DNA from: Verrucomicrobiales bacterium
Lineage (GTDB): Bacteria > Verrucomicrobiota > Verrucomicrobiia > Verrucomicrobiales > DEV007
Assembly: GCA_002698785.1 (NCBI GenBank)
Contig: PAAG01000046.1
Span: 1-64,000 of the forward strand
Direction of reading: 5' to 3'
DNA: 64,000 nucleotides
The notes beneath the pieces are model-generated. The model did no database searches. It was given only the letters and a program-made list of their open reading frames with translations, and was not told the DNA's origin. Made by a program: the position numbers and the translations under genes. This document shows positions 1 through 64,000 of this stretch, one piece after another. Each line of letters begins with the position of its first letter. The stretch's first letter is position 1.

Positions 1-263
<263 letters not shown>

Positions 264-358
264 CTCAAGAATCGTGGTTCGCAGTGTAACTCTTTTCGCT
301 GTAAATCCCGAAGGCGGCAAGCCATTTCCTTACTAACCGTAGGAAAAGGACCGTTTCG

Positions 359-1189
359 TCACAATGTGACCTGATACAACTCCCCCCTGATAGCTGAAAT
401 CACCTCTCGTGAATCCCGGCAATCCTCCAGCAGCTTCCCTACGGCCTGTCGGCCATTCTCTTTAGCATTCCAGAAACGCAGAAGCTTACTCAGTTGATGT
501 TTTTGCGTTTCCGTGAAATGGAATTTCTCCAAAATATCGAAGTATTCCTCAGGCTTTTGTCCTACCTCCCTCTCCTCCGAAACAATGTTCCGTATCGATT
601 CGAGCCAGGGAAGGATCGCCTGAAGGCCGGCCTCACACAATTCTACTACGACTTCCTTGTTCAACGATGTGATCGGATGATCTGGATCATCTGACACAAC
701 CTTTACTACCTGACACAGCTCTGACGTTGAGCACTTCAATGCGATGGGATAAAACCCAGCAGCTTCCATCTCAACCAGAGTTCCGCTCTCCGGATATTGC
801 AAAGCCGGTTCCCCCACCGTCTTGAGCGGTCGCCGTTCTGGCTCCACCTTTGCTTTTCCGCACGGTGAAGGATACCAGCATCTTTTCGACTGTTCGTCAC
901 TGATTCGAGACCCAAGGAAAGTTTTGCCGTAGTCAGGATTGCCAGAACCAGCGATACCAAAGTTTATCCATGCGGCTGGCGCATCATCAACAGAAGCAGC
1001 TAAAGCAGCGGTTGCTGCAGCAGAATTCAAGATTCCTTTTCCTGAAATCACGAGTGCGACCTCCCCGTCGGAAGACTGGTAAAACGGAAATGGTCCCGCT
1101 CCGTTGCTCTTCTCTTTCAGTCCGAATTCTCGAATAATCGGTAGGGCTTCTGTCGGAAAAGCCACCACCCAGCGCAAAGATCCCTGCAT
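359..1189 (-). CDS. Nucleoside phosphorylase-like protein (PNP/MTAN fold)
   Basis: 276 residues. The N-terminal half has the order expected of the PNP/UDP phosphorylase and MTA/SAH nucleosidase superfamily: a first beta strand (LRWVVAFPTEA), the nucleoside/phosphate-side motif NFGIAGSG near residue 77, and the ribose-binding VEMEAAGFY near residue 140 followed by VVSDDPDHP, the equivalent of the catalytic-Asp region. About 80 C-terminal residues (from KPEEYFDILEKF) are an extra helical tail not part of the core. The region between the GIAG and VEMEA motifs is short for a full enzyme. Substrate is unknown; cleavage of a purine nucleoside-like substrate is inferred from the fold. It starts 9 bp after the FUN14-like gene ends on the same strand, so the two are probably co-transcribed. 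Confidence 0.7.
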   Translation of the reverse strand: MQGSLRWVVAFPTEALPIIREFGLKEKSNGAGPFPFYQSSDGEVALVISGKGILNSAAATAALAASVDDAPAAWINFGIAGSGNPDYGKTFLGSRISDEQSKRCWYPSPCGKAKVEPERRPLKTVGEPALQYPESGTLVEMEAAGFYPIALKCSTSELCQVVKVVSDDPDHPITSLNKEVVVELCEAGLQAILPWLESIRNIVSEEREVGQKPEEYFDILEKFHFTETQKHQLSKLLRFWNAKENGRQAVGKLLEDCRDSREVISAIRGELYQVTL

Positions 1190-1198
1190 CGCTGAGTG

Positions 1199-1705
1199 TT
1201 ATCGCTTCAATCCCAGCAAAAATCCACCAAGACCAACAAAAAACGGAACGAAGGCCCCGTGCACGAAATGGGTAAACGACTTTGTCTGGTCGACAATCCA
1301 CTGCTTCCCATTCCCCATCGATTGCAAATAGGGTTCCCAGAACGGTTCTACCATTCCCTTGAAATGAAGGAAGGCGATGACGATGATGCTAAGAACAACA
1401 AAAGATACCATCGACTTGAAATAGGCGCGTGTAAGTCCGCCGACTACGATCGCAGCGACGAAAGTGATCCCAATTCGTACCATTGATCCCCCCCAGCGAC
1501 GTGCCGCAGTGATTGTTTTTGGGGATTTGACCGACCCTACAGTGAAACCGCCAGACGGTGACAAAGAAAATCCAGCTCCCCGACCATCGGAGACATTCCG
1601 GCCAATCTGCCAAAACATACCGCCCGCAGCAACAAGCAACGCGATCATAATCAATCGCATCTTAAACCCCGAAAATCCCCCGATTGAATCTGCCACAGTG
1701 CTCAT
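1199..1705 (-). CDS. FUN14-like small membrane protein
   Basis: 168 residues with about four hydrophobic segments: near residues 16-35 (MRLIMIALLVAAGGMFW), then a paired block WGGSMVRIGITFVAAIVVGG and SMVSFVVLSIIVIAFLHF, and a C-terminal segment ending FVGLGGFLLGLKR. The glycine-rich pair of helices followed by an amphipathic middle and a final Gly-rich helix ending in basic residues is the pattern of bacterial FUN14-domain proteins; the match is by eye and moderate. Function in bacteria is not established. It is first in a leftward pair with the nucleoside phosphorylase-like gene. Confidence 0.55.
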   Translation of the reverse strand: MSTVADSIGGFSGFKMRLIMIALLVAAGGMFWQIGRNVSDGRGAGFSLSPSGGFTVGSVKSPKTITAARRWGGSMVRIGITFVAAIVVGGLTRAYFKSMVSFVVLSIIVIAFLHFKGMVEPFWEPYLQSMGNGKQWIVDQTKSFTHFVHGAFVPFFVGLGGFLLGLKR

Positions 1706-1803
1706 GCGCCTACGTTACCGATGTTATGGTAATTATAACTCGTGACTCGATAATGTAAATCCCATAATCGCAAACCTCCCCTCGGGAATTTACCGATCAG
1801 AAC

Positions 1804-2235
1804 ATGGAAATAGAATTCACAATCATTGAAGCCCCGTGGGAGACGGAGCATGCCAGATTGCTACATGTGCGAAAAACTGTCTTCGTCATGGAGCAAGAGG
1901 TCCCGGAGCATCTGGAGCGAGACGCAGACGATTCTACTTCATTACACCTCCTTGCGATTGATCGTGAGGACCGCCCTATTGGAACTGCCAGACTTCTTCC
2001 CAACGGTCGAATCGGAAGAGTCGCCGTCCTCAAAGAGTTCAGAAGAAAAGGAATCGGAGCGGCACTAATGAGGCGCCTGATTTCGACGGCTCGAGAGAGC
2101 GGCCATCGCGAAACGACGCTGCATGCCCAGACCCACTCCATTCCCTTTTATCAATCTATGGGCTACGAAGTCAGTGGATCCGTTTTCGAAGAAGCTGGGA
2201 TCCCTCACTGTGAGATGCGTCTTTCCCTGAGATGA
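1804..2235 (+). CDS. GNAT family N-acetyltransferase (ElaA-like)
   Basis: 143 residues. The acyl-CoA pyrophosphate-binding motif A is clear at RVAVLKEFRRKGIGAALMRR (about residues 66-85), preceded by the substrate-side strand IGTARLL and followed by HAQTHSIPFYQSMGY, the typical motif B. The N-terminal VRKTVFVMEQEVPEHLERD is characteristic of the ElaA/YjcF subgroup of GNATs. The acceptor substrate cannot be told from sequence. The gene stands alone, ends 3 bp before a strong hairpin terminator and faces the MDP-1 gene tail to tail. Confidence 0.9.
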   Translation: MEIEFTIIEAPWETEHARLLHVRKTVFVMEQEVPEHLERDADDSTSLHLLAIDREDRPIGTARLLPNGRIGRVAVLKEFRRKGIGAALMRRLISTARESGHRETTLHAQTHSIPFYQSMGYEVSGSVFEEAGIPHCEMRLSLR

Positions 2236-2268
2236 AAAAAAAGCGGCCCCTCGCGGAGGCCGCTTTTT
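2236..2268. terminator. Bidirectional intrinsic terminator
   Basis: A run of seven or more A, a GCGGCC/GGCCGC stem (2243-2248 with 2258-2263) around a 9-nt loop, and then five T. The A run serves as a U-tract for leftward transcripts, so the structure can end both the acetyltransferase message and the convergent phosphatase operon. Confidence 0.9.
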
Positions 2269-2436
2269 CTGGTCCCTTGGCATCAAGTGGAAACGGCACC
2301 GAAGTTTGACGTCCGTGTAGGTTTCCGATGTATATCGCACGCAAAAAGCAGCAAGCATGCCAAGGTTTGCGCTAGAGATCGCGCACGTCGCCAAATCCCT
2401 CAAATTCTTTACTCAAACAGAATCGTCGCTAAGAAT

Positions 2437-2937
2437 TCATTCGAAGGGCCGTTGGCGAATCCGTGCATTCTCAACTCCCTTTTCAAACAGTCCGCTGTTG
2501 AGCCCATTCGGAACAAGGACAGAATTCACTCCCAAATCTCCTACTTCGACGATGTTCCGGTTCTCGTCGTCGAAGAAGAGCATGTTATCAAAACTGACAC
2601 CTGAGTCGATTTTCAGTTTTTGAAAATGGGCTACCTTGCTTCCAGGATAGATCTCTTCGAAAGCAAAACGACTTCGAATCCCCATTAGGTCGAGAAGAGT
2701 TCTAGCCCATGCTGGCTGTTCGGTTCTAGAAGCCAATGCCATCGGTACGTCCATATGGTCGACAACGTCAAGAATGTCCCCCACATCTTCAAACAGGCGG
2801 AGATGCCTTCCACTCCCATCTTCAATCCTACCCGAACTGTCTTTCCGAAATGGAAAATCAGTGCAATCAACCCACAGCCCGCCGCAATCCCACAGAGTAA
2901 AATCGAGATCGAATACGATCAACTCCAGCTGGCCCAT
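2437..2937 (-). CDS. MDP-1 type HAD phosphatase
   Basis: 166 residues from the ATG at 2937. The HAD motif I is FDLDFTLWDCG (nucleophile Asp and acid/base Asp two residues later), motif II is ALASRTEQP, and motif III/IV lies at the end in FFDDENRNI. The short cap and the FTLWDCGGLWVD sequence are typical of the magnesium-dependent phosphatase-1 (MDP-1) subgroup, which dephosphorylates protein tyrosine or sugar/glycated substrates. A longer open frame exists upstream but runs through the preceding gene; starting at 2937 leaves a 17-bp gap to that gene's stop. Last gene of a three-gene leftward operon. Confidence 0.85.
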   Translation of the reverse strand: MGQLELIVFDLDFTLWDCGGLWVDCTDFPFRKDSSGRIEDGSGRHLRLFEDVGDILDVVDHMDVPMALASRTEQPAWARTLLDLMGIRSRFAFEEIYPGSKVAHFQKLKIDSGVSFDNMLFFDDENRNIVEVGDLGVNSVLVPNGLNSGLFEKGVENARIRQRPFE

Positions 2938-2954
2938 CAGGAAAATTCGATCAA

Positions 2955-3452
2955 TCAGCGATAGGCGTATATCACGGCCCAATCCTGATTCTTGTCGATA
3001 GTGGTTTTCAAAGAAACACGCACGTAATAGAGCCCCGTCGCTTTCGGTCTTACAATGGTGCTGACTACGTTCGTTTCGGGAAACGTCACAGTCTCGCTCT
3101 CTACCATTTCCCCTTCGCTGTTGTACACGTTGAGATTGAGACCAGCATCGACATCGGGAACTGCCATCCAGAATTGATACTCGTTCCGGCGAAAAAGCTG
3201 AATCTGAATCAGTTTGGCGTTGCCGGGTTTCAGATTCCCTTTCCACCACGATTCACGGAGAACAAATGGGCTCTCACCTTTCAGTGAGGGAATCGCAGCC
3301 GATTGAGCGATGAGCTTGATATCGTTGAGAGGCTCATTCTCGGCTTCGACATCTGAATCATTGTCCTGGCCATGCGAGCAATGAAGCCCCGCGAAGAGCA
3401 GTGAGCAGGCAATTCCCAGGTAAGCTGGCAGCAGGAAGAGCTTAACTCTCAT
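2955..3452 (-). CDS. Secreted protein of unknown function
   Basis: 165 residues from the ATG at 3452, which gives a clean signal peptide (MRVKLFLLPAYLGIACSLLF, cut probable near LHCSHGQ). The mature part is acidic at first (DNDSDVEAENEPLND) and then a predicted beta-rich domain with KLIQIQLFRRNEYQFWM and LNLNVYNSEGEMVES, which resembles a PPC-like or C2-like sandwich in character but I do not recognise the family. The start overlaps the stop of the upstream gene by 11 bp, so translation is probably coupled. A longer frame to 3494 would delay the signal peptide and is less likely. Confidence 0.7.
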   Translation of the reverse strand: MRVKLFLLPAYLGIACSLLFAGLHCSHGQDNDSDVEAENEPLNDIKLIAQSAAIPSLKGESPFVLRESWWKGNLKPGNAKLIQIQLFRRNEYQFWMAVPDVDAGLNLNVYNSEGEMVESETVTFPETNVVSTIVRPKATGLYYVRVSLKTTIDKNQDWAVIYAYR

Positions 3453-4239
3453 AGATGGCTTGCACGAGATTGCTCGTCGCCACGGAAATCTCAATCACCT
3501 TGCCTTCGCTGATGATGCCATTTCCGTCGATTTTCATCAGCGACTCCAAATGAGACAGGGTCTTCCCTACTTGATTGAAAAGCTTGCCATTGCGAACCCG
3601 ACGAGGGAGCGAGTTGAAATCGGACTTCAGTTTTCCGACAAGTTCTGGCTGGTTGAGTAGATCAGATCCTTCCACGGTGTAGTTTGACTTCAGCACTGCT
3701 GCAAGGGCTTCTGTTCCGCCAAGCCAACCACCAAGGCTGACGAGATCCACGAGATCGTCGTCCCGATTACTCTTCATCTCATCAAGAACGGTCTGGCGCG
3801 TTTTATCCAACTCCTTGCGAACTTGGGCCCAGTTTCCATCTCCAGCCGTGTTCATGATCGCATTGGCGTGCCCCTCGACTTCGTTTGCTACGTTCAAAGG
3901 TTGTGCGAGACGCAACACTTCGCGGCCGATTCTCTTAACTGCGTCTTTGTCTTTCGCTTGCACAGCAATGAAGCCTTCAGAAATGACAAGCCCGAAAAGC
4001 ATCGCGGTCCGCGATCTATTCATGTTCAGCTTTACCTCCCGTTCATTCACCTGCTGGCCCCAGTCCTGATTTCCCAATTTATCGAGGGAAGCGAAGATCT
4101 CGAGGGGAATCGGAATGACGGACTCGTCTACAAAAACAAGCGAAGGATCGCTGAGGTCAATTTTGTTTGGCGCACTCTGGCTGATTCCAGCACTCGTCAC
4201 ACCCAAGCAAGCTACCACGGAGAGAAGGATTCTGCTCAT
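3442..4239 (-). CDS. Secreted protein of unknown function
   Basis: 265 residues with an N-terminal signal peptide (MSRILLSVVACLGVTSAGIS, cleavage near SQSAP). The mature chain is mostly predicted helix, with no cysteine and no known motif; LFGLVISEGFIAVQAKDKDAV and LVSLGGWLGGTEALAAVL are the most ordered-looking stretches. First gene of the leftward operon with the next secreted protein and the MDP-1 phosphatase; a sigma-70 type promoter lies 29 bp upstream. Function unknown; periplasmic or surface location is inferred from the signal peptide. Confidence 0.75.
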   Translation of the reverse strand: MSRILLSVVACLGVTSAGISQSAPNKIDLSDPSLVFVDESVIPIPLEIFASLDKLGNQDWGQQVNEREVKLNMNRSRTAMLFGLVISEGFIAVQAKDKDAVKRIGREVLRLAQPLNVANEVEGHANAIMNTAGDGNWAQVRKELDKTRQTVLDEMKSNRDDDLVDLVSLGGWLGGTEALAAVLKSNYTVEGSDLLNQPELVGKLKSDFNSLPRRVRNGKLFNQVGKTLSHLESLMKIDGNGIISEGKVIEISVATSNLVQAIYES

Positions 4240-4267
4240 ATCATGAATAAGTTTAGATTACTTAATA

Positions 4268-4296
4268 ATTATAACCTATATAATAAAACTTGAAAA
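4268..4296 (-). promoter_or_regulatory. Sigma-70 type promoter of the 4239-2437 operon
   Basis: On the minus strand a TTTTCA -35 element (4291-4296) is followed after 17 bp by a perfect TATAAT -10 (4268-4273). It sits in a very A+T-rich 68-bp gap and points at the secreted-protein gene whose ATG is at 4239. Confidence 0.6.
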
Positions 4297-4307
4297 CTCC
4301 TATTTTA

Positions 4308-5078
4308 TTAGAGCGCTCTTGCAAAAGCTCCCCCATCGACCAGTAAAATCTCGCCGGTGATGTAGGCTCCCGCATCGCTGGCGAGCAATAGCGCAGGACC
4401 GGCAAGCTCTCTTGGCTGGCCCCAGCGCTTCAACGCTGTGGTCTCGGCAAACTCATTCTGTTGCTCTTCGTTCAGGAGGCTTAACGGCATGTCTGTGAGA
4501 AATGGTCCAGGTCCGATGCAATTCACGGTAACGCCAAATGGTCCCAAGTCCAGCGCACTCGCCTTGGCCAGTCCGACCAGTGCTGACTTAGTGGCGGAGT
4601 ACGCATTTCGAGCAGGTTTCGATCCAACGCCCAGCACGGATGAAATGTGAATTACCCTGCCCCATTTCTGCGCCTTCATAGCTGGAGTGAGCTTACGTGT
4701 CAGTCGCATGATGGAGGTGAGATTAATCTCGACTTGCCAATCCCAGTCATCGTCGTCGATTTCATCGATGGGCTGCGGCTTGTTCACGCCCGCGTTGTTT
4801 ACGAGAATATCGACGGTTCCAAATTCTTCTAAGGCTGCTGCAGCCAAGGCATCGACGTCTTCCCGTTTGGACATGTCACAGACTTTGTAACAAACCTTCG
4901 TGTCGAGCCCTTCACTGATCTCAGCCACTGCAGCCTGGAGCTCATCCTCTTTTCTGCTGCAGATCATCACATCTGCTCCCGCCTCGGCAAAACCGCGGGC
5001 CATCGCCTTACCCAGACCACGACTACCACCGGTTACTAGTGCCGATCGACCGTCGAGATTGAACAAATCAAATTGCAT
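4308..5078 (-). CDS. SDR-family oxidoreductase, gluconate/hexuronate dehydrogenase-like
   Basis: 256 residues from the ATG at 5078, which places the start just before MQFDLFNLDGRSALVTGG. Classical short-chain dehydrogenase: cofactor motif TGGSRGLG (TGxxxGxG), NNAG at about residue 90, catalytic Ser in ISSVLGVG, and YSATK (YxxxK). The PGPF..DM motif after strand 6 and the GGAF ending are typical of gluconate 5-dehydrogenase/3-oxoacyl reductase-like SDRs. Divergent from an altronate dehydratase 61 bp away, so a role as a keto-sugar-acid or fructuronate/tagaturonate-type reductase in hexuronate catabolism is likely but inferred from context. Confidence 0.85.
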   Translation of the reverse strand: MQFDLFNLDGRSALVTGGSRGLGKAMARGFAEAGADVMICSRKEDELQAAVAEISEGLDTKVCYKVCDMSKREDVDALAAAALEEFGTVDILVNNAGVNKPQPIDEIDDDDWDWQVEINLTSIMRLTRKLTPAMKAQKWGRVIHISSVLGVGSKPARNAYSATKSALVGLAKASALDLGPFGVTVNCIGPGPFLTDMPLSLLNEEQQNEFAETTALKRWGQPRELAGPALLLASDAGAYITGEILLVDGGAFARAL

Positions 5079-5139
5079 GTGGCATGATGCACGTTGACAG
5101 GTTTTCCGCAAGTCCTGCCGCTCAACCCTTTATTCAGGA

Positions 5140-6789
5140 ATGAAACCAGCCCTTCTGATCGATCCAACTGATAATCTCGCCGTTGCCCTGCGCCACTTGG
5201 CCCCGGGGGAAGAACTTGAGTTTGACGGAAAAAATGTGTCGCCAATCGAGCCAATCCCCCCGAAACAAAAAGTAGCTCTCGAAGACCTGGCGGAAGGTAG
5301 TCGTGCCCGGATGTATGGAGTCACCGTAGGGATCGCGACGCAGTCAATTCCTGCGGGAGGACTCATTACAACCGCCAACCTCAAACACGATGCGGACGGC
5401 TTCTCCAAGCGCAGATCCGATTCTTCCTCTTGGAATTCCCCAGATGTTTCGAAATGGAGTGAGAAAACTTTCGATGGGTTTCACCGTGCAGATGGATCTG
5501 TGGGAACCGCCAATCATTGGCTGGTCGTCCCAATGGTCTTTTGCGAAACCAGGAATGTGAATGCCATACGCACAGCATTCGAACGCTCTCTCGGCTATGA
5601 AAAGACTTCTCACTATCAGGACTTTGCCGAGAAACTGGTATCGACCTATCAATCAGGGGCCGATACTGAGGCAATTGCAGACCTCTCATGCGAGGATCTT
5701 GAAGAAGACTCGTCCAAGCGAGTTTTTCCGAATGTGGATGGCATCAAGTTTCTCACTCATTCGTTGGGATGTGGTGGAACTCGTGATGATGCCGCAGCGC
5801 TCTGTGGGCTACTGGCCGGCTACATCACTCATCCGAACGTTGCGGGAGCAACAGTCCTGAGCCTGGGGTGTGAAAACGCACAGCTTGAAATTCTCGAAGA
5901 AGCGATCGCTGAGCGGTGTCCGGATTTTGACAAACCACTTCTGACATTTCGCCAGCAATCATTCCCAGACGAAAAAACTCTTTTGGAAAAAGCGATCAAA
6001 GAAACATTCCTTGGCCTCATCGAAGCCGACAAATGCGAGCGATCGCCAGCATCAGTCTCCCACTTATGCCTGGGGGTCGAATGTGGCGGGAGCGACGGAT
6101 TCTCAGGGATATCCGCCAACCCGACGCTCGGAGAAGCTTCTGACCGCCTTGTGGCATTGGGCGGTAAAGTCATCCTGTCTGAATTCCCAGAGCTTTGTGG
6201 AGTAGAGCAGGAATTACTCGATCGATGCATTTCCGATGATGTCGCAGAGAGATTCGCGGACCTGACGTCGCGTTATTCGGAGAGAGCACGGGCGGTGGGC
6301 AGTGATTTCTCCCAGAATCCCAGCCCGGGGAACATTCGAGACGGGCTCATCACTGACGCAATCAAATCAGCAGGGGCAGCAAAGAAAGGTGGAACATCTC
6401 CGATCGTCGCAGCCCATGACTACCCTGAAATGGTGACCACTCCTGGCCTGAACCTACTCTGCACACCCGGAGGGGATGTGGAATCAACCACTGCAATGGC
6501 AGGTGCTCACGCGAATGTAATCGTATTCACGACGGGACTGGGAACACCAACGGGAAATCCCGTTTGCCCCGTTATCAAAGTGAGTAGCAATACCGAACTC
6601 GCAGAGCGTCTACCCGATTTGATCGACTTCGATACCGGAGGGGTAATTCGGGGAGAAACAACCCCTTCCGAGCTATCGGCTAACCTTCTTGATCTGATTA
6701 TTGAGGTAGCGTCCGGCCGAAAACAGACTTGTGCGCAGATTCTGGGACAAGATGATTTCCAGCCTTGGAAACGAGGCATCTCCCTGTAA
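5140..6789 (+). CDS. uxaA: Altronate dehydratase (UxaA family)
   Basis: 549 residues. An N-terminal SAF-type domain (about 1-95, MKPALLIDPTDNLAVALRHL... GVTVGIATQSIPAGGLI) is followed by the GarD/UxaA catalytic part with the family blocks FDGFHRADGSVGTANHWLV, FLTHSLGCGG, CLGVECGGSDGFSGISANP and LLCTPGGDVESTTAM. UxaA dehydrates D-altronate to 2-keto-3-deoxygluconate in the galacturonate pathway; iron is the usual cofactor. Length is slightly above a typical UxaA (about 495) because N-terminal and central inserts are present. It stands head to head with an SDR gene. Galactarate dehydratase (GarD) is the main alternative. Confidence 0.85.
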   Translation: MKPALLIDPTDNLAVALRHLAPGEELEFDGKNVSPIEPIPPKQKVALEDLAEGSRARMYGVTVGIATQSIPAGGLITTANLKHDADGFSKRRSDSSSWNSPDVSKWSEKTFDGFHRADGSVGTANHWLVVPMVFCETRNVNAIRTAFERSLGYEKTSHYQDFAEKLVSTYQSGADTEAIADLSCEDLEEDSSKRVFPNVDGIKFLTHSLGCGGTRDDAAALCGLLAGYITHPNVAGATVLSLGCENAQLEILEEAIAERCPDFDKPLLTFRQQSFPDEKTLLEKAIKETFLGLIEADKCERSPASVSHLCLGVECGGSDGFSGISANPTLGEASDRLVALGGKVILSEFPELCGVEQELLDRCISDDVAERFADLTSRYSERARAVGSDFSQNPSPGNIRDGLITDAIKSAGAAKKGGTSPIVAAHDYPEMVTTPGLNLLCTPGGDVESTTAMAGAHANVIVFTTGLGTPTGNPVCPVIKVSSNTELAERLPDLIDFDTGGVIRGETTPSELSANLLDLIIEVASGRKQTCAQILGQDDFQPWKRGISL

Positions 6790-6796
6790 TCAAATA

Positions 6797-6808
6797 TGGT
6801 TATAACCA
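6797..6808. repeat. Perfect 12-bp palindrome TGGTTATAACCA
   Basis: A complete inverted repeat, TGGTTATAACCA, begins 8 bp past the stop of the altronate dehydratase and 16 bp upstream of a candidate promoter for the RNA-binding protein gene. It could be an operator; nothing else supports this. Confidence 0.4.
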
Positions 6809-6823
6809 ATTATAAATCAGTTT

Positions 6824-6853
6824 TTTACAGCTTGTTTTTACACAAGATATCCT
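6824..6853 (+). promoter_or_regulatory. Candidate promoter of the RRM protein gene
   Basis: TTTACA (6824-6829) and TATCCT (6848-6853) are separated by 18 bp in an A+T-rich stretch. Start of transcription near 6860 would give a 5' leader of over 400 nt before the RRM protein start. Confidence 0.4.
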
Positions 6854-7323
6854 GCGCATTTCCGTTTATCTCCGACGCAATTCCGAACTTGCAGAGAAAG
6901 ACTCAGCGACTATCATTGCGATAGCAGTAAATCCCTCACCAATGTATCCCCTGAAAACGTTTCTGGCCCTTTTCGGCCGGAGATCATCCGTCAATCCCCT
7001 CACTTCGTGGCAGGCATTGACGGCATTGGCGATTGGTCTGCTGAATAAAAAGAATAGGAGCGCAGCCATGCAGCGCCTAGGGAACGCCCCATCGACACAG
7101 AGCGATTCTGACGTCGAATCTAGAAACACAACGTTCAGTTCCCTTCCGTGCGAATTTGAATCAGGACTTCTCGCGTCGTCAAAGTCGACTCTCGCGATAC
7201 CCCCGAAACTGTCCGGATTACCTGCAACTCATTCTGCTTTCTTACAAGCAGTGGCACATCGCTCCCTTAACGATGAACAGGTCCAGTTCGAACCGGACCT
7301 CCAACCAAAATCTTCCACTACGA

Positions 7324-7998
7324 ATGGAATCAAGATCAGAAAACAATCAAAAGCGCCGCCACCGCGGCAATCGCTCAGGCGGTAGGAATCGAAACCGCCA
7401 TTCCAACAATCAAGGAAACAGCAATCGCAACCGTAACAGGAATCGAAATCGCAATAGAGGGCGCTCACGCAAGCCCAAAGCTCCGCCGAAACCAACGACC
7501 GGACAAAAGATTCTCTCAATCCTGACATTTGGCCTGCTCGGCAAGCCGACAGCGAACAACTCCACCAAGGGGAAGAAGTCGAACAAGCAGTCTAAGCAAA
7601 AACCTGCTCCGAAGGCTTCGACCCAGTCTAAGCCGAAGCCAAAGAAAACAAGGCAGCGCACTGAAGTGACCTCAGGTCGCCTCTATGTCGGCAATCTCGA
7701 CTACGCTGCTACAGAGCACGATCTGGAAGAACTCTTCCGCGGAATCGGTAACGTTCTCTCTGCAGAAGTAGTCACAAACTCACGAACTCAGCAGTCCAAA
7801 GGATTCGCTTTCGTGGAGATGGTGTCCGTAGATGAAGCCAAACGCGCCGTCGAAGTTCTGGATGACCAGGACTTTATGGGACGCAAGCTTATCGTCAGTG
7901 GAGCTCGCAGCGACGGTCCTCGCGAAAAAGAGGACAACGCTGAAGAGCCGCAGAACAAGGAAGTAGAAGAGCCGTCTCTCAGTGAGTCACGCGCATAA
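7324..7998 (+). CDS. RRM-domain RNA-binding protein with Arg/Asn-rich N-terminus
   Basis: 224 residues from the ATG at 7324. The first about 110 residues are low-complexity and very basic: Arg-Asn repeats (GGRNRNRHSNNQ, RNRNRNRN), then Lys/Pro/Gln-rich. One RRM follows with RNP2 LYVGNLDY (about residue 120) and RNP1 SKGFAFVEM (about 159), the two motifs whose aromatics stack on RNA bases. The end is acidic (KEDNAEEPQNKEVEEP). This is the layout of small bacterial Rbp proteins, with an added disordered tail as in PVC bacteria. The start could also be the ATG at 7273, which adds 17 residues; neither has a clear ribosome-binding site. Followed by a strong terminator. Confidence 0.85.
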   Translation: MESRSENNQKRRHRGNRSGGRNRNRHSNNQGNSNRNRNRNRNRNRGRSRKPKAPPKPTTGQKILSILTFGLLGKPTANNSTKGKKSNKQSKQKPAPKASTQSKPKPKKTRQRTEVTSGRLYVGNLDYAATEHDLEELFRGIGNVLSAEVVTNSRTQQSKGFAFVEMVSVDEAKRAVEVLDDQDFMGRKLIVSGARSDGPREKEDNAEEPQNKEVEEPSLSESRA

Positions 7999-8011
7999 TT
8001 CTACCTGAATT

Positions 8012-8056
8012 TTTTGCTCAAACGCCGAATCGATCTAATGGTCGGTTCGGCGTTTT
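8012..8056 (+). terminator. Intrinsic terminator after the RRM gene
   Basis: A 9-bp perfect stem AACGCCGAA/TTCGGCGTT (8021-8029 with 8046-8054), 16-nt loop, followed by a T-rich tract. It separates the RNA-binding protein gene from miaA, whose ATG is 13 bp downstream. Confidence 0.85.
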
Positions 8057-8071
8057 TCTTTTCCCCTTTTC

Positions 8072-8977
8072 ATGATCGAGTCCCTGCAGCCCATCTACCT
8101 CTCCGGACAGACCGGCAGTGGGAAAACGGCGATTGCTGTCGAACTCGCAACACAGCTCGGCAACGTCGAAATTGTAAATGCCGATGCGTATCAGATCTAC
8201 CAGGGGATGCCGATACTCAGTGCAGCCCCAGCAAAGAACGAAAAGCGTCACGTCCCCCACCATCTTTTCGAATTTCTCCCCCCCTCCGAGGAGTGTGATG
8301 CTGCGAGATTCGCCAGAGTAGCGAAGGCGAAGATTGAGGAAGTCAGGTCTCGAGGGAATGTTCCTCTCGTAGTCGGGGGGAGCGGCCTTTATCTCAAGGC
8401 CATCACTCACGGATTAGCTCCGACACCCAAGGGCGATCCCGACCTTCGAGCAGAACTCGATCAGTTTTCCCTCGAAGAACTCGTCGAAAAGTATCAACAA
8501 ACTGATCCTGAGGGAGCTGAGACCACCAACCTCAAAAACAGACGCTACGTCACGAGAAATCTCGAGATCAGCATCCTCGCCGGACAACCGGCATCGCAGC
8601 TCAAACAGTCGTGGGAAAACGACGCCCCGAATATCACTGCATTCTACCTCCAGAGGGAACGAGCCGACATCTATGATCGTATCAACCGCCGAACCACACT
8701 CATGTTCGAAGCAGGGGTTGTAGATGAGGTAGCCAAACTGAAAGAACTTTCAAACACCGCAGAGAAAGCCATCGGAATTCGCGAGATTCGCTCTCTTCTT
8801 GCTGGAGAGATTGATGAAGAGACCTGCATCGAAGCCATTCGCACGATCACACGCCGATATGCCAAGCGTCAGGAAACTTGGTTCAAGCGCGAGGACGCCT
8901 TTGTGCCGATACCGGTGGCACCTGATGACGCAGTGGATTCTGTGGTAGAGCGAATCCTTTCGGCACTCCAAAGTTGA
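8072..8977 (+). CDS. miaA: tRNA dimethylallyltransferase
   Basis: 301 residues, normal length for MiaA, which transfers a dimethylallyl group to N6 of A37 in tRNAs reading UNN codons. The P-loop is SGQTGSGKT (about residues 11-19). The family blocks IVNADAYQIYQGM (substrate side, Asp general base), HVPHHLFEF, VGGSGLYLKAI and the C-terminal RRYAKRQETWFKR (tRNA contact) are all present. GIREI at about 237 matches the usual AIGYKE position. First gene after a terminator, with aroB 48 bp downstream on the same strand. Confidence 0.95.
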   Translation: MIESLQPIYLSGQTGSGKTAIAVELATQLGNVEIVNADAYQIYQGMPILSAAPAKNEKRHVPHHLFEFLPPSEECDAARFARVAKAKIEEVRSRGNVPLVVGGSGLYLKAITHGLAPTPKGDPDLRAELDQFSLEELVEKYQQTDPEGAETTNLKNRRYVTRNLEISILAGQPASQLKQSWENDAPNITAFYLQRERADIYDRINRRTTLMFEAGVVDEVAKLKELSNTAEKAIGIREIRSLLAGEIDEETCIEAIRTITRRYAKRQETWFKREDAFVPIPVAPDDAVDSVVERILSALQS

Positions 8978-9025
8978 AAAGCCAATCTTGCAATCCTACT
9001 CGGTTCACCGCAAAGTCCCCCTCCC

Positions 9026-10129
9026 ATGCCGATAGTCGCCGAAGGAAACCCGTCCACTGTATCACTGAGCCTGAAGAACGATCGCTATACCGTTCTCATC
9101 GGCACCGATCTGATTGGTAGCACTGCCGACCTGGTGCAACTGCACACCGGTATTCGCAGCAAAACAGCAGCAGTCGTTACCGATTCGAACGTCGGGCCAC
9201 TGTATGCGGAGAAAGTCATGAGTTCCCTGCGAGCCGCGGGTATCACTCCCCATCTGATCGAAGTCCCCGCCGGCGAGGCATCCAAGAGTGTGGAGTGCGT
9301 GACCGACGTATCTCGAAAGATGCTTCAGGCAGGTCTCGACAGGAAGTCTTTTCTCGTCGCTCTTGGCGGTGGAGTCGTGGGAGACCTGGCCGGATTTGCT
9401 GCCGCTATTTTCCAACGTGGAATCCCTTGCGTTCAGATCCCGACCACTATCGTAAGCCAAGTCGACAGTTCGGTAGGTGGTAAAACAGGCGTGAATACTC
9501 CAGAGGGCAAGAACCTCCTCGGTGCCTTTCACCAGCCACAATTGGTTCTCGCGGATGTCGATACCCTCTCCTCACTTCCTGACCGGGAGTTTAATGAGGG
9601 GTTTGCGGAAATCATCAAACACGCAGCTATCCGAGATGAAGACCTGCTCGATCTGGTTGAAAAGAAAGACACCATCCGGGAACACCTTGTCGAGCTGGTA
9701 ACTCGCAACGTCGCCATCAAGGCAGCAGTAGTGGAAGAAGACGAGCGGGAAACTACCGGCACTCGTGCCCTTCTCAACTTTGGCCATACCATTGGCCACG
9801 GCATCGAAGCCGCCGGTGGCTATGGACGATTTCTCCACGGAGAAGCCATCAGCCTCGGTCTTGTGGCTGCCACGCGCCTTTCGGTAGGAATGTCTGACCT
9901 GAGCGAAGACGAGGGCAAACGCATCATTTCCTGTCTCGAACTCTATGACCTCCCGACAAAGCTTGAAGCTGATGTGTCGAATGAGGACATCCTTTCAGCA
10001 ATGCAGAGGGACAAGAAGTTCGAGTCTGGTCAAATTCGCTTTGTTCTCCTCGATCGCACTGGAAACGCCTTCGTTTCCTCCGATGTGACGAAACAAAATC
10101 TTGAAGAAGCGATAACCCTGTTAAGGTGA
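9026..10129 (+). CDS. aroB: 3-dehydroquinate synthase
   Basis: 367 residues; second step of the shikimate pathway (DAHP to 3-dehydroquinate, NAD+ and Zn2+/Co2+ dependent), cytoplasmic. Seen in order: GGGVVGDLAGFAAAIFQRG (dinucleotide site, about 113-131), PTTIVSQVDSSVGGKTGVN (active-site Lys and Asp), EGFAEIIKHA (first metal-ligand Glu region), and NFGHTIGHGIEAA with HGEAISLG carrying the two metal-binding histidines. No residue of the known active site appears missing. Between miaA and a mechanosensitive channel; gaps of 48 and 19 bp suggest one operon. Confidence 0.97.
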   Translation: MPIVAEGNPSTVSLSLKNDRYTVLIGTDLIGSTADLVQLHTGIRSKTAAVVTDSNVGPLYAEKVMSSLRAAGITPHLIEVPAGEASKSVECVTDVSRKMLQAGLDRKSFLVALGGGVVGDLAGFAAAIFQRGIPCVQIPTTIVSQVDSSVGGKTGVNTPEGKNLLGAFHQPQLVLADVDTLSSLPDREFNEGFAEIIKHAAIRDEDLLDLVEKKDTIREHLVELVTRNVAIKAAVVEEDERETTGTRALLNFGHTIGHGIEAAGGYGRFLHGEAISLGLVAATRLSVGMSDLSEDEGKRIISCLELYDLPTKLEADVSNEDILSAMQRDKKFESGQIRFVLLDRTGNAFVSSDVTKQNLEEAITLLR

Positions 10130-10148
10130 GTCCCCCAATCACCCCGTA

Positions 10149-11507
10149 ATGGCTGAAGAAGAAAGCAAACCAGAGATCGCCTCGGTTGCCTCTGAGAAGA
10201 TAGAAGAATCGACAAAGGCACTGAACCAGTCACTCGCTGGATACACAGAGAAACTCAGCGACTGGCTGTCCGATCAAGGCCGTATTCCTGAAAGTCTGGT
10301 CGATACCGTAACTGTTCTGATCCTACTCGGGGCAATGGCCGTCGCCGCGTGGCTCAGCTACGTCGTATTTCGTCCAGTCGTTCTCAAAATTGTTCGAAAG
10401 TCGGTCGAGAAGACGCCTTTCACCTGGGACGATGACTTGATCGGGCACGGTGTATTCAAATGGTTCACCCACCTTTTTCCCGGCCTCCTGATTTTCATCG
10501 TGTCTCCGGGGTTGTTTGAGAAAGCACCCATCGTGGCAGCAATTCTGAAGGGGGCGTCAGCCATCTACATGCTGCTCACTGGTTTTTTCGTGGTGGATTC
10601 GCTCCTGAACTTCACCCACCAGACACTCACAAAGTTTCCCATCGCCAAGCAAATCAATCTGGCGATTTTCACACAGGTCGCAAAACTCCTCACTGCCCTG
10701 ATCGCTCTCATCATTGGAATAGCGATATTGATTGGAGAGTCTCCTGGTGTGTTGCTCGGTGGACTCGGGGTGTTTGCCTCCATATTGATGCTTGTCTTCA
10801 AGGACGTCATCCTTGGTTTCGTTGCTGGCATTCAGCTCGCCACCAACGACATGCTCTCCACCGGTGACTGGCTTGAAATGCCCAGCCATTCCGCAGACGG
10901 AGATGTTATGCAGATCGGTTTGACCACCGTCAAAGTTCGCAATTGGGACAAGACAATCACGACCATTCCGACCTACGCACTCATCAGCGAACCGTTTAAG
11001 AACTGGCGGGGAATGTCCGAAAGCGGAGGCCGCCGGATCAAACGCAGCCTCCTCGTAGATACCAACTCCATTTCACTCTGTTCCGAGGAAACCTTGGACA
11101 AATATCGTGCAATCGAACACATCGAGGAATATCTGGAGCAAAAGCGCAAAGAAGTTGCCGAGTTCAATGCCTCGCTCCCTCCTGATGCAGAACAAAACAG
11201 AGTGAACGGTCGCAGGCTCACCAACGTCGGAACTTTTCGAGCCTACATCGAAGCCTACTTGCGAAACCACCCGAAGATCCGCAAGGACATGACTCTACTG
11301 GTTCGGCAGTTGGCTCCTACTGGGACCGGACTTCCTATTGAGATCTACTGCTTCACGACCACCACCGTTTGGGCAGAATACGAAGGCATCCAGGCAGACA
11401 TATTCGATCACCTTTTCGCTGTCGCTCGTGAATTTGATCTGCGCATTTTCCAGCAGCCTACGGGCCTCGATTTCCGGGAGATGGCCGTGCACGATTCTGC
11501 GCAGTGA
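10149..11507 (+). CDS. MscS-family mechanosensitive channel (YbdG-like)
   Basis: 452 residues. A soluble N-terminal stretch (1-55) precedes about five membrane segments, the last being the glycine/alanine-rich pore helix region GVLLGGLGVFASILMLVFKDVILGFVAGIQL (given here only as positions about 195-225). The beta domain follows with GDWLEM, VKVRNWDKTITTIPTYALISE, which is the MscS signature around the upper beta domain. The long C-terminal domain with LRNHPKIRKDMTLLVRQLAP and the length resemble the YbdG/MscM subgroup rather than small MscS. Likely releases solutes at hypo-osmotic shock. Lies 19 bp behind aroB. Confidence 0.9.
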   Translation: MAEEESKPEIASVASEKIEESTKALNQSLAGYTEKLSDWLSDQGRIPESLVDTVTVLILLGAMAVAAWLSYVVFRPVVLKIVRKSVEKTPFTWDDDLIGHGVFKWFTHLFPGLLIFIVSPGLFEKAPIVAAILKGASAIYMLLTGFFVVDSLLNFTHQTLTKFPIAKQINLAIFTQVAKLLTALIALIIGIAILIGESPGVLLGGLGVFASILMLVFKDVILGFVAGIQLATNDMLSTGDWLEMPSHSADGDVMQIGLTTVKVRNWDKTITTIPTYALISEPFKNWRGMSESGGRRIKRSLLVDTNSISLCSEETLDKYRAIEHIEEYLEQKRKEVAEFNASLPPDAEQNRVNGRRLTNVGTFRAYIEAYLRNHPKIRKDMTLLVRQLAPTGTGLPIEIYCFTTTTVWAEYEGIQADIFDHLFAVAREFDLRIFQQPTGLDFREMAVHDSAQ

Positions 11508-11552
11508 TTGCGTGATTGCTTGCTGGAACTCGCTGGCTCACACTCGGCCAGT

Positions 11553-13397
11553 ATGATCCCCGTTCGAGTCCCTCTTGTTGCTGCTATTTTCGCCTCCACG
11601 ATTTGCGCAAAGGCTGAACCGCTGGTGCTGGAAGAAGATTTTCTTCATCTGAGAAACGGTGACATTAGGGAATGGACCCATTACGCCGAAACACCGGATG
11701 GGAAGGAACTGAATCTTACTTTCGATCTCGAGAATCCAGATCAATACCAAATTCTAACCTTACGCCAGGAAGGCACGAAGCAGAGTTGGCTCGTACACCT
11801 GAACGACCAGCGCATCGCGGTTCTCCAGCGGGATCACAACCATCAGGAACAAGGCATTGCGATTTCAGAAAACTTGCTCAAGAAAAAAGGCAATACGCTA
11901 CGAATCTTCACCGAATCTGAAGACAGCGACGACATTCAGGTCGGTGAAATCACTCTTCACGATTCGGTATGGTCGGAGGAAATGGCCTCCCGGACTAGAG
12001 AATTGCAACAAGCTCGCGGATACACCCGGGCCCTTCCCAAATTTACAGCCGAGCTCATACTGAAAGCCGTTTCTGCAGAAACAGGGGAATCTATCCCCTG
12101 CCGGTTCACCATCCTTGATGCCGAGACAGGGGCACTCGTTCTACTCGATGCGGAATCCGATGATCGCACCGCGATTCGAGAAGGAGTGGTTTACTCCCTC
12201 GATGGAAACGCTTCGGTGGGAGTTGCAGGAAATGAGGAGACACCTCGGACCTACAATGTTTACTGCGGGCGCGGTTTTGAATACAGTCTGGAGAATCGCA
12301 AGGTCACCATTGATAGCTCGAATTCCAGTAAATCCCTAACATTCGAATTGGCTCGCGAAGTCGACACACCCGGACTGGTCGCCTGCGATCCTCACCTGCA
12401 CACCTTCGAGTTTGATCGCCATGGAGACTGCACCCTCACGGAGCGCCTCATCTCCATTGCCGGTGAAGGTGTCGAGCTCCCCGTATCAACCGGTCACGAC
12501 AAGCATATCGAATATCGGCAGGAAGCTGCCCGAATCGGAGCGAATCGCTGGATGACAACCATCCTCGGTTGTGAAGTGACGACGAGCCTGGGTCACTTTA
12601 ACACATTCCCTGTCGAACCCGGCTCTCCCACAGCACAACACAAACTCCGTCCGTGGAATCAGATCTTTCAAAATATCTTCGCGACACCTGGAGTCCGCGT
12701 CTGCATGCTGAACCACGGCAGAGATGTCCACCGAGGGTATACCCCCCTCTCTCCCGAGCATTTCGACGCGGAGATAGGAGTCTTCAAAGAAGGCCTGAAA
12801 CTCGAAGCCAATGCGATGGAACTGATCAATTCCGGGGCGCAGCAGACAGACCCGATGCAATTGGTACATGACTGGATGTCACTCTTACAAAGCGGCCACA
12901 AGATTGCAGGTATTGGATCCAGCGACAGTCATACTGTCAATTTCGCCATTCCCGGACAGGCACGCACTTACATCGAAAGCGACGACAGTGATCCGAGTAG
13001 CTTCGATGTGAACGCAGCTGTCGACTCGCTGCTCGCGGGGAATGCTCATACCAGCTTCGGTCTTCTCACATTGGCAGAAATTGAAGGAGACACTCTCACC
13101 GTAACAGTTCACGGACCAAGTTGGACAGAGGCAGATCGACTTCGCATTTATCGAAATGGCGAACTTGCTAAGACCCTGGAAATTGAACAAGCTGACGGAA
13201 AGAAAGCGGGAGAAAAATATAGCGTAAGGATTTCTATTTCAGATCTTAACGCCATTCAGGGGGACCTCCTCGTCTCCGTTGCCAGTGGTCCTGGGATCTC
13301 GGAGGGATGGTGGCCGATGATGCCGCCCTACCAGCCTGACGCACCGGTATACGAACCTTTCGTAATGGGAATCAGCAAAGCGATCTGGCTACCGTGA
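11553..13397 (+). CDS. Secreted CehA/McbA-type PHP-fold metallohydrolase
   Basis: 614 residues from the ATG at 11553, which begins a signal peptide (MIPVRVPLVAAIFASTICAKA). A beta-rich N-terminal region (about 25-270) is followed by a PHP-like domain: DPHLHTFEF supplies the HxH metal pair, STGHDKHIEYR the next ligands, and GSSDSHTVN a late Asp-His pair. This arrangement is that of the CehA/McbA metallohydrolases, which act on esters or phosphoesters; the substrate here is unknown. The frame also opens upstream to 11508, directly after the channel stop, but that would bury the signal peptide. Ends 1 bp from the convergent cytochrome gene. Confidence 0.8.
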   Translation: MIPVRVPLVAAIFASTICAKAEPLVLEEDFLHLRNGDIREWTHYAETPDGKELNLTFDLENPDQYQILTLRQEGTKQSWLVHLNDQRIAVLQRDHNHQEQGIAISENLLKKKGNTLRIFTESEDSDDIQVGEITLHDSVWSEEMASRTRELQQARGYTRALPKFTAELILKAVSAETGESIPCRFTILDAETGALVLLDAESDDRTAIREGVVYSLDGNASVGVAGNEETPRTYNVYCGRGFEYSLENRKVTIDSSNSSKSLTFELAREVDTPGLVACDPHLHTFEFDRHGDCTLTERLISIAGEGVELPVSTGHDKHIEYRQEAARIGANRWMTTILGCEVTTSLGHFNTFPVEPGSPTAQHKLRPWNQIFQNIFATPGVRVCMLNHGRDVHRGYTPLSPEHFDAEIGVFKEGLKLEANAMELINSGAQQTDPMQLVHDWMSLLQSGHKIAGIGSSDSHTVNFAIPGQARTYIESDDSDPSSFDVNAAVDSLLAGNAHTSFGLLTLAEIEGDTLTVTVHGPSWTEADRLRIYRNGELAKTLEIEQADGKKAGEKYSVRISISDLNAIQGDLLVSVASGPGISEGWWPMMPPYQPDAPVYEPFVMGISKAIWLP

Positions 13398-13398
13398 T

Positions 13399-16251
13399 TC
13401 ACTTGGCATTCAAGAGCCATCCCAGCAGATTGCGAAAATCATTCTCTGAAATCGCCGTTCCGAAATTTGGTGGCATCAGGGACACATTGGAAACCTCTCG
13501 CTTCGCGACATCGCTCTTCAGTATGCGGTGTTGCACACCTCCGCCGTCGATGACCTGAAGCACCTCGCCCTTCTCCGACACGACAAATCCGCCCGTCACT
13601 GATCCATCTTTCATCGTAAGCAAAGTCGATCGAAAATGAGCATCGACGTTTCGATTCGGATCAAGGATGTCTTCAGCCAGTCGCTCAACTCCACGGTTCC
13701 CAATTCCATCGAGCTGAGGACCGGTGATCCCGCCCTCTCCACCGACTCGGTGGCAGGCCGCGCAGTAGGTTTGAAAGACTTTCTTACCTGCGTCCACATT
13801 GATTCGTCCCTGCTCGTAGCCCATCACTCGCCTGACGATCAGCTTATCGACGTTCTTCTGTTCCTCACGAGTCATCTCCCTTGGCGGAGGTTTCGGCCCC
13901 GAAGGTAGATAGGGACGGAGTTTATCACGGAGATCCGCAGGAGCCGCGACCTTCAGCAATTCAGCCAATCGCCGAAGAGCAATCATGCGCTTGTTATCTT
14001 CTCGAAACGATTCCACGTCTATTCCTTCCGCTCCTGCTAAGCGAGTGACGCCTATCCAGGCGAACGCTTTTCCATTGTCGCCGTCCACTATCTCGAGCCT
14101 GACAGGCTTTCCTTCGAGTTTCTTTGTGTCCCACGTGGTCAGTTTACACACGTCGCTTCGTGGCGGATACGCTCGATACAGTTCTTTATCTGTCTTGTCG
14201 TCTACCAGGCACACATAGCTTTTGTTGTGAGGCTCCTCCTTTGGAAAACCGCGATGCCCGCATACCCAGAAGCTGATCTCAGGCGAGCACGAGAACGGTC
14301 GCGATTGTAATATGCCCATTCTCTGTTCCGCCTGCTTTTCTCCCTTCGGCAAACTCGAAAGCACAGAGACTTCTTTCCCGTCCTCACACTTTCTCATTTG
14401 CATCACCCAGGGCTGATTTGAATCTGGCGCCTTGGGATGAGAGACTGCTTTCCATGTTGCCTTGTCAGTTCCCCCACTCTTCTCAAGAAAGACGCGAGCC
14501 AGGTCTCCTGCCCATTCCATCAGGGCGCCTTCCTGATATACTGTTCCCCGTTCTTCCAATCCCATCGCAAGAGCATCCAAGGCCTCGAACTGCTCAGCGA
14601 GTGATGCATCCGAAGCACGGTAGAATGACATGCATTCCTGTCTCACTCCGAAGTCCGCATACCGCCCAATGTGAACCAAATACGCGCTTTTCTTCTCGCC
14701 CCAGAACTCACGCTGTCGATTGAGCCAGCGAGCCGATTCGGCAGAAGGCACGGCCAGAGCAATGCCAAGAACCTCGTCACGATGTTCGTCTCCGACTTCG
14801 CTGAATGCCCCCGGAGTCTTCAGGCACTCACGCAGGGCCAGCCGGATCGAGTGAACCAGATGAGTATCTTCAGTATCCGTTGTGGTCAGAGAATCCAGCA
14901 TTGGCGGTATTGCTTCTTTGGTTGGATTTGAATAGATCGCATCTGTCGCAGCGCGCCTGAGAAAAGGAGAAGGGTCGCTCAAATCTGAAATTGGCTCCTT
15001 AGACTCTAATCGTTCAGGAAACGTTTGTCTCTGCGCCTTCATCCCTCCCTTTTTGACGATTCGCCAGACTCGGCCCCGTTCTCGATCTCGGCCAGGATGA
15101 TCGAGTTTCACTTCGTAGTGTCCGATAATTCGATTGTAGAAATCGGCTACATACACCGCCCCATCCGGCCCAATTGTCAGGTCCACAGGTCGAAACCACG
15201 GATCTTCGCTCACGACGAAGTCAGGCTGTTCGATCGCGTTAGGAGTCGTGCCTGTGAATTCGACTCGATCCGCATTGATTCGAGAGGTCACCGGATTGCC
15301 GATAAGGATGTGGTCATTCCATTCCTTTCCCCAGACATCGTCCTCAAGATATACGATCCCGGCGATACCGGTCGAACCGTGGGAATGCTCCAGCATCTCC
15401 GGTGCGAAACCCAGTCCATCGTGCGGTTTTTTGAAACTTGGATAATACGCTCCACGCAACAATTGATAGATCGGTGCGCTGTGGCAGTCAGCACTGTAGA
15501 GAAAACCTCGTCGATCAAACGCGAGCCCAAACGGATTCACCTGCCCCCACGACCAGATCTCTACCTTGGACGCGTCGGGACGAAAGCGGAAGACGTTCCC
15601 AGAATTCAAATCGAGCGTGCTGCCATCCTTGGCGATGAAATGACTGGTATTGTTGAACCCATGTGTTGCGTATACCCAGCCGTCGGGCCCCATCCGAAAG
15701 CTGGAGCACATGCCGTGTGTGTCGTCCTCATACCCCAAAGGACCAAATAACACCTCTCGATGATCCGCCTTTCCATCCCCCGTTGAGTCTGCGAAATACC
15801 AGATGTTCGGAATACTCCAGGCGATGCATCCCATCTTGTGTTCTGGTCGATGCCACGGCAGAACCCCAGTCGGGATATTGAGGCCATCGGCAAAGTCTGA
15901 AACTGTGTCAGCCTTTCCGTCTCCGTCAGTATCCTCAAGAATCTTGATCGCATCCCGACTCTCCGCGACCCGAGTTCCTTTCTCATCAGACCATCGAGTG
16001 TTCTCTGCTGCGTAGGGATACTCTACCGTGGAGGAAACCCAGAGCCGCCCTTCGTCATCGAAAGCGATATTGATCGGCTTGTTGATCATCGGCTCCGCGG
16101 CAAATAGCTGAACTTCGAAACCCTCGGGAACGATCAACGCGGCCTTTTCTTCCTCAGGAGAAAGCGGATCAGACTCTCTCACAAGTCGATCATCCGCGAA
16201 CAATCCGAGAGTGGATAAACAAAACGAAACCGATAGAAACAAACGCACCAT
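13399..16251 (-). CDS. PVC-type haem-binding CxxCH protein (membrane-bound dehydrogenase/cytochrome c fusion)
   Basis: 950 residues with a signal peptide (MVRLFLSVSFCLSTLGLFA). Residues about 30-400 form the six-bladed-propeller PVC dehydrogenase domain that opens with IVPEGFEVQLFAAEP and IAFDDEGRLWVSSTVEYPY. A middle part (about 400-800) looks like HEAT-like and NPCBM-like material. The C-terminal cytochrome c domain has one haem site CAACH near residue 835, with SLMPPNFG as the probable distal Met. In this family the propeller is thought to oxidise sugars or polyols and pass electrons to the haem; substrate unknown. It is next to a secreted unknown gene and sulfatases, fitting use of sulfated polysaccharide. 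Confidence 0.9.
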   Translation of the reverse strand: MVRLFLSVSFCLSTLGLFADDRLVRESDPLSPEEEKAALIVPEGFEVQLFAAEPMINKPINIAFDDEGRLWVSSTVEYPYAAENTRWSDEKGTRVAESRDAIKILEDTDGDGKADTVSDFADGLNIPTGVLPWHRPEHKMGCIAWSIPNIWYFADSTGDGKADHREVLFGPLGYEDDTHGMCSSFRMGPDGWVYATHGFNNTSHFIAKDGSTLDLNSGNVFRFRPDASKVEIWSWGQVNPFGLAFDRRGFLYSADCHSAPIYQLLRGAYYPSFKKPHDGLGFAPEMLEHSHGSTGIAGIVYLEDDVWGKEWNDHILIGNPVTSRINADRVEFTGTTPNAIEQPDFVVSEDPWFRPVDLTIGPDGAVYVADFYNRIIGHYEVKLDHPGRDRERGRVWRIVKKGGMKAQRQTFPERLESKEPISDLSDPSPFLRRAATDAIYSNPTKEAIPPMLDSLTTTDTEDTHLVHSIRLALRECLKTPGAFSEVGDEHRDEVLGIALAVPSAESARWLNRQREFWGEKKSAYLVHIGRYADFGVRQECMSFYRASDASLAEQFEALDALAMGLEERGTVYQEGALMEWAGDLARVFLEKSGGTDKATWKAVSHPKAPDSNQPWVMQMRKCEDGKEVSVLSSLPKGEKQAEQRMGILQSRPFSCSPEISFWVCGHRGFPKEEPHNKSYVCLVDDKTDKELYRAYPPRSDVCKLTTWDTKKLEGKPVRLEIVDGDNGKAFAWIGVTRLAGAEGIDVESFREDNKRMIALRRLAELLKVAAPADLRDKLRPYLPSGPKPPPREMTREEQKNVDKLIVRRVMGYEQGRINVDAGKKVFQTYCAACHRVGGEGGITGPQLDGIGNRGVERLAEDILDPNRNVDAHFRSTLLTMKDGSVTGGFVVSEKGEVLQVIDGGGVQHRILKSDVAKREVSNVSLMPPNFGTAISENDFRNLLGWLLNAK

Positions 16252-16348
16252 TCTTCCTCACTGTATCGATATCTATGCGCAAAGGAATAGCTTGGATACG
16301 GTCATTTTTCGGGTATCTCGCGACACTTTTCCATCGGATATACTTTCG

Positions 16349-17206
16349 ATGACGCGAATTCTCGCCCTACTCGTTTTCGTTTCGGCCCAGGTCTCCGGTT
16401 CCGATTTCAAACCAAACATCGGTCCCGATCTCGAATCCATCACCGTCACCTGTGGCGATGTGACAATGCTTTTACGGCAGGCCTCGCAGTGGACACCGGG
16501 GCGATTTGACTACAAGGGCAAGCCGATGACCACGGAGAAGAGCGCATACGGGACAGTCTTCTCCTTTCCCGAGACCGGCTTCATCGGAACGGCCCACCTC
16601 GAAAACGAACCCGAAGAGCTGAAGTCCCTTCGTTTCTACGCTGACGATCAAGAGATACCAACCCCGACTTCCGAAATCACGGCCAAGACCTTCCGACTCG
16701 AACGCGAATCGAAAATCAGGACCTTTCAATTGACCAACGTCATCGAGATCCAAGACAACAAGATTTCCGAAACCGCGACCATTAAAACGGACGAAGCCAC
16801 TCCACTGAAACTGGTGTATCACTTCATGCATGCCTGGAAGCCAACATGTTCCGCGTTCATTTCCGCAGCTGAGGGTGAATCGGAAACTCTGAAAGACACA
16901 GATGACGTCGCACGGCTATTCTACATCAACCAACCGGTCGATTGGATGGCGATCTACGAGCCCGAAAGCAGCCAATATGCCGTATCTCGACTCATCCAAT
17001 TCCCTGACGAAGCCAAACCGTTTTCCAAACTCTGGAACGTCCCCGGCACCTATCGAAAATACTATCTGCAGAGCTTTTCGAATGCTACGGTCCCCGCTGG
17101 ATTCGAGGGAACGTGGAAAATGGTCACGGCATTTGGCTCCAGTTCCGTCGAAGACTGGACTGACAAAGCCAAAGGCCTCGCTGGGTCACTTGAATCAACG
17201 AGGTAA
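16349..17206 (+). CDS. Secreted protein of unknown function
   Basis: 285 residues from the ATG at 16349, chosen because it starts a signal peptide (MTRILALLVFVSAQVSGS). The mature part looks like an all-beta sandwich: alternating strands such as DLESITVTCGDVTMLLRQ and FQLTNVIEIQDNKISETATIK, with a WKPTC single cysteine. It resembles methyltransferase- or lyase-type sugar-binding sandwiches only in character; I do not recognise a family. Divergent from the cytochrome gene (97-bp gap) and overlapping the convergent sulfatase gene by 12 bp at the 3' end. Confidence 0.7.
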   Translation: MTRILALLVFVSAQVSGSDFKPNIGPDLESITVTCGDVTMLLRQASQWTPGRFDYKGKPMTTEKSAYGTVFSFPETGFIGTAHLENEPEELKSLRFYADDQEIPTPTSEITAKTFRLERESKIRTFQLTNVIEIQDNKISETATIKTDEATPLKLVYHFMHAWKPTCSAFISAAEGESETLKDTDDVARLFYINQPVDWMAIYEPESSQYAVSRLIQFPDEAKPFSKLWNVPGTYRKYYLQSFSNATVPAGFEGTWKMVTAFGSSSVEDWTDKAKGLAGSLESTR

Positions 17207-18700
17207 TTCGACCAGCTCTCCCGTCGCTTTTATTGTTGGCATTTGGGCTTCTACTGACTCCAGATAGGCCGCCAGCTCCTTGGCGAGGGCGTCGCGTTTC
17301 TCGGGATTCGAATCAGCGAGGTTTTCTGTCTCGCCGAGGTCCTCTTCGAGATTGAAAAGTTCATAGCGAGGCACTCGTTCGGGATTGTGATAGTAGATCA
17401 GCTTCCACCCATTTTTGAGTATTGTGCTGGAGGGACCGATTCCGGGCCCTCTTCCTCCCCAGTTGTTGGGGACATGCCAGAAGAGAGGACGCCCTGATGA
17501 TGCTGAAGGACTCCCCTTCAGCAAGGGAACAATGCTCCTGCCATCGGCTTCAATAACGGAATCTCCGAGCCCTGCCATTTCAAGAATAGAAGGAAAAAAG
17601 TCCTCAATAATTACCGGGTTTTCACTCACTCCTCCTGCTTCCGCAAAGCCCGGCCATTTCACAATCATTGGCACGCGAACTCCTCCCTCATGTGCCGATC
17701 CCTTCCCACTCGAAAGCGGTCGGTTGTGCGTATGCGGTTCTCCCCCTCGACCGTGCGCACTGAGCCCTCCATTGTCGCTCATAAACATGACGATCGTATT
17801 TTCGCTAAGCTTGTTCTCATCCAGGTAGTCCAGGATATCCCCCAGGCTCTTGTCCATGCCTTCGACCATCGCGGCATACATCGCTTCCTTTTCATCCAGT
17901 CCCATCGCCTTGTATCGCTCGATAAACCGACTGTCTTCGGCGAACGGCACATGGACTGCATAGTGCGACATGTACAGGAAAAAGGGCTTCTCCTCTTTCA
18001 CAGCTTTATCTACCGAAGCGAGACCTTCCCGAGTGAGGGCTTCTGTCAGGAAAATGTCTTTCCCGTGGTATTTCTCCAATCCAGGAACATCCCAGATTTC
18101 ATCCCCATCTCGCCAGATCGCGGAAAAGTTCTGCGTTCCGAGGAAACTTCCGGGCCCTCCCGCCGCATGCCCGGCGATGTTGACAGAGAACCCGATGTTC
18201 AGCGGATCTTCTCCTGGCGTGCCCACTGCTCCGAAGTGTGCCTTCCCGACATGGATTGTCTCGTAACCAACCACTTTCAAATAATCCGGGAGCGCTCTCG
18301 CGTGAAAGGTTCTCTCTATCCGCGGGTCGGGCGACAATCCGTTCACATTCCACTCGGGAAAATCCAAGACTGGATGCTTCCTGTCGTTGCTCGCGTTCTT
18401 CCGCAGAGTCCAGTTCGTAACTCGATGACGTGCGGCGTTCATTCCCGTCATCAACGAAATGCGAGTCGGTGAACAAATGGAACAGGCATAGGCGTTCGTA
18501 AACTTCACACCGTCTTCGGCGAGTCGCTCCATATTCGGAGTGCGGTATCGTTTATTGAAAGGAGTCACCTCATCCGAAAACGGCACTGACGTATCCTGCC
18601 AGCCCATATCATCGACCAGAAACAGCACGATATTTGGTTTCTCCTCTGCCGCAGAGGAGGCGAGGAGAAAAAGACAACTAAACAGCCCTACGAACCTCAT
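17195..18700 (-). CDS. Secreted sulfatase (formylglycine type)
   Basis: 501 residues with a signal peptide (MRFVGLFSCLFLLASSAA). The alkaline-phosphatase-superfamily metal site is VDDMGWQD near residue 30. The formylglycine motif is CSPTRISLMTG near residue 75 (CxPxR, cysteine type, so it needs a formylglycine-generating enzyme). Later ligands are in GKAHFG and MFMSDNGG. The C-terminal subdomain ends with YELFNLEEDLGETENLA, usual for arylsulfatase A-like enzymes. Probably cleaves sulfate from a marine polysaccharide. Its start overlaps the stop of the upstream sulfatase by 4 bp (ATGA). Confidence 0.93.
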   Translation of the reverse strand: MRFVGLFSCLFLLASSAAEEKPNIVLFLVDDMGWQDTSVPFSDEVTPFNKRYRTPNMERLAEDGVKFTNAYACSICSPTRISLMTGMNAARHRVTNWTLRKNASNDRKHPVLDFPEWNVNGLSPDPRIERTFHARALPDYLKVVGYETIHVGKAHFGAVGTPGEDPLNIGFSVNIAGHAAGGPGSFLGTQNFSAIWRDGDEIWDVPGLEKYHGKDIFLTEALTREGLASVDKAVKEEKPFFLYMSHYAVHVPFAEDSRFIERYKAMGLDEKEAMYAAMVEGMDKSLGDILDYLDENKLSENTIVMFMSDNGGLSAHGRGGEPHTHNRPLSSGKGSAHEGGVRVPMIVKWPGFAEAGGVSENPVIIEDFFPSILEMAGLGDSVIEADGRSIVPLLKGSPSASSGRPLFWHVPNNWGGRGPGIGPSSTILKNGWKLIYYHNPERVPRYELFNLEEDLGETENLADSNPEKRDALAKELAAYLESVEAQMPTIKATGELVELPR

Positions 18701-20268
18701 TCTCCCTTCTCCAATCGTGGTGCGGAATGTCCTTGCTCACGAATCTTGGCAAGGAGAGCCTTCAACTCCTCTACCTTCTCTGGTTTCTCGGAAGCAAGAT
18801 TTTGTCGCTGTCCAATGTCTTCGCTGAGATTGTAGAGTTCCACTGGACCTTTGTCGTCGGCGGGATAGCCGTGCATTTCTTCCCACTTCTTGTCGAGACG
18901 AGAATGGTAACCATTCTTGCCATCGATCAGCACCCAGTCCCCACTACGCATCGCCCAACGGTCTTCGAAGGTGTTGTGAATGTGGTAGGATCGCACTTTG
19001 TCACTCTCCCCTGTCAGAATCGGCATTAGGTCGTAGGAATCTTCTGCAGCATCATTAGGCAATTCGAAATCGAGAGCCCCTGCGATCGTTGCCATGATAT
19101 CGATCTGAGAAACCAGCGCGTCGCTCACCGCTCCCTCTTCAGTCACTCCCGGCCAGGAAATGATATACGGCACATGATGTCCGCCTTCGTAAATATCCCG
19201 CTTCAAACCCCGTAGTGGATGCGGTGACCAATGGCCGTATTTCTCATCCCTCGCGTAAGCATAATGCTCTGGCCCATTGTCCGCTGAGAAAATCACCACC
19301 GTGTCCCCTGACAAACCACTCTCTTCCAGTGCAGCGAGGATGCGTCCGCAGGCATCATCGGTTTCGACTACGAAGTCCCCGTATGGGCCTGCTTCGGACG
19401 TTCCATCGAACTCATCGTTAGGAATGATGGGTGCGTGAGGCGAAGGAAAAGCGAAATAGAGGAAGAAAGGCTCCTCTTCCCCTTTCCGGCTCTTAATATA
19501 CTCCACCGCCTTGGCCGTTGTTGTTGGGATGTTTTGATAGGGATCCCAATCAGAGATCATTGGACCGGGTCGGCATTCCCAGTTTCCTTCTTTGATGGGC
19601 TTCCACTTTCCCGTATCCATCATCGTGTCCGGAGCACGAACGACCTTGTCGTCTTCGATCCAGCAGTATGGAGGGAAATTGATCACCGTGTCTCCAAAGT
19701 AGTGGTCAAAGCCGTGTGCCAACGGCCCGTCTGGAATCGACTTGCTCCAATCAAACGCTTCGAAACTCCATGACATGTTCCTACCTACCTGTTCCCCGAC
19801 AGCATCCGGATCCCGGATCGCTGCCCAGTCCCAGCCGAGGTGCCACTTCCCTATGGCATTTGTCGCGTAGCCCTTTTCCTTCATCATTTCAGGCAATGTC
19901 AGGCGTTCCGGAGCAAATACCGATTCGCCAAACGCATTTACGATTCCGTGGAAATCACGCCAGTGATGTCTCCCGGTCAATAGCGCGTAGCGGCTGGGAG
20001 TGCATATCCCGGAAGAGGAATGCCCATCCGTAAACCGCATCCCACGAGCGGCCAGCTTATCCAGATTAGGCGTTGGGATTTTTGATTCGGGATTGTAGCA
20101 ACCAAGGTCGCCGAACCCGAGATCGTCCGCATAGAGGATCAGCACATTCGGCTTTTTCGAATCTGGACTCGAGAAAACATCACCCGCTCCGATAGCAAAA
20201 ATGGAGAGGAACGAAAGAGCGAGACCGCGAGAGATTGTAAAATGCAACATGGGGTTTGTATTCTGCAA
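18697..20268 (-). CDS. Secreted arylsulfatase A-like sulfatase
   Basis: 523 residues; signal peptide LHFTISRGLALSFLSIFAIG (the ATG at 20250 is an alternative start six codons in). Metal-binding YADDLGFGDLG, formylglycine motif CTPSRYALLTGRHHWR (about residue 86), GKWHLGWDW with the catalytic Lys-His, HAPIIPNDEFDG, and IFSADNGPEHYA with the later Asp-Asn ligands. The closing ELYNLSEDIGQRQNLA is a typical arylsulfatase end. First gene of a two-sulfatase operon; the two proteins differ in sequence outside the motifs, so they probably act on different sulfate positions of one polymer. Confidence 0.93.
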   Translation of the reverse strand: MQNTNPMLHFTISRGLALSFLSIFAIGAGDVFSSPDSKKPNVLILYADDLGFGDLGCYNPESKIPTPNLDKLAARGMRFTDGHSSSGICTPSRYALLTGRHHWRDFHGIVNAFGESVFAPERLTLPEMMKEKGYATNAIGKWHLGWDWAAIRDPDAVGEQVGRNMSWSFEAFDWSKSIPDGPLAHGFDHYFGDTVINFPPYCWIEDDKVVRAPDTMMDTGKWKPIKEGNWECRPGPMISDWDPYQNIPTTTAKAVEYIKSRKGEEEPFFLYFAFPSPHAPIIPNDEFDGTSEAGPYGDFVVETDDACGRILAALEESGLSGDTVVIFSADNGPEHYAYARDEKYGHWSPHPLRGLKRDIYEGGHHVPYIISWPGVTEEGAVSDALVSQIDIMATIAGALDFELPNDAAEDSYDLMPILTGESDKVRSYHIHNTFEDRWAMRSGDWVLIDGKNGYHSRLDKKWEEMHGYPADDKGPVELYNLSEDIGQRQNLASEKPEKVEELKALLAKIREQGHSAPRLEKGE

Positions 20269-20509
20269 GGTAGGTAGAAATTAACGCTAGCTGCTTCTCG
20301 AAAAATTCCCAGTCACGCAATTGCCCGAATGCAGCAGAGACAAGCCCCAGGCCCCATTATGCCTCCTTTTTGATTATTGTTTTTACAATTATTATCATTT
20401 TTATATTGCGTGGCACAATATATGCGTGATGGTGCAACTGCCGTCTGACCCGGATTTATTCGAGTTAGGCGGCTTCCTCAATTTTTCCTCAAACTTTTTT
20501 CCTCCTCCA

Positions 20510-23500
20510 ATGAAAGTGGCCAGACGCCCCTTATACGGGTTCGTCGTGCCTGGTTGCATCCTAATCTTACTCATTTTGGGTAAAATTGGGATGCAACAGG
20601 CGGGACCTGTATCTCCTCCTACATCCTCAAAACCGAAAGTCGCAGAGCAGATCGAGCTCACGACCAACGATCAATCGTCAGATTCCAATCGCAACGCCGA
20701 GTCACCTCAGGGCGTTGCTGCCGAGAACAATGTTGCCATGCTAGAGGCGACTGTTCTTCCATTAATCTCTCAAGCGACTACACCTCGCGCTCACTACAGC
20801 GCTATCCTCGAAGCAGAAACGGAAGGTTCTATCCCCTTCCCCTCTTTCGAGGCACTCACCGGAGTCGTATCCATGTCCCACCAGCATCCTGACGGGACTC
20901 TCGTAAAGACGTTCGACTTCCCCGATTTCCCCGGCACCACAGGCTATCTCGAGAAAAGCCCACAGGGAATCATTACAGGCCACATCGTGACAAAAGGACA
21001 ACGTGAAGCAATCCAGTTTTCCTCTCCAGATGCGATCAGCGACGTTAAAACCGAAAAGCTGCCGATCGATCATCTCATGTGCGCTCGCATCGATCCCAAA
21101 CAGATTCTCGGAGGACTCGCAATGGCCATTGAAGAAGCACCCGAGTCAGAGCAACAGCCCGCTGAAGCAGCATCCAGCTCGATTCCCCTTTTGGAAAGCA
21201 ACCCCGATGCAACCAATGTCATCTACCTCGACTTCGATGGAGAAACCGTCTCAGGATCTTCCTGGAATCAATACAATGATGGTAAGCCGATTGTGGCCGA
21301 GCCATTTGGCAATACCAGCCTCATTCCGGCTATCTGGGAAATCGTGGTTCAGGACTACAACATCTTCGACGTAAACGTCACCACCGACCGAAGCGTTTTT
21401 GACAACACCCCTACGAGCCAGCGCTGTATGGCGATCTTTACCCCATCCAAATCCTGGTATGGAAACTCCGGCGGCGTTGCCTACACCAGTTCCTTCGGCA
21501 GCAGCTCGAACTACATGTGCTGGGTTTTCAATACAGACCGTGACGGCGCTTCTCAAGCAGCCACCCACGAGGTCGGCCACCAGATGGGACTCAACCACGA
21601 TGGAGACAACAACTCCGCCTATTACAGTGGGCACACCCACAGCTCGGGAACCAGCTGGGCACCGATCATGGGCCTCGGATACAACCGCAACATGGTCCAG
21701 TTTTCGAAAGGCGAATACAAAAATGCGAATGAAAAGCAAGACGACCTCGCCGTCATCGCCCGCGATCTCTCCTACCGTGCCGACGATTTCTCCAGCACAG
21801 TCGCCAACTCAGTTACTCATGAGACCAGCGAGACAGGAACAACTGACATCATCGGCATGATCGGACGCTCCAACGACGTCGACATCTTTCGTTTCCCGAC
21901 TTCGAAAACGGGAACATTTCGTTTTCAGGTGGAAAGAACTTCATCATACAGCAATCTCGACCTCTCCCTCACACTAGCCGATCAGAATGGTCAGTATGTA
22001 GCGGGCTCTGCTCCCACGAACTCATTCAATGCCTCACTCACCGCGTCCAACCTTCCTCCGGGAGAATACTTTCTTTACGTGACCAATAGTGGGCTTGGAA
22101 CTGCTGACACTGGTTACACGACCTACGGCAGCACAGGCGAATATCACCTCACCGGAACGCACCCGACAGCAGGCGAAGCCACTACACCTACAGGACTCAC
22201 CGCTACCGACGGCACCTCCACTGAGCACGTGAAAGTGACGTGGAATGCTTCCGCAAACGCAGTCGGATACGAACTTTACCGCGCCGCTTACAATTCGACA
22301 CTCTCCGCATCCAAGATCGCAGACCTGACAGGAACCGAATACCTCGATACTTCCGCATCAGCGAACCGCACCTACTACTTCTTCGTCAGGTCCTACAACT
22401 TCCTTGGCGAATCCGACCTCTCTGGCAGCGAATCTGGCTTTCGTGTCAGTCCTGCTGAGGCCCCTGATTCCCTCTCTGCCTCAGACGGACAAAGTTCGCT
22501 CTACACCAACATCAACTGGTCTTCCGGAGCCTACGCCGCCGGTTACTATGTCTACCGAAACACCATCCAGTCGACCAGCGGTGCCACCCTTCTCGGCTAC
22601 ATCGACGGAGATACCACGTACCGTGACGACTCTGCCTTCGCCAACTTCACCTACTACTACTTTGTCCAGGCCGTGAACGATGCCTCAACCGCCGACTACA
22701 GCCCCATCGACAGCGGCTTCAGAAAAGCGGGCCTCTCTACCCCGACCGGCGTGACCGCCAGCCAGGGAACGATAGAGGGAACCGTCGCTCTCCAGTGGAA
22801 CAGTGTCTCCGGAGCTGGCCACTATTCCATTTACCGTGGAACCTCCGCGAACATCCACTCGGCCCTCGAGATTGCCGAGACGATGACAAACTCCTACTTC
22901 GATGATTCGGCCGCGTTCAATACTGCTTACTACTACTTCATCGTAGCAGAAGGCAGCTCTGGCGATTCCAGCCCCTCCAATGGAGTCATCGGTATGGCAG
23001 GCTCCCGCACCCCTGGAGACGACGCATACGAGGCCAACGATCGCATCGGTGCAGCCTATTCCCTTTCCGAAGTAGAAGGATGGTGGCTCAGTAATTTCCG
23101 TGGGCAGGGCATCCTCGCCGATCCCGACTGGTTCTCTATTCCCGCTCCTGCCGAGGCTGGTCGGGTCGACATCCTCCTTGAGGTAACTGGTGGCTCCAGC
23201 GAAATCGACCTCACGATTCACGATCAATCCGGTGCGGAAATAACCACCGTCAGCACATCTGGCGGAATTCTCCCCTACCAGTTTCACTATCCAACTGCCG
23301 GAGAAACCTACTTCCTCCACCTCTCATCCCAGGATGGTTCAAAGCTTCGATACAATCTGCTCTGGCGCTTTATTGGAGAAAATGAAGAAGGCGGTCGAAT
23401 CGACCTCACGATTGGTGATACGTTGACTCGACAGTTCGGAACCTTTCTCCAGGACCCCTATGGCCGCCGCCAGAAGCTCCGCGAAAAAGTGAAGCGTCCG

Positions 23501-23848
23501 AAGAAAATACGCGCCTTCTCAATCAGCCGAAATGAAGGGACCGAGAAATCTAATGTGAGATCCTACGGAACCGGTGGAAACCGCTTCTTCAAGGTTCGTT
23601 ACTTCAATACCCATGCGGGAGCGAAGTCAAACGTCACTGCCGCGATGAAAAGCTCGCGCTCAGGCAACGCACTCTCCCCCTTCCAATCCGCACTTCTCGA
23701 AGTAAAAATCAAACCCAAACGCCGCGCCCTCACCAGGAAGCGTAAATTCATTCCTCAAATGTCTTCGCACATCCCTGGTGTATCCAACTCCAGCGATACC
23801 GCGACCATCTTCATTAAGGCGAAAGGTAAGAGAAAGCGCCGCAGATAA
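20510..23848 (+). CDS. Secreted metzincin metalloprotease with PPC and Fn3 domains
   Basis: 1112 residues from the ATG at 20510, which starts a signal anchor (RPLYGFVVPGCILILLILGK). After a linker and a prodomain-like region comes the protease domain with HEVGHQMGLNHDG near residue 353, the HExxHxxGxxHD zinc site of metzincins; the Met-turn could be IMGLGYN. A PPC-like domain follows (about 440-555, DIFRFPTSKTGTFRFQ), then three Fn3-type repeats with Tyr-rich strands (GYELYRAAYN, GYYVYRN, HYSIYRGTS), another PPC-like domain (about 840-960), and a Lys/Arg-rich end. The 240 bp upstream are A+T-rich and hold no other gene. Likely an extracellular or cell-attached protease. Confidence 0.88.
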   Translation: MKVARRPLYGFVVPGCILILLILGKIGMQQAGPVSPPTSSKPKVAEQIELTTNDQSSDSNRNAESPQGVAAENNVAMLEATVLPLISQATTPRAHYSAILEAETEGSIPFPSFEALTGVVSMSHQHPDGTLVKTFDFPDFPGTTGYLEKSPQGIITGHIVTKGQREAIQFSSPDAISDVKTEKLPIDHLMCARIDPKQILGGLAMAIEEAPESEQQPAEAASSSIPLLESNPDATNVIYLDFDGETVSGSSWNQYNDGKPIVAEPFGNTSLIPAIWEIVVQDYNIFDVNVTTDRSVFDNTPTSQRCMAIFTPSKSWYGNSGGVAYTSSFGSSSNYMCWVFNTDRDGASQAATHEVGHQMGLNHDGDNNSAYYSGHTHSSGTSWAPIMGLGYNRNMVQFSKGEYKNANEKQDDLAVIARDLSYRADDFSSTVANSVTHETSETGTTDIIGMIGRSNDVDIFRFPTSKTGTFRFQVERTSSYSNLDLSLTLADQNGQYVAGSAPTNSFNASLTASNLPPGEYFLYVTNSGLGTADTGYTTYGSTGEYHLTGTHPTAGEATTPTGLTATDGTSTEHVKVTWNASANAVGYELYRAAYNSTLSASKIADLTGTEYLDTSASANRTYYFFVRSYNFLGESDLSGSESGFRVSPAEAPDSLSASDGQSSLYTNINWSSGAYAAGYYVYRNTIQSTSGATLLGYIDGDTTYRDDSAFANFTYYYFVQAVNDASTADYSPIDSGFRKAGLSTPTGVTASQGTIEGTVALQWNSVSGAGHYSIYRGTSANIHSALEIAETMTNSYFDDSAAFNTAYYYFIVAEGSSGDSSPSNGVIGMAGSRTPGDDAYEANDRIGAAYSLSEVEGWWLSNFRGQGILADPDWFSIPAPAEAGRVDILLEVTGGSSEIDLTIHDQSGAEITTVSTSGGILPYQFHYPTAGETYFLHLSSQDGSKLRYNLLWRFIGENEEGGRIDLTIGDTLTRQFGTFLQDPYGRRQKLREKVKRPKKIRAFSISRNEGTEKSNVRSYGTGGNRFFKVRYFNTHAGAKSNVTAAMKSSRSGNALSPFQSALLEVKIKPKRRALTRKRKFIPQMSSHIPGVSNSSDTATIFIKAKGKRKRRR

Positions 23849-23918
23849 GGGACGACCACCTTGCTTTCCCCTCGTTCGCTAGTAGAATGGCATCTCTCAT
23901 TCAACCAAGGAGGACGCC

Positions 23919-24159
23919 ATGAAAGATCCAGAGAAACTCCAGGACCTCCCCTTTTTTCGAACGCTCCAGCAAGCGTAAACGGGGATTCCCATCCGAAACA
24001 GCAGTCAAACGCGGTGTTAGAATCGTCCACGGCACAAAACTGCTCACCGAGAAACTAGGTCGAAACGACCTGTGCCCCTGCAACTCAGGCAGACGCTTTA
24101 AGAAGTGTTGTCTCAAATTCGGTCGTTATGACGGCTCACCTCGCGACGACTACTTTTAG
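23919..24159 (+). pseudogene. SEC-C motif small protein, interrupted by +1 frameshift
   Basis: A near-perfect ribosome-binding site (AAGGAGG, 23907-23913) precedes an ATG at 23919. That frame reads [19 protein letters not shown] and stops. Shifting one base at the C4T6 run (23948-23957) lets the frame continue as [13 protein letters not shown] and on to [19 protein letters not shown], a clear SEC-C zinc-binding motif, ending at a TAG at 24157-24159. The joined protein would be about 79 residues, basic, with the zinc motif near the end as in SEC-C proteins. The break may be an assembly error in a homopolymer, a real mutation, or programmed slippage; the sequence cannot tell. SEC-C motifs bind zinc and often occur in SecA or nucleic-acid/protein-quality proteins. 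Confidence 0.7.
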
Positions 24160-24243
24160 GGACCCCGAGTGATCTCTCGTCCGTCAACCCGTCAAGCCTT
24201 CCCCCTTGACCCGGGACTCGACTTTTGAGACTCTCGCACAGCC

Positions 24244-25920
24244 ATGTCGTCCCCCACTGACAAAGAACTCACCGAGCGCTGGAAAAACGAACCCGCTCCC
24301 CTTCTTCCGCTGCTCCACGCCTTTCACAATCGCGACGGCTACATCAGTGACGACGCCATCCGCGCCGTCTCCGAAGGCTTGAAAATCCCCCTCGCCGAGC
24401 TCTACGGCACCGTTACCTTCTACCACCACTTCGCCCGCGACCCCCAGGGCAAAGAAAAGCCACGCGTCTGCACCGGCAACGTCTGCTGCCTCAATGGCGG
24501 CAACGAGCTTTACGAATCCCTCAAGCCCGAAGGCGCCACCGAGATGCCCTGCGCCGGACGCTGCGACGACATGGTGCCCGTCATCAAAGGCGACAAAGTC
24601 TACGTCGGCAAAACCAAAGAAACCCTCGAGCATCGCGCTACACCGGTTCCCGCGCCCAATCCCGGCGGCACCACCGAGTGCGTCTTTGCCCATATCCGTG
24701 ACGACGCCCGCGCCACCCTCGACGGCTATCGCGCCACCGGAGGCTACACCGCCCTCACAAAAGCCCTCGGCGAAATGAAACCCGAGGACGTCGTCCAGAC
24801 CGTCACCGATTCCAAGCTCGCCGGACGCGGCGGCGCCGGATTCCCCACCGGCATCAAATGGAAAGCCGTCGCCGAAGCCCCCGGCGATCCCAAGGCCATC
24901 GTCTGCAACGCCGACGAAGGCGAGCCCGGCTGCTTCAAGGACCGCACCCTCATGGACCGCGATCCCTTCGCCATCATCGAGGGCATGACTCTCGCCTCCT
25001 TCGCTACCGGAGCCCCCCTCGGCTTCATCTACCTCCGCTACGAATACCCCGAGACCGAAGCCATCCTCGAGAACGCCATCCAGGATGCCCGCGCCAACAA
25101 TCTCCTCGGCGAAAACATTCTCGGCTCCGGCCACACCTTTCACCTCTACGTCCGGCGCGGAGCCGGTGCCTACATCTGCGGAGAGGAAGGCTCCCTCCTC
25201 AACAGCCTCGAGGGCAAGCATCCCTTCCCCCGCAACAAGCCGCCCTTTCCCGTCACCCACGGCTTCAACGACAAGCCCACCGTCGTCAACAACGTCGAGA
25301 CCCTCGCCTCCGTTCCCCCCATCGTCGCCAACGGCGCCGAATGGTACCAGGGCCTCGGCATGGGCGAGCACGCCGGGACGAAAGTGATTTCCCTCTCCGG
25401 TGACGTCCAGCGTCCCGGCAACTACGAGATACCCATCGGCCTCCCCTTACAAACCCTACTCAACGAATGGGCCGAAGGCCCGAAAGAGGGTCGCACCTTC
25501 CAGGCCGTCACCATGGCAGGTTTGTCAGGAGGCTTCCTCGCCGGCGACGACCTCCACATCACCCTCGACGACGCCTGCATTAAACCACGCGGATCCTTCC
25601 TCGGCGCCGGAGGCATCATCGTCTTCGACGATTCCCGAGACATGGTCAAAGCCGCCCACGACGCAATGGCCTTCTACGCCCACGAAAGCTGCGGCAAGTG
25701 CTTCCCCTGCCGCATCGGCACCCAAAGAATGACCGAGCGCCTCAACGGAGCCGCGCCAGAGCTAACGAAGGAAGAATGGCTCGCCGAAATGCAAGACATC
25801 GGCAGCACCATGAAGTCGACCAGTGCCTGTGGACTCGGAATGGCGGCGCCGTTCGTGACCGAGTCGTTGATGAAGTACTTTCCAGAGCAGGTGGAGAGTT
25901 ATGTTGGTGACAAAGCGTAG
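24244..25920 (+). CDS. NuoE-NuoF fusion, NAD(H)-dependent formate dehydrogenase beta type
   Basis: 558 residues. Residues 1-about 130 are a NuoE-like thioredoxin-fold domain with the [2Fe-2S] ligands CTGNVC and CAGRC. The rest is NuoF-like: NADH/FMN site GRGGAGFPTGIKW (about 197), CNADEGEPGCFKDR, GAGAYICGEEGSLLNSLEG, an SLBB part, and the [4Fe-4S] site ESCGKCFPCRIG with a later Cys in SACGLGM. Such fusions are the FMN-bearing diaphorase subunit of cytoplasmic formate dehydrogenases (FdsB) and of some hydrogenases. No hydrogenase is present but a formate dehydrogenase alpha gene lies 16 kb downstream, the likeliest partner. Third codon positions are strongly biased to C, unlike all neighbours, until about the last 60 bases. 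Confidence 0.9.
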   Translation: MSSPTDKELTERWKNEPAPLLPLLHAFHNRDGYISDDAIRAVSEGLKIPLAELYGTVTFYHHFARDPQGKEKPRVCTGNVCCLNGGNELYESLKPEGATEMPCAGRCDDMVPVIKGDKVYVGKTKETLEHRATPVPAPNPGGTTECVFAHIRDDARATLDGYRATGGYTALTKALGEMKPEDVVQTVTDSKLAGRGGAGFPTGIKWKAVAEAPGDPKAIVCNADEGEPGCFKDRTLMDRDPFAIIEGMTLASFATGAPLGFIYLRYEYPETEAILENAIQDARANNLLGENILGSGHTFHLYVRRGAGAYICGEEGSLLNSLEGKHPFPRNKPPFPVTHGFNDKPTVVNNVETLASVPPIVANGAEWYQGLGMGEHAGTKVISLSGDVQRPGNYEIPIGLPLQTLLNEWAEGPKEGRTFQAVTMAGLSGGFLAGDDLHITLDDACIKPRGSFLGAGGIIVFDDSRDMVKAAHDAMAFYAHESCGKCFPCRIGTQRMTERLNGAAPELTKEEWLAEMQDIGSTMKSTSACGLGMAAPFVTESLMKYFPEQVESYVGDKA

Positions 25921-25921
25921 C

Positions 25922-25939
25922 GAAGGTCGTAAGACCTTC
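25922..25939. repeat. Hairpin GAAGGTC-GTAA-GACCTTC
   Basis: A perfect 7-bp inverted repeat with a GTAA loop, immediately after the stop of the NuoE-F fusion. No T tract follows, so it is a 3' mRNA-stabilising hairpin or a REP-type element rather than a standard terminator. Confidence 0.6.
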
Positions 25940-25966
25940 AGCCAACGGTAGACAACATCGACCCAG

Positions 25967-26076
25967 ACACCTTGATCTGTCGGGGATTCCCACTTTTGTG
26001 AGAGAAAACTCCCCAACTGAAATCAAAAATGAATGTCGATACCCAGTTCACATAATGCTACCGTTCTACCAAAAAA
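25967..26076 (+). promoter_or_regulatory. Duplicated promoter-leader, copy A
   Basis: About 110 bp that align by eye with 27710-27821 right up to the start codon. Shared blocks include CACC(C)TTGA, CTTTTGTG, ACTGAAATC, ATGAAT, TCGATA and CTAC(C/T)GTTCT followed by CCAAAAAA just before ATG. In this copy the central palindrome is imperfect (GAATGTCGATACCC, 26031-26044) and CATAAT (26051-26056) is a possible -10. Confidence 0.6.
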
Positions 26077-26697
26077 ATGGAAGACACTCCATCAATCGAA
26101 GATCCGCCATTCGTTTTTTTTCCTGGATTCGAAGCATTTTATCTTGTCAGCCTTCACTTCAACACCGATTCAGCACTCAGGTCTACAGAAAACCTCTCCA
26201 AATGGATCTCTCGATATGGAGAGGGTGATGATAGTTTCCCTCCACAATTCGCATTGAATGATGCGCAGAACATCTTGAATCAGGGGGCTGCGATCTCCCG
26301 CTTTTTCTGGCCGACCGGCAAGAAATACCAAGAGCGAGGCGAAAGACTCCGAGAAGCATTTCAGATCTCCGATGATAGCGCGCTTAAAGACCGAAAGCTG
26401 CGGAATATGGTCGAACATTATGATGAATATCTGGACGACTATTTGCGGAACAATTTCGCGGGGCAATATGTTCCCGATTATTTCGGACCTTCGCCACCAG
26501 ATGACCGAGGACCGCTAAAATTATTCAGAGCTTACTTCGTCGACAATGGACACTTCGAGATTTTTGGAGAGAGCTACGAAGTCGCACCACTCGTCGAATC
26601 GATCATCGACCTTCATAGTCAGTTGGAGACTTGCTTGGAGGACGGTTCCAGGTTTCCCAAACCTCAAGCCCCAAATGGCGAGAGCGAGCCGACGTAA
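26077..26697 (+). CDS. Hypothetical protein of the accessory region
   Basis: 206 residues, acidic, no signal peptide or membrane segment. The first third has a beta-like start (PPFVFFPGFEAFYLVSLHFN); the middle is helical with GAAISRFFWPTGKKYQERGERL, then YDEYLDDYLRN and VPDYFGPSPPDDRGP; the last part has strands YFVDNGHFEIFGESYEVAPL. I recognise no family. The gene follows copy A of the shared leader, whose last bases are a CCAAAAAA tract at the start codon, and no Shine-Dalgarno is visible. It has lower GC than the preceding gene, consistent with an acquired region. Confidence 0.6.
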   Translation: MEDTPSIEDPPFVFFPGFEAFYLVSLHFNTDSALRSTENLSKWISRYGEGDDSFPPQFALNDAQNILNQGAAISRFFWPTGKKYQERGERLREAFQISDDSALKDRKLRNMVEHYDEYLDDYLRNNFAGQYVPDYFGPSPPDDRGPLKLFRAYFVDNGHFEIFGESYEVAPLVESIIDLHSQLETCLEDGSRFPKPQAPNGESEPT

Positions 26698-26711
26698 ATG
26701 TGGTAGACAGG

Positions 26712-26725
26712 CAATTCTCAATTCT
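26712..26725. repeat. 14-bp repeat CAATTCTCAATTCT, copy 1
   Basis: Identical to 27647-27660; both copies follow the end of an accessory gene within 15-40 bp and are followed by similar T- and C-rich sequence (TTTTCCCTC / ATTTTGCCCTC). Confidence 0.6.
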
Positions 26726-26801
26726 TTTCCCTCCGTTTCGCGTTCTAATTCGCGCACCGAATTGAATTGAGATGTCCTAATCACTATCAGATGAAATCCA
26801 A

Positions 26802-27611
26802 ATGAGAGCTGCCCCACCGAGACCCAAAGGCGATCAAGTAATTTGGCGGTATATCAGCATCGACAAATATCTGGATTTTCTGCTTACCTCATCCCTTAAA
26901 TTCACCCAAATAAAAATAGCAGCAGACTTGCTCGAAACCGAGCTCATGCGACACAGGCTAAGAAGTTCGGGTGCCTTTGACGGGAAAGAAGAGCATCTGG
27001 ACGGATCAAAAATCTATATCGAAGCAATCAGAAAGACACACTACATCAGTTGCTGGACTGGAAAAAAGACGGAATGTCGTTCACTCTGGCATTCTTATTT
27101 GGGCGCGTCACATATTGGCGTCGCAATAAAGAGCACGGTAGATCAGATTATTAACAGTGCAGATTGGGGTGACTATAGCTTCGACTACAGAGAGGTGGAT
27201 TACCGAGATGAGTTTGAAGATATTGAAGAACTCCAGGTCATTACGACTCTCCTGAACGTAAAGGCGGAGGCATATTCGTCTGAAGAAGAAATCAGATTCA
27301 CGATTATTGAGGATGCTGTTGATTTGCCTGAAGGAGAATTGTCTGCTGAGAATCCACCTAGAATAAAGAATGAGGATGAATTCCCTAAAGTAATTCCAAT
27401 CAAAATTAGATTGGAAGACTGTGTGGATGAAATCTGGATATCCCCCTTTTGCTCCGAATGGCAAATATCTATGCTCCGCGACGTGACGGCAAAGATCAAT
27501 TCAAACTTAGTTGATCGCCTCAGAAGATCTGATGTGAAAGAGAAAATAAAACGAAGAGTGATGAGACGGCAGAGAAGAGGTCGTCTATGGTCTATGGGGT
27601 CAGTTGCATAA
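26802..27611 (+). CDS. DUF2971-like protein
   Basis: 269 residues. The middle has the order expected for DUF2971: YISCWTGKKTECRSLWHSYL (the CF/W..LWSHY block, about 80-100), GVAIKSTVDQI, then the KAEAYSSEEEIRFTI block (the WxYExEWR equivalent, about 155-170), and a final EIWISPFCSEW strand. DUF2971 proteins occur mainly in mobile and defence-linked neighbourhoods; biochemical role unknown. Basic C-terminal tail (KEKIKRRVMRRQRRGR). It sits between two copies of the 14-bp repeat. Start chosen at the first ATG; no strong ribosome-binding site is visible. Confidence 0.75.
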   Translation: MRAAPPRPKGDQVIWRYISIDKYLDFLLTSSLKFTQIKIAADLLETELMRHRLRSSGAFDGKEEHLDGSKIYIEAIRKTHYISCWTGKKTECRSLWHSYLGASHIGVAIKSTVDQIINSADWGDYSFDYREVDYRDEFEDIEELQVITTLLNVKAEAYSSEEEIRFTIIEDAVDLPEGELSAENPPRIKNEDEFPKVIPIKIRLEDCVDEIWISPFCSEWQISMLRDVTAKINSNLVDRLRRSDVKEKIKRRVMRRQRRGRLWSMGSVA

Positions 27612-27641
27612 ATGGGGTCTAAATGGTCCTAAATGGGGTCA
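27609..27641. repeat. Short direct repeats TAAATGG(GG)TC
   Basis: Three imperfect tandem copies of TAAATGGGGTC overlap the end of the DUF2971 gene. Similar AAATGGGGTC strings are often seen at ends of REP-type or IS200-like elements; no transposase is present here. Confidence 0.5.
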
Positions 27642-27646
27642 ACCGA

Positions 27647-27660
27647 CAATTCTCAATTCT
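27647..27660. repeat. 14-bp repeat CAATTCTCAATTCT, copy 2
   Basis: Second identical copy of the 14-bp motif found at 26712-26725, again shortly after an accessory gene; spacing between the copies is 935 bp, about one gene. Confidence 0.6.
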
Positions 27661-27709
27661 ATTTTGCCCTCATTGCAACGTTCCGAAATTCTATACTAGC
27701 CTCCTCCCC

Positions 27710-27821
27710 ACACCCTTGACCTGCCGGAAGTTTTCCGCTTTTGTGCATGTGAATTTTACCTACTGAAATCGAATATGAATATCGATATTCGATTCCTAAA
27801 ATACTACTGTTCTCCCAAAAA
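27710..27821 (+). promoter_or_regulatory. Duplicated promoter-leader, copy B
   Basis: Second copy of the shared upstream sequence. It holds a perfect 14-bp palindrome GAATATCGATATTC (27777-27790), a TAAAAT box (27797-27802) that could be a -10, and the ACTACTGTTCTCCCAAAAA run into the start codon. The palindrome is a plausible operator for a dimeric regulator. Confidence 0.6.
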
Positions 27822-28538
27822 ATGAGGAACCCAATCCGCAGGAACAAAAACATTGGGAAGACCCAAGGCGGACGGGTGAAGGACGGCTCTGCTTCGGAAA
27901 AGCTTTCACGTATTTTCTCGCGTCAAATCTGGGCGCGTCTTTCTGACGAAGAAATTCACGACGGATATATCGTCATCGAGGACAATCCCTCCAGAGATTA
28001 CTTCCATCCAGTTTCCGAGGACGAGATCAGGAAGACTCTCGATCGCATGCCCAACAAGTTGACCGAGCATCTCCGCGCCGTGGTGATGCCGCGATTGACT
28101 GTCTCTGACAAGCGGCGAGGTGTTGAAGCGAGGCGCAGATATTCCTGCATCATTCTCAACCCGTTTCCGACCACACTTCGAGTATTCTGGAGCAACACTC
28201 CTCCGAAGAAGAAGGCAGTTCAGCATTACGAGCCCTGGAATGCTCGTTGGGAGGAGGACGAGCATGGCTGGTTTCAAGCGTGGGATTTGGATGAATTGAA
28301 GACCTACTACCTGTTCCACCTCCTCCTTCACGAACTCGGTCATATCAATCAACCCTGGTTCAATTCTCCGATGCGCCGAGAGGATTTCGCCGAGGACTTT
28401 GCACTCACCTGGGCGCGAAAGCTCAACGTCCTACGAAGGGAGAGCAAGTCGGTGAACACCAATAGCCTACCCGGCGTGAGTCGAAAGCGTATGACAACTA
28501 AGAACCCTAACAGAGCATCGAAGGCGCCCTCCCAGTAG
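27822..28538 (+). CDS. Putative zinc metallopeptidase-like protein (HELGH)
   Basis: 238 residues, no signal peptide. An HExxH site is present in LFHLLLHELGHINQPW (about residues 165-180), inside a predicted helix, with an acidic EDFAEDFALTWARKL 20 residues later that could provide the third ligand Glu. Basic N-terminal (RRNKNIGKTQGGRVKDG) and C-terminal tails flank it. This is the general layout of gluzincin/IrrE-like or SprT-like small peptidases, but I cannot place it in a family. The gene follows copy B of the shared leader and precedes a lipoprotein gene by 26 bp. Confidence 0.6.
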   Translation: MRNPIRRNKNIGKTQGGRVKDGSASEKLSRIFSRQIWARLSDEEIHDGYIVIEDNPSRDYFHPVSEDEIRKTLDRMPNKLTEHLRAVVMPRLTVSDKRRGVEARRRYSCIILNPFPTTLRVFWSNTPPKKKAVQHYEPWNARWEEDEHGWFQAWDLDELKTYYLFHLLLHELGHINQPWFNSPMRREDFAEDFALTWARKLNVLRRESKSVNTNSLPGVSRKRMTTKNPNRASKAPSQ

Positions 28539-28564
28539 GCTTCGGATCACCTTTAACGTTCGCT

Positions 28565-29053
28565 ATGAAAACAACAATCCTCATTGCTTTACCAATGCTT
28601 CTGCTTTGTGGATGCACCAAGCAGACGGTGCCAGGAGTATCCTCAGAACCGCCGCGTTCTTCAGTGCCCAATTTTCCTGATGTTCAGTTCTTTGTCCATG
28701 AAGCGGAGCAGCAGGGAGCGTATTCCAAGCCAATTTGGGATTACGAGCACGGTCCGATAGGAGTAAGCATTGCCACCCGCGTCGAGGGTGAACCAGAATA
28801 CGCACTGAGGGCGGAGTATCAGGGCTCCATTGGAGGCAAGGACTTCTACCAAGTCACGATCACGCTACCACCCGAATCGGGAGATGAGGCATTCACCGAA
28901 GAAGTAGCCTACGATGGGAGAGAGATTGAGTTCTGGAGCGGTAAGAGCTACAAAATAGGCATGAGGCCGAATCTCATGAAGAAGAGCGAACAAGGCGCTG
29001 GACTCAACGCCTACACGCCTCAGCCTACCGCTCGTCCTGCCACTTCCCAGTGA
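28565..29053 (+). CDS. Lipoprotein of unknown function
   Basis: 162 residues with a lipoprotein signal (MKTTILIALPMLLLCGC), lipobox LLCG-C, so the mature protein would be acylated at Cys17. The mature part begins Ser/Pro-rich and then forms a small beta-rich domain (YALRAEYQGSIGGKDFYQVTI). Low-complexity end (YTPQPTARPATSQ). No family recognised. 26 bp downstream of the HELGH gene on the same strand. Confidence 0.75.
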   Translation: MKTTILIALPMLLLCGCTKQTVPGVSSEPPRSSVPNFPDVQFFVHEAEQQGAYSKPIWDYEHGPIGVSIATRVEGEPEYALRAEYQGSIGGKDFYQVTITLPPESGDEAFTEEVAYDGREIEFWSGKSYKIGMRPNLMKKSEQGAGLNAYTPQPTARPATSQ

Positions 29054-29480
29054 CAGCCCCCCCGAAAGCACTCTCCTAGCTCCCCTCGGGGCGACCGCTT
29101 CAAACTTTTCAAACATTTCATACACCCCTCCCCCTGAAATCCATCGCCGAGGAATCATTCGGGCAGCAATCACGATGCGACCGGGAATGGATAACGAATG
29201 TCATAGTCGGAAAGGAAAGGTGTTGTGTTATCATTCCTCTGTCCAAACCCTCCTCCCGTTTTTACTATTTTCGCGTATTATATTCTCTATGCACCTTTCG
29301 ATTATGGAATTACATCAGAGTATCAATTCTCGGATAATCTCCCCTTTCATCCTTTTTGAGAATTTGCTCCTGTCCACATACAGATGGGGGGGTGTATGAA
29401 ATGTTTGAAGAGTTAGCTGCGCTTCCCAAATCCGATTCTCTTGAGTTGCGAAAACCACTAAGCTGGAAAAAGGATGTGGT
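29054..29480. other. Gene-free stretch with long-range inverted repeat
   Basis: 427 bases without a supported gene. It contains the inverted-repeat-bounded, A+T-rich segment listed separately. A 74-codon frame at 29175-29399 lies inside that segment, has no ribosome-binding site or recognisable features and is not called. Confidence 0.5.
29105..29412. repeat. MITE-like segment bounded by inverted repeats
   Basis: A 21-bp perfect inverted repeat (TTCAAACATTTCATACACCCC at 29108-29128 has 21 bases; its complement is 29389-29409) extends outward with one mismatch to 24 bp and inward through C/G tracts. The arms enclose about 260 bp of A+T-rich DNA without a gene. This is the form of a miniature transposable element, but I see no clear target-site duplication. 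Confidence 0.5.
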
Positions 29481-29960
29481 ATGAAATGTTCTCTCTTCGT
29501 TCCTGCCGTGCTTTTGTCGTTGGTCTTTGTTTCCTCCTGCACGGAGAGGGAGGAGGGCTCGTCGGCAACACCTGAGCCGACCGTCGAGACAGAGCCTCAA
29601 CCCCAAAAGAAAGTCGTAACCGAAGAAAAGCCGACCACCGAAAAGGTCTCGGCTGAAACGTCCGCGCCAGCACCTCCTGCGCCACCGGTTACATCCCCTA
29701 CCACAGCACCGGCAAAATCAGCTGATCAGGCGAAGCTGGAGAAGAAGGATTACTACACGGAGGAGAATCTCGCGGAAGCGAAGAAGATTCTCTCCACCAT
29801 GACGCCGGAAATGAAGGAGAAAATCCTGACCGAAATGAAGGGTGGCAGTAAGATTGCAGCGATCAAGGTCCTCCGGGCGGAGTCCGGTTCCAGCCTCGCG
29901 GTCCAGAAGTTGACGGTCGAAATGCTCGCGATCAGCGAAGGGGTGAGCGCTCTGTTCTGA
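29481..29960 (+). CDS. Lipoprotein with low-complexity linker
   Basis: 159 residues. Signal with lipobox SLVFVSSC (Cys20), then about 75 residues rich in Thr, Pro, Glu, Ala and Lys (typical disordered envelope linker), then a compact helical domain from YYTEENLAEAKKIL to VEMLAISEGVSALF. The helical end with TPEMKEKILTEMKGGSKIAAIKVLR might bind another protein. No family recognised. It lies just right of the inverted-repeat segment and is probably transcribed on its own. Confidence 0.7.
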   Translation: MKCSLFVPAVLLSLVFVSSCTEREEGSSATPEPTVETEPQPQKKVVTEEKPTTEKVSAETSAPAPPAPPVTSPTTAPAKSADQAKLEKKDYYTEENLAEAKKILSTMTPEMKEKILTEMKGGSKIAAIKVLRAESGSSLAVQKLTVEMLAISEGVSALF

Positions 29961-30136
29961 GACCGGTTACTTGAGAGCCGGTGATCGCTCGGCCCAAAAA
30001 GTCGAGATCCCCCCTCAACTCCCGCGTAAGCCCCGGTAGCACAATACGCTTACACCGACGGTTAAATCGCAATTCAAACGAAAGCACAGATACCGCGTTC
30101 CGACATGCGCTCGGATCTACAAATACCATAAAAGCC

Positions 30137-30655
30137 TCATTTTCGGCGAGTGCGGAACTTTCCCTGCACCTTAAACATCCTCACGCTTCCCCCATCATCA
30201 ACGACCTGAACGCCCCAGAAAGTCATATTGAGAAATTCTCCATACTCTTTTCGTACTGCTTTCACACGAAAGGCGCCAACAAAAGGAGGAAGCCCGTCGG
30301 GGTTGTCTGCTTTACGAAGTGTTAAAACCAACGGACTGCGATACTTTGCCGAGGCTCGGTTACTCTTGATGTTTCTCACTCGCTGGCTGAAGTCCAGTCG
30401 CCCAGCCCCGGAAACAAAAGAACCTTTCAGTTTCCTGCCTTTACGTTTTGGAATCACAAGTCGCCCTTGATAGCGTTTGCCGATGGGAAGCGTGGTACCG
30501 CCAGATTCAATTAACTCATAATAGCCCGAGACATATTTGCCGTCGTAAACGCCGCCAAGATCGCTCAGTAGCTGCTGATCGACGCAGAAAGCGGATGATG
30601 CACCCAGTATTGCGAGAACGACTGCCAGGAGTTTTTGATTCACGAACCTTACCAT
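30137..30655 (-). CDS. Secreted beta-rich protein of unknown function
   Basis: 172 residues from the ATG at 30655, which starts a signal peptide (MVRFVNQKLLAVVLAILGASS; cleavage near AFC-VDQQ). The mature protein is basic and looks all-beta: GGVYDGKYVSGYYELIES, YQGRLVIPKRKGRKLKGSF, FVGAFRVKAVRKEYGEF and FWGVQVVDDGGSVRMFKVQG. Strand-rich, Gly/Lys-rich sequence of this kind is common among secreted PVC proteins; no function is assigned. It points left into a 176-bp gap; the opposite ORF frames are shadows. A start at 30682 adds nine residues before the signal. Confidence 0.65.
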   Translation of the reverse strand: MVRFVNQKLLAVVLAILGASSAFCVDQQLLSDLGGVYDGKYVSGYYELIESGGTTLPIGKRYQGRLVIPKRKGRKLKGSFVSGAGRLDFSQRVRNIKSNRASAKYRSPLVLTLRKADNPDGLPPFVGAFRVKAVRKEYGEFLNMTFWGVQVVDDGGSVRMFKVQGKFRTRRK

Positions 30656-30779
30656 GGCCGGAAAGTAGGAGCTTCGCAGCATACGTCAATTTGTAAAAAC
30701 AATCTTCTGCATTTCAGATACTCTTACCCATCTCGAGTTCTCTACTCTGTGAGATGACATCCCTCCTAATTTCGAAATT

Positions 30780-30810
30780 GAATCGATATTCGGTTCCTAC
30801 AGCACTACTA
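30780..30810 (+). promoter_or_regulatory. Weaker third copy of the shared leader core
   Basis: GAATCGATATTCGGTTCCTA and the following CAGCACTACTAT correspond to the palindrome-to-ACTACT part of copies A and B, lying 12 bp before the ATG of the GNAT gene at about the same distance from the start codon. The upstream half of the leader is not conserved. Confidence 0.45.
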
Positions 30811-30821
30811 TCGAACTCAGT

Positions 30822-31370
30822 ATGTATACAGTGAATCTACGTCAGTGGGCGGAATCTGACTTTGAGCCCTTCGCGGAGATGAACGCCGCCCCAGAAGTGA
30901 TGAGGTTTTTGCTCCCAATGTCGCGGAGTGAGTCTCAGGATGTCTTCAACCGCTTACGCAGCGATCTGGATCGGCGTGGCTGGGGTGTCTGGGCGGTAGA
31001 CGTCGACGGCGTGTTCGCTGGTATGGTCGGCTTGCACGTTCCTGACTATGACTTGCCGTTTTCGCCATGCACGGAGGTCCTGTGGCGTCTCCGAAAGGAG
31101 TTCTGGGGGCGAGGTGTTGCCTTTAAGGCTGCCTCGAAAGCGGTCGACTTTGGATTCTCTAATGTTGGCCTGGATGAAATCGTCTCATTTACGACACCTC
31201 TCAATCTAAGGTCGATTCGCTTGATGGAGCGTCTTGGTTTTAGGCGAGACCATCAGGGTGATTTTTATCATCCTGAGGTTCCTGAAGGGAACGATTTCCG
31301 GCGTCACGTGCTCTATAGAAAAACCAGGCCGGACAATGCCTCGCACTCCCCCATATCCCCCACCGCATGA
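30822..31370 (+). CDS. GNAT acetyltransferase (RimJ/RimL-like)
   Basis: 182 residues. It matches the Acetyltransf_3 subgroup: NLRQWAESDFEPFAEMNAAP at the start, EVLWRLRKEFWGRGVAFKAA (about 85-105, with the acyl-CoA loop WGRGVA), and the NVGLDEIVSFTTPLNLRSIR / MERLGFRRD block typical of RimJ/RimL-type and aminoglycoside-like N-acetyltransferases. Protein or small-molecule acceptor unknown. The stop overlaps the start of the M19 dipeptidase by 4 bp, so the two are translationally coupled. Confidence 0.88.
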   Translation: MYTVNLRQWAESDFEPFAEMNAAPEVMRFLLPMSRSESQDVFNRLRSDLDRRGWGVWAVDVDGVFAGMVGLHVPDYDLPFSPCTEVLWRLRKEFWGRGVAFKAASKAVDFGFSNVGLDEIVSFTTPLNLRSIRLMERLGFRRDHQGDFYHPEVPEGNDFRRHVLYRKTRPDNASHSPISPTA

Positions 31371-32422
31371 GACGCGCCTTGCTATTCTATACTCTCTTTC
31401 TTTCTCTATTATGGACTTCTCAAGCCGAAGCCCAGTCAGACGAAGCAAAGAAATTCTTCGCTGAGAACGTGATCGTCGATGGGCTGTGCTTCCCCTATTA
31501 CCGGCCGGGATCCACGTTACACCGTTTCCCCCGCCAGGAGGACGGCACCTTCGATATGGGCGACTATCGAAACGGCACCGGGGTAGATTTGGCGGTTTGG
31601 GACATTCGCCGGCCCGAGGAGATGAAAAAGATGGTGTCAGCAGTGGAAAAGGGTCACTTCACCAACACCGTGATCATCCGTCGCTACGAAGATATCGAGA
31701 CCATGTCGAATACCGGTCAGCATGGATGGCTGTTTCACACGCAGCACCCTTGGCCTCTCCAGGGAACGACTGCGCCGATTGAGGGCTGGCATCGCGACGG
31801 GCTTCGCATGGTGCAGCTCGTCTACGGCTCGAATATCAGCGTGCCCTCATCCGATCGTCTCGGCACCGGCTCCAGCAGCGGAGATGATGAAACCAGCGGC
31901 CTCACTCCTCTGGGAAAAGATGTGGTGGCAACCTGCAATCGTCTGGGAATCATTGTCGACGTATCTCACTGCAATCGGCAGACCACTCTCGATGCGTGCG
32001 CTACCAGCTGTATGCCGATCACCTCAACTCACGCGGGTTGTGATGCGATCACACCCGCGAGGCGAAACAAGACGGATGATGAGATCCGGGCCATTGCCAA
32101 GACGGGTGGTGTCTTCGGGATTACTCCGATCAAATTCATGATCAACGATTCCGGGAAAGGAGCAACGATGGAGCATTTCATCGCTCATCTGGAACACGCG
32201 ATCAATGTGGCAGGCATCGACCATGTCGGCATCGCCTCCGATTTGAAACGAAACGGCGTGCCGGAATCGGAGACCGTCGCCTATTGCTGTCCCGAACTGA
32301 ATGGAGAACAGCGCTGGTTTCACCTCTACGAGGCCCTCCGAGCCAAGGGCTACACGGATGAAGACCTCGCCAAGATCTTCGGAAAGAATTTTCTCCGTGT
32401 CTTTGAGAAAGTGCTGCGCTGA
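31367..32422 (+). CDS. Secreted membrane dipeptidase (peptidase M19)
   Basis: 351 residues with a signal peptide (RRALLFYTLFLSLLWTSQAEA). The M19 (renal dipeptidase) landmarks are DVSHCNRQTTLDAC with the His ligand, ITSTHAGCDAITPARRNKTD with the second His and the conserved Arg-Asn, and GIDHVGIASDLKRNG with the Asp that activates water. The usual first zinc motif HxD appears altered: after VIVDGLCFP the expected HxD pair is not seen, so one metal site may be changed. M19 enzymes hydrolyse dipeptides, including D-amino-acid-containing ones. Ends inside a large palindrome. Confidence 0.88.
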   Translation: MRRALLFYTLFLSLLWTSQAEAQSDEAKKFFAENVIVDGLCFPYYRPGSTLHRFPRQEDGTFDMGDYRNGTGVDLAVWDIRRPEEMKKMVSAVEKGHFTNTVIIRRYEDIETMSNTGQHGWLFHTQHPWPLQGTTAPIEGWHRDGLRMVQLVYGSNISVPSSDRLGTGSSSGDDETSGLTPLGKDVVATCNRLGIIVDVSHCNRQTTLDACATSCMPITSTHAGCDAITPARRNKTDDEIRAIAKTGGVFGITPIKFMINDSGKGATMEHFIAHLEHAINVAGIDHVGIASDLKRNGVPESETVAYCCPELNGEQRWFHLYEALRAKGYTDEDLAKIFGKNFLRVFEKVLR

Positions 32423-32474
32423 TCACTGGACCGACTCTTTCCCCAATAGAGTCGAATGGAGGGAATAGTGATCA
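32420..32474. repeat. Nested palindrome at the end of the M19 gene
   Basis: Two nested inverted repeats: TGATCACT (32420-32427) with AGTGATCA (32467-32474), and inside it CGACTCT (32432-32438) with AGAGTCG (32448-32454). The outer arm includes the stop codon. There is no T tract, so it may act as a factor-aided terminator or a 3' end stabiliser. Confidence 0.5.
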
Positions 32475-32813
32475 TATCGAATTGGCTCTAACGCCTCAAC
32501 AATGTGTAGAGAGATCGGTGATTTTCAACTCTGTCTGACCTTCATTCAAAAAACCTGAGAACACTCGCCCGCTCCTCAGAATCCACCTTCAAAACCTTCA
32601 AAACTCCCCTTTTAACCGAGTATTGAAGGTTTTGAAGGTTTTGAAGGCCGGGGTTGAGTGAAAAATCCAGGTTCAGAGCATAGGTAACACTCTGGCTTGG
32701 CGAGCGATCGATAGCGGATCTTCCCCGTGTATGGGCTACTGAATCCCGCAGGTGCGATCGTCGGGGTCGAATGCGATTTTGGTTGATCCAAAGAGAGCTT
32801 AGAAAGAACACCC
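32423..32813. other. Gene-free stretch with palindromic repeats
   Basis: 391 bases without a supported gene. It holds the nested palindrome after the dipeptidase gene and the first copy of the CCTTCAAAA palindrome. Open frames on the minus strand here are made by the repeat and show no protein-like features. Confidence 0.5.
32586..32647. repeat. CCTTCAAAA palindromic element, copy 1
   Basis: Two left-arm units of CCTTCAAAA, a core CTCCCCTTTTAACCGAGT, then three right-arm units of TTGAAGG(TT). The arms are reverse complements and can form a stem of 16 bp or more with sliding registers. Confidence 0.8.
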
Positions 32814-33182
32814 ATGGGAACGCCAGGATACGGGGATTATTTACTGATTGTAACAGCGAGCCTTGCTATCGGAGTAATCATAGGCTTTTCCTGCCGTCAC
32901 CGTTCCCGCTCACGCAGGGTGAGATCCCTTGCTAAAGTGTCTTCGATTTTGGCGACAATTCCTTCTGTCAGCCTGCTAGTTCTGGCTCTAACCCGCTTGG
33001 ATACCCCAGAAAATCCCCTTCGAATGTATGGGGCTGTAGAGCTGCTTCTCGGTGGATTCGTTCTGCCCTTCGTATGGATCATGGCTCTGATTGGACTACC
33101 AATCGTCATCGGTTCAGCAATACCGAAGCACTGTTCGAAGACGAACGACATTACCGATCAGAGCTCTCGCCGTTTTACCTGA
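32814..33182 (+). CDS. Small three-pass membrane protein
   Basis: 122 residues. Hydrophobic segments at about 9-25 (LLIVTASLAIGVIIGFS), 43-60 (SSILATIPSVSLLVLAL) and 75-102 (VELLLGGFVLPFVWIMALIGLPIVIG). A basic loop (CRHRSRSRRVRSLAK) follows the first helix, so the N-terminus is probably outside. No family recognised. An upstream GAAAGAAC tract is a weak ribosome-binding site. The gene is bracketed by two copies of the CCTTCAAAA palindrome, 167 bp upstream and 48 bp downstream, as if carried between them. Confidence 0.5.
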   Translation: MGTPGYGDYLLIVTASLAIGVIIGFSCRHRSRSRRVRSLAKVSSILATIPSVSLLVLALTRLDTPENPLRMYGAVELLLGGFVLPFVWIMALIGLPIVIGSAIPKHCSKTNDITDQSSRRFT

Positions 33183-33229
33183 AATCGAAATCACCGGCCA
33201 GGAAAACGCCTTTTTGATCCTTACCCCCG

Positions 33230-33300
33230 CCTTCAAAACCTTCAAAACCTTCAAAACCTTCAATACTCCCCTTTTTGCCGAGTTTTGAAGGTTTTGAAGG
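33230..33300. repeat. CCTTCAAAA palindromic element, copy 2
   Basis: Four left-arm units (three CCTTCAAAA and one CCTTCAATA), the core CTCCCCTTTTTGCCGAG, and two TTTTGAAGG right-arm units. It has the same core as copy 1 but a different number of units on each side. Confidence 0.8.
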
Positions 33301-33417
33301 CCATTTTCGGGGAGAAAAGCTATGCCTGATGAAACGGAAGATTTTCACTCCTCGCTCTTCCCTGAAAATTGACAGCAAAGGAACGCCCCTGATATTCTCG
33401 AGCAATAATTCCCGACA

Positions 33418-33996
33418 ATGCTGAAACCTTCAAAGAGCCCCCTGCCTTCCATCGCGATCATCATCGCAACAGTCGCAACTACGTCCTTCGCAGAATTGGA
33501 GTCAAAGCTCGATTCGCTGAAGCAGAACTATGAGCGAGCTATTGCGAGAGCCACCGCCCCAATTACCCAGACATATGTCGCAGAGTTGAAGAAGCTCAAA
33601 GAGGCCTATCTCGAAAGCGGGCGTACTGAAGACGCGGTCGAGGCACAGCGACTCATCGACGCCGCCACCGGCACTACCGAAGCTCCCCTGCCGACGACAT
33701 TGAGCGAGATGACAGAAGCCGAATTTCTCCGCTGGCTCGAAACCGTCTCGATCGTAGAAACGGAAGGACCATTTCTCATCACATTCTCGGTAAGGGACGG
33801 CGCAGTATGCTCTCAGCGAAAAGATTCTGCCGAACCCAGAGAACACGAGACCGCATCCATCAGCCACGGCTCATTACTTGTCCCCTTTACCAGCACTAAC
33901 GCTACCATACAGGTCGGCGACGACCTCACTGCAGCCAAGGTGACCTACTCAGCTGGTGGCATCTACCTCGCAAAGGTAGTCCCCCAATCTCAGTAG
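33418..33996 (+). CDS. Secreted coiled-coil protein of unknown function
   Basis: 192 residues. A signal peptide (PLPSIAIIIATVATTSFA) is followed by a charged helical stretch, LESKLDSLKQNYERAIARAT and YVAELKKLKEAYLESGRTED, which looks like a short coiled coil common in PVC secreted proteins with an attached small beta domain (FLITFSVRDGAVC, ATIQVGDDLTAAKVTYS). No family named. Start codon is preceded by ATTCCCGACA with no clear ribosome-binding site. The 3' end overlaps the convergent gene by 71 bp. Confidence 0.65.
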   Translation: MLKPSKSPLPSIAIIIATVATTSFAELESKLDSLKQNYERAIARATAPITQTYVAELKKLKEAYLESGRTEDAVEAQRLIDAATGTTEAPLPTTLSEMTEAEFLRWLETVSIVETEGPFLITFSVRDGAVCSQRKDSAEPREHETASISHGSLLVPFTSTNATIQVGDDLTAAKVTYSAGGIYLAKVVPQSQ

Positions 33997-34330
33997 CAAA
34001 GGCACAAAACTCCTCCTTCGTTCCACTGAAACTCAACATCTGCCGGGGCAGCCATTGATCGACGCAAGAATGGACATGAAACGGCACTTCCTCTCGCAGC
34101 CGTGCCCAGAGATCCGGATGTTCTTGAAAGAACGGAACCATGCAGAACCACACTTCCCGCGGCACCCCGGAATGTTCGTTGAAGAACACCTTCATCAGTT
34201 CGAATTCTTCCGGGTCTGACAACACCTCCGCCGCTTCCCGATAGCTTGCGAGATTCGAGGGCTGTACGATGCTTTTCAGCCGGTTCAGTCGAACCTCCAG
34301 TTCGGGATCCCGCTTTTTTCTTCTCGCCAT
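33926..34330 (-). CDS. Hypothetical cytoplasmic protein
   Basis: 134 residues from the ATG at 34330, which begins ARRKKRDPELEVRLNRLKSI. The chain is helical and charged, with LASYREAAEVLSDPEEFELM and VPFFQEHPDLWARLREEVPF; no membrane segment or signal. It has protein-like composition over its whole length, so it is called although no family is recognised. Its last 71 bp are antisense to the end of the secreted coiled-coil gene. The frame extends upstream to 34423 without a better start. Confidence 0.5.
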   Translation of the reverse strand: MARRKKRDPELEVRLNRLKSIVQPSNLASYREAAEVLSDPEEFELMKVFFNEHSGVPREVWFCMVPFFQEHPDLWARLREEVPFHVHSCVDQWLPRQMLSFSGTKEEFCAFATEIGGLPLRGRCHQLSRSPWLQ

Positions 34331-34429
34331 GTTTGTCGCAGACTTTAGGGCCTGTTCTATCGTTTGGCGATAGAGAGTGCAGCGAGCAATTTGACGACTT
34401 CCGACGAGCCGATCACTTCGCATTTTTCC

Positions 34430-35677
34430 TCAACCTACTGCCTCTACAAGTTTTCCACTCTCTCTCCCTTTCTTCTCCCCCGGCCGGTAGGTAGCTGTCA
34501 GATACGCTGTCACAGCAACGAGCAGAATGAGGAATCCGTAGTCACGGAAACCGCCTCCGTAGACTCCGTTCACTACCAGGGCCAACGTCACTACAGCGAG
34601 TGGGAACACGTGGCGGATTGCGAATCGCAGCGTCGTGATACGCGCCACATGCATCACCAACAACGGAAGCGAAAACACCGCCGAAAGGGCCAGCGCGGGA
34701 ATGACTCCGAGATGCTCCCGGTAGATGATCACGGCGAAGATGATGAAGAACAGCGAATAGGTCAGCGCCAGCAGGAAGAAATGACCAAGCCGAAACCTGT
34801 CCAATCGACCGGGAGCGTGAGACTCATTCATATAGAGAAATCCTCCGCCAAAAAGGAACACTGCTACAGCCATGAAGCGGAACAAAGTGATCAGCCTTCC
34901 CCCAGGACTCTCCGCCCCTGGGATGCGAACAACGATTGACCGATCCGAAACGAGATTCGCAAACTCCCAATGATACTTTTGGTCAACTACCTCATCGGCC
35001 CTCAGCGAATACGAAGTCACCTCATCTGCGGAAGAATCCGAGAGATCGAGCGAGAGATCGAGGTTCGAAAGTCGGCGTGCTGGCGGCAGGGCAATTTCCA
35101 CGCTCTCTGTCCCTTGTGTCGTAAAACCGAATTCCGCTTCCATCACTTCTCCCTCTGCCAGTTGCCCTTCCCAGAAAATCCCGTCACGCCGATACACTGC
35201 CTCTCGTGACTCCACGGCCTCGCCTGTTTCCGGATCAAGAATACGGAGGTAAATGTCGGATGCCTCAATCGTCCCATCTGGAAACGGAACATGCAGCGAA
35301 ACATGTCCGCTTCGTCCGTTTCCACCACCGGTGAGAGCGGACCGTATGGCAAGCCGCCCGCTGCCATAGAGACTATATCGAGAATAGACCTCCAGGCCGA
35401 CACGCTGGTAGTCCGAACTCAGCCGATAATCCGCCTCGAACTTCTCAAACATCGGCAGCCTCTCACCCGGCGGAGTCTCCTCGACTTCGACTGCTGGCTC
35501 ATCGTGAATCAATTCGTACTTCGCCGCTTTCGCCGCCGCCTTGTCCTGAACTTTCATTACAGTGGGAACGGCGAGGCTCGCGATCACCCCGATCACAACC
35601 ACAACAACTATAAGTTCGATCAGGGTGAACGCGGTACGAACTGGCCTACTACGATAAAAAGGACTGGGAGTTTTCAT
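34430..35677 (-). CDS. Pilin-type N-terminus fused to a CreD-like membrane protein
   Basis: 415 residues from the ATG at 35677. It begins with a type IV pilin/pseudopilin leader and helix: RTAFTLIELIVVVVVIGVIA, with the conserved Glu5 after the T-F-T-L-I-E cut site. Instead of a short pilin body there is a soluble beta-rich domain (about 60-260, GSGRLAIRSALTGGGNGRSGH, EIALPPARRLSNLDLSLDLS) and then about six C-terminal membrane segments from about 275 to 405 (ITLFRFMAVAVFLFGGGFLY, FFLLALTYSLFFIIFAVIIY, VIPALALSAVFSLPLLVMHV). The last part resembles the inner-membrane protein CreD in hydrophobic pattern. A pilin signal in front of a polytopic protein is unusual. Alternative: a class III signal used only as an anchor. 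Confidence 0.6.
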   Translation of the reverse strand: MKTPSPFYRSRPVRTAFTLIELIVVVVVIGVIASLAVPTVMKVQDKAAAKAAKYELIHDEPAVEVEETPPGERLPMFEKFEADYRLSSDYQRVGLEVYSRYSLYGSGRLAIRSALTGGGNGRSGHVSLHVPFPDGTIEASDIYLRILDPETGEAVESREAVYRRDGIFWEGQLAEGEVMEAEFGFTTQGTESVEIALPPARRLSNLDLSLDLSDSSADEVTSYSLRADEVVDQKYHWEFANLVSDRSIVVRIPGAESPGGRLITLFRFMAVAVFLFGGGFLYMNESHAPGRLDRFRLGHFFLLALTYSLFFIIFAVIIYREHLGVIPALALSAVFSLPLLVMHVARITTLRFAIRHVFPLAVVTLALVVNGVYGGGFRDYGFLILLVAVTAYLTATYRPGEKKGRESGKLVEAVG

Positions 35678-35759
35678 GCTCCCATCCTCAGCTCGCGTTG
35701 TTACCGTTTCGTTACCGCTCCATTCCGATTTCGTGAACTTCGCAGGGAAGGCATTCTTC

Positions 35760-37850
35760 CTATGCCCCCTTCGTCGACTCCGCCTGCACCGCCGTAATCG
35801 CGATGGTGTAAACAATATCGTCGACCAGCGCCCCTCGGGACAAATCATTCACCGGCTTTCTCAATCCCTGCAGGACCGGACCAATACTCGTAACATTCGC
35901 AGAACGCTGCACCGCCTTGTAGGTCGTATTACCCGTGTTCAGGTCGGGAAACACAAAGACCGTCGCCTGACCAGCTACGGGGCTGTCCGGGGCTTTTGTC
36001 TTCGCAACCGCCGCGACGGCCGCCGCATCATACTGCAGAGGGCCATCGATGAGAAGATCGGGTCGTATGCTCTGTGCCAATGCAGTCGCCTCCCGCACCT
36101 TTTCCACATCGGCGCCCGAGCCAGATTCTCCCGTGCTGTAACTGATCAGAGCGACCCGAGGAGAAATGCCAAAGCTTGTCGCAGAGTTCGCACTTTGAAC
36201 AGCAATGTCCGCCAAGACCTCTTTGTCAGGGTCAGGGATAACGGCGCAATCCCCATAGACTAGAACCTGATCAGGCAGACACATGAAAAACACGGAAGAG
36301 ACGGCCTTCGCATTTGGCCCAGTCTTGATGAGCTGCAACGCGGGTCGAATCGTATTCGCCGTGGAATGCACCGCGCCGGAGACCAACCCGTCGACTTCAT
36401 CGAGAGCCAGCATCACGGTGCCTAACATCACATTATCCTCGAGTGCTTCGCTTGCTGCTTTTTCCGAGAGTTTCTTATGCTTTCGCATCTCCATCAATTC
36501 CGGGACATAGCGTTCGCGAACTTCGTCCGGATCGATGATCTCTATTCCATCGAGAGACACATCGATGGAATTCGCAACTCGGGTCACCTCCTCGACGTTC
36601 CCTACCAGCACGCACCGAGCGAGGCCCCTCTCCTGACAGATCGCGGCGGCAGTGATAGTGCGAGGTTCATTACCTTCCGGCAGAATGATTCTCTTATTGG
36701 CCAGGCGAGCGCGCTTCGAAAGCTCATGACGGAACGCTGCTGGCGAAAGCCGAATTTCCAGATCTGCATCGACCCGTGATTGCAGGATTCCTGCATCGAG
36801 ATTCCGGGCAATAAACTCTAGCGTTGTATTGAAACGCTCAATATCATCCGCCGGGATAGCACTTGAGATCCGCGAAAGAGCGGTCGCCGTCTCGAAGCTG
36901 TGCGATTCCACCGCAAGAACCGGTAGCCCTTTGGCAAACGCAGGCCGACAGGCATCCATCACTTCCGGCGCCAGCTCAGTTCCGCTCGTCAGGACAATTC
37001 CTGCGATGGGTATATTATCGAGTGTCTTGTAAGCCGCCGTGATCAGGATATCGAGACGATCGATCGGCGAAACGATCAACCGTCCCCCGTCGAAAATGTA
37101 GAGGATGTGAGAAATATTCCGAGCGGACAGCGCAACGGACTTCACCCTTCGCCGTTCCATTTCTCCGGCATTGATGATCGTAGCATTCAGATGCCTGGCC
37201 ACATCCGAGACTCGGACAGAGGGCAAGTCAGGATTCCACGGCACGCATCCCAAAAGGCGAAATCCGTCCTCTTCAAAAACAGAGCACTCTCTTCCAACTC
37301 GCTCTGCCATTGCCGCCTTATCTCCCTCGATTTTGTTCAAAATGCAGCCGACCACTCTGGGCGCTCGCGTACCTCCATACAGTGAGGCGGTCAATTCGAT
37401 GTCTTCGTTCACTTCGGAAAGTGAGTGACCTTTCACCGAGTTCACCACGATCACATCGGCGCTCAACGCCTGCGCCATCGCTTTATTGATCTCTCCGAGA
37501 GAAGAATTCTGATCGGTGGGCAGCAATCCCTCAACTACCAGCACATCAATGTCCTCGCTGTTTTCATTCACCAGTCCGACAACGCGCTCCATGAGGTCGT
37601 CGACATTGTTCTCTCGGACATATCGTTCTGCTTCATCCAATGCGAGAGGATCAGCAGGCTCAAAACCAGTGGTTGCCTTGATCAAGCTGATGGAGGGATC
37701 CAATTCCCCTTCCGGAATAAGGTTTTGGCTGATGGGCTTGCAGAAACCAACCCGAATCCCCCTCCGGTCGAGCGCACGGAATACCCCGAGCGAAATAGAG
37801 GTAAGACCGCTGTTCACACCAGCGGCGGCAAGAAAGAAAATATGTTTCAT
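35760..37850 (-). CDS. pta: Phosphate acetyltransferase (long form with DRTGG domain)
   Basis: 696 residues, typical of long Pta (about 700-714). An N-terminal P-loop-like domain of the dethiobiotin synthetase/CobQ fold starts IFFLAAAGVNSGLTSISLG, a DRTGG-type domain occupies about 215-330, and the C-terminal catalytic part begins KRIILPEGNEPRTITAAAIC and includes DGLVSGAVHSTANTIRPALQ, ALISYSTGESGSGADVEKV and FVFPDLNTGNTTYKAVQRSA. It converts acetyl-CoA and phosphate to acetyl phosphate. The stop-start overlap with acetate kinase is ATGA, so the two are coupled. Confidence 0.96.
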   Translation of the reverse strand: MKHIFFLAAAGVNSGLTSISLGVFRALDRRGIRVGFCKPISQNLIPEGELDPSISLIKATTGFEPADPLALDEAERYVRENNVDDLMERVVGLVNENSEDIDVLVVEGLLPTDQNSSLGEINKAMAQALSADVIVVNSVKGHSLSEVNEDIELTASLYGGTRAPRVVGCILNKIEGDKAAMAERVGRECSVFEEDGFRLLGCVPWNPDLPSVRVSDVARHLNATIINAGEMERRRVKSVALSARNISHILYIFDGGRLIVSPIDRLDILITAAYKTLDNIPIAGIVLTSGTELAPEVMDACRPAFAKGLPVLAVESHSFETATALSRISSAIPADDIERFNTTLEFIARNLDAGILQSRVDADLEIRLSPAAFRHELSKRARLANKRIILPEGNEPRTITAAAICQERGLARCVLVGNVEEVTRVANSIDVSLDGIEIIDPDEVRERYVPELMEMRKHKKLSEKAASEALEDNVMLGTVMLALDEVDGLVSGAVHSTANTIRPALQLIKTGPNAKAVSSVFFMCLPDQVLVYGDCAVIPDPDKEVLADIAVQSANSATSFGISPRVALISYSTGESGSGADVEKVREATALAQSIRPDLLIDGPLQYDAAAVAAVAKTKAPDSPVAGQATVFVFPDLNTGNTTYKAVQRSANVTSIGPVLQGLRKPVNDLSRGALVDDIVYTIAITAVQAESTKGA

Positions 37851-39043
37851 CGTTCGATTAATTGAAGAGTCTCGCGAGCGATCATGAGTTCTTCGTTAGT
37901 GGGAATGACATAGCAAGCCCGGCTTCCCTCCTGTGAGATTATACCATTGGCTTCACTGCCATGGGTCTCGTTCGCGGACTCATCCAGGGAAAATCCAAGG
38001 ATACCGAGATGAGAGACCGTTTGAGATCGCACCGCAGCCGCGTTCTCACCAATTCCTCCAGTAAAAACCAGAGCATCGAGGCGGCTCAATCCAGCGGTAA
38101 GTGCACCGATCGCTTTGGCGAGACGATAGGAGAAAACGGATACTGCGAGGCCTGCACGATACTCACTCGACTCCAGCAGCGTTCGCATGTCATTGCTGAT
38201 ACCGGAGAGCCCTGCAAGGCCACTCTCCTTATTCAGGGCCTTCGTGATACGGCCCAGAGACCATCCCATTTGATCTTGAAGAAAGCCATGTAGAGCCGGG
38301 TCCACGTCACCACTCCTCGTTCCCATCACCAGCCCCTCCAGCGGAGAAAGCCCCATTGTTGTATCGACACTTCTACCTTTTTCCACCGCGCAGGCACTGC
38401 ACCCGTTCCCCAGGTGCGCCGTGATGAGACTGAGTTCTTCGACCGGCTTTCCGATTCGGTTTGCGGCATCTTCCGCAACAAAGCGGTGGCTCGTACCATG
38501 GAAACCGTATCGCCTCACCCGCTGCTCTTCATACCACTCATACGGAACGGCATAGTGAAACGCCTGAGGTGGAAGTGTCTGGTGAAAAGCCGTATCAAAA
38601 ACCGCAACGTGCGGCAGTTCGCCAAAAACAGACCGTGCAGCCTCTATCCCGGCGAGATTGGCCGGATTGTGAAGCGGAGCCAGCGGAGCACAGGCAAGAA
38701 TCCCTTCAATCACAGACTCGTCGATCAAAACACTGGAAGAAAACGTCTCCCCGCCATGCACGACTCGATGCCCCACTCCGCAAATTTGGAGATCATCCGG
38801 CACCTGTTCGAGAACCGCCCGAAGGCATTGAGGTAAATCAAAATTCGGCAATGGAAATCCAGATTTCTCCTGTCCCCGCTTCACCGTCATCGATGTCTCG
38901 GGTGTACCAATCCGCTCAACTAGACCACTCATGCGCAGCCCCTCGGAATCTGCTGCAATCACAGCAAATTTCACGGAAGAGCTTCCACAGTTGATCACAA
39001 GGATAGCGGATTCTGGGGATTTGGCAGAATTCATTCTGGGCAC
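37847..39043 (-). CDS. ackA: Acetate kinase
   Basis: 398 residues, normal length. ASKHA-fold landmarks: LVINCGSSSVKFAV (phosphate loop 1), GVGHRVVHGGETFSS (with the acetate-binding Arg-His), DTAFHQTLP, YGFHGTSHRFVA, LITAHLGNGCSACAVEKG and the C-terminal VFTGGIGENAAAVR with NEELMIARET. Makes acetate and ATP from acetyl phosphate. Upstream of pta and transcribed leftward; the operon start lies opposite the FdhF/YdeP gene's 3' end. The ATG three codons in (39034) is an alternative start. Confidence 0.96.
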   Translation of the reverse strand: MPRMNSAKSPESAILVINCGSSSVKFAVIAADSEGLRMSGLVERIGTPETSMTVKRGQEKSGFPLPNFDLPQCLRAVLEQVPDDLQICGVGHRVVHGGETFSSSVLIDESVIEGILACAPLAPLHNPANLAGIEAARSVFGELPHVAVFDTAFHQTLPPQAFHYAVPYEWYEEQRVRRYGFHGTSHRFVAEDAANRIGKPVEELSLITAHLGNGCSACAVEKGRSVDTTMGLSPLEGLVMGTRSGDVDPALHGFLQDQMGWSLGRITKALNKESGLAGLSGISNDMRTLLESSEYRAGLAVSVFSYRLAKAIGALTAGLSRLDALVFTGGIGENAAAVRSQTVSHLGILGFSLDESANETHGSEANGIISQEGSRACYVIPTNEELMIARETLQLIER

Positions 39044-39180
39044 ATGACCTCAACCATAGGTTGAGAGCCCATTCAGGTAAGCAAAGATTTCGCCACCCCG
39101 ATACCCGTTAGATAAAAAACAGGAAAGAATGCCACCAATACCCCAACATTTCTGCTGAGACGGAAAATGCGACGATTGGT

Positions 39181-41541
39181 TCAGCTCTCCGGAATCACCA
39201 AGACAGGAACCGATTTCGAAGTGGGGGTATTCGAAATCTCAGCAACCGATCCAATCGGCACAAGCGGGTTTAGCTCCGGGAAGTATCCAGCCACGGCATC
39301 CCTTGGAAGCTCATAAGGAATAGCGAGAAACTTCCTAACCTCACGAACACGCCCGTCCGAAGTGTTTCGAATCGTTACCGGTGCGAGAGGACGAATCTCG
39401 CGCTCCTTCATGTCATCAGGATTCATGAAAAGAATCCTGCGCTCGTTGCTGATACCACGATAGCGATCGTGCAACCCATACACAGTCGTGTTGAATTGGT
39501 CATGACTACGCAAAGTCATCAGCATAAGTTCCCCTTCCCCTAAATCTGCCGAGGAAAGCGCCTCCGAAGAGAACTCGGCTTTTCCAGAGGCCGTATGGAA
39601 ATCCAGTTCCTTAGCCGCATTATGTAGGTAGAAACCTCCCGGCTTTCTCACGCGTTCATTGAAGTTATCAAAATGAGGAATGGTTTTCTCGATCAAGTCC
39701 CTTACACGATCGTAGTTCTTCGCCACTTCTACGAAATCGATCGTAGCCTTTTCTCCGAGGGTCGCCTGAGCCAGGCGTGCAGCAATTTCGATTTCACTCA
39801 AAAGATTGTCTGATATCGGTTTCAGCATTCCTTTGCTCTGGTGCACGACTCCCATGGAATTCTCCACCGTCGAGAACTGCGCCTCTCCGTTCTCATCCAG
39901 GTCCAGTTCACTTCGTCCAAGACACGGGAGAATCAGTCCGGTTTTTCCGGTCACCACATGGCTGCGGTTCAACTTCGTGGATACCTGCACTGTCAGCGAA
40001 CATTGTCGCAACGCATCCGCAGTGAACTCGGTATCGGGTGTCGCCTGGAGGAAATTGCCCCCCATCGCAAAAAACACCGAAGCTCGCCCTTCGTGCATGG
40101 CCAGAATAGAATTCACCACATCGTATCCGTGCTTTCGGGGAGATTCGAATTCGAAAACCCGGTCGATTGCATCGTGAAACGAATCCGGCATTTTCTCGAA
40201 GATTCCCATCGTGCGATCGCCCTGCACATTGCTATGCCCACGAACTGGACACAGTCCCGCGCCAGGCCGCCCGATAGCTCCAAGCATCAAGTGCAGGTTC
40301 ACCACATCACGGATCGTAGCCACGGCGTTGCGATGTTGTGTCAGGCCCATTGCCCAGCAGGTGATCAGCTTCTTCTCACCGCGAACCATCACCTTCGCAA
40401 GATCCCGGATTTCTTTCTCCGAAACACCCGAGCGAGATTCGATGTCCTTCCAGGTCACCATTGCGATCCCCTCCGCATACTCCTCAAATCCGGTGGTATG
40501 CTCGTCGATAAATGCCTGGTCGACTACTTTCCCGGGCATCTCGGCTTCGAGATCGAAAACGGCTTTTGCCAGTCCCTGGAAAAGCGCCTGGTCGCCGTTC
40601 ACCTTCACTCGAATGTAGTGCTGAGCCAGCGTGGTAGCCATGCCCATCATCCCTTTGATTTCCTGGGGATGAGCAAAACCGACCAAGCCAGCTTCCTTCA
40701 TCGGATTTACAGCGGCGATCTCGGCTCCATTTCGAACCGCTTCCTGGAGTGCCGACAGCATCCTCGGGTGGTTGGTCCCCGGGTTCTGCCCAACGATTAG
40801 AAGTGTCTCTGCCGTTTCCAAATCGTGAAGGGAGACCGTTCCTTTTCCGATACCGATCGAAGCACCCAGCGCAGAACCACTCGACTCGTGACACATATTC
40901 GAGCAATCAGGCAGGTTGTTCGTTCCATACATCCTGACGAAGAGCCCATACAGAAACGCGCTCTCATTCACGGTTCGACCCGAAGTATAAAAAATCGCTT
41001 CGTCAGGACTTGGCAGTGAATTGAGTTCTTCCGCTATCAGCGTAAAAGCATCGTCCCAATCTATGGGTTCGTAGTGGGTAGAACCGGGCCGCAAAACGAC
41101 GGGGTCGGTCAGGCGTCCTTGCTGTTCCATCCAGTAGTCCGATTCTTTCGAAATCTCGGAAACAGAATACTTTCTGAAAAACTCCGGGTCGACTCGACGC
41201 TTGGTCGTCTCCGAAGCCATGGCTTTCGCCCCGTTCTCACAGAACTCCGTCGTTGCACGGTGATCGTCTGGATCGGGCCAAGCGCAGGAAGGACAATCGA
41301 ATCCATCTTTCTGGTTCAATTGAAGCATTCCCTTCGTTCCCCTTTTCAGTCCAGCATTACCAAAAACATGCTTCAACGAAGAGGTCACCGCTTTCGCTCC
41401 TGCGGCGTACTCTTTCGGCTTCGAAACGGTGATTCCCGTGTAATCCTCAGGTGGCTGCTCTTCGACTTTTACAGACGCTTGATCTTGAGCATCTTTTTCA
41501 GGGGATTTGTTGGGAGATACAGAATTGGAGGAGGACTTCAT
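39181..41541 (-). CDS. FdhF/YdeP-family molybdopterin oxidoreductase
   Basis: 786 residues from the ATG at 41541 (a longer frame exists, to 41595). Molybdopterin-oxidoreductase fold with DCPSCAWPDP near residue 75, FLYGLFVRMYGTNNLPDCSN and the active-site Cys in CSNMCHESSGSALGASIG, the position where formate dehydrogenase H has selenocysteine. DQFNTTVYGLHDRYRGIS and NPDDMKEREIRPLAPV are typical of the C-terminal YdeP dinucleotide-binding part. The family is linked to acid resistance or formate-like substrates, but its reaction is not settled. It is divergent from fdhA across a 181-bp gap, suggesting co-regulation. Confidence 0.9.
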   Translation of the reverse strand: MKSSSNSVSPNKSPEKDAQDQASVKVEEQPPEDYTGITVSKPKEYAAGAKAVTSSLKHVFGNAGLKRGTKGMLQLNQKDGFDCPSCAWPDPDDHRATTEFCENGAKAMASETTKRRVDPEFFRKYSVSEISKESDYWMEQQGRLTDPVVLRPGSTHYEPIDWDDAFTLIAEELNSLPSPDEAIFYTSGRTVNESAFLYGLFVRMYGTNNLPDCSNMCHESSGSALGASIGIGKGTVSLHDLETAETLLIVGQNPGTNHPRMLSALQEAVRNGAEIAAVNPMKEAGLVGFAHPQEIKGMMGMATTLAQHYIRVKVNGDQALFQGLAKAVFDLEAEMPGKVVDQAFIDEHTTGFEEYAEGIAMVTWKDIESRSGVSEKEIRDLAKVMVRGEKKLITCWAMGLTQHRNAVATIRDVVNLHLMLGAIGRPGAGLCPVRGHSNVQGDRTMGIFEKMPDSFHDAIDRVFEFESPRKHGYDVVNSILAMHEGRASVFFAMGGNFLQATPDTEFTADALRQCSLTVQVSTKLNRSHVVTGKTGLILPCLGRSELDLDENGEAQFSTVENSMGVVHQSKGMLKPISDNLLSEIEIAARLAQATLGEKATIDFVEVAKNYDRVRDLIEKTIPHFDNFNERVRKPGGFYLHNAAKELDFHTASGKAEFSSEALSSADLGEGELMLMTLRSHDQFNTTVYGLHDRYRGISNERRILFMNPDDMKEREIRPLAPVTIRNTSDGRVREVRKFLAIPYELPRDAVAGYFPELNPLVPIGSVAEISNTPTSKSVPVLVIPES

Positions 41542-41709
41542 GAAGGAAGGTCGAGGGAGAGCAACTTCGCATGGCAAACACAGAATTCCAACCAAGTTGC
41601 CGAAAGTGGCACTTCAAATTCTCAAAATCACTTTCTTCAGGAATGCTCTAATCGCGCCATCTATTTGAGCGGGTTCTTTCTTGATTCGATTTGTATAATT
41701 TCTTAATTT

Positions 41710-41716
41710 AGGGGAA
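41710..41716 (+). promoter_or_regulatory. Ribosome-binding site of the formate dehydrogenase gene
   Basis: AGGGGAA lies six bases before the ATG at 41723, and decides this start over the internal ATG 15 codons in. A TATAAT box is present at 41694-41699 but without a good -35 element at the right distance. Confidence 0.6.
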
Positions 41717-41722
41717 CCCCGT

Positions 41723-44449
41723 ATGCTAACCACCGTCAACAACGTCGACACTGAGCGATCGCTCAAAATGACCCTGGATGGTGAGGAGGTCTCTTTCTCC
41801 GATGGTGAGACCATCTACGAGGTTGCAACGCGCGCTCGGCGCGAGATTCCCACTCTTTGCTACGACGACCGTCTCGAAGCTTTCGGGGCCTGTCGACTCT
41901 GTGTAGTTGAAGTTGAAGGGATCCGAAATCCAGTAGCCTCCTGCACTACCAAAGCCAACGACGGCATGGTGGTGAAGACGAGGACAGAAGCTATCGAGAA
42001 GCACCGCAAGACTCTCCTCGAACTGGTTGCGTCAGAGAACCGAAATCTCGACGTCAATCCCCTGAGCGGATACGCGTCGCAGGAGCTCACCAAGCTCGTC
42101 GACATTTACGGAGCTCGCACGGGCCGTTTCCAGGGCAAAAAATCCGGAACGACAAACACAAACGACAAGAACCCTTTCATCCTCCGGGATTACGACAACT
42201 GCATTTCCTGCTATCGCTGCGTTCGTGTCTGCGCTGAGCAGGAAGGAGATTACGCGATCAACGTGATGAATCGCGGTTTTCACACTCAGATCATCGCTGA
42301 GTTTAACAACGACCTGCGTGACTCGCAGTGCACATTCTGCGGACAGTGCGTCCAGACTTGCCCGACCGGAGCTCTTGGCGACAAGAAAGCCCTCCGCGAC
42401 GCCGAAACCGAAGGTGAGATCAAGAAAACCCGAAGCATCTGCCCGTACTGCGGCGTCGGTTGCAGCGTAGATCTCCTTAGCAAAGGCGACAAGATCGTTG
42501 GGGTCCTGCCAGCCATGGATGGTCCTGCCAACGAAGGCGCCCTCTGTGTGAAAGGCCAATTCGCTTTCGACTTTATCCAGAATGCCGATCGACTGAAGAA
42601 GCCCCTCGTCCGTCGTGACGATGGTGAACTTCACGAAGCGGATTGGGACGAGGCGCTGGAAATCGCAGCCCAGGGATTTCTCAGAGCTAAAAAGCGATAC
42701 GGACGACATAGTATCTACGGGGTTGCCTCCGGGCGAGCGCCCCACGAAGCCGCCTATTCGATGCAGAAATTCATCAGGGCGAGCTTCGGGACCAATTACA
42801 TAGATAATTGTTCGCGAGCGTGACACGCTCCCACAGTTGCCGGTCTGGCAGCTACTATAGGTCGAGGCGCAATGAGTAATCCCCTTCGGGATATGGAGAA
42901 GCCTGATGTGATTTTCGCCATCGGAACGAACATGACTGAGTGTCATCCCGTTGCCGCCACGCGTCTCAAGAAGGCTCTCACCTCAGGAGCAACGATGGTC
43001 GTTGCCGACCCTCGCAAGACTCGCCTTGCGAAGATGGCGCACCTCCACCTGCCGATTCGAGTGGGTTCGGACGTCGCTCTTCTACTAGCGATGGCTCATG
43101 TCATCCAGCGCGAGGGCATGATCGATGATTCCTTTATCGCCCACCGAACCACTGGCGGACCAGAGTTTCTCGAACACATCAAGCAGTTCACTCCCGAATG
43201 GGCGTCCGAAATCTGTGAAGTTCCAGCCGAAGACATCGAACAGGCCGGACTCATCTATGGTCGTGGAAATCCTTCCGCCATTTACTACACACTCGGGATC
43301 ACTGAGCATATCTGTGGCGTCGACAACGTGCAGTCCCTCTGCAACCTCGCTTTGATGACAGGCAATCTCGGCGTTGAGGGCGGCGGCATCAATCCGATGC
43401 GCGGCCAGAACAATATCCAGGGCGCGGGAGATTGCGGAGCCGTGCCGGCGAACTTCCCTGGATTTCAGCCCTGTGGCGATCCGGAGTTCGCGAAGAAATT
43501 CTCCGAAGCCTACCAGACCGAGATCGACGCCGAGAAAGGCATCACAAAAGTCACCGCACTCAATACCTGTGGGAACGGAATCCACGCCATGCTCATCGAT
43601 GGCGAAAACACCGTCGTCAGCGATCCTGATAAGAACCACTGCGAGCACGCCCTCAAGAGCCTGGATCACTTGGTAGTCATCGACATTTTCCTAACCGAAA
43701 CTGCTGAGCTTGCCGACGTTGTCTTTCCCGCAACTGCGTGGGGAGAAACCGACGGGGTCCAGACAAATACTGAGCGCCGCGTTCAGCGGCTTCGGCAGGC
43801 CGTTCCTCCGGTTGGCGAAGCAAAGCCCGACTGGTGGATCGTCAGTGAGATTGCCAAACGGATGGGCACCCCGGGATTTGAATACGAGTCCGCTAAAGAA
43901 GTATTCAACGAACTCTGCAGTCTCAGCCCCATCTATGCTGGGCTGGATTGGGATCGAATCGAAAACGGCGAATACCAGTGGCCTGTTCCCGAAGAGGGCC
44001 ATCCCGGCACACCTCGTTTACACGAGAAAGAATTCAAAAACGGACGTGGCGTCTTCAAAGTCATCGGCTATCGGGATCCCGCCGAGGTTATCAGCGAGGA
44101 CTTTCCCCTTTGGCTCACCACAGGACGCCGACTGCAGGCCTACCACACCCGCACTCAGACGGGTCGAAGCGCAGGGATCGAATATCTACTGCCAAACGAG
44201 ACCCTCGAGGTCCATCCAGATGACGCGGCCACCTTGGGCCTGGCGCATGGAGGATTGGCAAAACTGTCCAGCGCCCGCGGAACGATAGAGATTCCCGTGA
44301 AAGTGACCGACATGTCCCCGAAAGGAACCGTCTTCACCTCCTTTTCCTTTGCCAACGTTCCGGTGAATGTCCTCACCGGTTCCGGCTACGACCCTGTCAC
44401 TGAGACGGCCGAGTTGAAGGTCTGTCCGGTGAAGGTGGAACCTGTGTAG
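41723..44449 (+). CDS. fdhA: Formate dehydrogenase alpha subunit, selenoprotein (Sec at in-frame UGA)
   Basis: A 908-residue protein if the TGA at 42821-42823 is read as selenocysteine (residue 367). The frame before it (366 codons) and the frame after it are the same. N-terminal [2Fe-2S] ferredoxin-type region: CYDDRLEAFGACRLC (about 47-61) and SCTTKANDG. [4Fe-4S] sites CISCYRCVRVC and CTFCGQCVQTC, then the molybdopterin-domain cluster CPYCGVGC. The active-site stretch reads NCSRA-U-HAPTVAGL, and U-H is where formate dehydrogenase H has Sec140-His141. The family oxidises formate to CO2. The length and N-terminal Fe-S domains fit the NAD-linked FdsA/cytoplasmic type. The gene stands divergent from the YdeP-like gene. 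Without read-through it would look like two broken ORFs (41723-42823 and 42872-44449). Confidence 0.93.
42821..42862 (+). promoter_or_regulatory. Bacterial SECIS-like hairpin at the Sec codon
   Basis: Directly downstream of the UGA the mRNA can fold AGTTGCC (42835-42841) against GGCAGCT (42847-42853), a 7-bp stem with one T-G wobble, closing a loop GGTCT. The GGTC starts 18 nt after the UGA. In E. coli fdhF a hairpin with a GGUC apical loop at the same distance recruits SelB; I compare from memory. Confidence 0.8.
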
Positions 44450-44642
44450 ACCTGGCTCCACTTATTGCTTCTGGAGCGCTTTTGATTGTCCTCGCATCAA
44501 GTCGCGCCCGACGACGAATGCGCTCTTCGATCCACCTTCTCAGATCCTGGTCCGTTCCACAGGCCAGATTGAGAAATGGCGTAATTTCATTCGGTTTGCA
44601 ATCTAGCGCCTCGGCAAGAATAACATCTTTTTCTGAATTCAT
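44397..44642 (-). CDS. Small hypothetical protein, convergent with fdhA
   Basis: 81 residues from the ATG at 44642, chosen because AGAGGAAAA sits just upstream of it on the minus strand. Sequence: MNSEKDVILAEALDCKPNEI at the start, ACGTDQDLRRWIEERIRRRAR in the middle, and a Pro/Ser-rich tail. It is helical and basic with two cysteines, and resembles no family that I know. Its last 53 bases are antisense to the end of fdhA. It could be a small FDH-linked protein or a spurious frame; the start signal and composition make it worth keeping. Confidence 0.35.
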   Translation of the reverse strand: MNSEKDVILAEALDCKPNEITPFLNLACGTDQDLRRWIEERIRRRARLDARTIKSAPEAISGARSTQVPPSPDRPSTRPSQ

Positions 44643-44740
44643 TTTGTTTTCCTCTCCCACTCATATAATTACCGGATTCTATCAAAAAAGGTTACACGGA
44701 GATTACAATTCTTTCATTTTTTATGCGTCCCTCGGGGCAG

Positions 44741-45478
44741 CTACCTCCGTGACACCCATTTAACCGCTTGAAGAACTTGGCTTTCGAGCCCCTCGGTCTT
44801 CTCGGGATGCGGGCTAAAACAGAAGACTCTGCCTTTCCCAAATTCAGCCCGGGCAATCGCCGTAGTTCCCGGCATTACCCCGTCGGGCGCTCCCTTCTCC
44901 GCAATCTCTGTTTTGTAGATTGCCAGGCTCTCGTAGTCGGGCACATCCTCATTGTCCCACTCCCGCCGGGCAAGAAGCGGTCCCTGGAAATACAGAATGG
45001 CCACCTCGTCACTCTTCTCCTCAAATAGCTCTTTTCCAGCTTCCGACAACTGAATGACAACTTCTCCATTCCCACGGTTCCAGTGCCGCCGATCAAGAAC
45101 CTTTGCGTCAATCAATGCTAGAGACCAGTCGTAGTCGTTGGTTGCAAGATACGCTCCGGCACAAATTCCCAGATAGCCTCCTCCTCTTTGGACAAATTCC
45201 CGCACCGCTTCCCGCCCCTCTTTTCCAAGCGATTTCCCCTGCTTACTACCGCTCCCTCCCGGGTGCACCAGTACATCGAGTTCCTTCAAGATACCCTGTC
45301 GAATCTCTTCGGCACTCACTTCTCGAATTTCCATCTCCCCCGCTATCACACGCGATACATCCTCCCTACTGGGGCCGGTTCCCTCTCCCACATACAGTCC
45401 TACTCGGGCAGGGAGAGGTTCGTCCGCAAATCCGAATCCCACGATAAGGACCACAAAGCACAAGTATCGAACATTCAT
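44741..45478 (-). CDS. Secreted BPL-N / class I glutamine amidotransferase-like protein
   Basis: 245 residues with a signal peptide (VRYLCFVVLIVGFGFADE). The fold is class I amidotransferase-like: ELDVLVHPGGSGSKQGK, then a nucleophile-elbow GGGYLGICAGAYLAT (about 107-121) with Cys in the usual position, and a late FCFSPHPEKTEG with a candidate His. It matches the biotin-protein-ligase N-terminal (BPL-N) group seen in PVC secreted proteins. Substrate unknown; periplasmic. The gene upstream is the 46-residue membrane peptide. Confidence 0.8.
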   Translation of the reverse strand: MNVRYLCFVVLIVGFGFADEPLPARVGLYVGEGTGPSREDVSRVIAGEMEIREVSAEEIRQGILKELDVLVHPGGSGSKQGKSLGKEGREAVREFVQRGGGYLGICAGAYLATNDYDWSLALIDAKVLDRRHWNRGNGEVVIQLSEAGKELFEEKSDEVAILYFQGPLLARREWDNEDVPDYESLAIYKTEIAEKGAPDGVMPGTTAIARAEFGKGRVFCFSPHPEKTEGLESQVLQAVKWVSRR

Positions 45479-45569
45479 AGAAACTCGGTATTTATTCCTC
45501 GAAAGACGACATCATCCCAACTTTTTGGATTGAAAGCGATCCCTTATTCCGAATGTCTAGCACCCGAAA

Positions 45570-45710
45570 CTATTCTTCTTCGTCCTCTTTTAGTCCCTTC
45601 AGCAATTTTCCGATATCCCGCGCGCCAAGAACAGTAACGAGCACACTCATTATCGCAAAAGCCGCCACGACACCAACGAGCACGATTCTCCAGAACAGTT
45701 CCCACGTCAT
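45570..45710 (-). CDS. 46-residue membrane peptide coupled to the symporter
   Basis: A short gene whose ATG overlaps the symporter stop in an ATGA arrangement, so it is translated with it. Sequence: one membrane helix (WRIVLVGVVAAFAIMSVLVT) then a charged tail (GARDIGKLLKGLKEDEEE). Small single-pass companions are known next to several solute:sodium symporters; this one may be such a subunit. It is followed by a 92-bp gap before the BPL-N gene. Confidence 0.7.
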   Translation of the reverse strand: MTWELFWRIVLVGVVAAFAIMSVLVTVLGARDIGKLLKGLKEDEEE

Positions 45711-47311
45711 GCTTTGACCTCCTTCGGCTTATCTGGTCGAATTAAGGATCCCAGCACGGTCAGCACTATCGCAATCCCTACTGTGATCAGCCCAATCTGA
45801 GGGCTGGAGAGAATCTCGATCCACTCCCCTTGCTCATCCTGGTATTTTAATCCGACAGCCTTCTGAATCGGCTCCAGGCCAAAGAGCATCAACAGCCCTG
45901 AACACAACCCCAGCAGAGCGCCAAGAGAACTGGTTCGTTTCCAGTAAACACCTAACATCAGGACAACGAAGGCCCCGGTGAAATAGATCCCACCGGTAAC
46001 AGCCATGTAGTCCCAGATGTCTTCCCGCCCCTGATAGAAGACGCTCCAGTAAAGAACATATCCTCCCATTAGAACGATGCAGAACCGGGTCAACCGCACG
46101 CGGGCTTTGGTTGAAAATTCCTTTTTCCGCAAAGGTGCAACTATGTCCTGCGTGATGACCGAACTCCACGTCAGGAAATAGGAATCGTGGGTCGACATAA
46201 ATGCTGCGATCATCCCTGCCGTCACTATGCCCAGAAGAACGGGCGGCAAAATCCGCGCCATAACCATGGGCATCGCATACAGGTTACTCAGCGGCTCGAC
46301 ACTCTCATCAACAGGAAAGAACAACAGCTTCATATCCTGGCCGATGGGATGAAAATGGATAAAGACCAGCGCGCAGATCCCCCAGAAATAGGGAAAGAGA
46401 AATCGGACCGCAAAGGAGATTGATGACCAGCAATATTGCTTTCGCACCGCCTTTTCACTCTCCATCGTGAGAGCACGAGATACCGCCGTCGGCCAGACAG
46501 CGCTTCCGATCAGCCCGGCAGTAATGATCATCCAGAAAACGTAGGACCAACCGAATCCACCTTCCGCTATTGTTGGATCGAATCCTGACTCACCAAGCAC
46601 CTGGCGAGTACCATCAAAGATCTTTGACCAGCCAAGTTTCCAAACTGCCAATCCCGTGCCGATCAACAATCCAAAAGACAAGACAACAAATTGAACATAG
46701 TCCGTCAGGATCACCGAGATCATCCCGCCCAAAGTTGTGTAGATCAAAACAAGGACAAGCAGCCCGACCATCACCCACTTCAGCGCTTCCCCGTCACTCG
46801 CAATACCGGTCACCCCAACGATGAACATGGAGCCAACTTTCAGAAATAGCCCCATATTCAAGACACCTGCAAACACCAGGAGTATGCCGCCCAGAACACG
46901 AATCGGTTTGTTGAATCGCGTCTCGTAGTATTCAGGAATCGTGAGGACTTTCATCCTCCGTAACGGCCCCACGATAAATCCTGTCAGCCCTACAAACAGG
47001 GTTGCTACCCCGGCAATCACTGCAATGTGAAACGCTGCGAACCCTCCGGTGAATCCTTTTTGCGCCGAATACATCACGGTAACGAGCCCGAGCTCCGTTC
47101 CCGTCATTGTTGCTACTCCGAGCCACGGTCCGATCTTTCTCCCTGCTCCGATGTAGTTCTCCATGGAGCCCGCATATCGCTTTACCATCAGGCCGATACA
47201 GAGCGAGAGGAGCAGGTAAACCACTACGATCACCGCATCGACCTTACCGAAATTGGTTCGCTCAAACGCTTTCTGGGTCAGTTCCTCCGGACTTAGCACG
47301 CCGGTAATCAC
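45707..47311 (-). CDS. Sodium:solute symporter family transporter
   Basis: 534 residues with about 13 membrane segments. SSS (SLC5-like) features: the first helices VDAVIVVVYLLLSLCIGLMV, the broken TM1-type motif AGSMENYIGAGRKIGPWLGV, LGGMISVILTDYVQFVVLSF, and MIAAFMSTHDSYFLTWSSVI around the sodium-binding helix 8. Substrate could be a sugar, amino acid or carboxylate; SSS proteins with this size in PVC bacteria are often sugar importers. It starts 124 bp from the divergent sigma factor gene. Confidence 0.93.
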   Translation of the reverse strand: MITGVLSPEELTQKAFERTNFGKVDAVIVVVYLLLSLCIGLMVKRYAGSMENYIGAGRKIGPWLGVATMTGTELGLVTVMYSAQKGFTGGFAAFHIAVIAGVATLFVGLTGFIVGPLRRMKVLTIPEYYETRFNKPIRVLGGILLVFAGVLNMGLFLKVGSMFIVGVTGIASDGEALKWVMVGLLVLVLIYTTLGGMISVILTDYVQFVVLSFGLLIGTGLAVWKLGWSKIFDGTRQVLGESGFDPTIAEGGFGWSYVFWMIITAGLIGSAVWPTAVSRALTMESEKAVRKQYCWSSISFAVRFLFPYFWGICALVFIHFHPIGQDMKLLFFPVDESVEPLSNLYAMPMVMARILPPVLLGIVTAGMIAAFMSTHDSYFLTWSSVITQDIVAPLRKKEFSTKARVRLTRFCIVLMGGYVLYWSVFYQGREDIWDYMAVTGGIYFTGAFVVLMLGVYWKRTSSLGALLGLCSGLLMLFGLEPIQKAVGLKYQDEQGEWIEILSSPQIGLITVGIAIVLTVLGSLIRPDKPKEVKA

Positions 47312-47434
47312 AGCAAATCACGGGCCGCATGGCAATACCGGGAAAGTCCTGAAGAAGTATTCAGAAAAATATTTCTACATTTTCTAAGAATCAGAATCGT
47401 CAGGTGTCGATTCCCTATGAGAGGATGATAATCA

Positions 47435-48013
47435 GTGAATCGCCCCGGACAAACAACCCCCGAGCCCACGGTAAAAGCGATGCCCGCCCCCGCACGACCT
47501 GAAACGGCGGAAGCGAAGCCATCGCTCCGGGAAGTATTCGACGCAGAGGAAAGCCCTCTGCTGCGATACGCCTTTTCGCTGGTCGGGAAACGGGCAGTAG
47601 CGGAAGACCTCGTCCAGGAGGTGTTTCTACAACTCCACAACCACTGGGACTCCGTCGAGAATCCCCGGGCATGGCTCTACCGCAGCGTCCGCAACCGAGC
47701 ATACAACCACCACCGCGACCACAAGAAGGAAATCCTCACAAACAACCACGAATCACACGACAACGATTCTCCCGACACACCGACAGCCCTGCTTCACCGT
47801 ATGGAAGCTGCCGGCTTTCTGCGCCTCCTTCTCGCAGAACTGGAAGAAGCCGACCGCCAACTCATTCAATTGAAATACTTCGAAGATCTCAAGTACCGCG
47901 AAATCAGCGAACGAACCGGACTCAGCATCGGAAACGTGGGATACCGCTTGCATCACCTGCTCAAGCAACTTGCTGAGAAGTTGCGCCAACTCGGAATCGA
48001 TGAAGCGCCATGA
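47435..48013 (+). CDS. ECF-like sigma-70 family RNA polymerase sigma factor
   Basis: 192 residues from a GTG at 47435; GAGAGGATG 11 bp upstream may be the ribosome-binding site. The ATG at 47480 is a possible shorter start. Sigma region 2 is ESPLLRYAFSLVGKRAVAED with LVQEVFLQLHNHW and ENPRAWLYRSVRNRAYNHHR; region 4 is LIQLKYFEDLKYREISERTG and LSIGNVGYRLHHLLKQLAEK, the helix-turn-helix. It resembles the RpoE-like group. It overlaps the next gene by 4 bp, so the sigma factor and its putative anti-sigma protein are coupled. Confidence 0.92.
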   Translation: MNRPGQTTPEPTVKAMPAPARPETAEAKPSLREVFDAEESPLLRYAFSLVGKRAVAEDLVQEVFLQLHNHWDSVENPRAWLYRSVRNRAYNHHRDHKKEILTNNHESHDNDSPDTPTALLHRMEAAGFLRLLLAELEEADRQLIQLKYFEDLKYREISERTGLSIGNVGYRLHHLLKQLAEKLRQLGIDEAP

Positions 48014-51000
48014 AAGACGAACCTCTCCACCCCTATATTGAACCAGAACTGGAAGCCCGCATCGTGGCCCTCGTGCTCGGTGAAGCCTCCGACTTTGAAC
48101 GCGAAGAACTGGAACGCGTGTTCGAAGAGCAGCCCGAGCTCAGACTATTCCACGACCGCATCGAGTCGGCAGATGAGCTATTGAGAGGAATTGCGACCGA
48201 GAGTTCCGACGATTCAGTTTGGAAGTTATCCAAGGAACATCGCACAACAGTCCTCGATACGATCGATCCCAACAGGAAGCCTAAGATTGCCGTTGAAGAG
48301 ATCGACCGGAGCAAAATCCGAAGAGCGAAGTTCCGTTTGGTTCGTAGCGTCGTTACCTCCATCGCAGTTGCCGTAGTAGCCATGCTTCTGGTTGTGGGTG
48401 CCGCAGTCTTCACAGTTAGAGAAGCGAAACGGCCGATGTCAGCAGAGTTATCAGAAAGCATCGTCACTTACTCAGCTTCAGCCGACCGGGAAGAGATGAT
48501 TGAATCTGAGACCCTGTCACGACCTTACGTCCGGCAAACAGTCGACAACTTCGCTGCGATTGATTCTCCGAGCAGCTCAACTGCTACCGATTTCGACACG
48601 CTCGCTTATTCTTATAGCGAAGAACCGTCACCCGAGTCGATTCCGAAGAAGAAATCAGCAGTGAAAGAGCCTTCATTTGCCCCGGTGCAAACGGGCCACG
48701 GAGGAATTCCAGCTGACTCGTTTGACGGGAACAATGGAAGGTTTCATGTAGGTGCCTCCGCGTCCTTTGGAGACGTTGATTCTAAACCAACCCCCGTTCA
48801 GGAAAGCGACCGAACTGAAACCGGCAAAGACAGCCAGACCTGGGTAAATCTTCCCTCGGAAGGAAACTCCAACTCAATTGCTCTCTCGGCGGCCGGTCCT
48901 TCCGGAACGATTGCTCTTGGATCGGTTCAAATTGATGAGAATGCGAGAACCAGGGATCAAGTTGTTCGTCGTGAGCTGCCACTCAAATCCGAGGAAGAAT
49001 TATCCTTCCCCGATTCACCTTCCCTAGCCGACGCTTCAAGTGCAACAGACGAGAGTTTAGTATTCACACGAGAGTATATTGGTGGGGCAAAAGACCTACG
49101 AGGTTTCGACTACCAAGAAGGAAGTCCAAACGACTCGTTGAGTTCTGGGCGAGGCAGTTCGCTTGGCGTAGTTCCCGATGTAGAAGATAAGGTCCCGTTT
49201 CTTGGGGATCTTCCTCAGGTCGGACGACTCTTCTCCAAGACTGACGATTTATCTCGAACGATCGTTGATGCCAGTGGAGGAGAAGGAGGAAATGTTCGCA
49301 TCGGCGGAAACTTCCCAGGCCAGAATAGAGCTTCAGACGGCACAGTCGCATTAGGAGCAGGTGGCGATATCTCGGTAGAATCGAAGAACGGCAGGAAAAT
49401 CTCTATCTCCCCATCTGATGACAATGAGATGGGAGTGCCAAACAACAGCGGAGATATACAGGCCCAGTTGTCTGAAATACGAACAGTTATTGAGAACGAC
49501 GAAAATGAGTCACGCTTGGTAAAACAAGAAGCTTCGCGTTCAAACGAAAAAGAGAATAGTGGCCCACGAGGCAATAATTCCAGCGATCCCGCCCTACCCA
49601 GCCTGGCAAAAAACTACGTTATCCGCCTTCAGGAGCGAGTGAAGAAAGCTGACGAAGCCGCTCTGCGAGGTTCGCAACTCATGGCGGATGGGGACTACCA
49701 GGGTGCGATCGACCAGTATCGCGCTTCGATGGACTTGCTGCCCGATGCACCCGTTACGAATCCTCGTCGTCAGGCTTACACAAAGCAATTCTCCCGTGCA
49801 GGTGTGTTGGAAGCAAGAGGCCATGCCGAAGAAGGGAGATATCCGGAAGCGATCGCGCAAATCGAAGAGATCCTCCAACCCAGCGTTGATCCACAGAATA
49901 TCGACGCAAAGAGGTTAATCGAGCAACTGAACGATCCTGATTATCATTCTCCAGCGCTCACCCCAGAACAACTGGAGCGAGTGCGTCGATTGAAGGTGGC
50001 AAATAAAACAGCTCAAAAATACACCGAACTCGGTGACTTGGAGCGTGCCGGCCGAGAATATCACAAAGCTCTGAATAGCGCTCCCTACAACCTCGCCGCT
50101 CGTCGTGGATTAAAGGAAACGGAAGAGCATCGAATGCACTATTACGATACAGCCTACGATCACACTCGGGCGAAGATGCTTCGAGAAGTAGCCGCCGGTT
50201 GGGAGTCACCTGTCGTCATCCCCTCAGGTGCAATTCCCCAGCCAGATGTCGAAGCGAAATTAAAATCTATCATTTTACCAAGCTTGGAGTTTCAAGAAAC
50301 CCCGTTGGAAGATGCTCTAAGTTTCCTCCAACAGAGAAGCGTTGAACTGGATCCAGATCCAGATGTTGCCGCTAAAGGTGTCAATCTCGTTGTCGATGTC
50401 GGAGAAAACTATGAGGAGATCGCAGAAACTCCCATAACTCTTCGCCTAACTAATGTTCCGTTAGCCGAGGCGCTACGTTACACAACTGCTCTTGCCCGAT
50501 TGGAGTACGACACCGAATCGCATGCCGTCGTCATCGTCCCACATGGCACCAAAGAGGAGACAAAAAAGAAGAAACCGGTCAAGGCTGATAGGCCGAAAAC
50601 CGCTTTGCCACGGCGCAATCGTCGCCCCGCAAAGGCTCCCGCTGGACTCTATGAAACGAAAACCGAAGACGAGCCCTTTTCCACCTTCTCTCTCCACGTT
50701 AGCGACGTTTCGTTTAAGCTCGCCCAAGCGGCTTTGGCGAAAGGTGAATGGCCTGACAAGAACACCGTTCGAATCGAAGAGTTTGTGAATGCCTTCGACT
50801 ACGGTGATCCCAAGCCGACGATGGAAGAGAAGGTCGCTTGTCAGATGGAGCAGGCGGCTCATCCATTTCTCCAGCAGCGGAATATCCTCCGCGTCTCCAT
50901 GCGAACAGCGGCGCAGGGGCGCAATGCTTCGACGCCTCTTCGTCTCACGTTCCTACTCGACAACTCGGGATCGATGGAGCGCTCTGACCGGCAGGAAACA

Positions 51001-51978
51001 GTGCGTCGTGCTTTCTCACTACTTACATCACAGCTAAACGAGAACGATCAGGTCACCCTGATTAGCTTTGCCCGGCAACCCCGGCTTCTTGCAGACAAGA
51101 TAGGAGGAGATCAGGGAAATACATTGATCGATACGATCTCCAATCTTCCCAGCGAAGGAGGCACCAACCTGGAGGCAGCTCTCACTCTCGCCTATGAGAA
51201 AGCCAGAGAGCAACACGATGCGAAAGCACAGAATCGCATTATCCTTCTCACTGACGGAGCGGCAAACCTCGGAAATGCAGAACCGGAGGATCTGGCGAAA
51301 CTTGTCGAGTCGATGCGCAATTCGGGAATCGCCTTCGATGCCGCCGGAATCGGAACGGAAGGCCTGAACGATGAAATACTCGAAGCCCTCACCCGCAAAG
51401 GCGACGGTCGCTATTACTTGCTCGATCGTCCCGAGGATGCCGACGCCGGCTTTGCCAAACAGATCGCAGGAGCTCTTCACCCCGCGGCTGGCAATGTCAA
51501 AGTGCAGATCGAATTCAATCCTAACAGGGTCACCACATACAAACTGCTTGGATTTGAGAAGCACCGACTGAACAAAGAAGACTTCCGAAACGACAAAGTC
51601 GATGCGGCAGAGCTGGCAGCAGAGGAGGCAGGTGTCGCATTGTATCAGTTCCAGCCCGATCCAGAAGGCGAAGGCGATATCGGTTTTGTATCCGTTCGAT
51701 TCCGAGACATGGCGTCAGGAGAGATGGTCGAGCGACGCTGGCCGATTGCCTATCAACCAAATGCTCCAAGGATCGACCAGGCTTCCCCTACCCTACGTTT
51801 AGCCTCTTCGGCAGCGTTTCTTGGCGCCCGGTTGAAGGAAGAACCTCTCGGAGAAGTCGTGGAGCTTGATGCCCTGAGTCAATTCCTCAACGGCCTCCCC
51901 CAACGACTGGAAGAGAACGAAAAGGTCGCACAGCTCCGTGAAATGATCCGGAAGACGCAAGAGATCTCCGGTCGCTGA
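48010..51978 (+). CDS. Anti-sigma-like / TPR / STN / VWA fusion protein
   Basis: 1322 residues. (1) About 1-100: cytoplasmic anti-sigma-like part (ELEARIVALVLGEASDFERE). (2) About 110-136: one membrane helix (VVTSIAVAVVAMLLVVGAAV). (3) About 140-530: disordered Ser/Asp/Glu-rich linker. (4) About 533-720: TPR-like repeats (GSQLMADGDYQGAIDQYRAS, ARGHAEEGRYPEAIAQIEEI). (5) About 755-845: STN/secretin N-terminal type domain (LEFQETPLEDALSFLQQRSV). (6) About 890-1240: YfbK-type VWA, opening FSTFSLHVSDVSFKLAQAAL, MIDAS DNSGS near 983. Each part is known alone; the combination suggests a regulator whose cytosolic end restrains the sigma factor while the periplasmic end senses or builds something. 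Coupled to the sigma gene by ATGA. Confidence 0.85.
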   Translation: MKDEPLHPYIEPELEARIVALVLGEASDFEREELERVFEEQPELRLFHDRIESADELLRGIATESSDDSVWKLSKEHRTTVLDTIDPNRKPKIAVEEIDRSKIRRAKFRLVRSVVTSIAVAVVAMLLVVGAAVFTVREAKRPMSAELSESIVTYSASADREEMIESETLSRPYVRQTVDNFAAIDSPSSSTATDFDTLAYSYSEEPSPESIPKKKSAVKEPSFAPVQTGHGGIPADSFDGNNGRFHVGASASFGDVDSKPTPVQESDRTETGKDSQTWVNLPSEGNSNSIALSAAGPSGTIALGSVQIDENARTRDQVVRRELPLKSEEELSFPDSPSLADASSATDESLVFTREYIGGAKDLRGFDYQEGSPNDSLSSGRGSSLGVVPDVEDKVPFLGDLPQVGRLFSKTDDLSRTIVDASGGEGGNVRIGGNFPGQNRASDGTVALGAGGDISVESKNGRKISISPSDDNEMGVPNNSGDIQAQLSEIRTVIENDENESRLVKQEASRSNEKENSGPRGNNSSDPALPSLAKNYVIRLQERVKKADEAALRGSQLMADGDYQGAIDQYRASMDLLPDAPVTNPRRQAYTKQFSRAGVLEARGHAEEGRYPEAIAQIEEILQPSVDPQNIDAKRLIEQLNDPDYHSPALTPEQLERVRRLKVANKTAQKYTELGDLERAGREYHKALNSAPYNLAARRGLKETEEHRMHYYDTAYDHTRAKMLREVAAGWESPVVIPSGAIPQPDVEAKLKSIILPSLEFQETPLEDALSFLQQRSVELDPDPDVAAKGVNLVVDVGENYEEIAETPITLRLTNVPLAEALRYTTALARLEYDTESHAVVIVPHGTKEETKKKKPVKADRPKTALPRRNRRPAKAPAGLYETKTEDEPFSTFSLHVSDVSFKLAQAALAKGEWPDKNTVRIEEFVNAFDYGDPKPTMEEKVACQMEQAAHPFLQQRNILRVSMRTAAQGRNASTPLRLTFLLDNSGSMERSDRQETVRRAFSLLTSQLNENDQVTLISFARQPRLLADKIGGDQGNTLIDTISNLPSEGGTNLEAALTLAYEKAREQHDAKAQNRIILLTDGAANLGNAEPEDLAKLVESMRNSGIAFDAAGIGTEGLNDEILEALTRKGDGRYYLLDRPEDADAGFAKQIAGALHPAAGNVKVQIEFNPNRVTTYKLLGFEKHRLNKEDFRNDKVDAAELAAEEAGVALYQFQPDPEGEGDIGFVSVRFRDMASGEMVERRWPIAYQPNAPRIDQASPTLRLASSAAFLGARLKEEPLGEVVELDALSQFLNGLPQRLEENEKVAQLREMIRKTQEISGR

Positions 51979-52055
51979 CAATTCTCTTACAACTCACTCA
52001 CAATCAAATGACAACTTCCGAATCGAAATCCGGAAAAGTCGCCTGACGGTATCTT

Positions 52056-55000
52056 ATGATGAAAATCCCACTGCTGCTCAACCTTCTTACCTTCCTGGCA
52101 GTCGTTTCTGTCGCCCGGGAAAATCCTGACAAAGCCAAAGAGGAACCTACTTCTGAAAATTCTGGTGGTAGAATCATTATTGAAGCGCCGCAGGATATTC
52201 CGGAACCACCCGTTTTTTACTCTGCCGATATCGACAACCAAGTCACCATCGATCCGAGCAAGGTGAGCTACACGGTCACTGCAAATGTTAAGATTTTACA
52301 AGGAAACGCGACCACCTTCTCATTCCACACGAGAGGAACTGCTGAAGTCCTGGGAGTCGAAGGCAAGACGGTAGAGGCTTGGGCAGTGCGGTGGGATTCT
52401 GAGAAAAAGCGATACATCGAAATCACGGCCAAACCACCAAGCGATCCGAAGAAGCCGGAGACGAATCACACCTTTTCCATTCGCATGTCCGACAAGGACC
52501 TTTCGCTTCCCTCTGCCCAGACCATCACCAACCTTGCTGATGGAAGTGAGAGCATTGCCGGATTCAACGAGGTGGTTTCGATCCGCTACACCAATGGCGT
52601 GATTGGAAAGGTGTCCACCATGGAGGGTTTTCTTCCTTTGACTGAAGCCGAGGAGAATACGACGCGCCTCCAGACTGCGACGGGAGGAAAGCTTGTTGTT
52701 CAACTCAACCGAAGCGGAACCTCCCCTGCTCCGGTCGAACTCTCGCGCTTTGACCTGGAGGGAGAACTGAGTCCTGACGGAAAGTCGATGACCTTTCACC
52801 TGAAGACTACTGCCACGGTTTCCAAAGCAGGTGCATCCGTTGCGATTCTAAGCGGCAACGCTGCCTTCCAGGAAATTCCTGACAAAGCGCCCTACCAATT
52901 GCGGGTGAAAGCAAATCCCAAGGGTCCTGTCAGCTATGAGATGACCTTTGATAAAGAAGGCACCTACCCCATCGAGTTGGACTTTGTTGCCCGTGTGAAA
53001 ACGGAAGGTGGGTGGAAAAAACTGGATTTCGCCGTCGCTTCGGGAGCCGTGGCTCCGATTCGTGTCAGTGGCTTTTCCGGCGAAGTAGAGTTTCTCGAAA
53101 ACGCGGCTGTGGTTCCCGAGAAGAATGCCCGATCAAAAGACACCTTCGATGGATTCATTCCAGCGACCGGTCAGTGCATGCTAGCGTGGAAGGAATCCCG
53201 CAAAATCGGAGAAGGAAAACTTTTCTTCAGCACTTCGGCTCAGATCGAAACCACGGTGAGTGCCGGGCTATTGCGCCAGCGCCATGACATTGAATACCGG
53301 GTGTTGCAAGGCGAACTCGACGAGCTGAAGCTGGATCTCATCGGACCGGGTGAAGTTCTCGATGTTCAGGGAACTAATGTCGTCGGATGGAGCCTCGACA
53401 ACGCCAACGATCAGAAGGTTCTAAACATTCGACTCGGTCAGGCAATCACAGAGACGGGCACCCTGTCCATTCGAACCCAGCTCCCGATGGATGCGTTTCC
53501 GGTTCGAGTGAAAGGGATTCGCATTACTCCGCAGGACTCCGTCCGCCACTCAGGCTACATCCGTCTTTCCAATGAGAGCAGCGTTCGCCTTGAACCGGCA
53601 GAAATCAGTGGCCTTACCCAACTGGCGCCTGAGCAGTTTCCCGGGCAAGCACTCGAAGCGCGCCAGGTCTTCGTGTTCCGTTTCCCTGCCGCTGAATATG
53701 ACTTTGAAGTGTTGGCTGACAGGATTCAGCCGGAAGTCAATGTTTCAGAGCTGGTGCTCTACCAGCTTTCAGAAACCGACCGCACGATCACCGCAGACGT
53801 GGAGTTTGATATCCGGGAGGCGCCCATTCGCGAATGGGACCTGCTCGTTCCCGAAGACTACTCGGTTGTATCGGTATCCGGTGCGAGCGTGGCGGACTAC
53901 ATTGCCGCAACGGAAACTGAGAACGGAGTTCGAAATCTAAAAATCATTTTCTCCTCAGACATCATTGGTCGGCAGTTGGTCTCACTGAATCTTGAGAAGA
54001 GCGTCCCTGCAGCGGCGGGCGACTGGGTTCTGCCAGCTCTTCAATATCCTGATGCAGCATCCGTTCGCGGAGACATCGGAATTGTGGGTGCTCCGGGATT
54101 TCGCATTTCCGCTGGTGAAACCGATCTGCTCGTTGAGAAGCCGCTTTCCTATTTTCCCAAGCAGGTCGCGAACCTTCAGCAGGCGTTTCGGATTCGTGAG
54201 CCAGGATGGTCGGCTACCATGCAGGTCGAACTATTGGAAAAAAGCGTTCAAACAGACGTGTTCCACCTTTACTCACTGAGCGATGGAACGGCTTATGGAA
54301 GCGTTCTCATCAACTACTTTGTCACCGGCGCCCCCGTCTCCGAACTCCAGATCACCACTCCAGCCGACCTTGGAAATGTCGCAGTTGAAGGAAAAGATGT
54401 ACGCAGTTTCAGACGCGATGGAGATGTTCTGATTGTCACCCTTCACCAACCTGTCATAGGCCCCTACACTCTTCTAGTCACCTTTGAAGAGAAGCTCGAT
54501 AGCGAAACTGGGACGTTGCAACCGGGCCGAGTGGCCCCTAATGACGTCCAGGGAGAGCGAGGCTATTTGCAGATTGTGAGTCCGATGCAGGTGCAAACGG
54601 ATGTGAAGCAAATCTCGGATGACCTCTTGAAACTCGATGCTCTCGAGCTTCCCGCAGAGTTCCGACTGCTCAGTGCGGCTCCGTCACTGGGTGCCTGGCA
54701 ATACACAGATCGTCCTTTCGAGCTTTCTGTCCAGATCACTTGGTTCGAGCCTGGAAAAATGGTTAGCCAAGTGGTTGAATTCTCGGAGGTTACCAGCCGT
54801 ATTTCCTCTGAAGGAGAGCTCGTATCCGACCTGGTTTATTACGTAAAATCGAGAGGGCATCGTGTGTTGAAACTGCAATTACCGGAGTCAGTTCGCCTTT
54901 GGGCGGTAACTGTCGGCGGAGAATCTGTCACCGCTCGTCAATCGGGTGACACCACCTTGATTCCCCTGCCTGGAGGAACAGACCCCAATGTTCCGGTCGA

Positions 55001-58000
55001 AGTCAATCTGCGAATCGGAAGACCAGCCGTGGAAGGCACACGTCCCGTAGCGGCACTTCCTCTCGTTGAAGCTCCGGTATTGAAAACCGAGTGGACGATC
55101 ACCGGCGACGAACAGCACGTGGTGATCCCCACAGGCGGCACCGTCGAACCTCCCGTGCCCGTTCTTCCCTCCTCCGGACTTCGTTGGCTCAGTTTGCACG
55201 GGATCGGACAGCTCGCCTTCATTCTTGGCCTTGCCGCGATTGGTATCTGGATGAGTCGTAAGCCGAGCTTTCTCGGGTTTCTTGGACTCTGCTTTCTCCT
55301 CGCTGCTGTGGTTGGCGCACTGGGAGCGACATTGAATGCCTACCATTCGGCAGGCCGCCCACAACCGCTCCAATTGAGCCTGCCACTGGTAATGTCAGGA
55401 GAACTGGTGGAGCTGCACCTTCGCACTCTCGCCTTATGGAAAGCCAATCTGTCGTGGCTCGGTATTATACTGATCGTCGCGGGAGTCGTCGTCGCGATTG
55501 GATCCTTCCTCCGCTCACCGAAGGGTGGTGTTTTTCTCTGGAGAGCAGGTGGCGGACTTCTCATCGCATTGGGGATTCTCACCCAGCGAAACGGTGCGCC
55601 CTGGTTCTTTCTTTTCCTGGCCGCAATTTTGTCCGTTGGACTACTACTTCCACGCTTGCGTTTCTGGTGGAAAGAAGGAAAGCGCAGACGTTCACTGAAA
55701 AGAGAGAAAAAAAAGGATCTTGATGCCGATTCTTCTCCCACAGAAGGAACAGCCACAGCATCCATCCTGATTGGTGCACTATTGATTTTCGGCTCGGGCA
55801 CAGTCGCGAAAGCTCAGGGAGTTGTTCCCGAAGGGTTCGCGGCCGCTGACTCCATCAAGCAGGAATGGTCAATCACCCATGAGAACGGCCGATTGACTGG
55901 AAAAGGCACGGTTCAAGTATCCGGGAAACCGGGAGATAGCTTTCTCCTCCTGCGCGCGCCAGCCACTTTGACGGAGTTTCAAGGAGAAGGGCTGCGATTG
56001 ACACGACAAAATCTCGCTGAACACGGCCTCTCTTACATTATCACCATTCCCGAAAAGGAAGAGAAGGCCGTGGAAGTCGTCAATCCTTTCGATTTGGTCA
56101 CTCCCGCTACCGAGAAAACTGCGATTGAGGCGACCTTCGAGTTCCAAGTAGAGATTGTGGATCTGAAAGCCGGGTTTCTCCTTCCGACCGGACCAGCTGC
56201 GGTGCAGGAGATCAAAGCTACCTACGACCGCCCTGACTGGATTTTTTCCAGCGCAGCCGCGGTCCAGGTCAAAACGATCCAAGATGAAAAGGCCTCCTCT
56301 GCTACCTTGCTTCTAGCGCCACAGGCAAAGACAACGATCCAGTTGCAACCCAAAGCGCGCGACGTGGCATCGGAAGAAACCCATTTCTTCACCGAGATTT
56401 CGAACCTGTATATCCCGAATCCGGGAGTCATTGATGGTCGTCACAAGATTCACATCCGTCCTGCACAGGGGCAGGTGTCGTCGCTGACCGTCCAAATACC
56501 CGAAGGCATTACGGTTAGTGAAGTTACGGGACCTATCGGAGCCTGGCAATTTGACGCTGATTCGAGAAACCTTGAACTCAGTATAGAACCAGCTCAGGCA
56601 GAGAGTTTCGACATCATTGTCGAGACACAGAGAGGGCTGGATCCGCTGCCCACCGATGCGGCGCTTGAGCCTCTGCGTGTCATGAATGCGGCTGGCGAAG
56701 TTGGTTTGCTCGCAATCGCCTTCAGCGATGACGCTCAGCCGGAGAAGGCAGAATCCGAAACAATGTCTCCGGTAAATCTCGGTGACTTCTCAGCCGAACT
56801 GCTGCCTAACGATAAGACGGTTTTACATCGTGTGTATCGATATGGCTCAGAGGGAGGCTCGCTAGCGTTACGAGTTGCTCCGGTTGCTCCGGAAGTGCGC
56901 GTCGCCAGCAAACAGATTCTATCGCTGGGTGACGAACGTGTCGTTCTCGCTGTGAATTTCCTCGCTGACGTTACACGTGCCGGGCTGTTCAAGTTGAGCT
57001 TTCCCCTGCCAGACGGGCTTGAAGTGGAATCACTCACCGGTGATGCACTTCACCACTGGGCTGAGCTTTCCGAGGGTGAGTCACGCCAGATTGTGCTTCA
57101 CCTGAACGGAAAAACAATCGGTTCTCAGAGTTTCTCCCTCACCCTGACGGGACCCTCTCCCGAAGAGATTTCCGAATGGACCATCCCCCACTTTCAATTG
57201 AATGAAGCAAATCGCCAAACGGGAGAGTTGGTAGTGAAACCGACGACGGGAATACGACTTCGCACTGTGGACCGTCAGAACGTGTCCGAGATCGATCCCC
57301 GCTCACTCGGTGACGGCACCCAGGGCTCGCTAGCCTTCCGACTGCTCCAGCAGGACTGGAATCTCGTCCTTGGAATAGAGAAGCTCGACCCGTGGGTAAC
57401 TGGGCAGGTTCTTCATGAAGTCTTTCTTCGCGAAGGACAGACACGCACTTCGCTCTTTGGAAACTTCAAGATACAGAACGCTTCCGTGCGCTCGCTGAGA
57501 GTGAAACTCCCCATTACAGGAGAGGAAGAAGTGAAAACACTACGGGCCAGCGGCAGTGCCGTAAGTGATCTTGTCAGGACAGCCCCGGACTCTGATGTAT
57601 GGGAGATTCAGTTCAAGCGCAGAGTGGTCGGCGATGTCGATGTTCGCATCGAATACGAGCGGCGCGGCGAACGTGAGAACCAGACTGAATCCCTCTCGCC
57701 TGCCGAATTTCCCGAGGCGCGACAGCTTGCCTACTACTTCGGCATTCGCGCAGGTGGAAGGCTTGAAGTTCGCCCGGAAGAACTGACACGAGGCTGGCAG
57801 AATGCCGACTGGAATACTGTTCCCCAGAAACTTCGCGAAGCCGGAAATCGAAACGCACCGGTTGTCACACTACGCACTGTGAATCCGGAGCAGCCGCTTG
57901 TGGTGGAGGCAAAAAGTCATTCTCTTGCCGAAGCCCTCAAACTCCGCGTCGCGAATGGCAAGCTGACGACGGTTCTCTCCCCTTTTGGAGACCAGCTCAC

Positions 58001-59021
58001 CTCTGTCGATCTGACCATGGAAGTCATCCAACGTAGTAGCCTCTCTATTGGGCTACCCGCGAATGGCGAACTGTTCAGCATCTTTGTAAATGGAGAAAGC
58101 GTTCATTCCGTTCGGCAGGGCGACACCTGGCAGTTTTACATTTTACCAGGAGCCAACGACCGTACTGCGAATGTGAAATTCTTCTACTCCGTGCCCGGCG
58201 AAAAGCTCAGCCATGTCGACCTGACGAGCCCACAACTCGACGTGCCCCTCGAGAATATCGAATGGAGTGTTGTAGCACCGAAAGGGTTCGAACTGACAGA
58301 CGACGGCGGCAACCTGAAGTTGAAGCAACAGCAGAACTGGTCGCGTTTTGACAAGTCGAGTTACCTGAACAAAGCCAGTGGACAGAGGCGCGAGCAGGCG
58401 CAGAAGGCCGCCGAATTGCTGGAGCAAGCCAATGACCTTCTCCAGAAAGGTGAACAGAGCAAAGCGCGTTGGGCATTCAACAGCGTCGCGAACCAATATG
58501 GCCTCGATGCCGCCTCGAACGAAGATGCGCGAGTGCAGTTGGAGAATCTCCAGACCCAGCAGGCCATCGTTGGGCTCAACACCCGAAGGCAACGAGTCTA
58601 CATCGACAACGGAGGCGAAGAGCAGGTCAACCAACCCAACCAGCAAATCCAAGCCGGAATTACCGAGAACCGGATTCTTCAAGAGGGCGACCTCAACTAT
58701 CGTCCCCAGGAATTGAGCCAGCTCTTACAAGGCAACACGGATGAGGACAATGCTGCGCTACAGCGTATCGCTGGCCGTCTGGTTCAGCATCAGCGGACAA
58801 CCGTTCCGGCCCCTCAAGCCGTGACGATAACGCTGCCTGAAGAAGGAACGGTGTATACCTTCACACGCACGATACAAGTAGAAGAGAATGCACCGCTTGA
58901 GTTGGATCTGTCCTTCTCAAAATCGTATCGAATGAGCTTGGGGCGCACAGTTCTTCTGGCGCTACTTCTCTTCGCGTTGTTTGCCGGCTTCGCGAGGACG
59001 GCGCGGTGGAGAACGGCGTAA
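52056..59021 (+). CDS. Giant two-part membrane protein of the sigma/VWA locus
   Basis: 2321 residues. Signal peptide (KIPLLLNLLTFLAVVSVARE). First half (about 25-1040) is a long beta-rich periplasmic stretch, with recurring sandwich-like units (for instance YTVTANVKILQGNATTFSFH, ITADVEFDIREAPIREWDLL). A membrane block of five helices (about 1045-1215) leads to a basic linker (WWKEGKRRRSLKREKKKDLD). Then a sixth helix with an AxA-type end (IGALLIFGSGTVAKAQ, near 1250) opens a second beta-rich half of about 1000 residues, closed by a C-terminal helix (GRTVLLALLLFALFAGFART). No family recognised. Gap to the VWA gene 77 bp, same strand; probably one operon and one system. Confidence 0.75.
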   Translation: MMKIPLLLNLLTFLAVVSVARENPDKAKEEPTSENSGGRIIIEAPQDIPEPPVFYSADIDNQVTIDPSKVSYTVTANVKILQGNATTFSFHTRGTAEVLGVEGKTVEAWAVRWDSEKKRYIEITAKPPSDPKKPETNHTFSIRMSDKDLSLPSAQTITNLADGSESIAGFNEVVSIRYTNGVIGKVSTMEGFLPLTEAEENTTRLQTATGGKLVVQLNRSGTSPAPVELSRFDLEGELSPDGKSMTFHLKTTATVSKAGASVAILSGNAAFQEIPDKAPYQLRVKANPKGPVSYEMTFDKEGTYPIELDFVARVKTEGGWKKLDFAVASGAVAPIRVSGFSGEVEFLENAAVVPEKNARSKDTFDGFIPATGQCMLAWKESRKIGEGKLFFSTSAQIETTVSAGLLRQRHDIEYRVLQGELDELKLDLIGPGEVLDVQGTNVVGWSLDNANDQKVLNIRLGQAITETGTLSIRTQLPMDAFPVRVKGIRITPQDSVRHSGYIRLSNESSVRLEPAEISGLTQLAPEQFPGQALEARQVFVFRFPAAEYDFEVLADRIQPEVNVSELVLYQLSETDRTITADVEFDIREAPIREWDLLVPEDYSVVSVSGASVADYIAATETENGVRNLKIIFSSDIIGRQLVSLNLEKSVPAAAGDWVLPALQYPDAASVRGDIGIVGAPGFRISAGETDLLVEKPLSYFPKQVANLQQAFRIREPGWSATMQVELLEKSVQTDVFHLYSLSDGTAYGSVLINYFVTGAPVSELQITTPADLGNVAVEGKDVRSFRRDGDVLIVTLHQPVIGPYTLLVTFEEKLDSETGTLQPGRVAPNDVQGERGYLQIVSPMQVQTDVKQISDDLLKLDALELPAEFRLLSAAPSLGAWQYTDRPFELSVQITWFEPGKMVSQVVEFSEVTSRISSEGELVSDLVYYVKSRGHRVLKLQLPESVRLWAVTVGGESVTARQSGDTTLIPLPGGTDPNVPVEVNLRIGRPAVEGTRPVAALPLVEAPVLKTEWTITGDEQHVVIPTGGTVEPPVPVLPSSGLRWLSLHGIGQLAFILGLAAIGIWMSRKPSFLGFLGLCFLLAAVVGALGATLNAYHSAGRPQPLQLSLPLVMSGELVELHLRTLALWKANLSWLGIILIVAGVVVAIGSFLRSPKGGVFLWRAGGGLLIALGILTQRNGAPWFFLFLAAILSVGLLLPRLRFWWKEGKRRRSLKREKKKDLDADSSPTEGTATASILIGALLIFGSGTVAKAQGVVPEGFAAADSIKQEWSITHENGRLTGKGTVQVSGKPGDSFLLLRAPATLTEFQGEGLRLTRQNLAEHGLSYIITIPEKEEKAVEVVNPFDLVTPATEKTAIEATFEFQVEIVDLKAGFLLPTGPAAVQEIKATYDRPDWIFSSAAAVQVKTIQDEKASSATLLLAPQAKTTIQLQPKARDVASEETHFFTEISNLYIPNPGVIDGRHKIHIRPAQGQVSSLTVQIPEGITVSEVTGPIGAWQFDADSRNLELSIEPAQAESFDIIVETQRGLDPLPTDAALEPLRVMNAAGEVGLLAIAFSDDAQPEKAESETMSPVNLGDFSAELLPNDKTVLHRVYRYGSEGGSLALRVAPVAPEVRVASKQILSLGDERVVLAVNFLADVTRAGLFKLSFPLPDGLEVESLTGDALHHWAELSEGESRQIVLHLNGKTIGSQSFSLTLTGPSPEEISEWTIPHFQLNEANRQTGELVVKPTTGIRLRTVDRQNVSEIDPRSLGDGTQGSLAFRLLQQDWNLVLGIEKLDPWVTGQVLHEVFLREGQTRTSLFGNFKIQNASVRSLRVKLPITGEEEVKTLRASGSAVSDLVRTAPDSDVWEIQFKRRVVGDVDVRIEYERRGERENQTESLSPAEFPEARQLAYYFGIRAGGRLEVRPEELTRGWQNADWNTVPQKLREAGNRNAPVVTLRTVNPEQPLVVEAKSHSLAEALKLRVANGKLTTVLSPFGDQLTSVDLTMEVIQRSSLSIGLPANGELFSIFVNGESVHSVRQGDTWQFYILPGANDRTANVKFFYSVPGEKLSHVDLTSPQLDVPLENIEWSVVAPKGFELTDDGGNLKLKQQQNWSRFDKSSYLNKASGQRREQAQKAAELLEQANDLLQKGEQSKARWAFNSVANQYGLDAASNEDARVQLENLQTQQAIVGLNTRRQRVYIDNGGEEQVNQPNQQIQAGITENRILQEGDLNYRPQELSQLLQGNTDEDNAALQRIAGRLVQHQRTTVPAPQAVTITLPEEGTVYTFTRTIQVEENAPLELDLSFSKSYRMSLGRTVLLALLLFALFAGFARTARWRTA

Positions 59022-59066
59022 TCCAGTATCTAACAAGAAACATTCGGATCCTGTATCACTGTGGAG

Positions 59067-59975
59067 ATGAGACTGAATAAACTCCTTCTGCTGGCGGCTC
59101 TAACCGGAGCAATATCACACCACGCGTTTTCCGAAGAGAAGAAAGCGATTGAGCCTACCATGGCAGATGTCCCCTACGACGAATACGACCTGACCAAGAT
59201 CGATTTCTGGAAAGCTGAGGGCGAAGGACCTCGCCCCCTTCTCGTTTACATACATGGTGGAGGATGGATCGGTGGGGACAAGTCCAAGGGCGTTCCCAAT
59301 CCGGAATACTATCTGGGTAAAGGAATTTCTATTGCTGCTGTGAATTACCGCCTGACAGGCACTGATCCCCTTCCCGTTCCTGTCTACGATGCTGTTCGTG
59401 CGCTTCAGTTTCTGCGTTCGAAAGCGGATGAATGGAACATCAACAAGGAGAAGGTGGTTTTGACCGGAGGAAGTGCAGGAGCTTGCACTTCGATGTGGAT
59501 TCTCTGCCACGATGATATGGCGAACCCAGATTCGGATGACCCGGTCGAACGCGAATCGTCACGTGTCTCGGGAGCTGTTGTCGGATCGGGACAAACCTCC
59601 ATCGACCCCAAGCAGATCGAGCCATGGCTTGGACCCAACGTTCTGAAGCACAAAATGATCAATATGGCCGTTGGTGAACCCACCATTGAGGGAGCTCTCG
59701 AAAACTACGAGAAGCACAAGGACCTCTATCATGAGTTCTCTGCTTACAACCATGTCACCAAAGACGACCCGCCACTCTTGATGACCTATGGTGCTGACAT
59801 GTCATTGCCCTCGAAAGATGCCGGCCACGGAATCCACCACCCGGTTTACGGAGTGAAGATGAAAGAGAAAGCTGACTCCGTAGGAATGCCCTGCTATCTC
59901 CTGATCTCAGGACAGCCAAAGGAAGGGAAATACAAGGATATGCCTTCCTTCATCGAAGACATCCTTTTGAACTGA
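59067..59975 (+). CDS. Secreted alpha/beta hydrolase (esterase/lipase, BD-FAE-like)
   Basis: 302 residues from the ATG at 59067 (a GTG two codons earlier is possible). Signal peptide MRLNKLLLLAALTGAISHHA. Carboxylesterase/HSL-type features: oxyanion-hole motif VYIHGGGWIGGDKSKG, the nucleophile elbow GGSAGA (about 137), and a late Asp-His pair in TYGADMSLPSKDAGHGIHHP. The HGGG motif, small size and secretion fit feruloyl- or acetyl-esterases acting on polysaccharides. Followed immediately by a convergent DUF1501 gene with no intergenic space. Confidence 0.88.
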   Translation: MRLNKLLLLAALTGAISHHAFSEEKKAIEPTMADVPYDEYDLTKIDFWKAEGEGPRPLLVYIHGGGWIGGDKSKGVPNPEYYLGKGISIAAVNYRLTGTDPLPVPVYDAVRALQFLRSKADEWNINKEKVVLTGGSAGACTSMWILCHDDMANPDSDDPVERESSRVSGAVVGSGQTSIDPKQIEPWLGPNVLKHKMINMAVGEPTIEGALENYEKHKDLYHEFSAYNHVTKDDPPLLMTYGADMSLPSKDAGHGIHHPVYGVKMKEKADSVGMPCYLLISGQPKEGKYKDMPSFIEDILLN

Positions 59976-61337
59976 TCAAATCAGTTCTCTCATTGGCTTG
60001 TAGCCGTCCACCAGGAAATGGGGGCGGCCTGACAAGTCCTGAATCGTTACCTCGTTTGAGTTGATCCCAAGTTGGTGGTAAATGGTCGCGAAGACCTCGC
60101 CAAAGTGCACGGGACGATCGGCAATCTCTCCTCCCGTGCGGTCCGTTGCCCCGATCACCTGACCGGTCTGCAATCCACCACAGGCGAGTAAGGCCCCACC
60201 AACCCGCGGCCAGTGATCCCGACCCGCGTCTTTATTGATCATTGGCGTCCGGCCAAATTCCCCCCAAGCGATGACCAGTGTGTCATCTGCCATTCCCCGC
60301 TCGTGGAGGTCTTCGATCAATGCACTGAGTCCCTGGTCAAACCAGGGAGCATGCGATCGCATTCCGCTGAAGTTGTTGCTGTGAAAGTCCCACCTTCCGT
60401 AGTTGAGCGTGACACAGCGTGCGCCTGCTTCGACAAGGCGGCGAGCCAGTAGGAAATGCTCAAGATTACGCGGTGCACCGTCGCCCACGTTCTTCGCATC
60501 CCCTTTTCCATAACGCTCACGGACTTTGGGATCCTCTTTCTCCAAATTCAGGGCTTCCGCAAGTTCGCTGGAAGTAAGCAGCCCAAATGCCTGCTGATGG
60601 AAATCGTCGAGCCCTTCCATGACTCCACTCGCATCAGTATCACGACGGAACTGGTCAAAGGACTCTAACAGACCTTTCCGTGCGTCGAGACGGGCGGAGG
60701 TCAGTGAAGACAATGTCAGGTCATCTTTTCCGGGGCCGGAAGGCTTGAACGGTCCGTGACTGAACCCGAGAAATCCTGGTTTACCCGAAGATCCGTAGGG
60801 AGGATGCCCTGCCCTTGGCGCAAGCCCGACGAAGGCAGGAATGTTCGGGTTGCGAGAGCCCATGAGATCGGACATCACGGCGCCAATGGATGGCCAACCG
60901 CCGGGAGGCTGGCCGGTGGAAGTCAGTGTGGAACCAACCTTTCCAGTAAAGCACATGAAGGAGTCGTGACTCCCATTCGGAGCGCCGTAGAGGGAACGGA
61001 TCGGCACGCACTTATCCATGATACGAGCCAGATTCGGAAGCAATTCACAGACTTCAATCCCCGGAACGCTGGTCGGAATGGGGCGAAACTCGCCGCGCAT
61101 TTCGGAAGGTGCATCCATCTTGAGATCGTACATATCCTGATGCGGAGGAGCACCAGCCATGTAAACCATGATGACTGACTTCGGAGATTTCCGAAGCCCT
61201 GCTCGCTGTTCTGCCTGGAGAACCTGAGGCAACGAGAGCCCACCAAGGCCCAATCCCCCGATTCGCAGGAAATCTCGCCGAGAAACACCGTCGCAAAAGC
61301 GGGAACGCGACCGGGTAGAACCGGAGATGGTCAGCAT
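59976..61337 (-). CDS. DUF1501 family Tat-exported protein
   Basis: 453 residues with a Tat signal (GVSRRDFLRIGGLGLGGLS, near residues 18-36). The mature part has the DUF1501/sulfatase-like core: SVIMVYMAGAPPHQDMYDLK, CVTLNYGRWDFHSNNFSG, LVIAWGEFGRTPMINKDAGR and DHWPRVGGALLACGG. DUF1501 proteins are abundant in PVC bacteria and are related to alkaline-phosphatase-fold enzymes; usually paired with DUF1800/DUF1553-PSD cytochromes, none of which is in the window. Function unknown, location periplasmic. Confidence 0.93.
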   Translation of the reverse strand: MLTISGSTRSRSRFCDGVSRRDFLRIGGLGLGGLSLPQVLQAEQRAGLRKSPKSVIMVYMAGAPPHQDMYDLKMDAPSEMRGEFRPIPTSVPGIEVCELLPNLARIMDKCVPIRSLYGAPNGSHDSFMCFTGKVGSTLTSTGQPPGGWPSIGAVMSDLMGSRNPNIPAFVGLAPRAGHPPYGSSGKPGFLGFSHGPFKPSGPGKDDLTLSSLTSARLDARKGLLESFDQFRRDTDASGVMEGLDDFHQQAFGLLTSSELAEALNLEKEDPKVRERYGKGDAKNVGDGAPRNLEHFLLARRLVEAGARCVTLNYGRWDFHSNNFSGMRSHAPWFDQGLSALIEDLHERGMADDTLVIAWGEFGRTPMINKDAGRDHWPRVGGALLACGGLQTGQVIGATDRTGGEIADRPVHFGEVFATIYHQLGINSNEVTIQDLSGRPHFLVDGYKPMRELI

Positions 61338-61544
61338 AGGATAGAGTAAGCCGTTGCCAGCCTCATTTGCAAACGGCTCACTATCACGCAGTCATGTAGC
61401 CTTGGCACGGCCGAGAGTGAGGTGATCAATCTTCGTCGAAAGGCTAGCAGGTGAGTAAACGGGGCCAGTCGAACGGGTTATCCGACTGCTCCAGCAGCAA
61501 ATCAGAATGTTCTGGCCAGCGATTTTGAGCAGTATCAAAACCAG

Positions 61545-62558
61545 CTACAATCCATTGAAGGTAAATGAAATAGCTCTTTTCTCGGATGCCGATTGTTCAG
61601 CTATCTCCATCACGGCCAATGCTCTTGCTGCTTCGAACGGAGTGATCACTTCGGGTTTCTCTCCTGAGAGGATGCAGCGAGAGAAATAGTCGAGTTCCCT
61701 TTCGAGCGCTCCGATTTGCCTCCCGTGTTGGAGCGGCCAGTAGACTGTATCGGGTTGCTTTGTTCCCTCGCTATCGGTAATCGCCAGTCCTGTGTGGGCG
61801 CAGTCGATGGAAATTTTCCCTTCTGTCCCTATGATCTCCATTTTTGCATCGATGCCTGTCGACACGTTCTCAGGCAAGCACCAGACGGTTTCGATGACTC
61901 CAATCGCTTCATCATCGAAATGAAGCATCGCCCATCCCAGGTCAGGATACTGGTGTCCGCTGAATTGAATGTTCCGGGCATAGACCGAGGAGGGCCCACG
62001 ATCGAGAAACCACATCATCAGATCCGCATCGTGAATCCCGTCTCCAACGAGCGGAGAGATTTTATCAAGACGAATGTTGCCCGGTGCCATCGGGAGATTT
62101 CTCCGAGCATGCATGGAGACAATGCGACCTATCCGGCCTGCATCGATTGCGTCTTTCGCCAAGGTGACGCGTGGGTCGAATCTGCACACGTGCCCGACCA
62201 TGAAGCAGGCATCGCTTTTTTCCGCAGCAGATAGTAGTTCTCGGCATTGTTCCGACGTGGCCGCCATCGGCTTTTCGAGCATGACGTGCTTCCCGCTCTC
62301 CAATGCAGCGAGTCCCACTTCGTAGTGATCCTGCCAGTGTGTGGTGATGCTGACTGCATCGATAGAGTCGTCAGCTAGAAGATCTCGGTAGTCTGAGTAG
62401 CAGGTTTGGATTTGAAACTCCTCTGCGGCTTCACTGAGGCGAGCATCATTTCGGTTTGAAAATGCGATGAGATCGCAATTTGGCAAGCCCGCTATAACCC
62501 GGGCGTGAATTTTCCCGAAGCGGCCGATGCCAATGATTCCCCACCTGACTCTATCCAT
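61545..62558 (-). CDS. Gfo/Idh/MocA family oxidoreductase
   Basis: 337 residues from the ATG at 62558, chosen because it starts just before RVRWGIIGIGRFGKIHARV, the Rossmann GxGxxG motif. The middle shows LEKPMAATSEQCRELLSAA with the conserved EKP and VGHVCRFDPRV, then the alpha/beta C-terminal domain (VGDGIHDADLMMWFLDRGPS, with the substrate-region Asp-His). These enzymes oxidise or reduce sugars or inositols with NAD(P). Located between the DUF1501 gene and a DsrE-like gene; no direct link to either. Confidence 0.9.
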   Translation of the reverse strand: MDRVRWGIIGIGRFGKIHARVIAGLPNCDLIAFSNRNDARLSEAAEEFQIQTCYSDYRDLLADDSIDAVSITTHWQDHYEVGLAALESGKHVMLEKPMAATSEQCRELLSAAEKSDACFMVGHVCRFDPRVTLAKDAIDAGRIGRIVSMHARRNLPMAPGNIRLDKISPLVGDGIHDADLMMWFLDRGPSSVYARNIQFSGHQYPDLGWAMLHFDDEAIGVIETVWCLPENVSTGIDAKMEIIGTEGKISIDCAHTGLAITDSEGTKQPDTVYWPLQHGRQIGALERELDYFSRCILSGEKPEVITPFEAARALAVMEIAEQSASEKRAISFTFNGL

Positions 62559-62726
62559 GATTTTCCAAAGCAACTCTCTGATTCCTATCACAGCACACCC
62601 TGATCGGGCTAAGTCCGTAAACACGGCGCGAGTGTCATCGAAGATGATTTCTTCCTCAAACTTTGAACAATGCTCAAAACATAACCACATAGTTATATTC
62701 CAATCAGGAATACCACCTCCTAACCT

Positions 62727-63269
62727 ATGAAATCAATCGCCTTCGTAATCACTGTCTCGCTAATCTCTACGGCATTTCAATTGGGAACCGCCGCCGATTC
62801 TCCAGCGATGCAGAACCTGACCGAGCATCCATCGGGACACGTTCGCATTCCCCTCCAGGTAACCGAAAACGTGAAGGTTGCTTACCAGATCAGCGACGAC
62901 AAACTCAAAAACGGCGTCAGCCGGGCACTTTTCTACGCTGAAAAACTCTTGAATACGTACAATGACAATGACGTATCGGATTCTGAAATCGATCTGCACC
63001 TCGTCTTCCATGGCGACGGAACGAACGCGCTCGTCAACGCAGAAACTCGAAAGCGACTTGGCGCTGAGGGAGGGACGGAGAATCCGAATCTGGCTTTAAT
63101 CGACAGTCTTGTAGATCGAGGGGTCAGCATTGAACTCTGCGAAAGTTCGATGGAGCAGCGCGAGGTGACATCCGAGCATCTTGCCGATGGGGTGGCGACG
63201 GTCCGGGGTGCCTTTCCAAGACTGATCGAACTTCAGTTGCTCGGTTACGCGTATATCAAATTCGAGTAG
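62727..63269 (+). CDS. DsrE-family secreted protein
   Basis: 180 residues with a signal peptide (KSIAFVITVSLISTAFQLGT; cut near TAADSP). The mature part fits DsrE/DsrF-like folds: VKVAYQISDDKLKNGVSRAL, IDLHLVFHGDGTNALVN with the strand-loop typical of the family, and DRGVSIELCESSMEQREV with a single Cys. DsrE proteins act in sulfur relay or are of unknown role when secreted. Divergent from the oxidoreductase gene (168-bp gap). Confidence 0.75.
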   Translation: MKSIAFVITVSLISTAFQLGTAADSPAMQNLTEHPSGHVRIPLQVTENVKVAYQISDDKLKNGVSRALFYAEKLLNTYNDNDVSDSEIDLHLVFHGDGTNALVNAETRKRLGAEGGTENPNLALIDSLVDRGVSIELCESSMEQREVTSEHLADGVATVRGAFPRLIELQLLGYAYIKFE

Positions 63270-63344
63270 CCGGAGAAATCTGGTCCTATCACGCAATTTC
63301 AAACTCGCACACTGGGGAGTTCTCTGCAAATTGCTCAAATTGCA

Positions 63345-64000
63345 ATGAAATCCCCTCTGTTACCTCTTTTACTTTCCGGAATTTTCTTTCTCTCCACTTC
63401 TCTCGGCCACACTGAGGACGAATACCTTCTTCGCGATGCGAAAGAGCTATCCATCAGAGGAGGAATTCCCAATATCCTGAAGAAGCTGCACAGCGACTCT
63501 GATGAAGAACTTCGCATCGCCTATCTGGGCGGCAGCATCACGGCAGCAGCAGGATGGCGAGTAAAGACGCTGGAATGGTTGAAAGAACGTTACCCAAACA
63601 AGAATCTCTCGGAAATCCACGCAGCAATTGGCGGCACGGGTTCTGACTTGGGGGTTTTTCGCTTGGAGCAGGATGTGTTGCGCCACGATCCTGACTTTCT
63701 CTTTGTCGAGTTCGCCGTCAATGACGGCGGTGCGCCGCCGGAACAAATCCACAAAGCGATGGAAGGGATCGTGAGGCAAACCTGGAACGCCGACCCGGAA
63801 ATCGATATCGTTTTTGTTTACACCCTGAGCCAGCCGCAACTCGCGGACCTACAAAACGGGAAATTTTATCGTTCTGCGAGTGCGATGGAAGAACTCGCCG
63901 ATCACTATGACATCCCCACGATTCACATGGCGATGGAGGTAGCGGCGCGGGAAAAGGATGGAACTTTGATTTTCAAAGGAGAAAAGCCAACCGGTGACGA
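63345..64000 (+). CDS. SGNH/GDSL hydrolase (3' end off window)
   Basis: About 218 codons are seen before the right edge. Signal peptide [20 protein letters not shown]. The SGNH family blocks are [16 protein letters not shown] (block I, nucleophile Ser), [16 protein letters not shown] (block II Gly), and [10 protein letters not shown] (block III Asn-Asp). The final His block would be past the edge. Likely a carbohydrate esterase; the neighbouring esterase and sulfatases fit use of modified polysaccharides. Confidence 0.9.

Follow-up and report, generated by a model that had tools for sequence, protein, structure and literature searches.

A putative ECF sigma factor switch combining a collage-like membrane anti-sigma protein with a giant periplasmic partner in Verrucomicrobiota and Planctomycetota

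The window analysed here, a 64,000-nucleotide stretch of a Verrucomicrobiales genome (contig PAAG01000046.1), carries three adjoining open reading frames, all on the plus strand. The first (47435..48013, +) starts with GTG and codes for a 192-residue sigma factor. Its product matched the Pfam families Sigma70_r2 (8.7e-15, residues 37-98) and Sigma70_r4_2 (4.6e-13, residues 129-179) and, above the cut-off, the NCBIfam model TIGR02937 (2.6e-26); with regions 2 and 4 present and region 3 absent, it qualifies as a member of the ECF group. The sigma gene overlaps by ATGA the second frame (48010..51978, +), which codes for a 1322-residue protein, P2, read here as a membrane anti-sigma factor bearing a YfbK-type VWA. 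The third frame follows after 77 bp (52056..59021, +) and codes for a giant two-part membrane protein of 2321 residues, hereafter GIANT, which has full-length relatives in Verrucomicrobiota and Planctomycetota. The initial annotation, made from sequence alone, had given these three frames, the overlap and the gap, and its coordinates proved exact throughout. A hydrolase gene farther downstream (59061-59975) was considered as a fourth member and excluded; it is not kept beside GIANT in relatives.

Relatives of GIANT were gathered from the window's order, from its phylum and from named genomes, and all the open reading frames upstream of the GIANT loci were scored with profile models. Of the 105 loci where the upstream sequence extended for 6.5 kb or more, 103 had the sigma gene and P2 on the strand of GIANT. 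When only full-length GIANT genes with that much upstream sequence were counted and duplicates were removed, the three genes were found in order on one strand at 88 of 90 distinct loci. The exceptions (L216 and L217) come from a clade of small genomes on a very long branch. Conversely, when 190 genomes of the order were scanned, 46 matched the N-terminus of P2 strongly, and GIANT was present in 44 of these (the two match lists were compared by hand). Since every domain is known by itself, it could be argued that an ordinary ECF/anti-sigma pair merely happens to lie next to an unrelated giant gene. That the order is kept at 88 of 90 loci, in two phyla and with short gaps, all but excludes this possibility, and we conclude that the arrangement is not due to chance. 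A sigma gene near smaller giant-like pairs was also considered and rejected; the candidate frame, in L085, codes for a SelR domain.

The trio ranges over Verrucomicrobiota and Planctomycetota, its named hosts being Rhodopirellula, Rubripirellula, Stieleria, Neorhodopirellula, Fuerstiella, Roseibacillus, Haloferula, Akkermansiaceae and Opitutaceae. When a tree of GIANT was built (FastTree, midpoint root), all 33 planctomycete rows formed one clade within Verrucomicrobiota, adjoining the window's own family. This suggests that the trio was transferred between phyla, in the simplest reading by one move to Planctomycetota. Only the best 80 of 258 named GIANT relatives were used, so deeper planctomycete copies may exist.

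Residues 1-85 of P2 (48010..48264, +), predicted to be cytoplasmic, resemble the domain of class I anti-sigma factors, which is laid out as a three-helix bundle, a linker and a fourth helix (PMC7406223). The AlphaFold2 model of the P2 N-terminus meets this layout, with helices at 12-22, 28-40 and 42-64 (bundle pLDDT >95), a linker, a helix at 75-85 and then the membrane helix. When the model was compared with the PDB using Foldseek, 17 of 21 rows were RskA, MucA, RslA or ChrR; the E-values were weak (best 0.55), as expected for so small a domain. The VIA-align Z scores were 6.1 for RslA, 5.6 and 5.4 for MucA, 4.8 for RskA and 3.7 for ChrR. Independent evidence came from the distant orthologues L203, L205 and L218, in which the Pfam anti-sigma zinc finger zf-HC2 was detected at the same place above its curated cut-off. 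The window's P2 has no cysteine in residues 1-100 and lacks the Hx3Cx2C zinc motif. This motif is optional, and class I members without zinc exist (PMC7406223); its absence is therefore no defining failure. The fold together with the zf-HC2 matches in orthologues suggests that the P2 N-terminus is, in all likelihood, a class I anti-sigma domain; the fold is predicted by the model, and binding and inhibition of the sigma factor are inferred. The domain is followed by a single transmembrane helix at residues 118-136 (48361..48417, +; hydropathy 2.85), preceded by basic residues. In the AlphaFold2 model this helix spans 104-139, and in most relatives it is located at about 100-200.

The initial annotation had proposed that sigma factor, anti-sigma factor and giant membrane protein form one envelope system, to be given up if GIANT occurred without the other two in most genomes or if the N-terminal part of P2 were not predicted to bind the sigma factor. 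Neither result turned up: the gene counts run the other way, and the P2 N-terminus shows a predicted class I fold, from which binding is inferred. The proposal is thus supported.

An ECF-type promoter precedes the operon (47376..47415, +), with a −35-like TTTTCTAAGAA and a −10-like GGTGTCG, and its motif is conserved. A dyad search was run over 99 non-redundant regions upstream of the sigma gene, with shuffled regions as the control. The best dyad occurred 37 times, against at most 9 in the shuffles. The refined motif, an A/T-rich stretch followed by TTTCYAAGRAW, 12 bases and GNGTCTT, beat every shuffled region in 88 of the 99 upstream regions. In the window the motif lies 20 bp ahead of the sigma start codon and, at 22.7 bits, is the only strong site in the 64 kb (runner-up, 13.2); a second strong site was found in only 2 of 100 loci. 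The −35 and −10 elements of an autoregulated ECF promoter, a further mark of ECF membership, are therefore present, and the sigma factor probably drives its own operon. That it is this sigma factor that reads the motif is inferred. In two relatives the motif pattern exceeded the control (15 versus 1 in G118 and 16 versus 2 in G101), and the best extra sites lay 41-84 bp ahead of genes whose products have signal peptides or membrane anchors. No motif excess was seen in the window's own genome (20 versus 16), so a regulon beyond the operon is unsupported there.

GIANT begins with a signal peptide. A first periplasmic array (residues 25-1025; 52128..55130, +) leads to six central transmembrane helices (1046-1251; 55191..55808, +), assigned by hydropathy and covered by the model up to 1215, with a basic stretch before the last. 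A second periplasmic part (1252-2294; 55809..58937, +), delimited by topology and conservation and with a conserved helical segment near 2105-2180, ends in a C-terminal transmembrane anchor (2295-2313; 58938..58994, +) assigned by hydropathy and topology. No significant match to GIANT was found in Pfam or NCBIfam, nor in the PDB when it was searched by sequence, with the single sequence or with a profile. AlphaFold2 modelled residues 25-1215, with 82 relatives, at a pLDDT of 91 as an all-beta array followed by helices. The model matched ribophorin I/Ost1 with Z scores of 14.5-15.8 over 310-337 residues. The best of these matches (Z 15.8 over 319 residues) had an rmsd of 21 Å; the ribophorin domains therefore match singly, at other angles. 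Model residues 365-531, 534-702 and 878-1101 matched the N-domain of M1 aminopeptidases (Z about 12, rmsd 3-4 Å). The HExxH and GxMEN motifs are absent from GIANT, and membership of the M1 metallopeptidases is not met; only the N-domain fold is present. Because both motifs are missing, we do not read GIANT as an enzyme; inferred from this and from the model, it is more likely a scaffold of repeated domains.

The C-terminal block of P2 (residues 884-1296; 50659..51897, +) comprises vWF_A (PF12450, 3.2e-16), VWA (PF00092, 7.7e-17) and YfbK_C (PF12034, 4e-25), in the order that defines the YfbK family and all above the Pfam cut-offs. The MIDAS residues (D984, S986, S988, T1052, D1082) do not vary among 33 relatives. 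Two genomes, G006 (one contig) and G011, have no GIANT and keep the sigma and anti-sigma genes. In both, model positions about 88-281, the VWA core with the MIDAS, are cut from the P2 gene, and the vWF_A and YfbK_C flanks remain. The two deletions have similar borders and perhaps one origin, and the G011 locus lies at or near a contig end. In a third genome, G023, the sigma/anti-sigma pair has a different extracytoplasmic part from which the VWA is absent. The loss of the VWA core along with GIANT suggests that the sensor depends directly on GIANT, and is our strongest support for the view, which we think likely, that the VWA domain serves GIANT; contact between the two is inferred.

It also seems possible that GIANT is an output of the switch. 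In that case it would play a structural or adhesive part in the envelope and be produced under sigma control, P2 would sense something else, and the circuit would act as a self-reinforcing supply line for envelope components. In keeping with this, the operon in which GIANT follows as a downstream gene has a promoter suited to the sigma factor, and the other target candidates, seen in relatives, likewise code for exported proteins. Against this, where GIANT is lost the VWA core is lost too, whereas the anti-sigma domain is retained. We judge this reading the weaker one, with the proviso that input and output roles are not mutually exclusive.

Between the membrane helix and the VWA block lies a variable, predicted extracytoplasmic region (residues 140-880; 48427..50649, +), recognised by comparison of orthologues, with low-complexity sequence and pieces of secretin. 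Its length and content differ greatly among orthologues, even between close relatives. In the window, residues 528-850 (49591..50559, +) are a TPR-STN piece of an Amuc_1098-type pilus secretin (NF042912, 9.8e-92) corresponding to residues 44-412 of the genome's own secretin; NCBIfam assigned residues 528-851 to the N-terminal part of this type IV pilus secretin family, and Pfam supported the TPRs only weakly. The genome's own secretin gene is at C21:12250-14913. P2 residues 517-799 are 74% identical to its product, and in a tree the window's piece is sister to it (support 93/92). A smaller piece, residues 388-414 (49171..49251, +), matches the C-terminal motif of the own secretin (residues 808-834, 67% identity) and is out of order. 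A complete pore domain was not found in P2: the secretin model scored 308 against a cut-off of 750, with only residues 528-851 and the 27-aa motif covered. The match is incomplete and P2 is therefore not a secretin. The secretin Amuc_1098 (PilQ) of Akkermansia is its most abundant outer-membrane protein (PMC4960237).

Secretin pieces were present in 45 of 110 distinct P2 proteins and in none of the planctomycete ones; in four planctomycete genomes whose P2 has no piece, no secretin of the Amuc_1098 family was found. In each of the 17 genomes examined, P2 has between one and four pieces, frequently in scrambled order; in 13 of them the best match was the genome's own secretin. The parts differ by genome: residues 44-412 and 808-834 in the window, 55-263 in G147 (83% identical), 182-269 in G064 (84%), 537-617 in G118 (75%) and four scattered parts in G102. 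A TPR-plus-helix module (secretin residue about 200-260) is common to 35 of the 45 piece-bearing proteins. Each lineage's pieces nest among its own secretins; the tree shows at least 7 label changes, and a single ancestral TPR-STN domain as the sole explanation was rejected (p-AU 1.2e-9). Repeated capture could not be separated here from repeated gene conversion of an old segment, which remains possible. Searches with verrucomicrobial P2 arms against their own genomes returned the secretin and its relatives and one Wzz/GNVR-type tyrosine kinase, a piece of which is carried by the P2 of G118 (66% identical to its own kinase). No donor gene was found for planctomycete arms in the same kind of search. 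Verrucomicrobial arms also gave weak matches (34-42%) to a family of proteins of about 740 aa.

As for the domains named in the initial annotation, the two-part membrane character of GIANT held (signal peptide, central and C-terminal helices), as did the VWA with MIDAS, with Pfam E-values down to 4e-25. The TPR and STN-type segment is real and is better named the N-terminal part of an Amuc_1098-family pilus secretin. It does not belong to the conserved core of the system: it is variable, repeatedly captured and absent from the planctomycete copies.

Most of the pairs of piece and secretin that were tested had a protein identity of 65-88% (two had 54-57%), and synonymous sites were near saturation in most. 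Identity retained at such synonymous divergence indicates that the pieces are probably under purifying selection. The synonymous divergence also means that the captures are not recent, and the piece in the window could predate genus-level splits. The pieces might be neutral filler, in-frame insertions tolerated by a disordered arm and drawn mostly from an abundant, often transcribed gene; the arm is indeed variable, of low complexity and different between close relatives. We consider this unlikely, given the identities at near-saturated synonymous sites, the recurrence of one module in 35 of 45 proteins, and the finding that own-genome searches of four P2 arms gave almost only the secretin and its relatives.

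A further possibility is that the captured pieces serve to dock the anti-sigma protein onto the type IV pilus machine or onto its partners, and that the switch thereby monitors secretin assembly or misassembly. Such an interaction is inferred. In its favour are the occurrence of pieces in 45 of 110 proteins with a shared module, their derivation from the lineage's own secretin (the best match in 13 of 17 genomes), the apparent purifying selection, and the piece-free planctomycete P2 proteins, four of them from genomes without a secretin of the family. However, no piece is needed by the planctomycete copies or by many of the verrucomicrobial ones, and some genomes have other secretin parts or a Wzz-type tyrosine-kinase piece. 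On balance we hold secretin watching to be less likely than not.

Our preferred reading is that the trio is likely an autoregulated ECF sigma switch reporting on the cell envelope; the contacts, the trigger, the release of the sigma factor and the regulon are all inferred. P2 would be a membrane anti-sigma factor whose cytoplasmic N-terminal domain keeps hold of the sigma factor, and which passes through the inner membrane by one helix to a long variable arm outside, tipped by a YfbK-type VWA with its metal site intact. GIANT would be an array of beta domains anchored in the inner membrane and reaching into the periplasm as the partner of the VWA. A change in the contacts among the arm, GIANT and other envelope parts would cause the anti-sigma protein to release the sigma factor; where the pieces are present, the type IV pilus secretin would be the best candidate for the part sensed. 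Once free, the sigma factor would transcribe the operon that encodes it, probably along with a few genes whose products are exported. A signal crossing inward from the periplasm to the sigma factor, as first proposed, is plausible, its direction being inferred. The gene order, the anti-sigma fold, the operon promoter, the intact MIDAS, the missing VWA core of the two genomes that lack GIANT and the repeated capture of secretin pieces are shown. Against the model, no complex structure stands behind the pairings sigma/anti-sigma and VWA/GIANT, contacts that remain inferred, and no protease or other release step was identified. A bolder reading, no more than possible, is that the sensor arose through repeated copying of parts of the very envelope machine it monitors, and that the pieces join or compete in that machine and are coupled through the metal-binding VWA to a giant periplasmic scaffold. 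The copied parts would stem from the pilus secretin of the organism itself and, in a single case, from a capsule kinase.

Several known systems share features with the trio. As in the class I pairs RskA-SigK, MucA-AlgU, RslA-SigL and ChrR-SigE (PMC7406223), an ECF sigma gene is followed by that of a membrane anti-sigma factor that combines a three-helix bundle with a fourth helix, in an autoregulated operon; unlike in those pairs, P2 extends outside the membrane as a variable arm that bears secretin pieces and a VWA, and the operon also codes for a 2300-aa partner. P2 has the vWF_A, VWA and YfbK_C order with MIDAS of the YfbK (VWA-DUF3520) family, but here the block is fused to an anti-sigma domain and a membrane helix. 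The function of E. coli YfbK is, to our knowledge, not known. With the Amuc_1098-family secretin (PilQ of Akkermansia; PMC4960237) P2 shares the TPR and STN/N0 segment, in pieces up to 88% identical, whereas it has neither a complete pore domain nor a signal peptide, and its pieces are partial and out of order. A sigma factor, a membrane anti-sigma factor and an STN-type domain are likewise found in FecIR-FecA surface signalling. In contrast, the trio has no TonB-dependent receptor, P2 has no Pfam FecR match, and the STN sits within the anti-sigma protein, in some lineages only. The first half of GIANT has the beta-domain fold of ribophorin I/Ost1 and of M1 aminopeptidase N-terminal domains, but at 10-17% sequence identity, without a peptidase domain or HExxH and with many more domains, so that only the fold is shared. 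No description of a VWA/YfbK block joined to ECF anti-sigma factors was found in the literature searched, which did not include the main ECF classification and planctomycete ECF papers; a prior description is not excluded. Within the same limits (key ECF classification papers were outside the search), no paper described a class I anti-sigma domain together with a YfbK-type VWA and a giant M1-N-domain-like array. Envelope signalling by ECF/anti-sigma pairs is already known; what looks new, within the papers searched, is the unusual collage sensor and its giant partner.

The envelopes of Planctomycetes and Verrucomicrobia are unusual, and both groups have many sigma factors that respond to signals not yet known. 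The trio offers a defined, testable envelope-sensing unit that includes a protein, GIANT, belonging to no known family. It occurs in cultured genera (Rhodopirellula, Stieleria, Roseibacillus and Haloferula), and the conserved promoter gives an immediate handle on the targets of the switch. If they are functional, the secretin pieces in the anti-sigma arm would represent an unusual sensor design, in which the sensor carries copies of the machine being watched.

Sigma/anti-sigma pairs lacking the giant gene were found at three loci (L293, 11659-14297; L294, 610-2566; L295, 6846-8536). In two of the three, the VWA core has been excised from P2, the membrane anti-sigma/VWA protein; the remaining pair carries an extracytoplasmic domain of an unrelated kind. 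Among other domains, a DUF4159 domain lies within the variable arm of a distant P2 orthologue (L205, 5236-8556), and a DUF1559 match in L132 is 33 residues long.

A system akin to the trio, formed by two adjoining giant-like proteins, was seen at loci L083-L088 and L298 (for the latter, G142:C156:36000-52000, locus positions 6624-15303). The first partner has about 1200-1300 residues; the second, of 1300-2770 residues, bears TPR/STN pieces of the type IV pilus secretin, which in L298 match best the genome's own secretin (184 bits, versus 92 and 76 for two other secretins). No sigma gene was found close to these pairs. Separately, numerous ORFs of about 250-420 residues (G000:C29:34100-35496 and comparable places in relatives) resemble the pilus secretin, at about 45-55% identity, but solely over its residues 636-817.

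In the relative G009, a single in-frame TGA divides the giant gene (L078, 3411-10427) into two ORFs. In the window, a BD-FAE type alpha/beta hydrolase with a signal peptide (59061-59975, same strand) begins 39 bp downstream of the giant gene, but the hydrolase is not conserved at this place in relatives.

Sites resembling the operon promoter also precede genes for exported or membrane-anchored proteins in the relatives G118 and G101 (L299, L301, L305, L316 and L327). Possibly, these sites define a small regulon.
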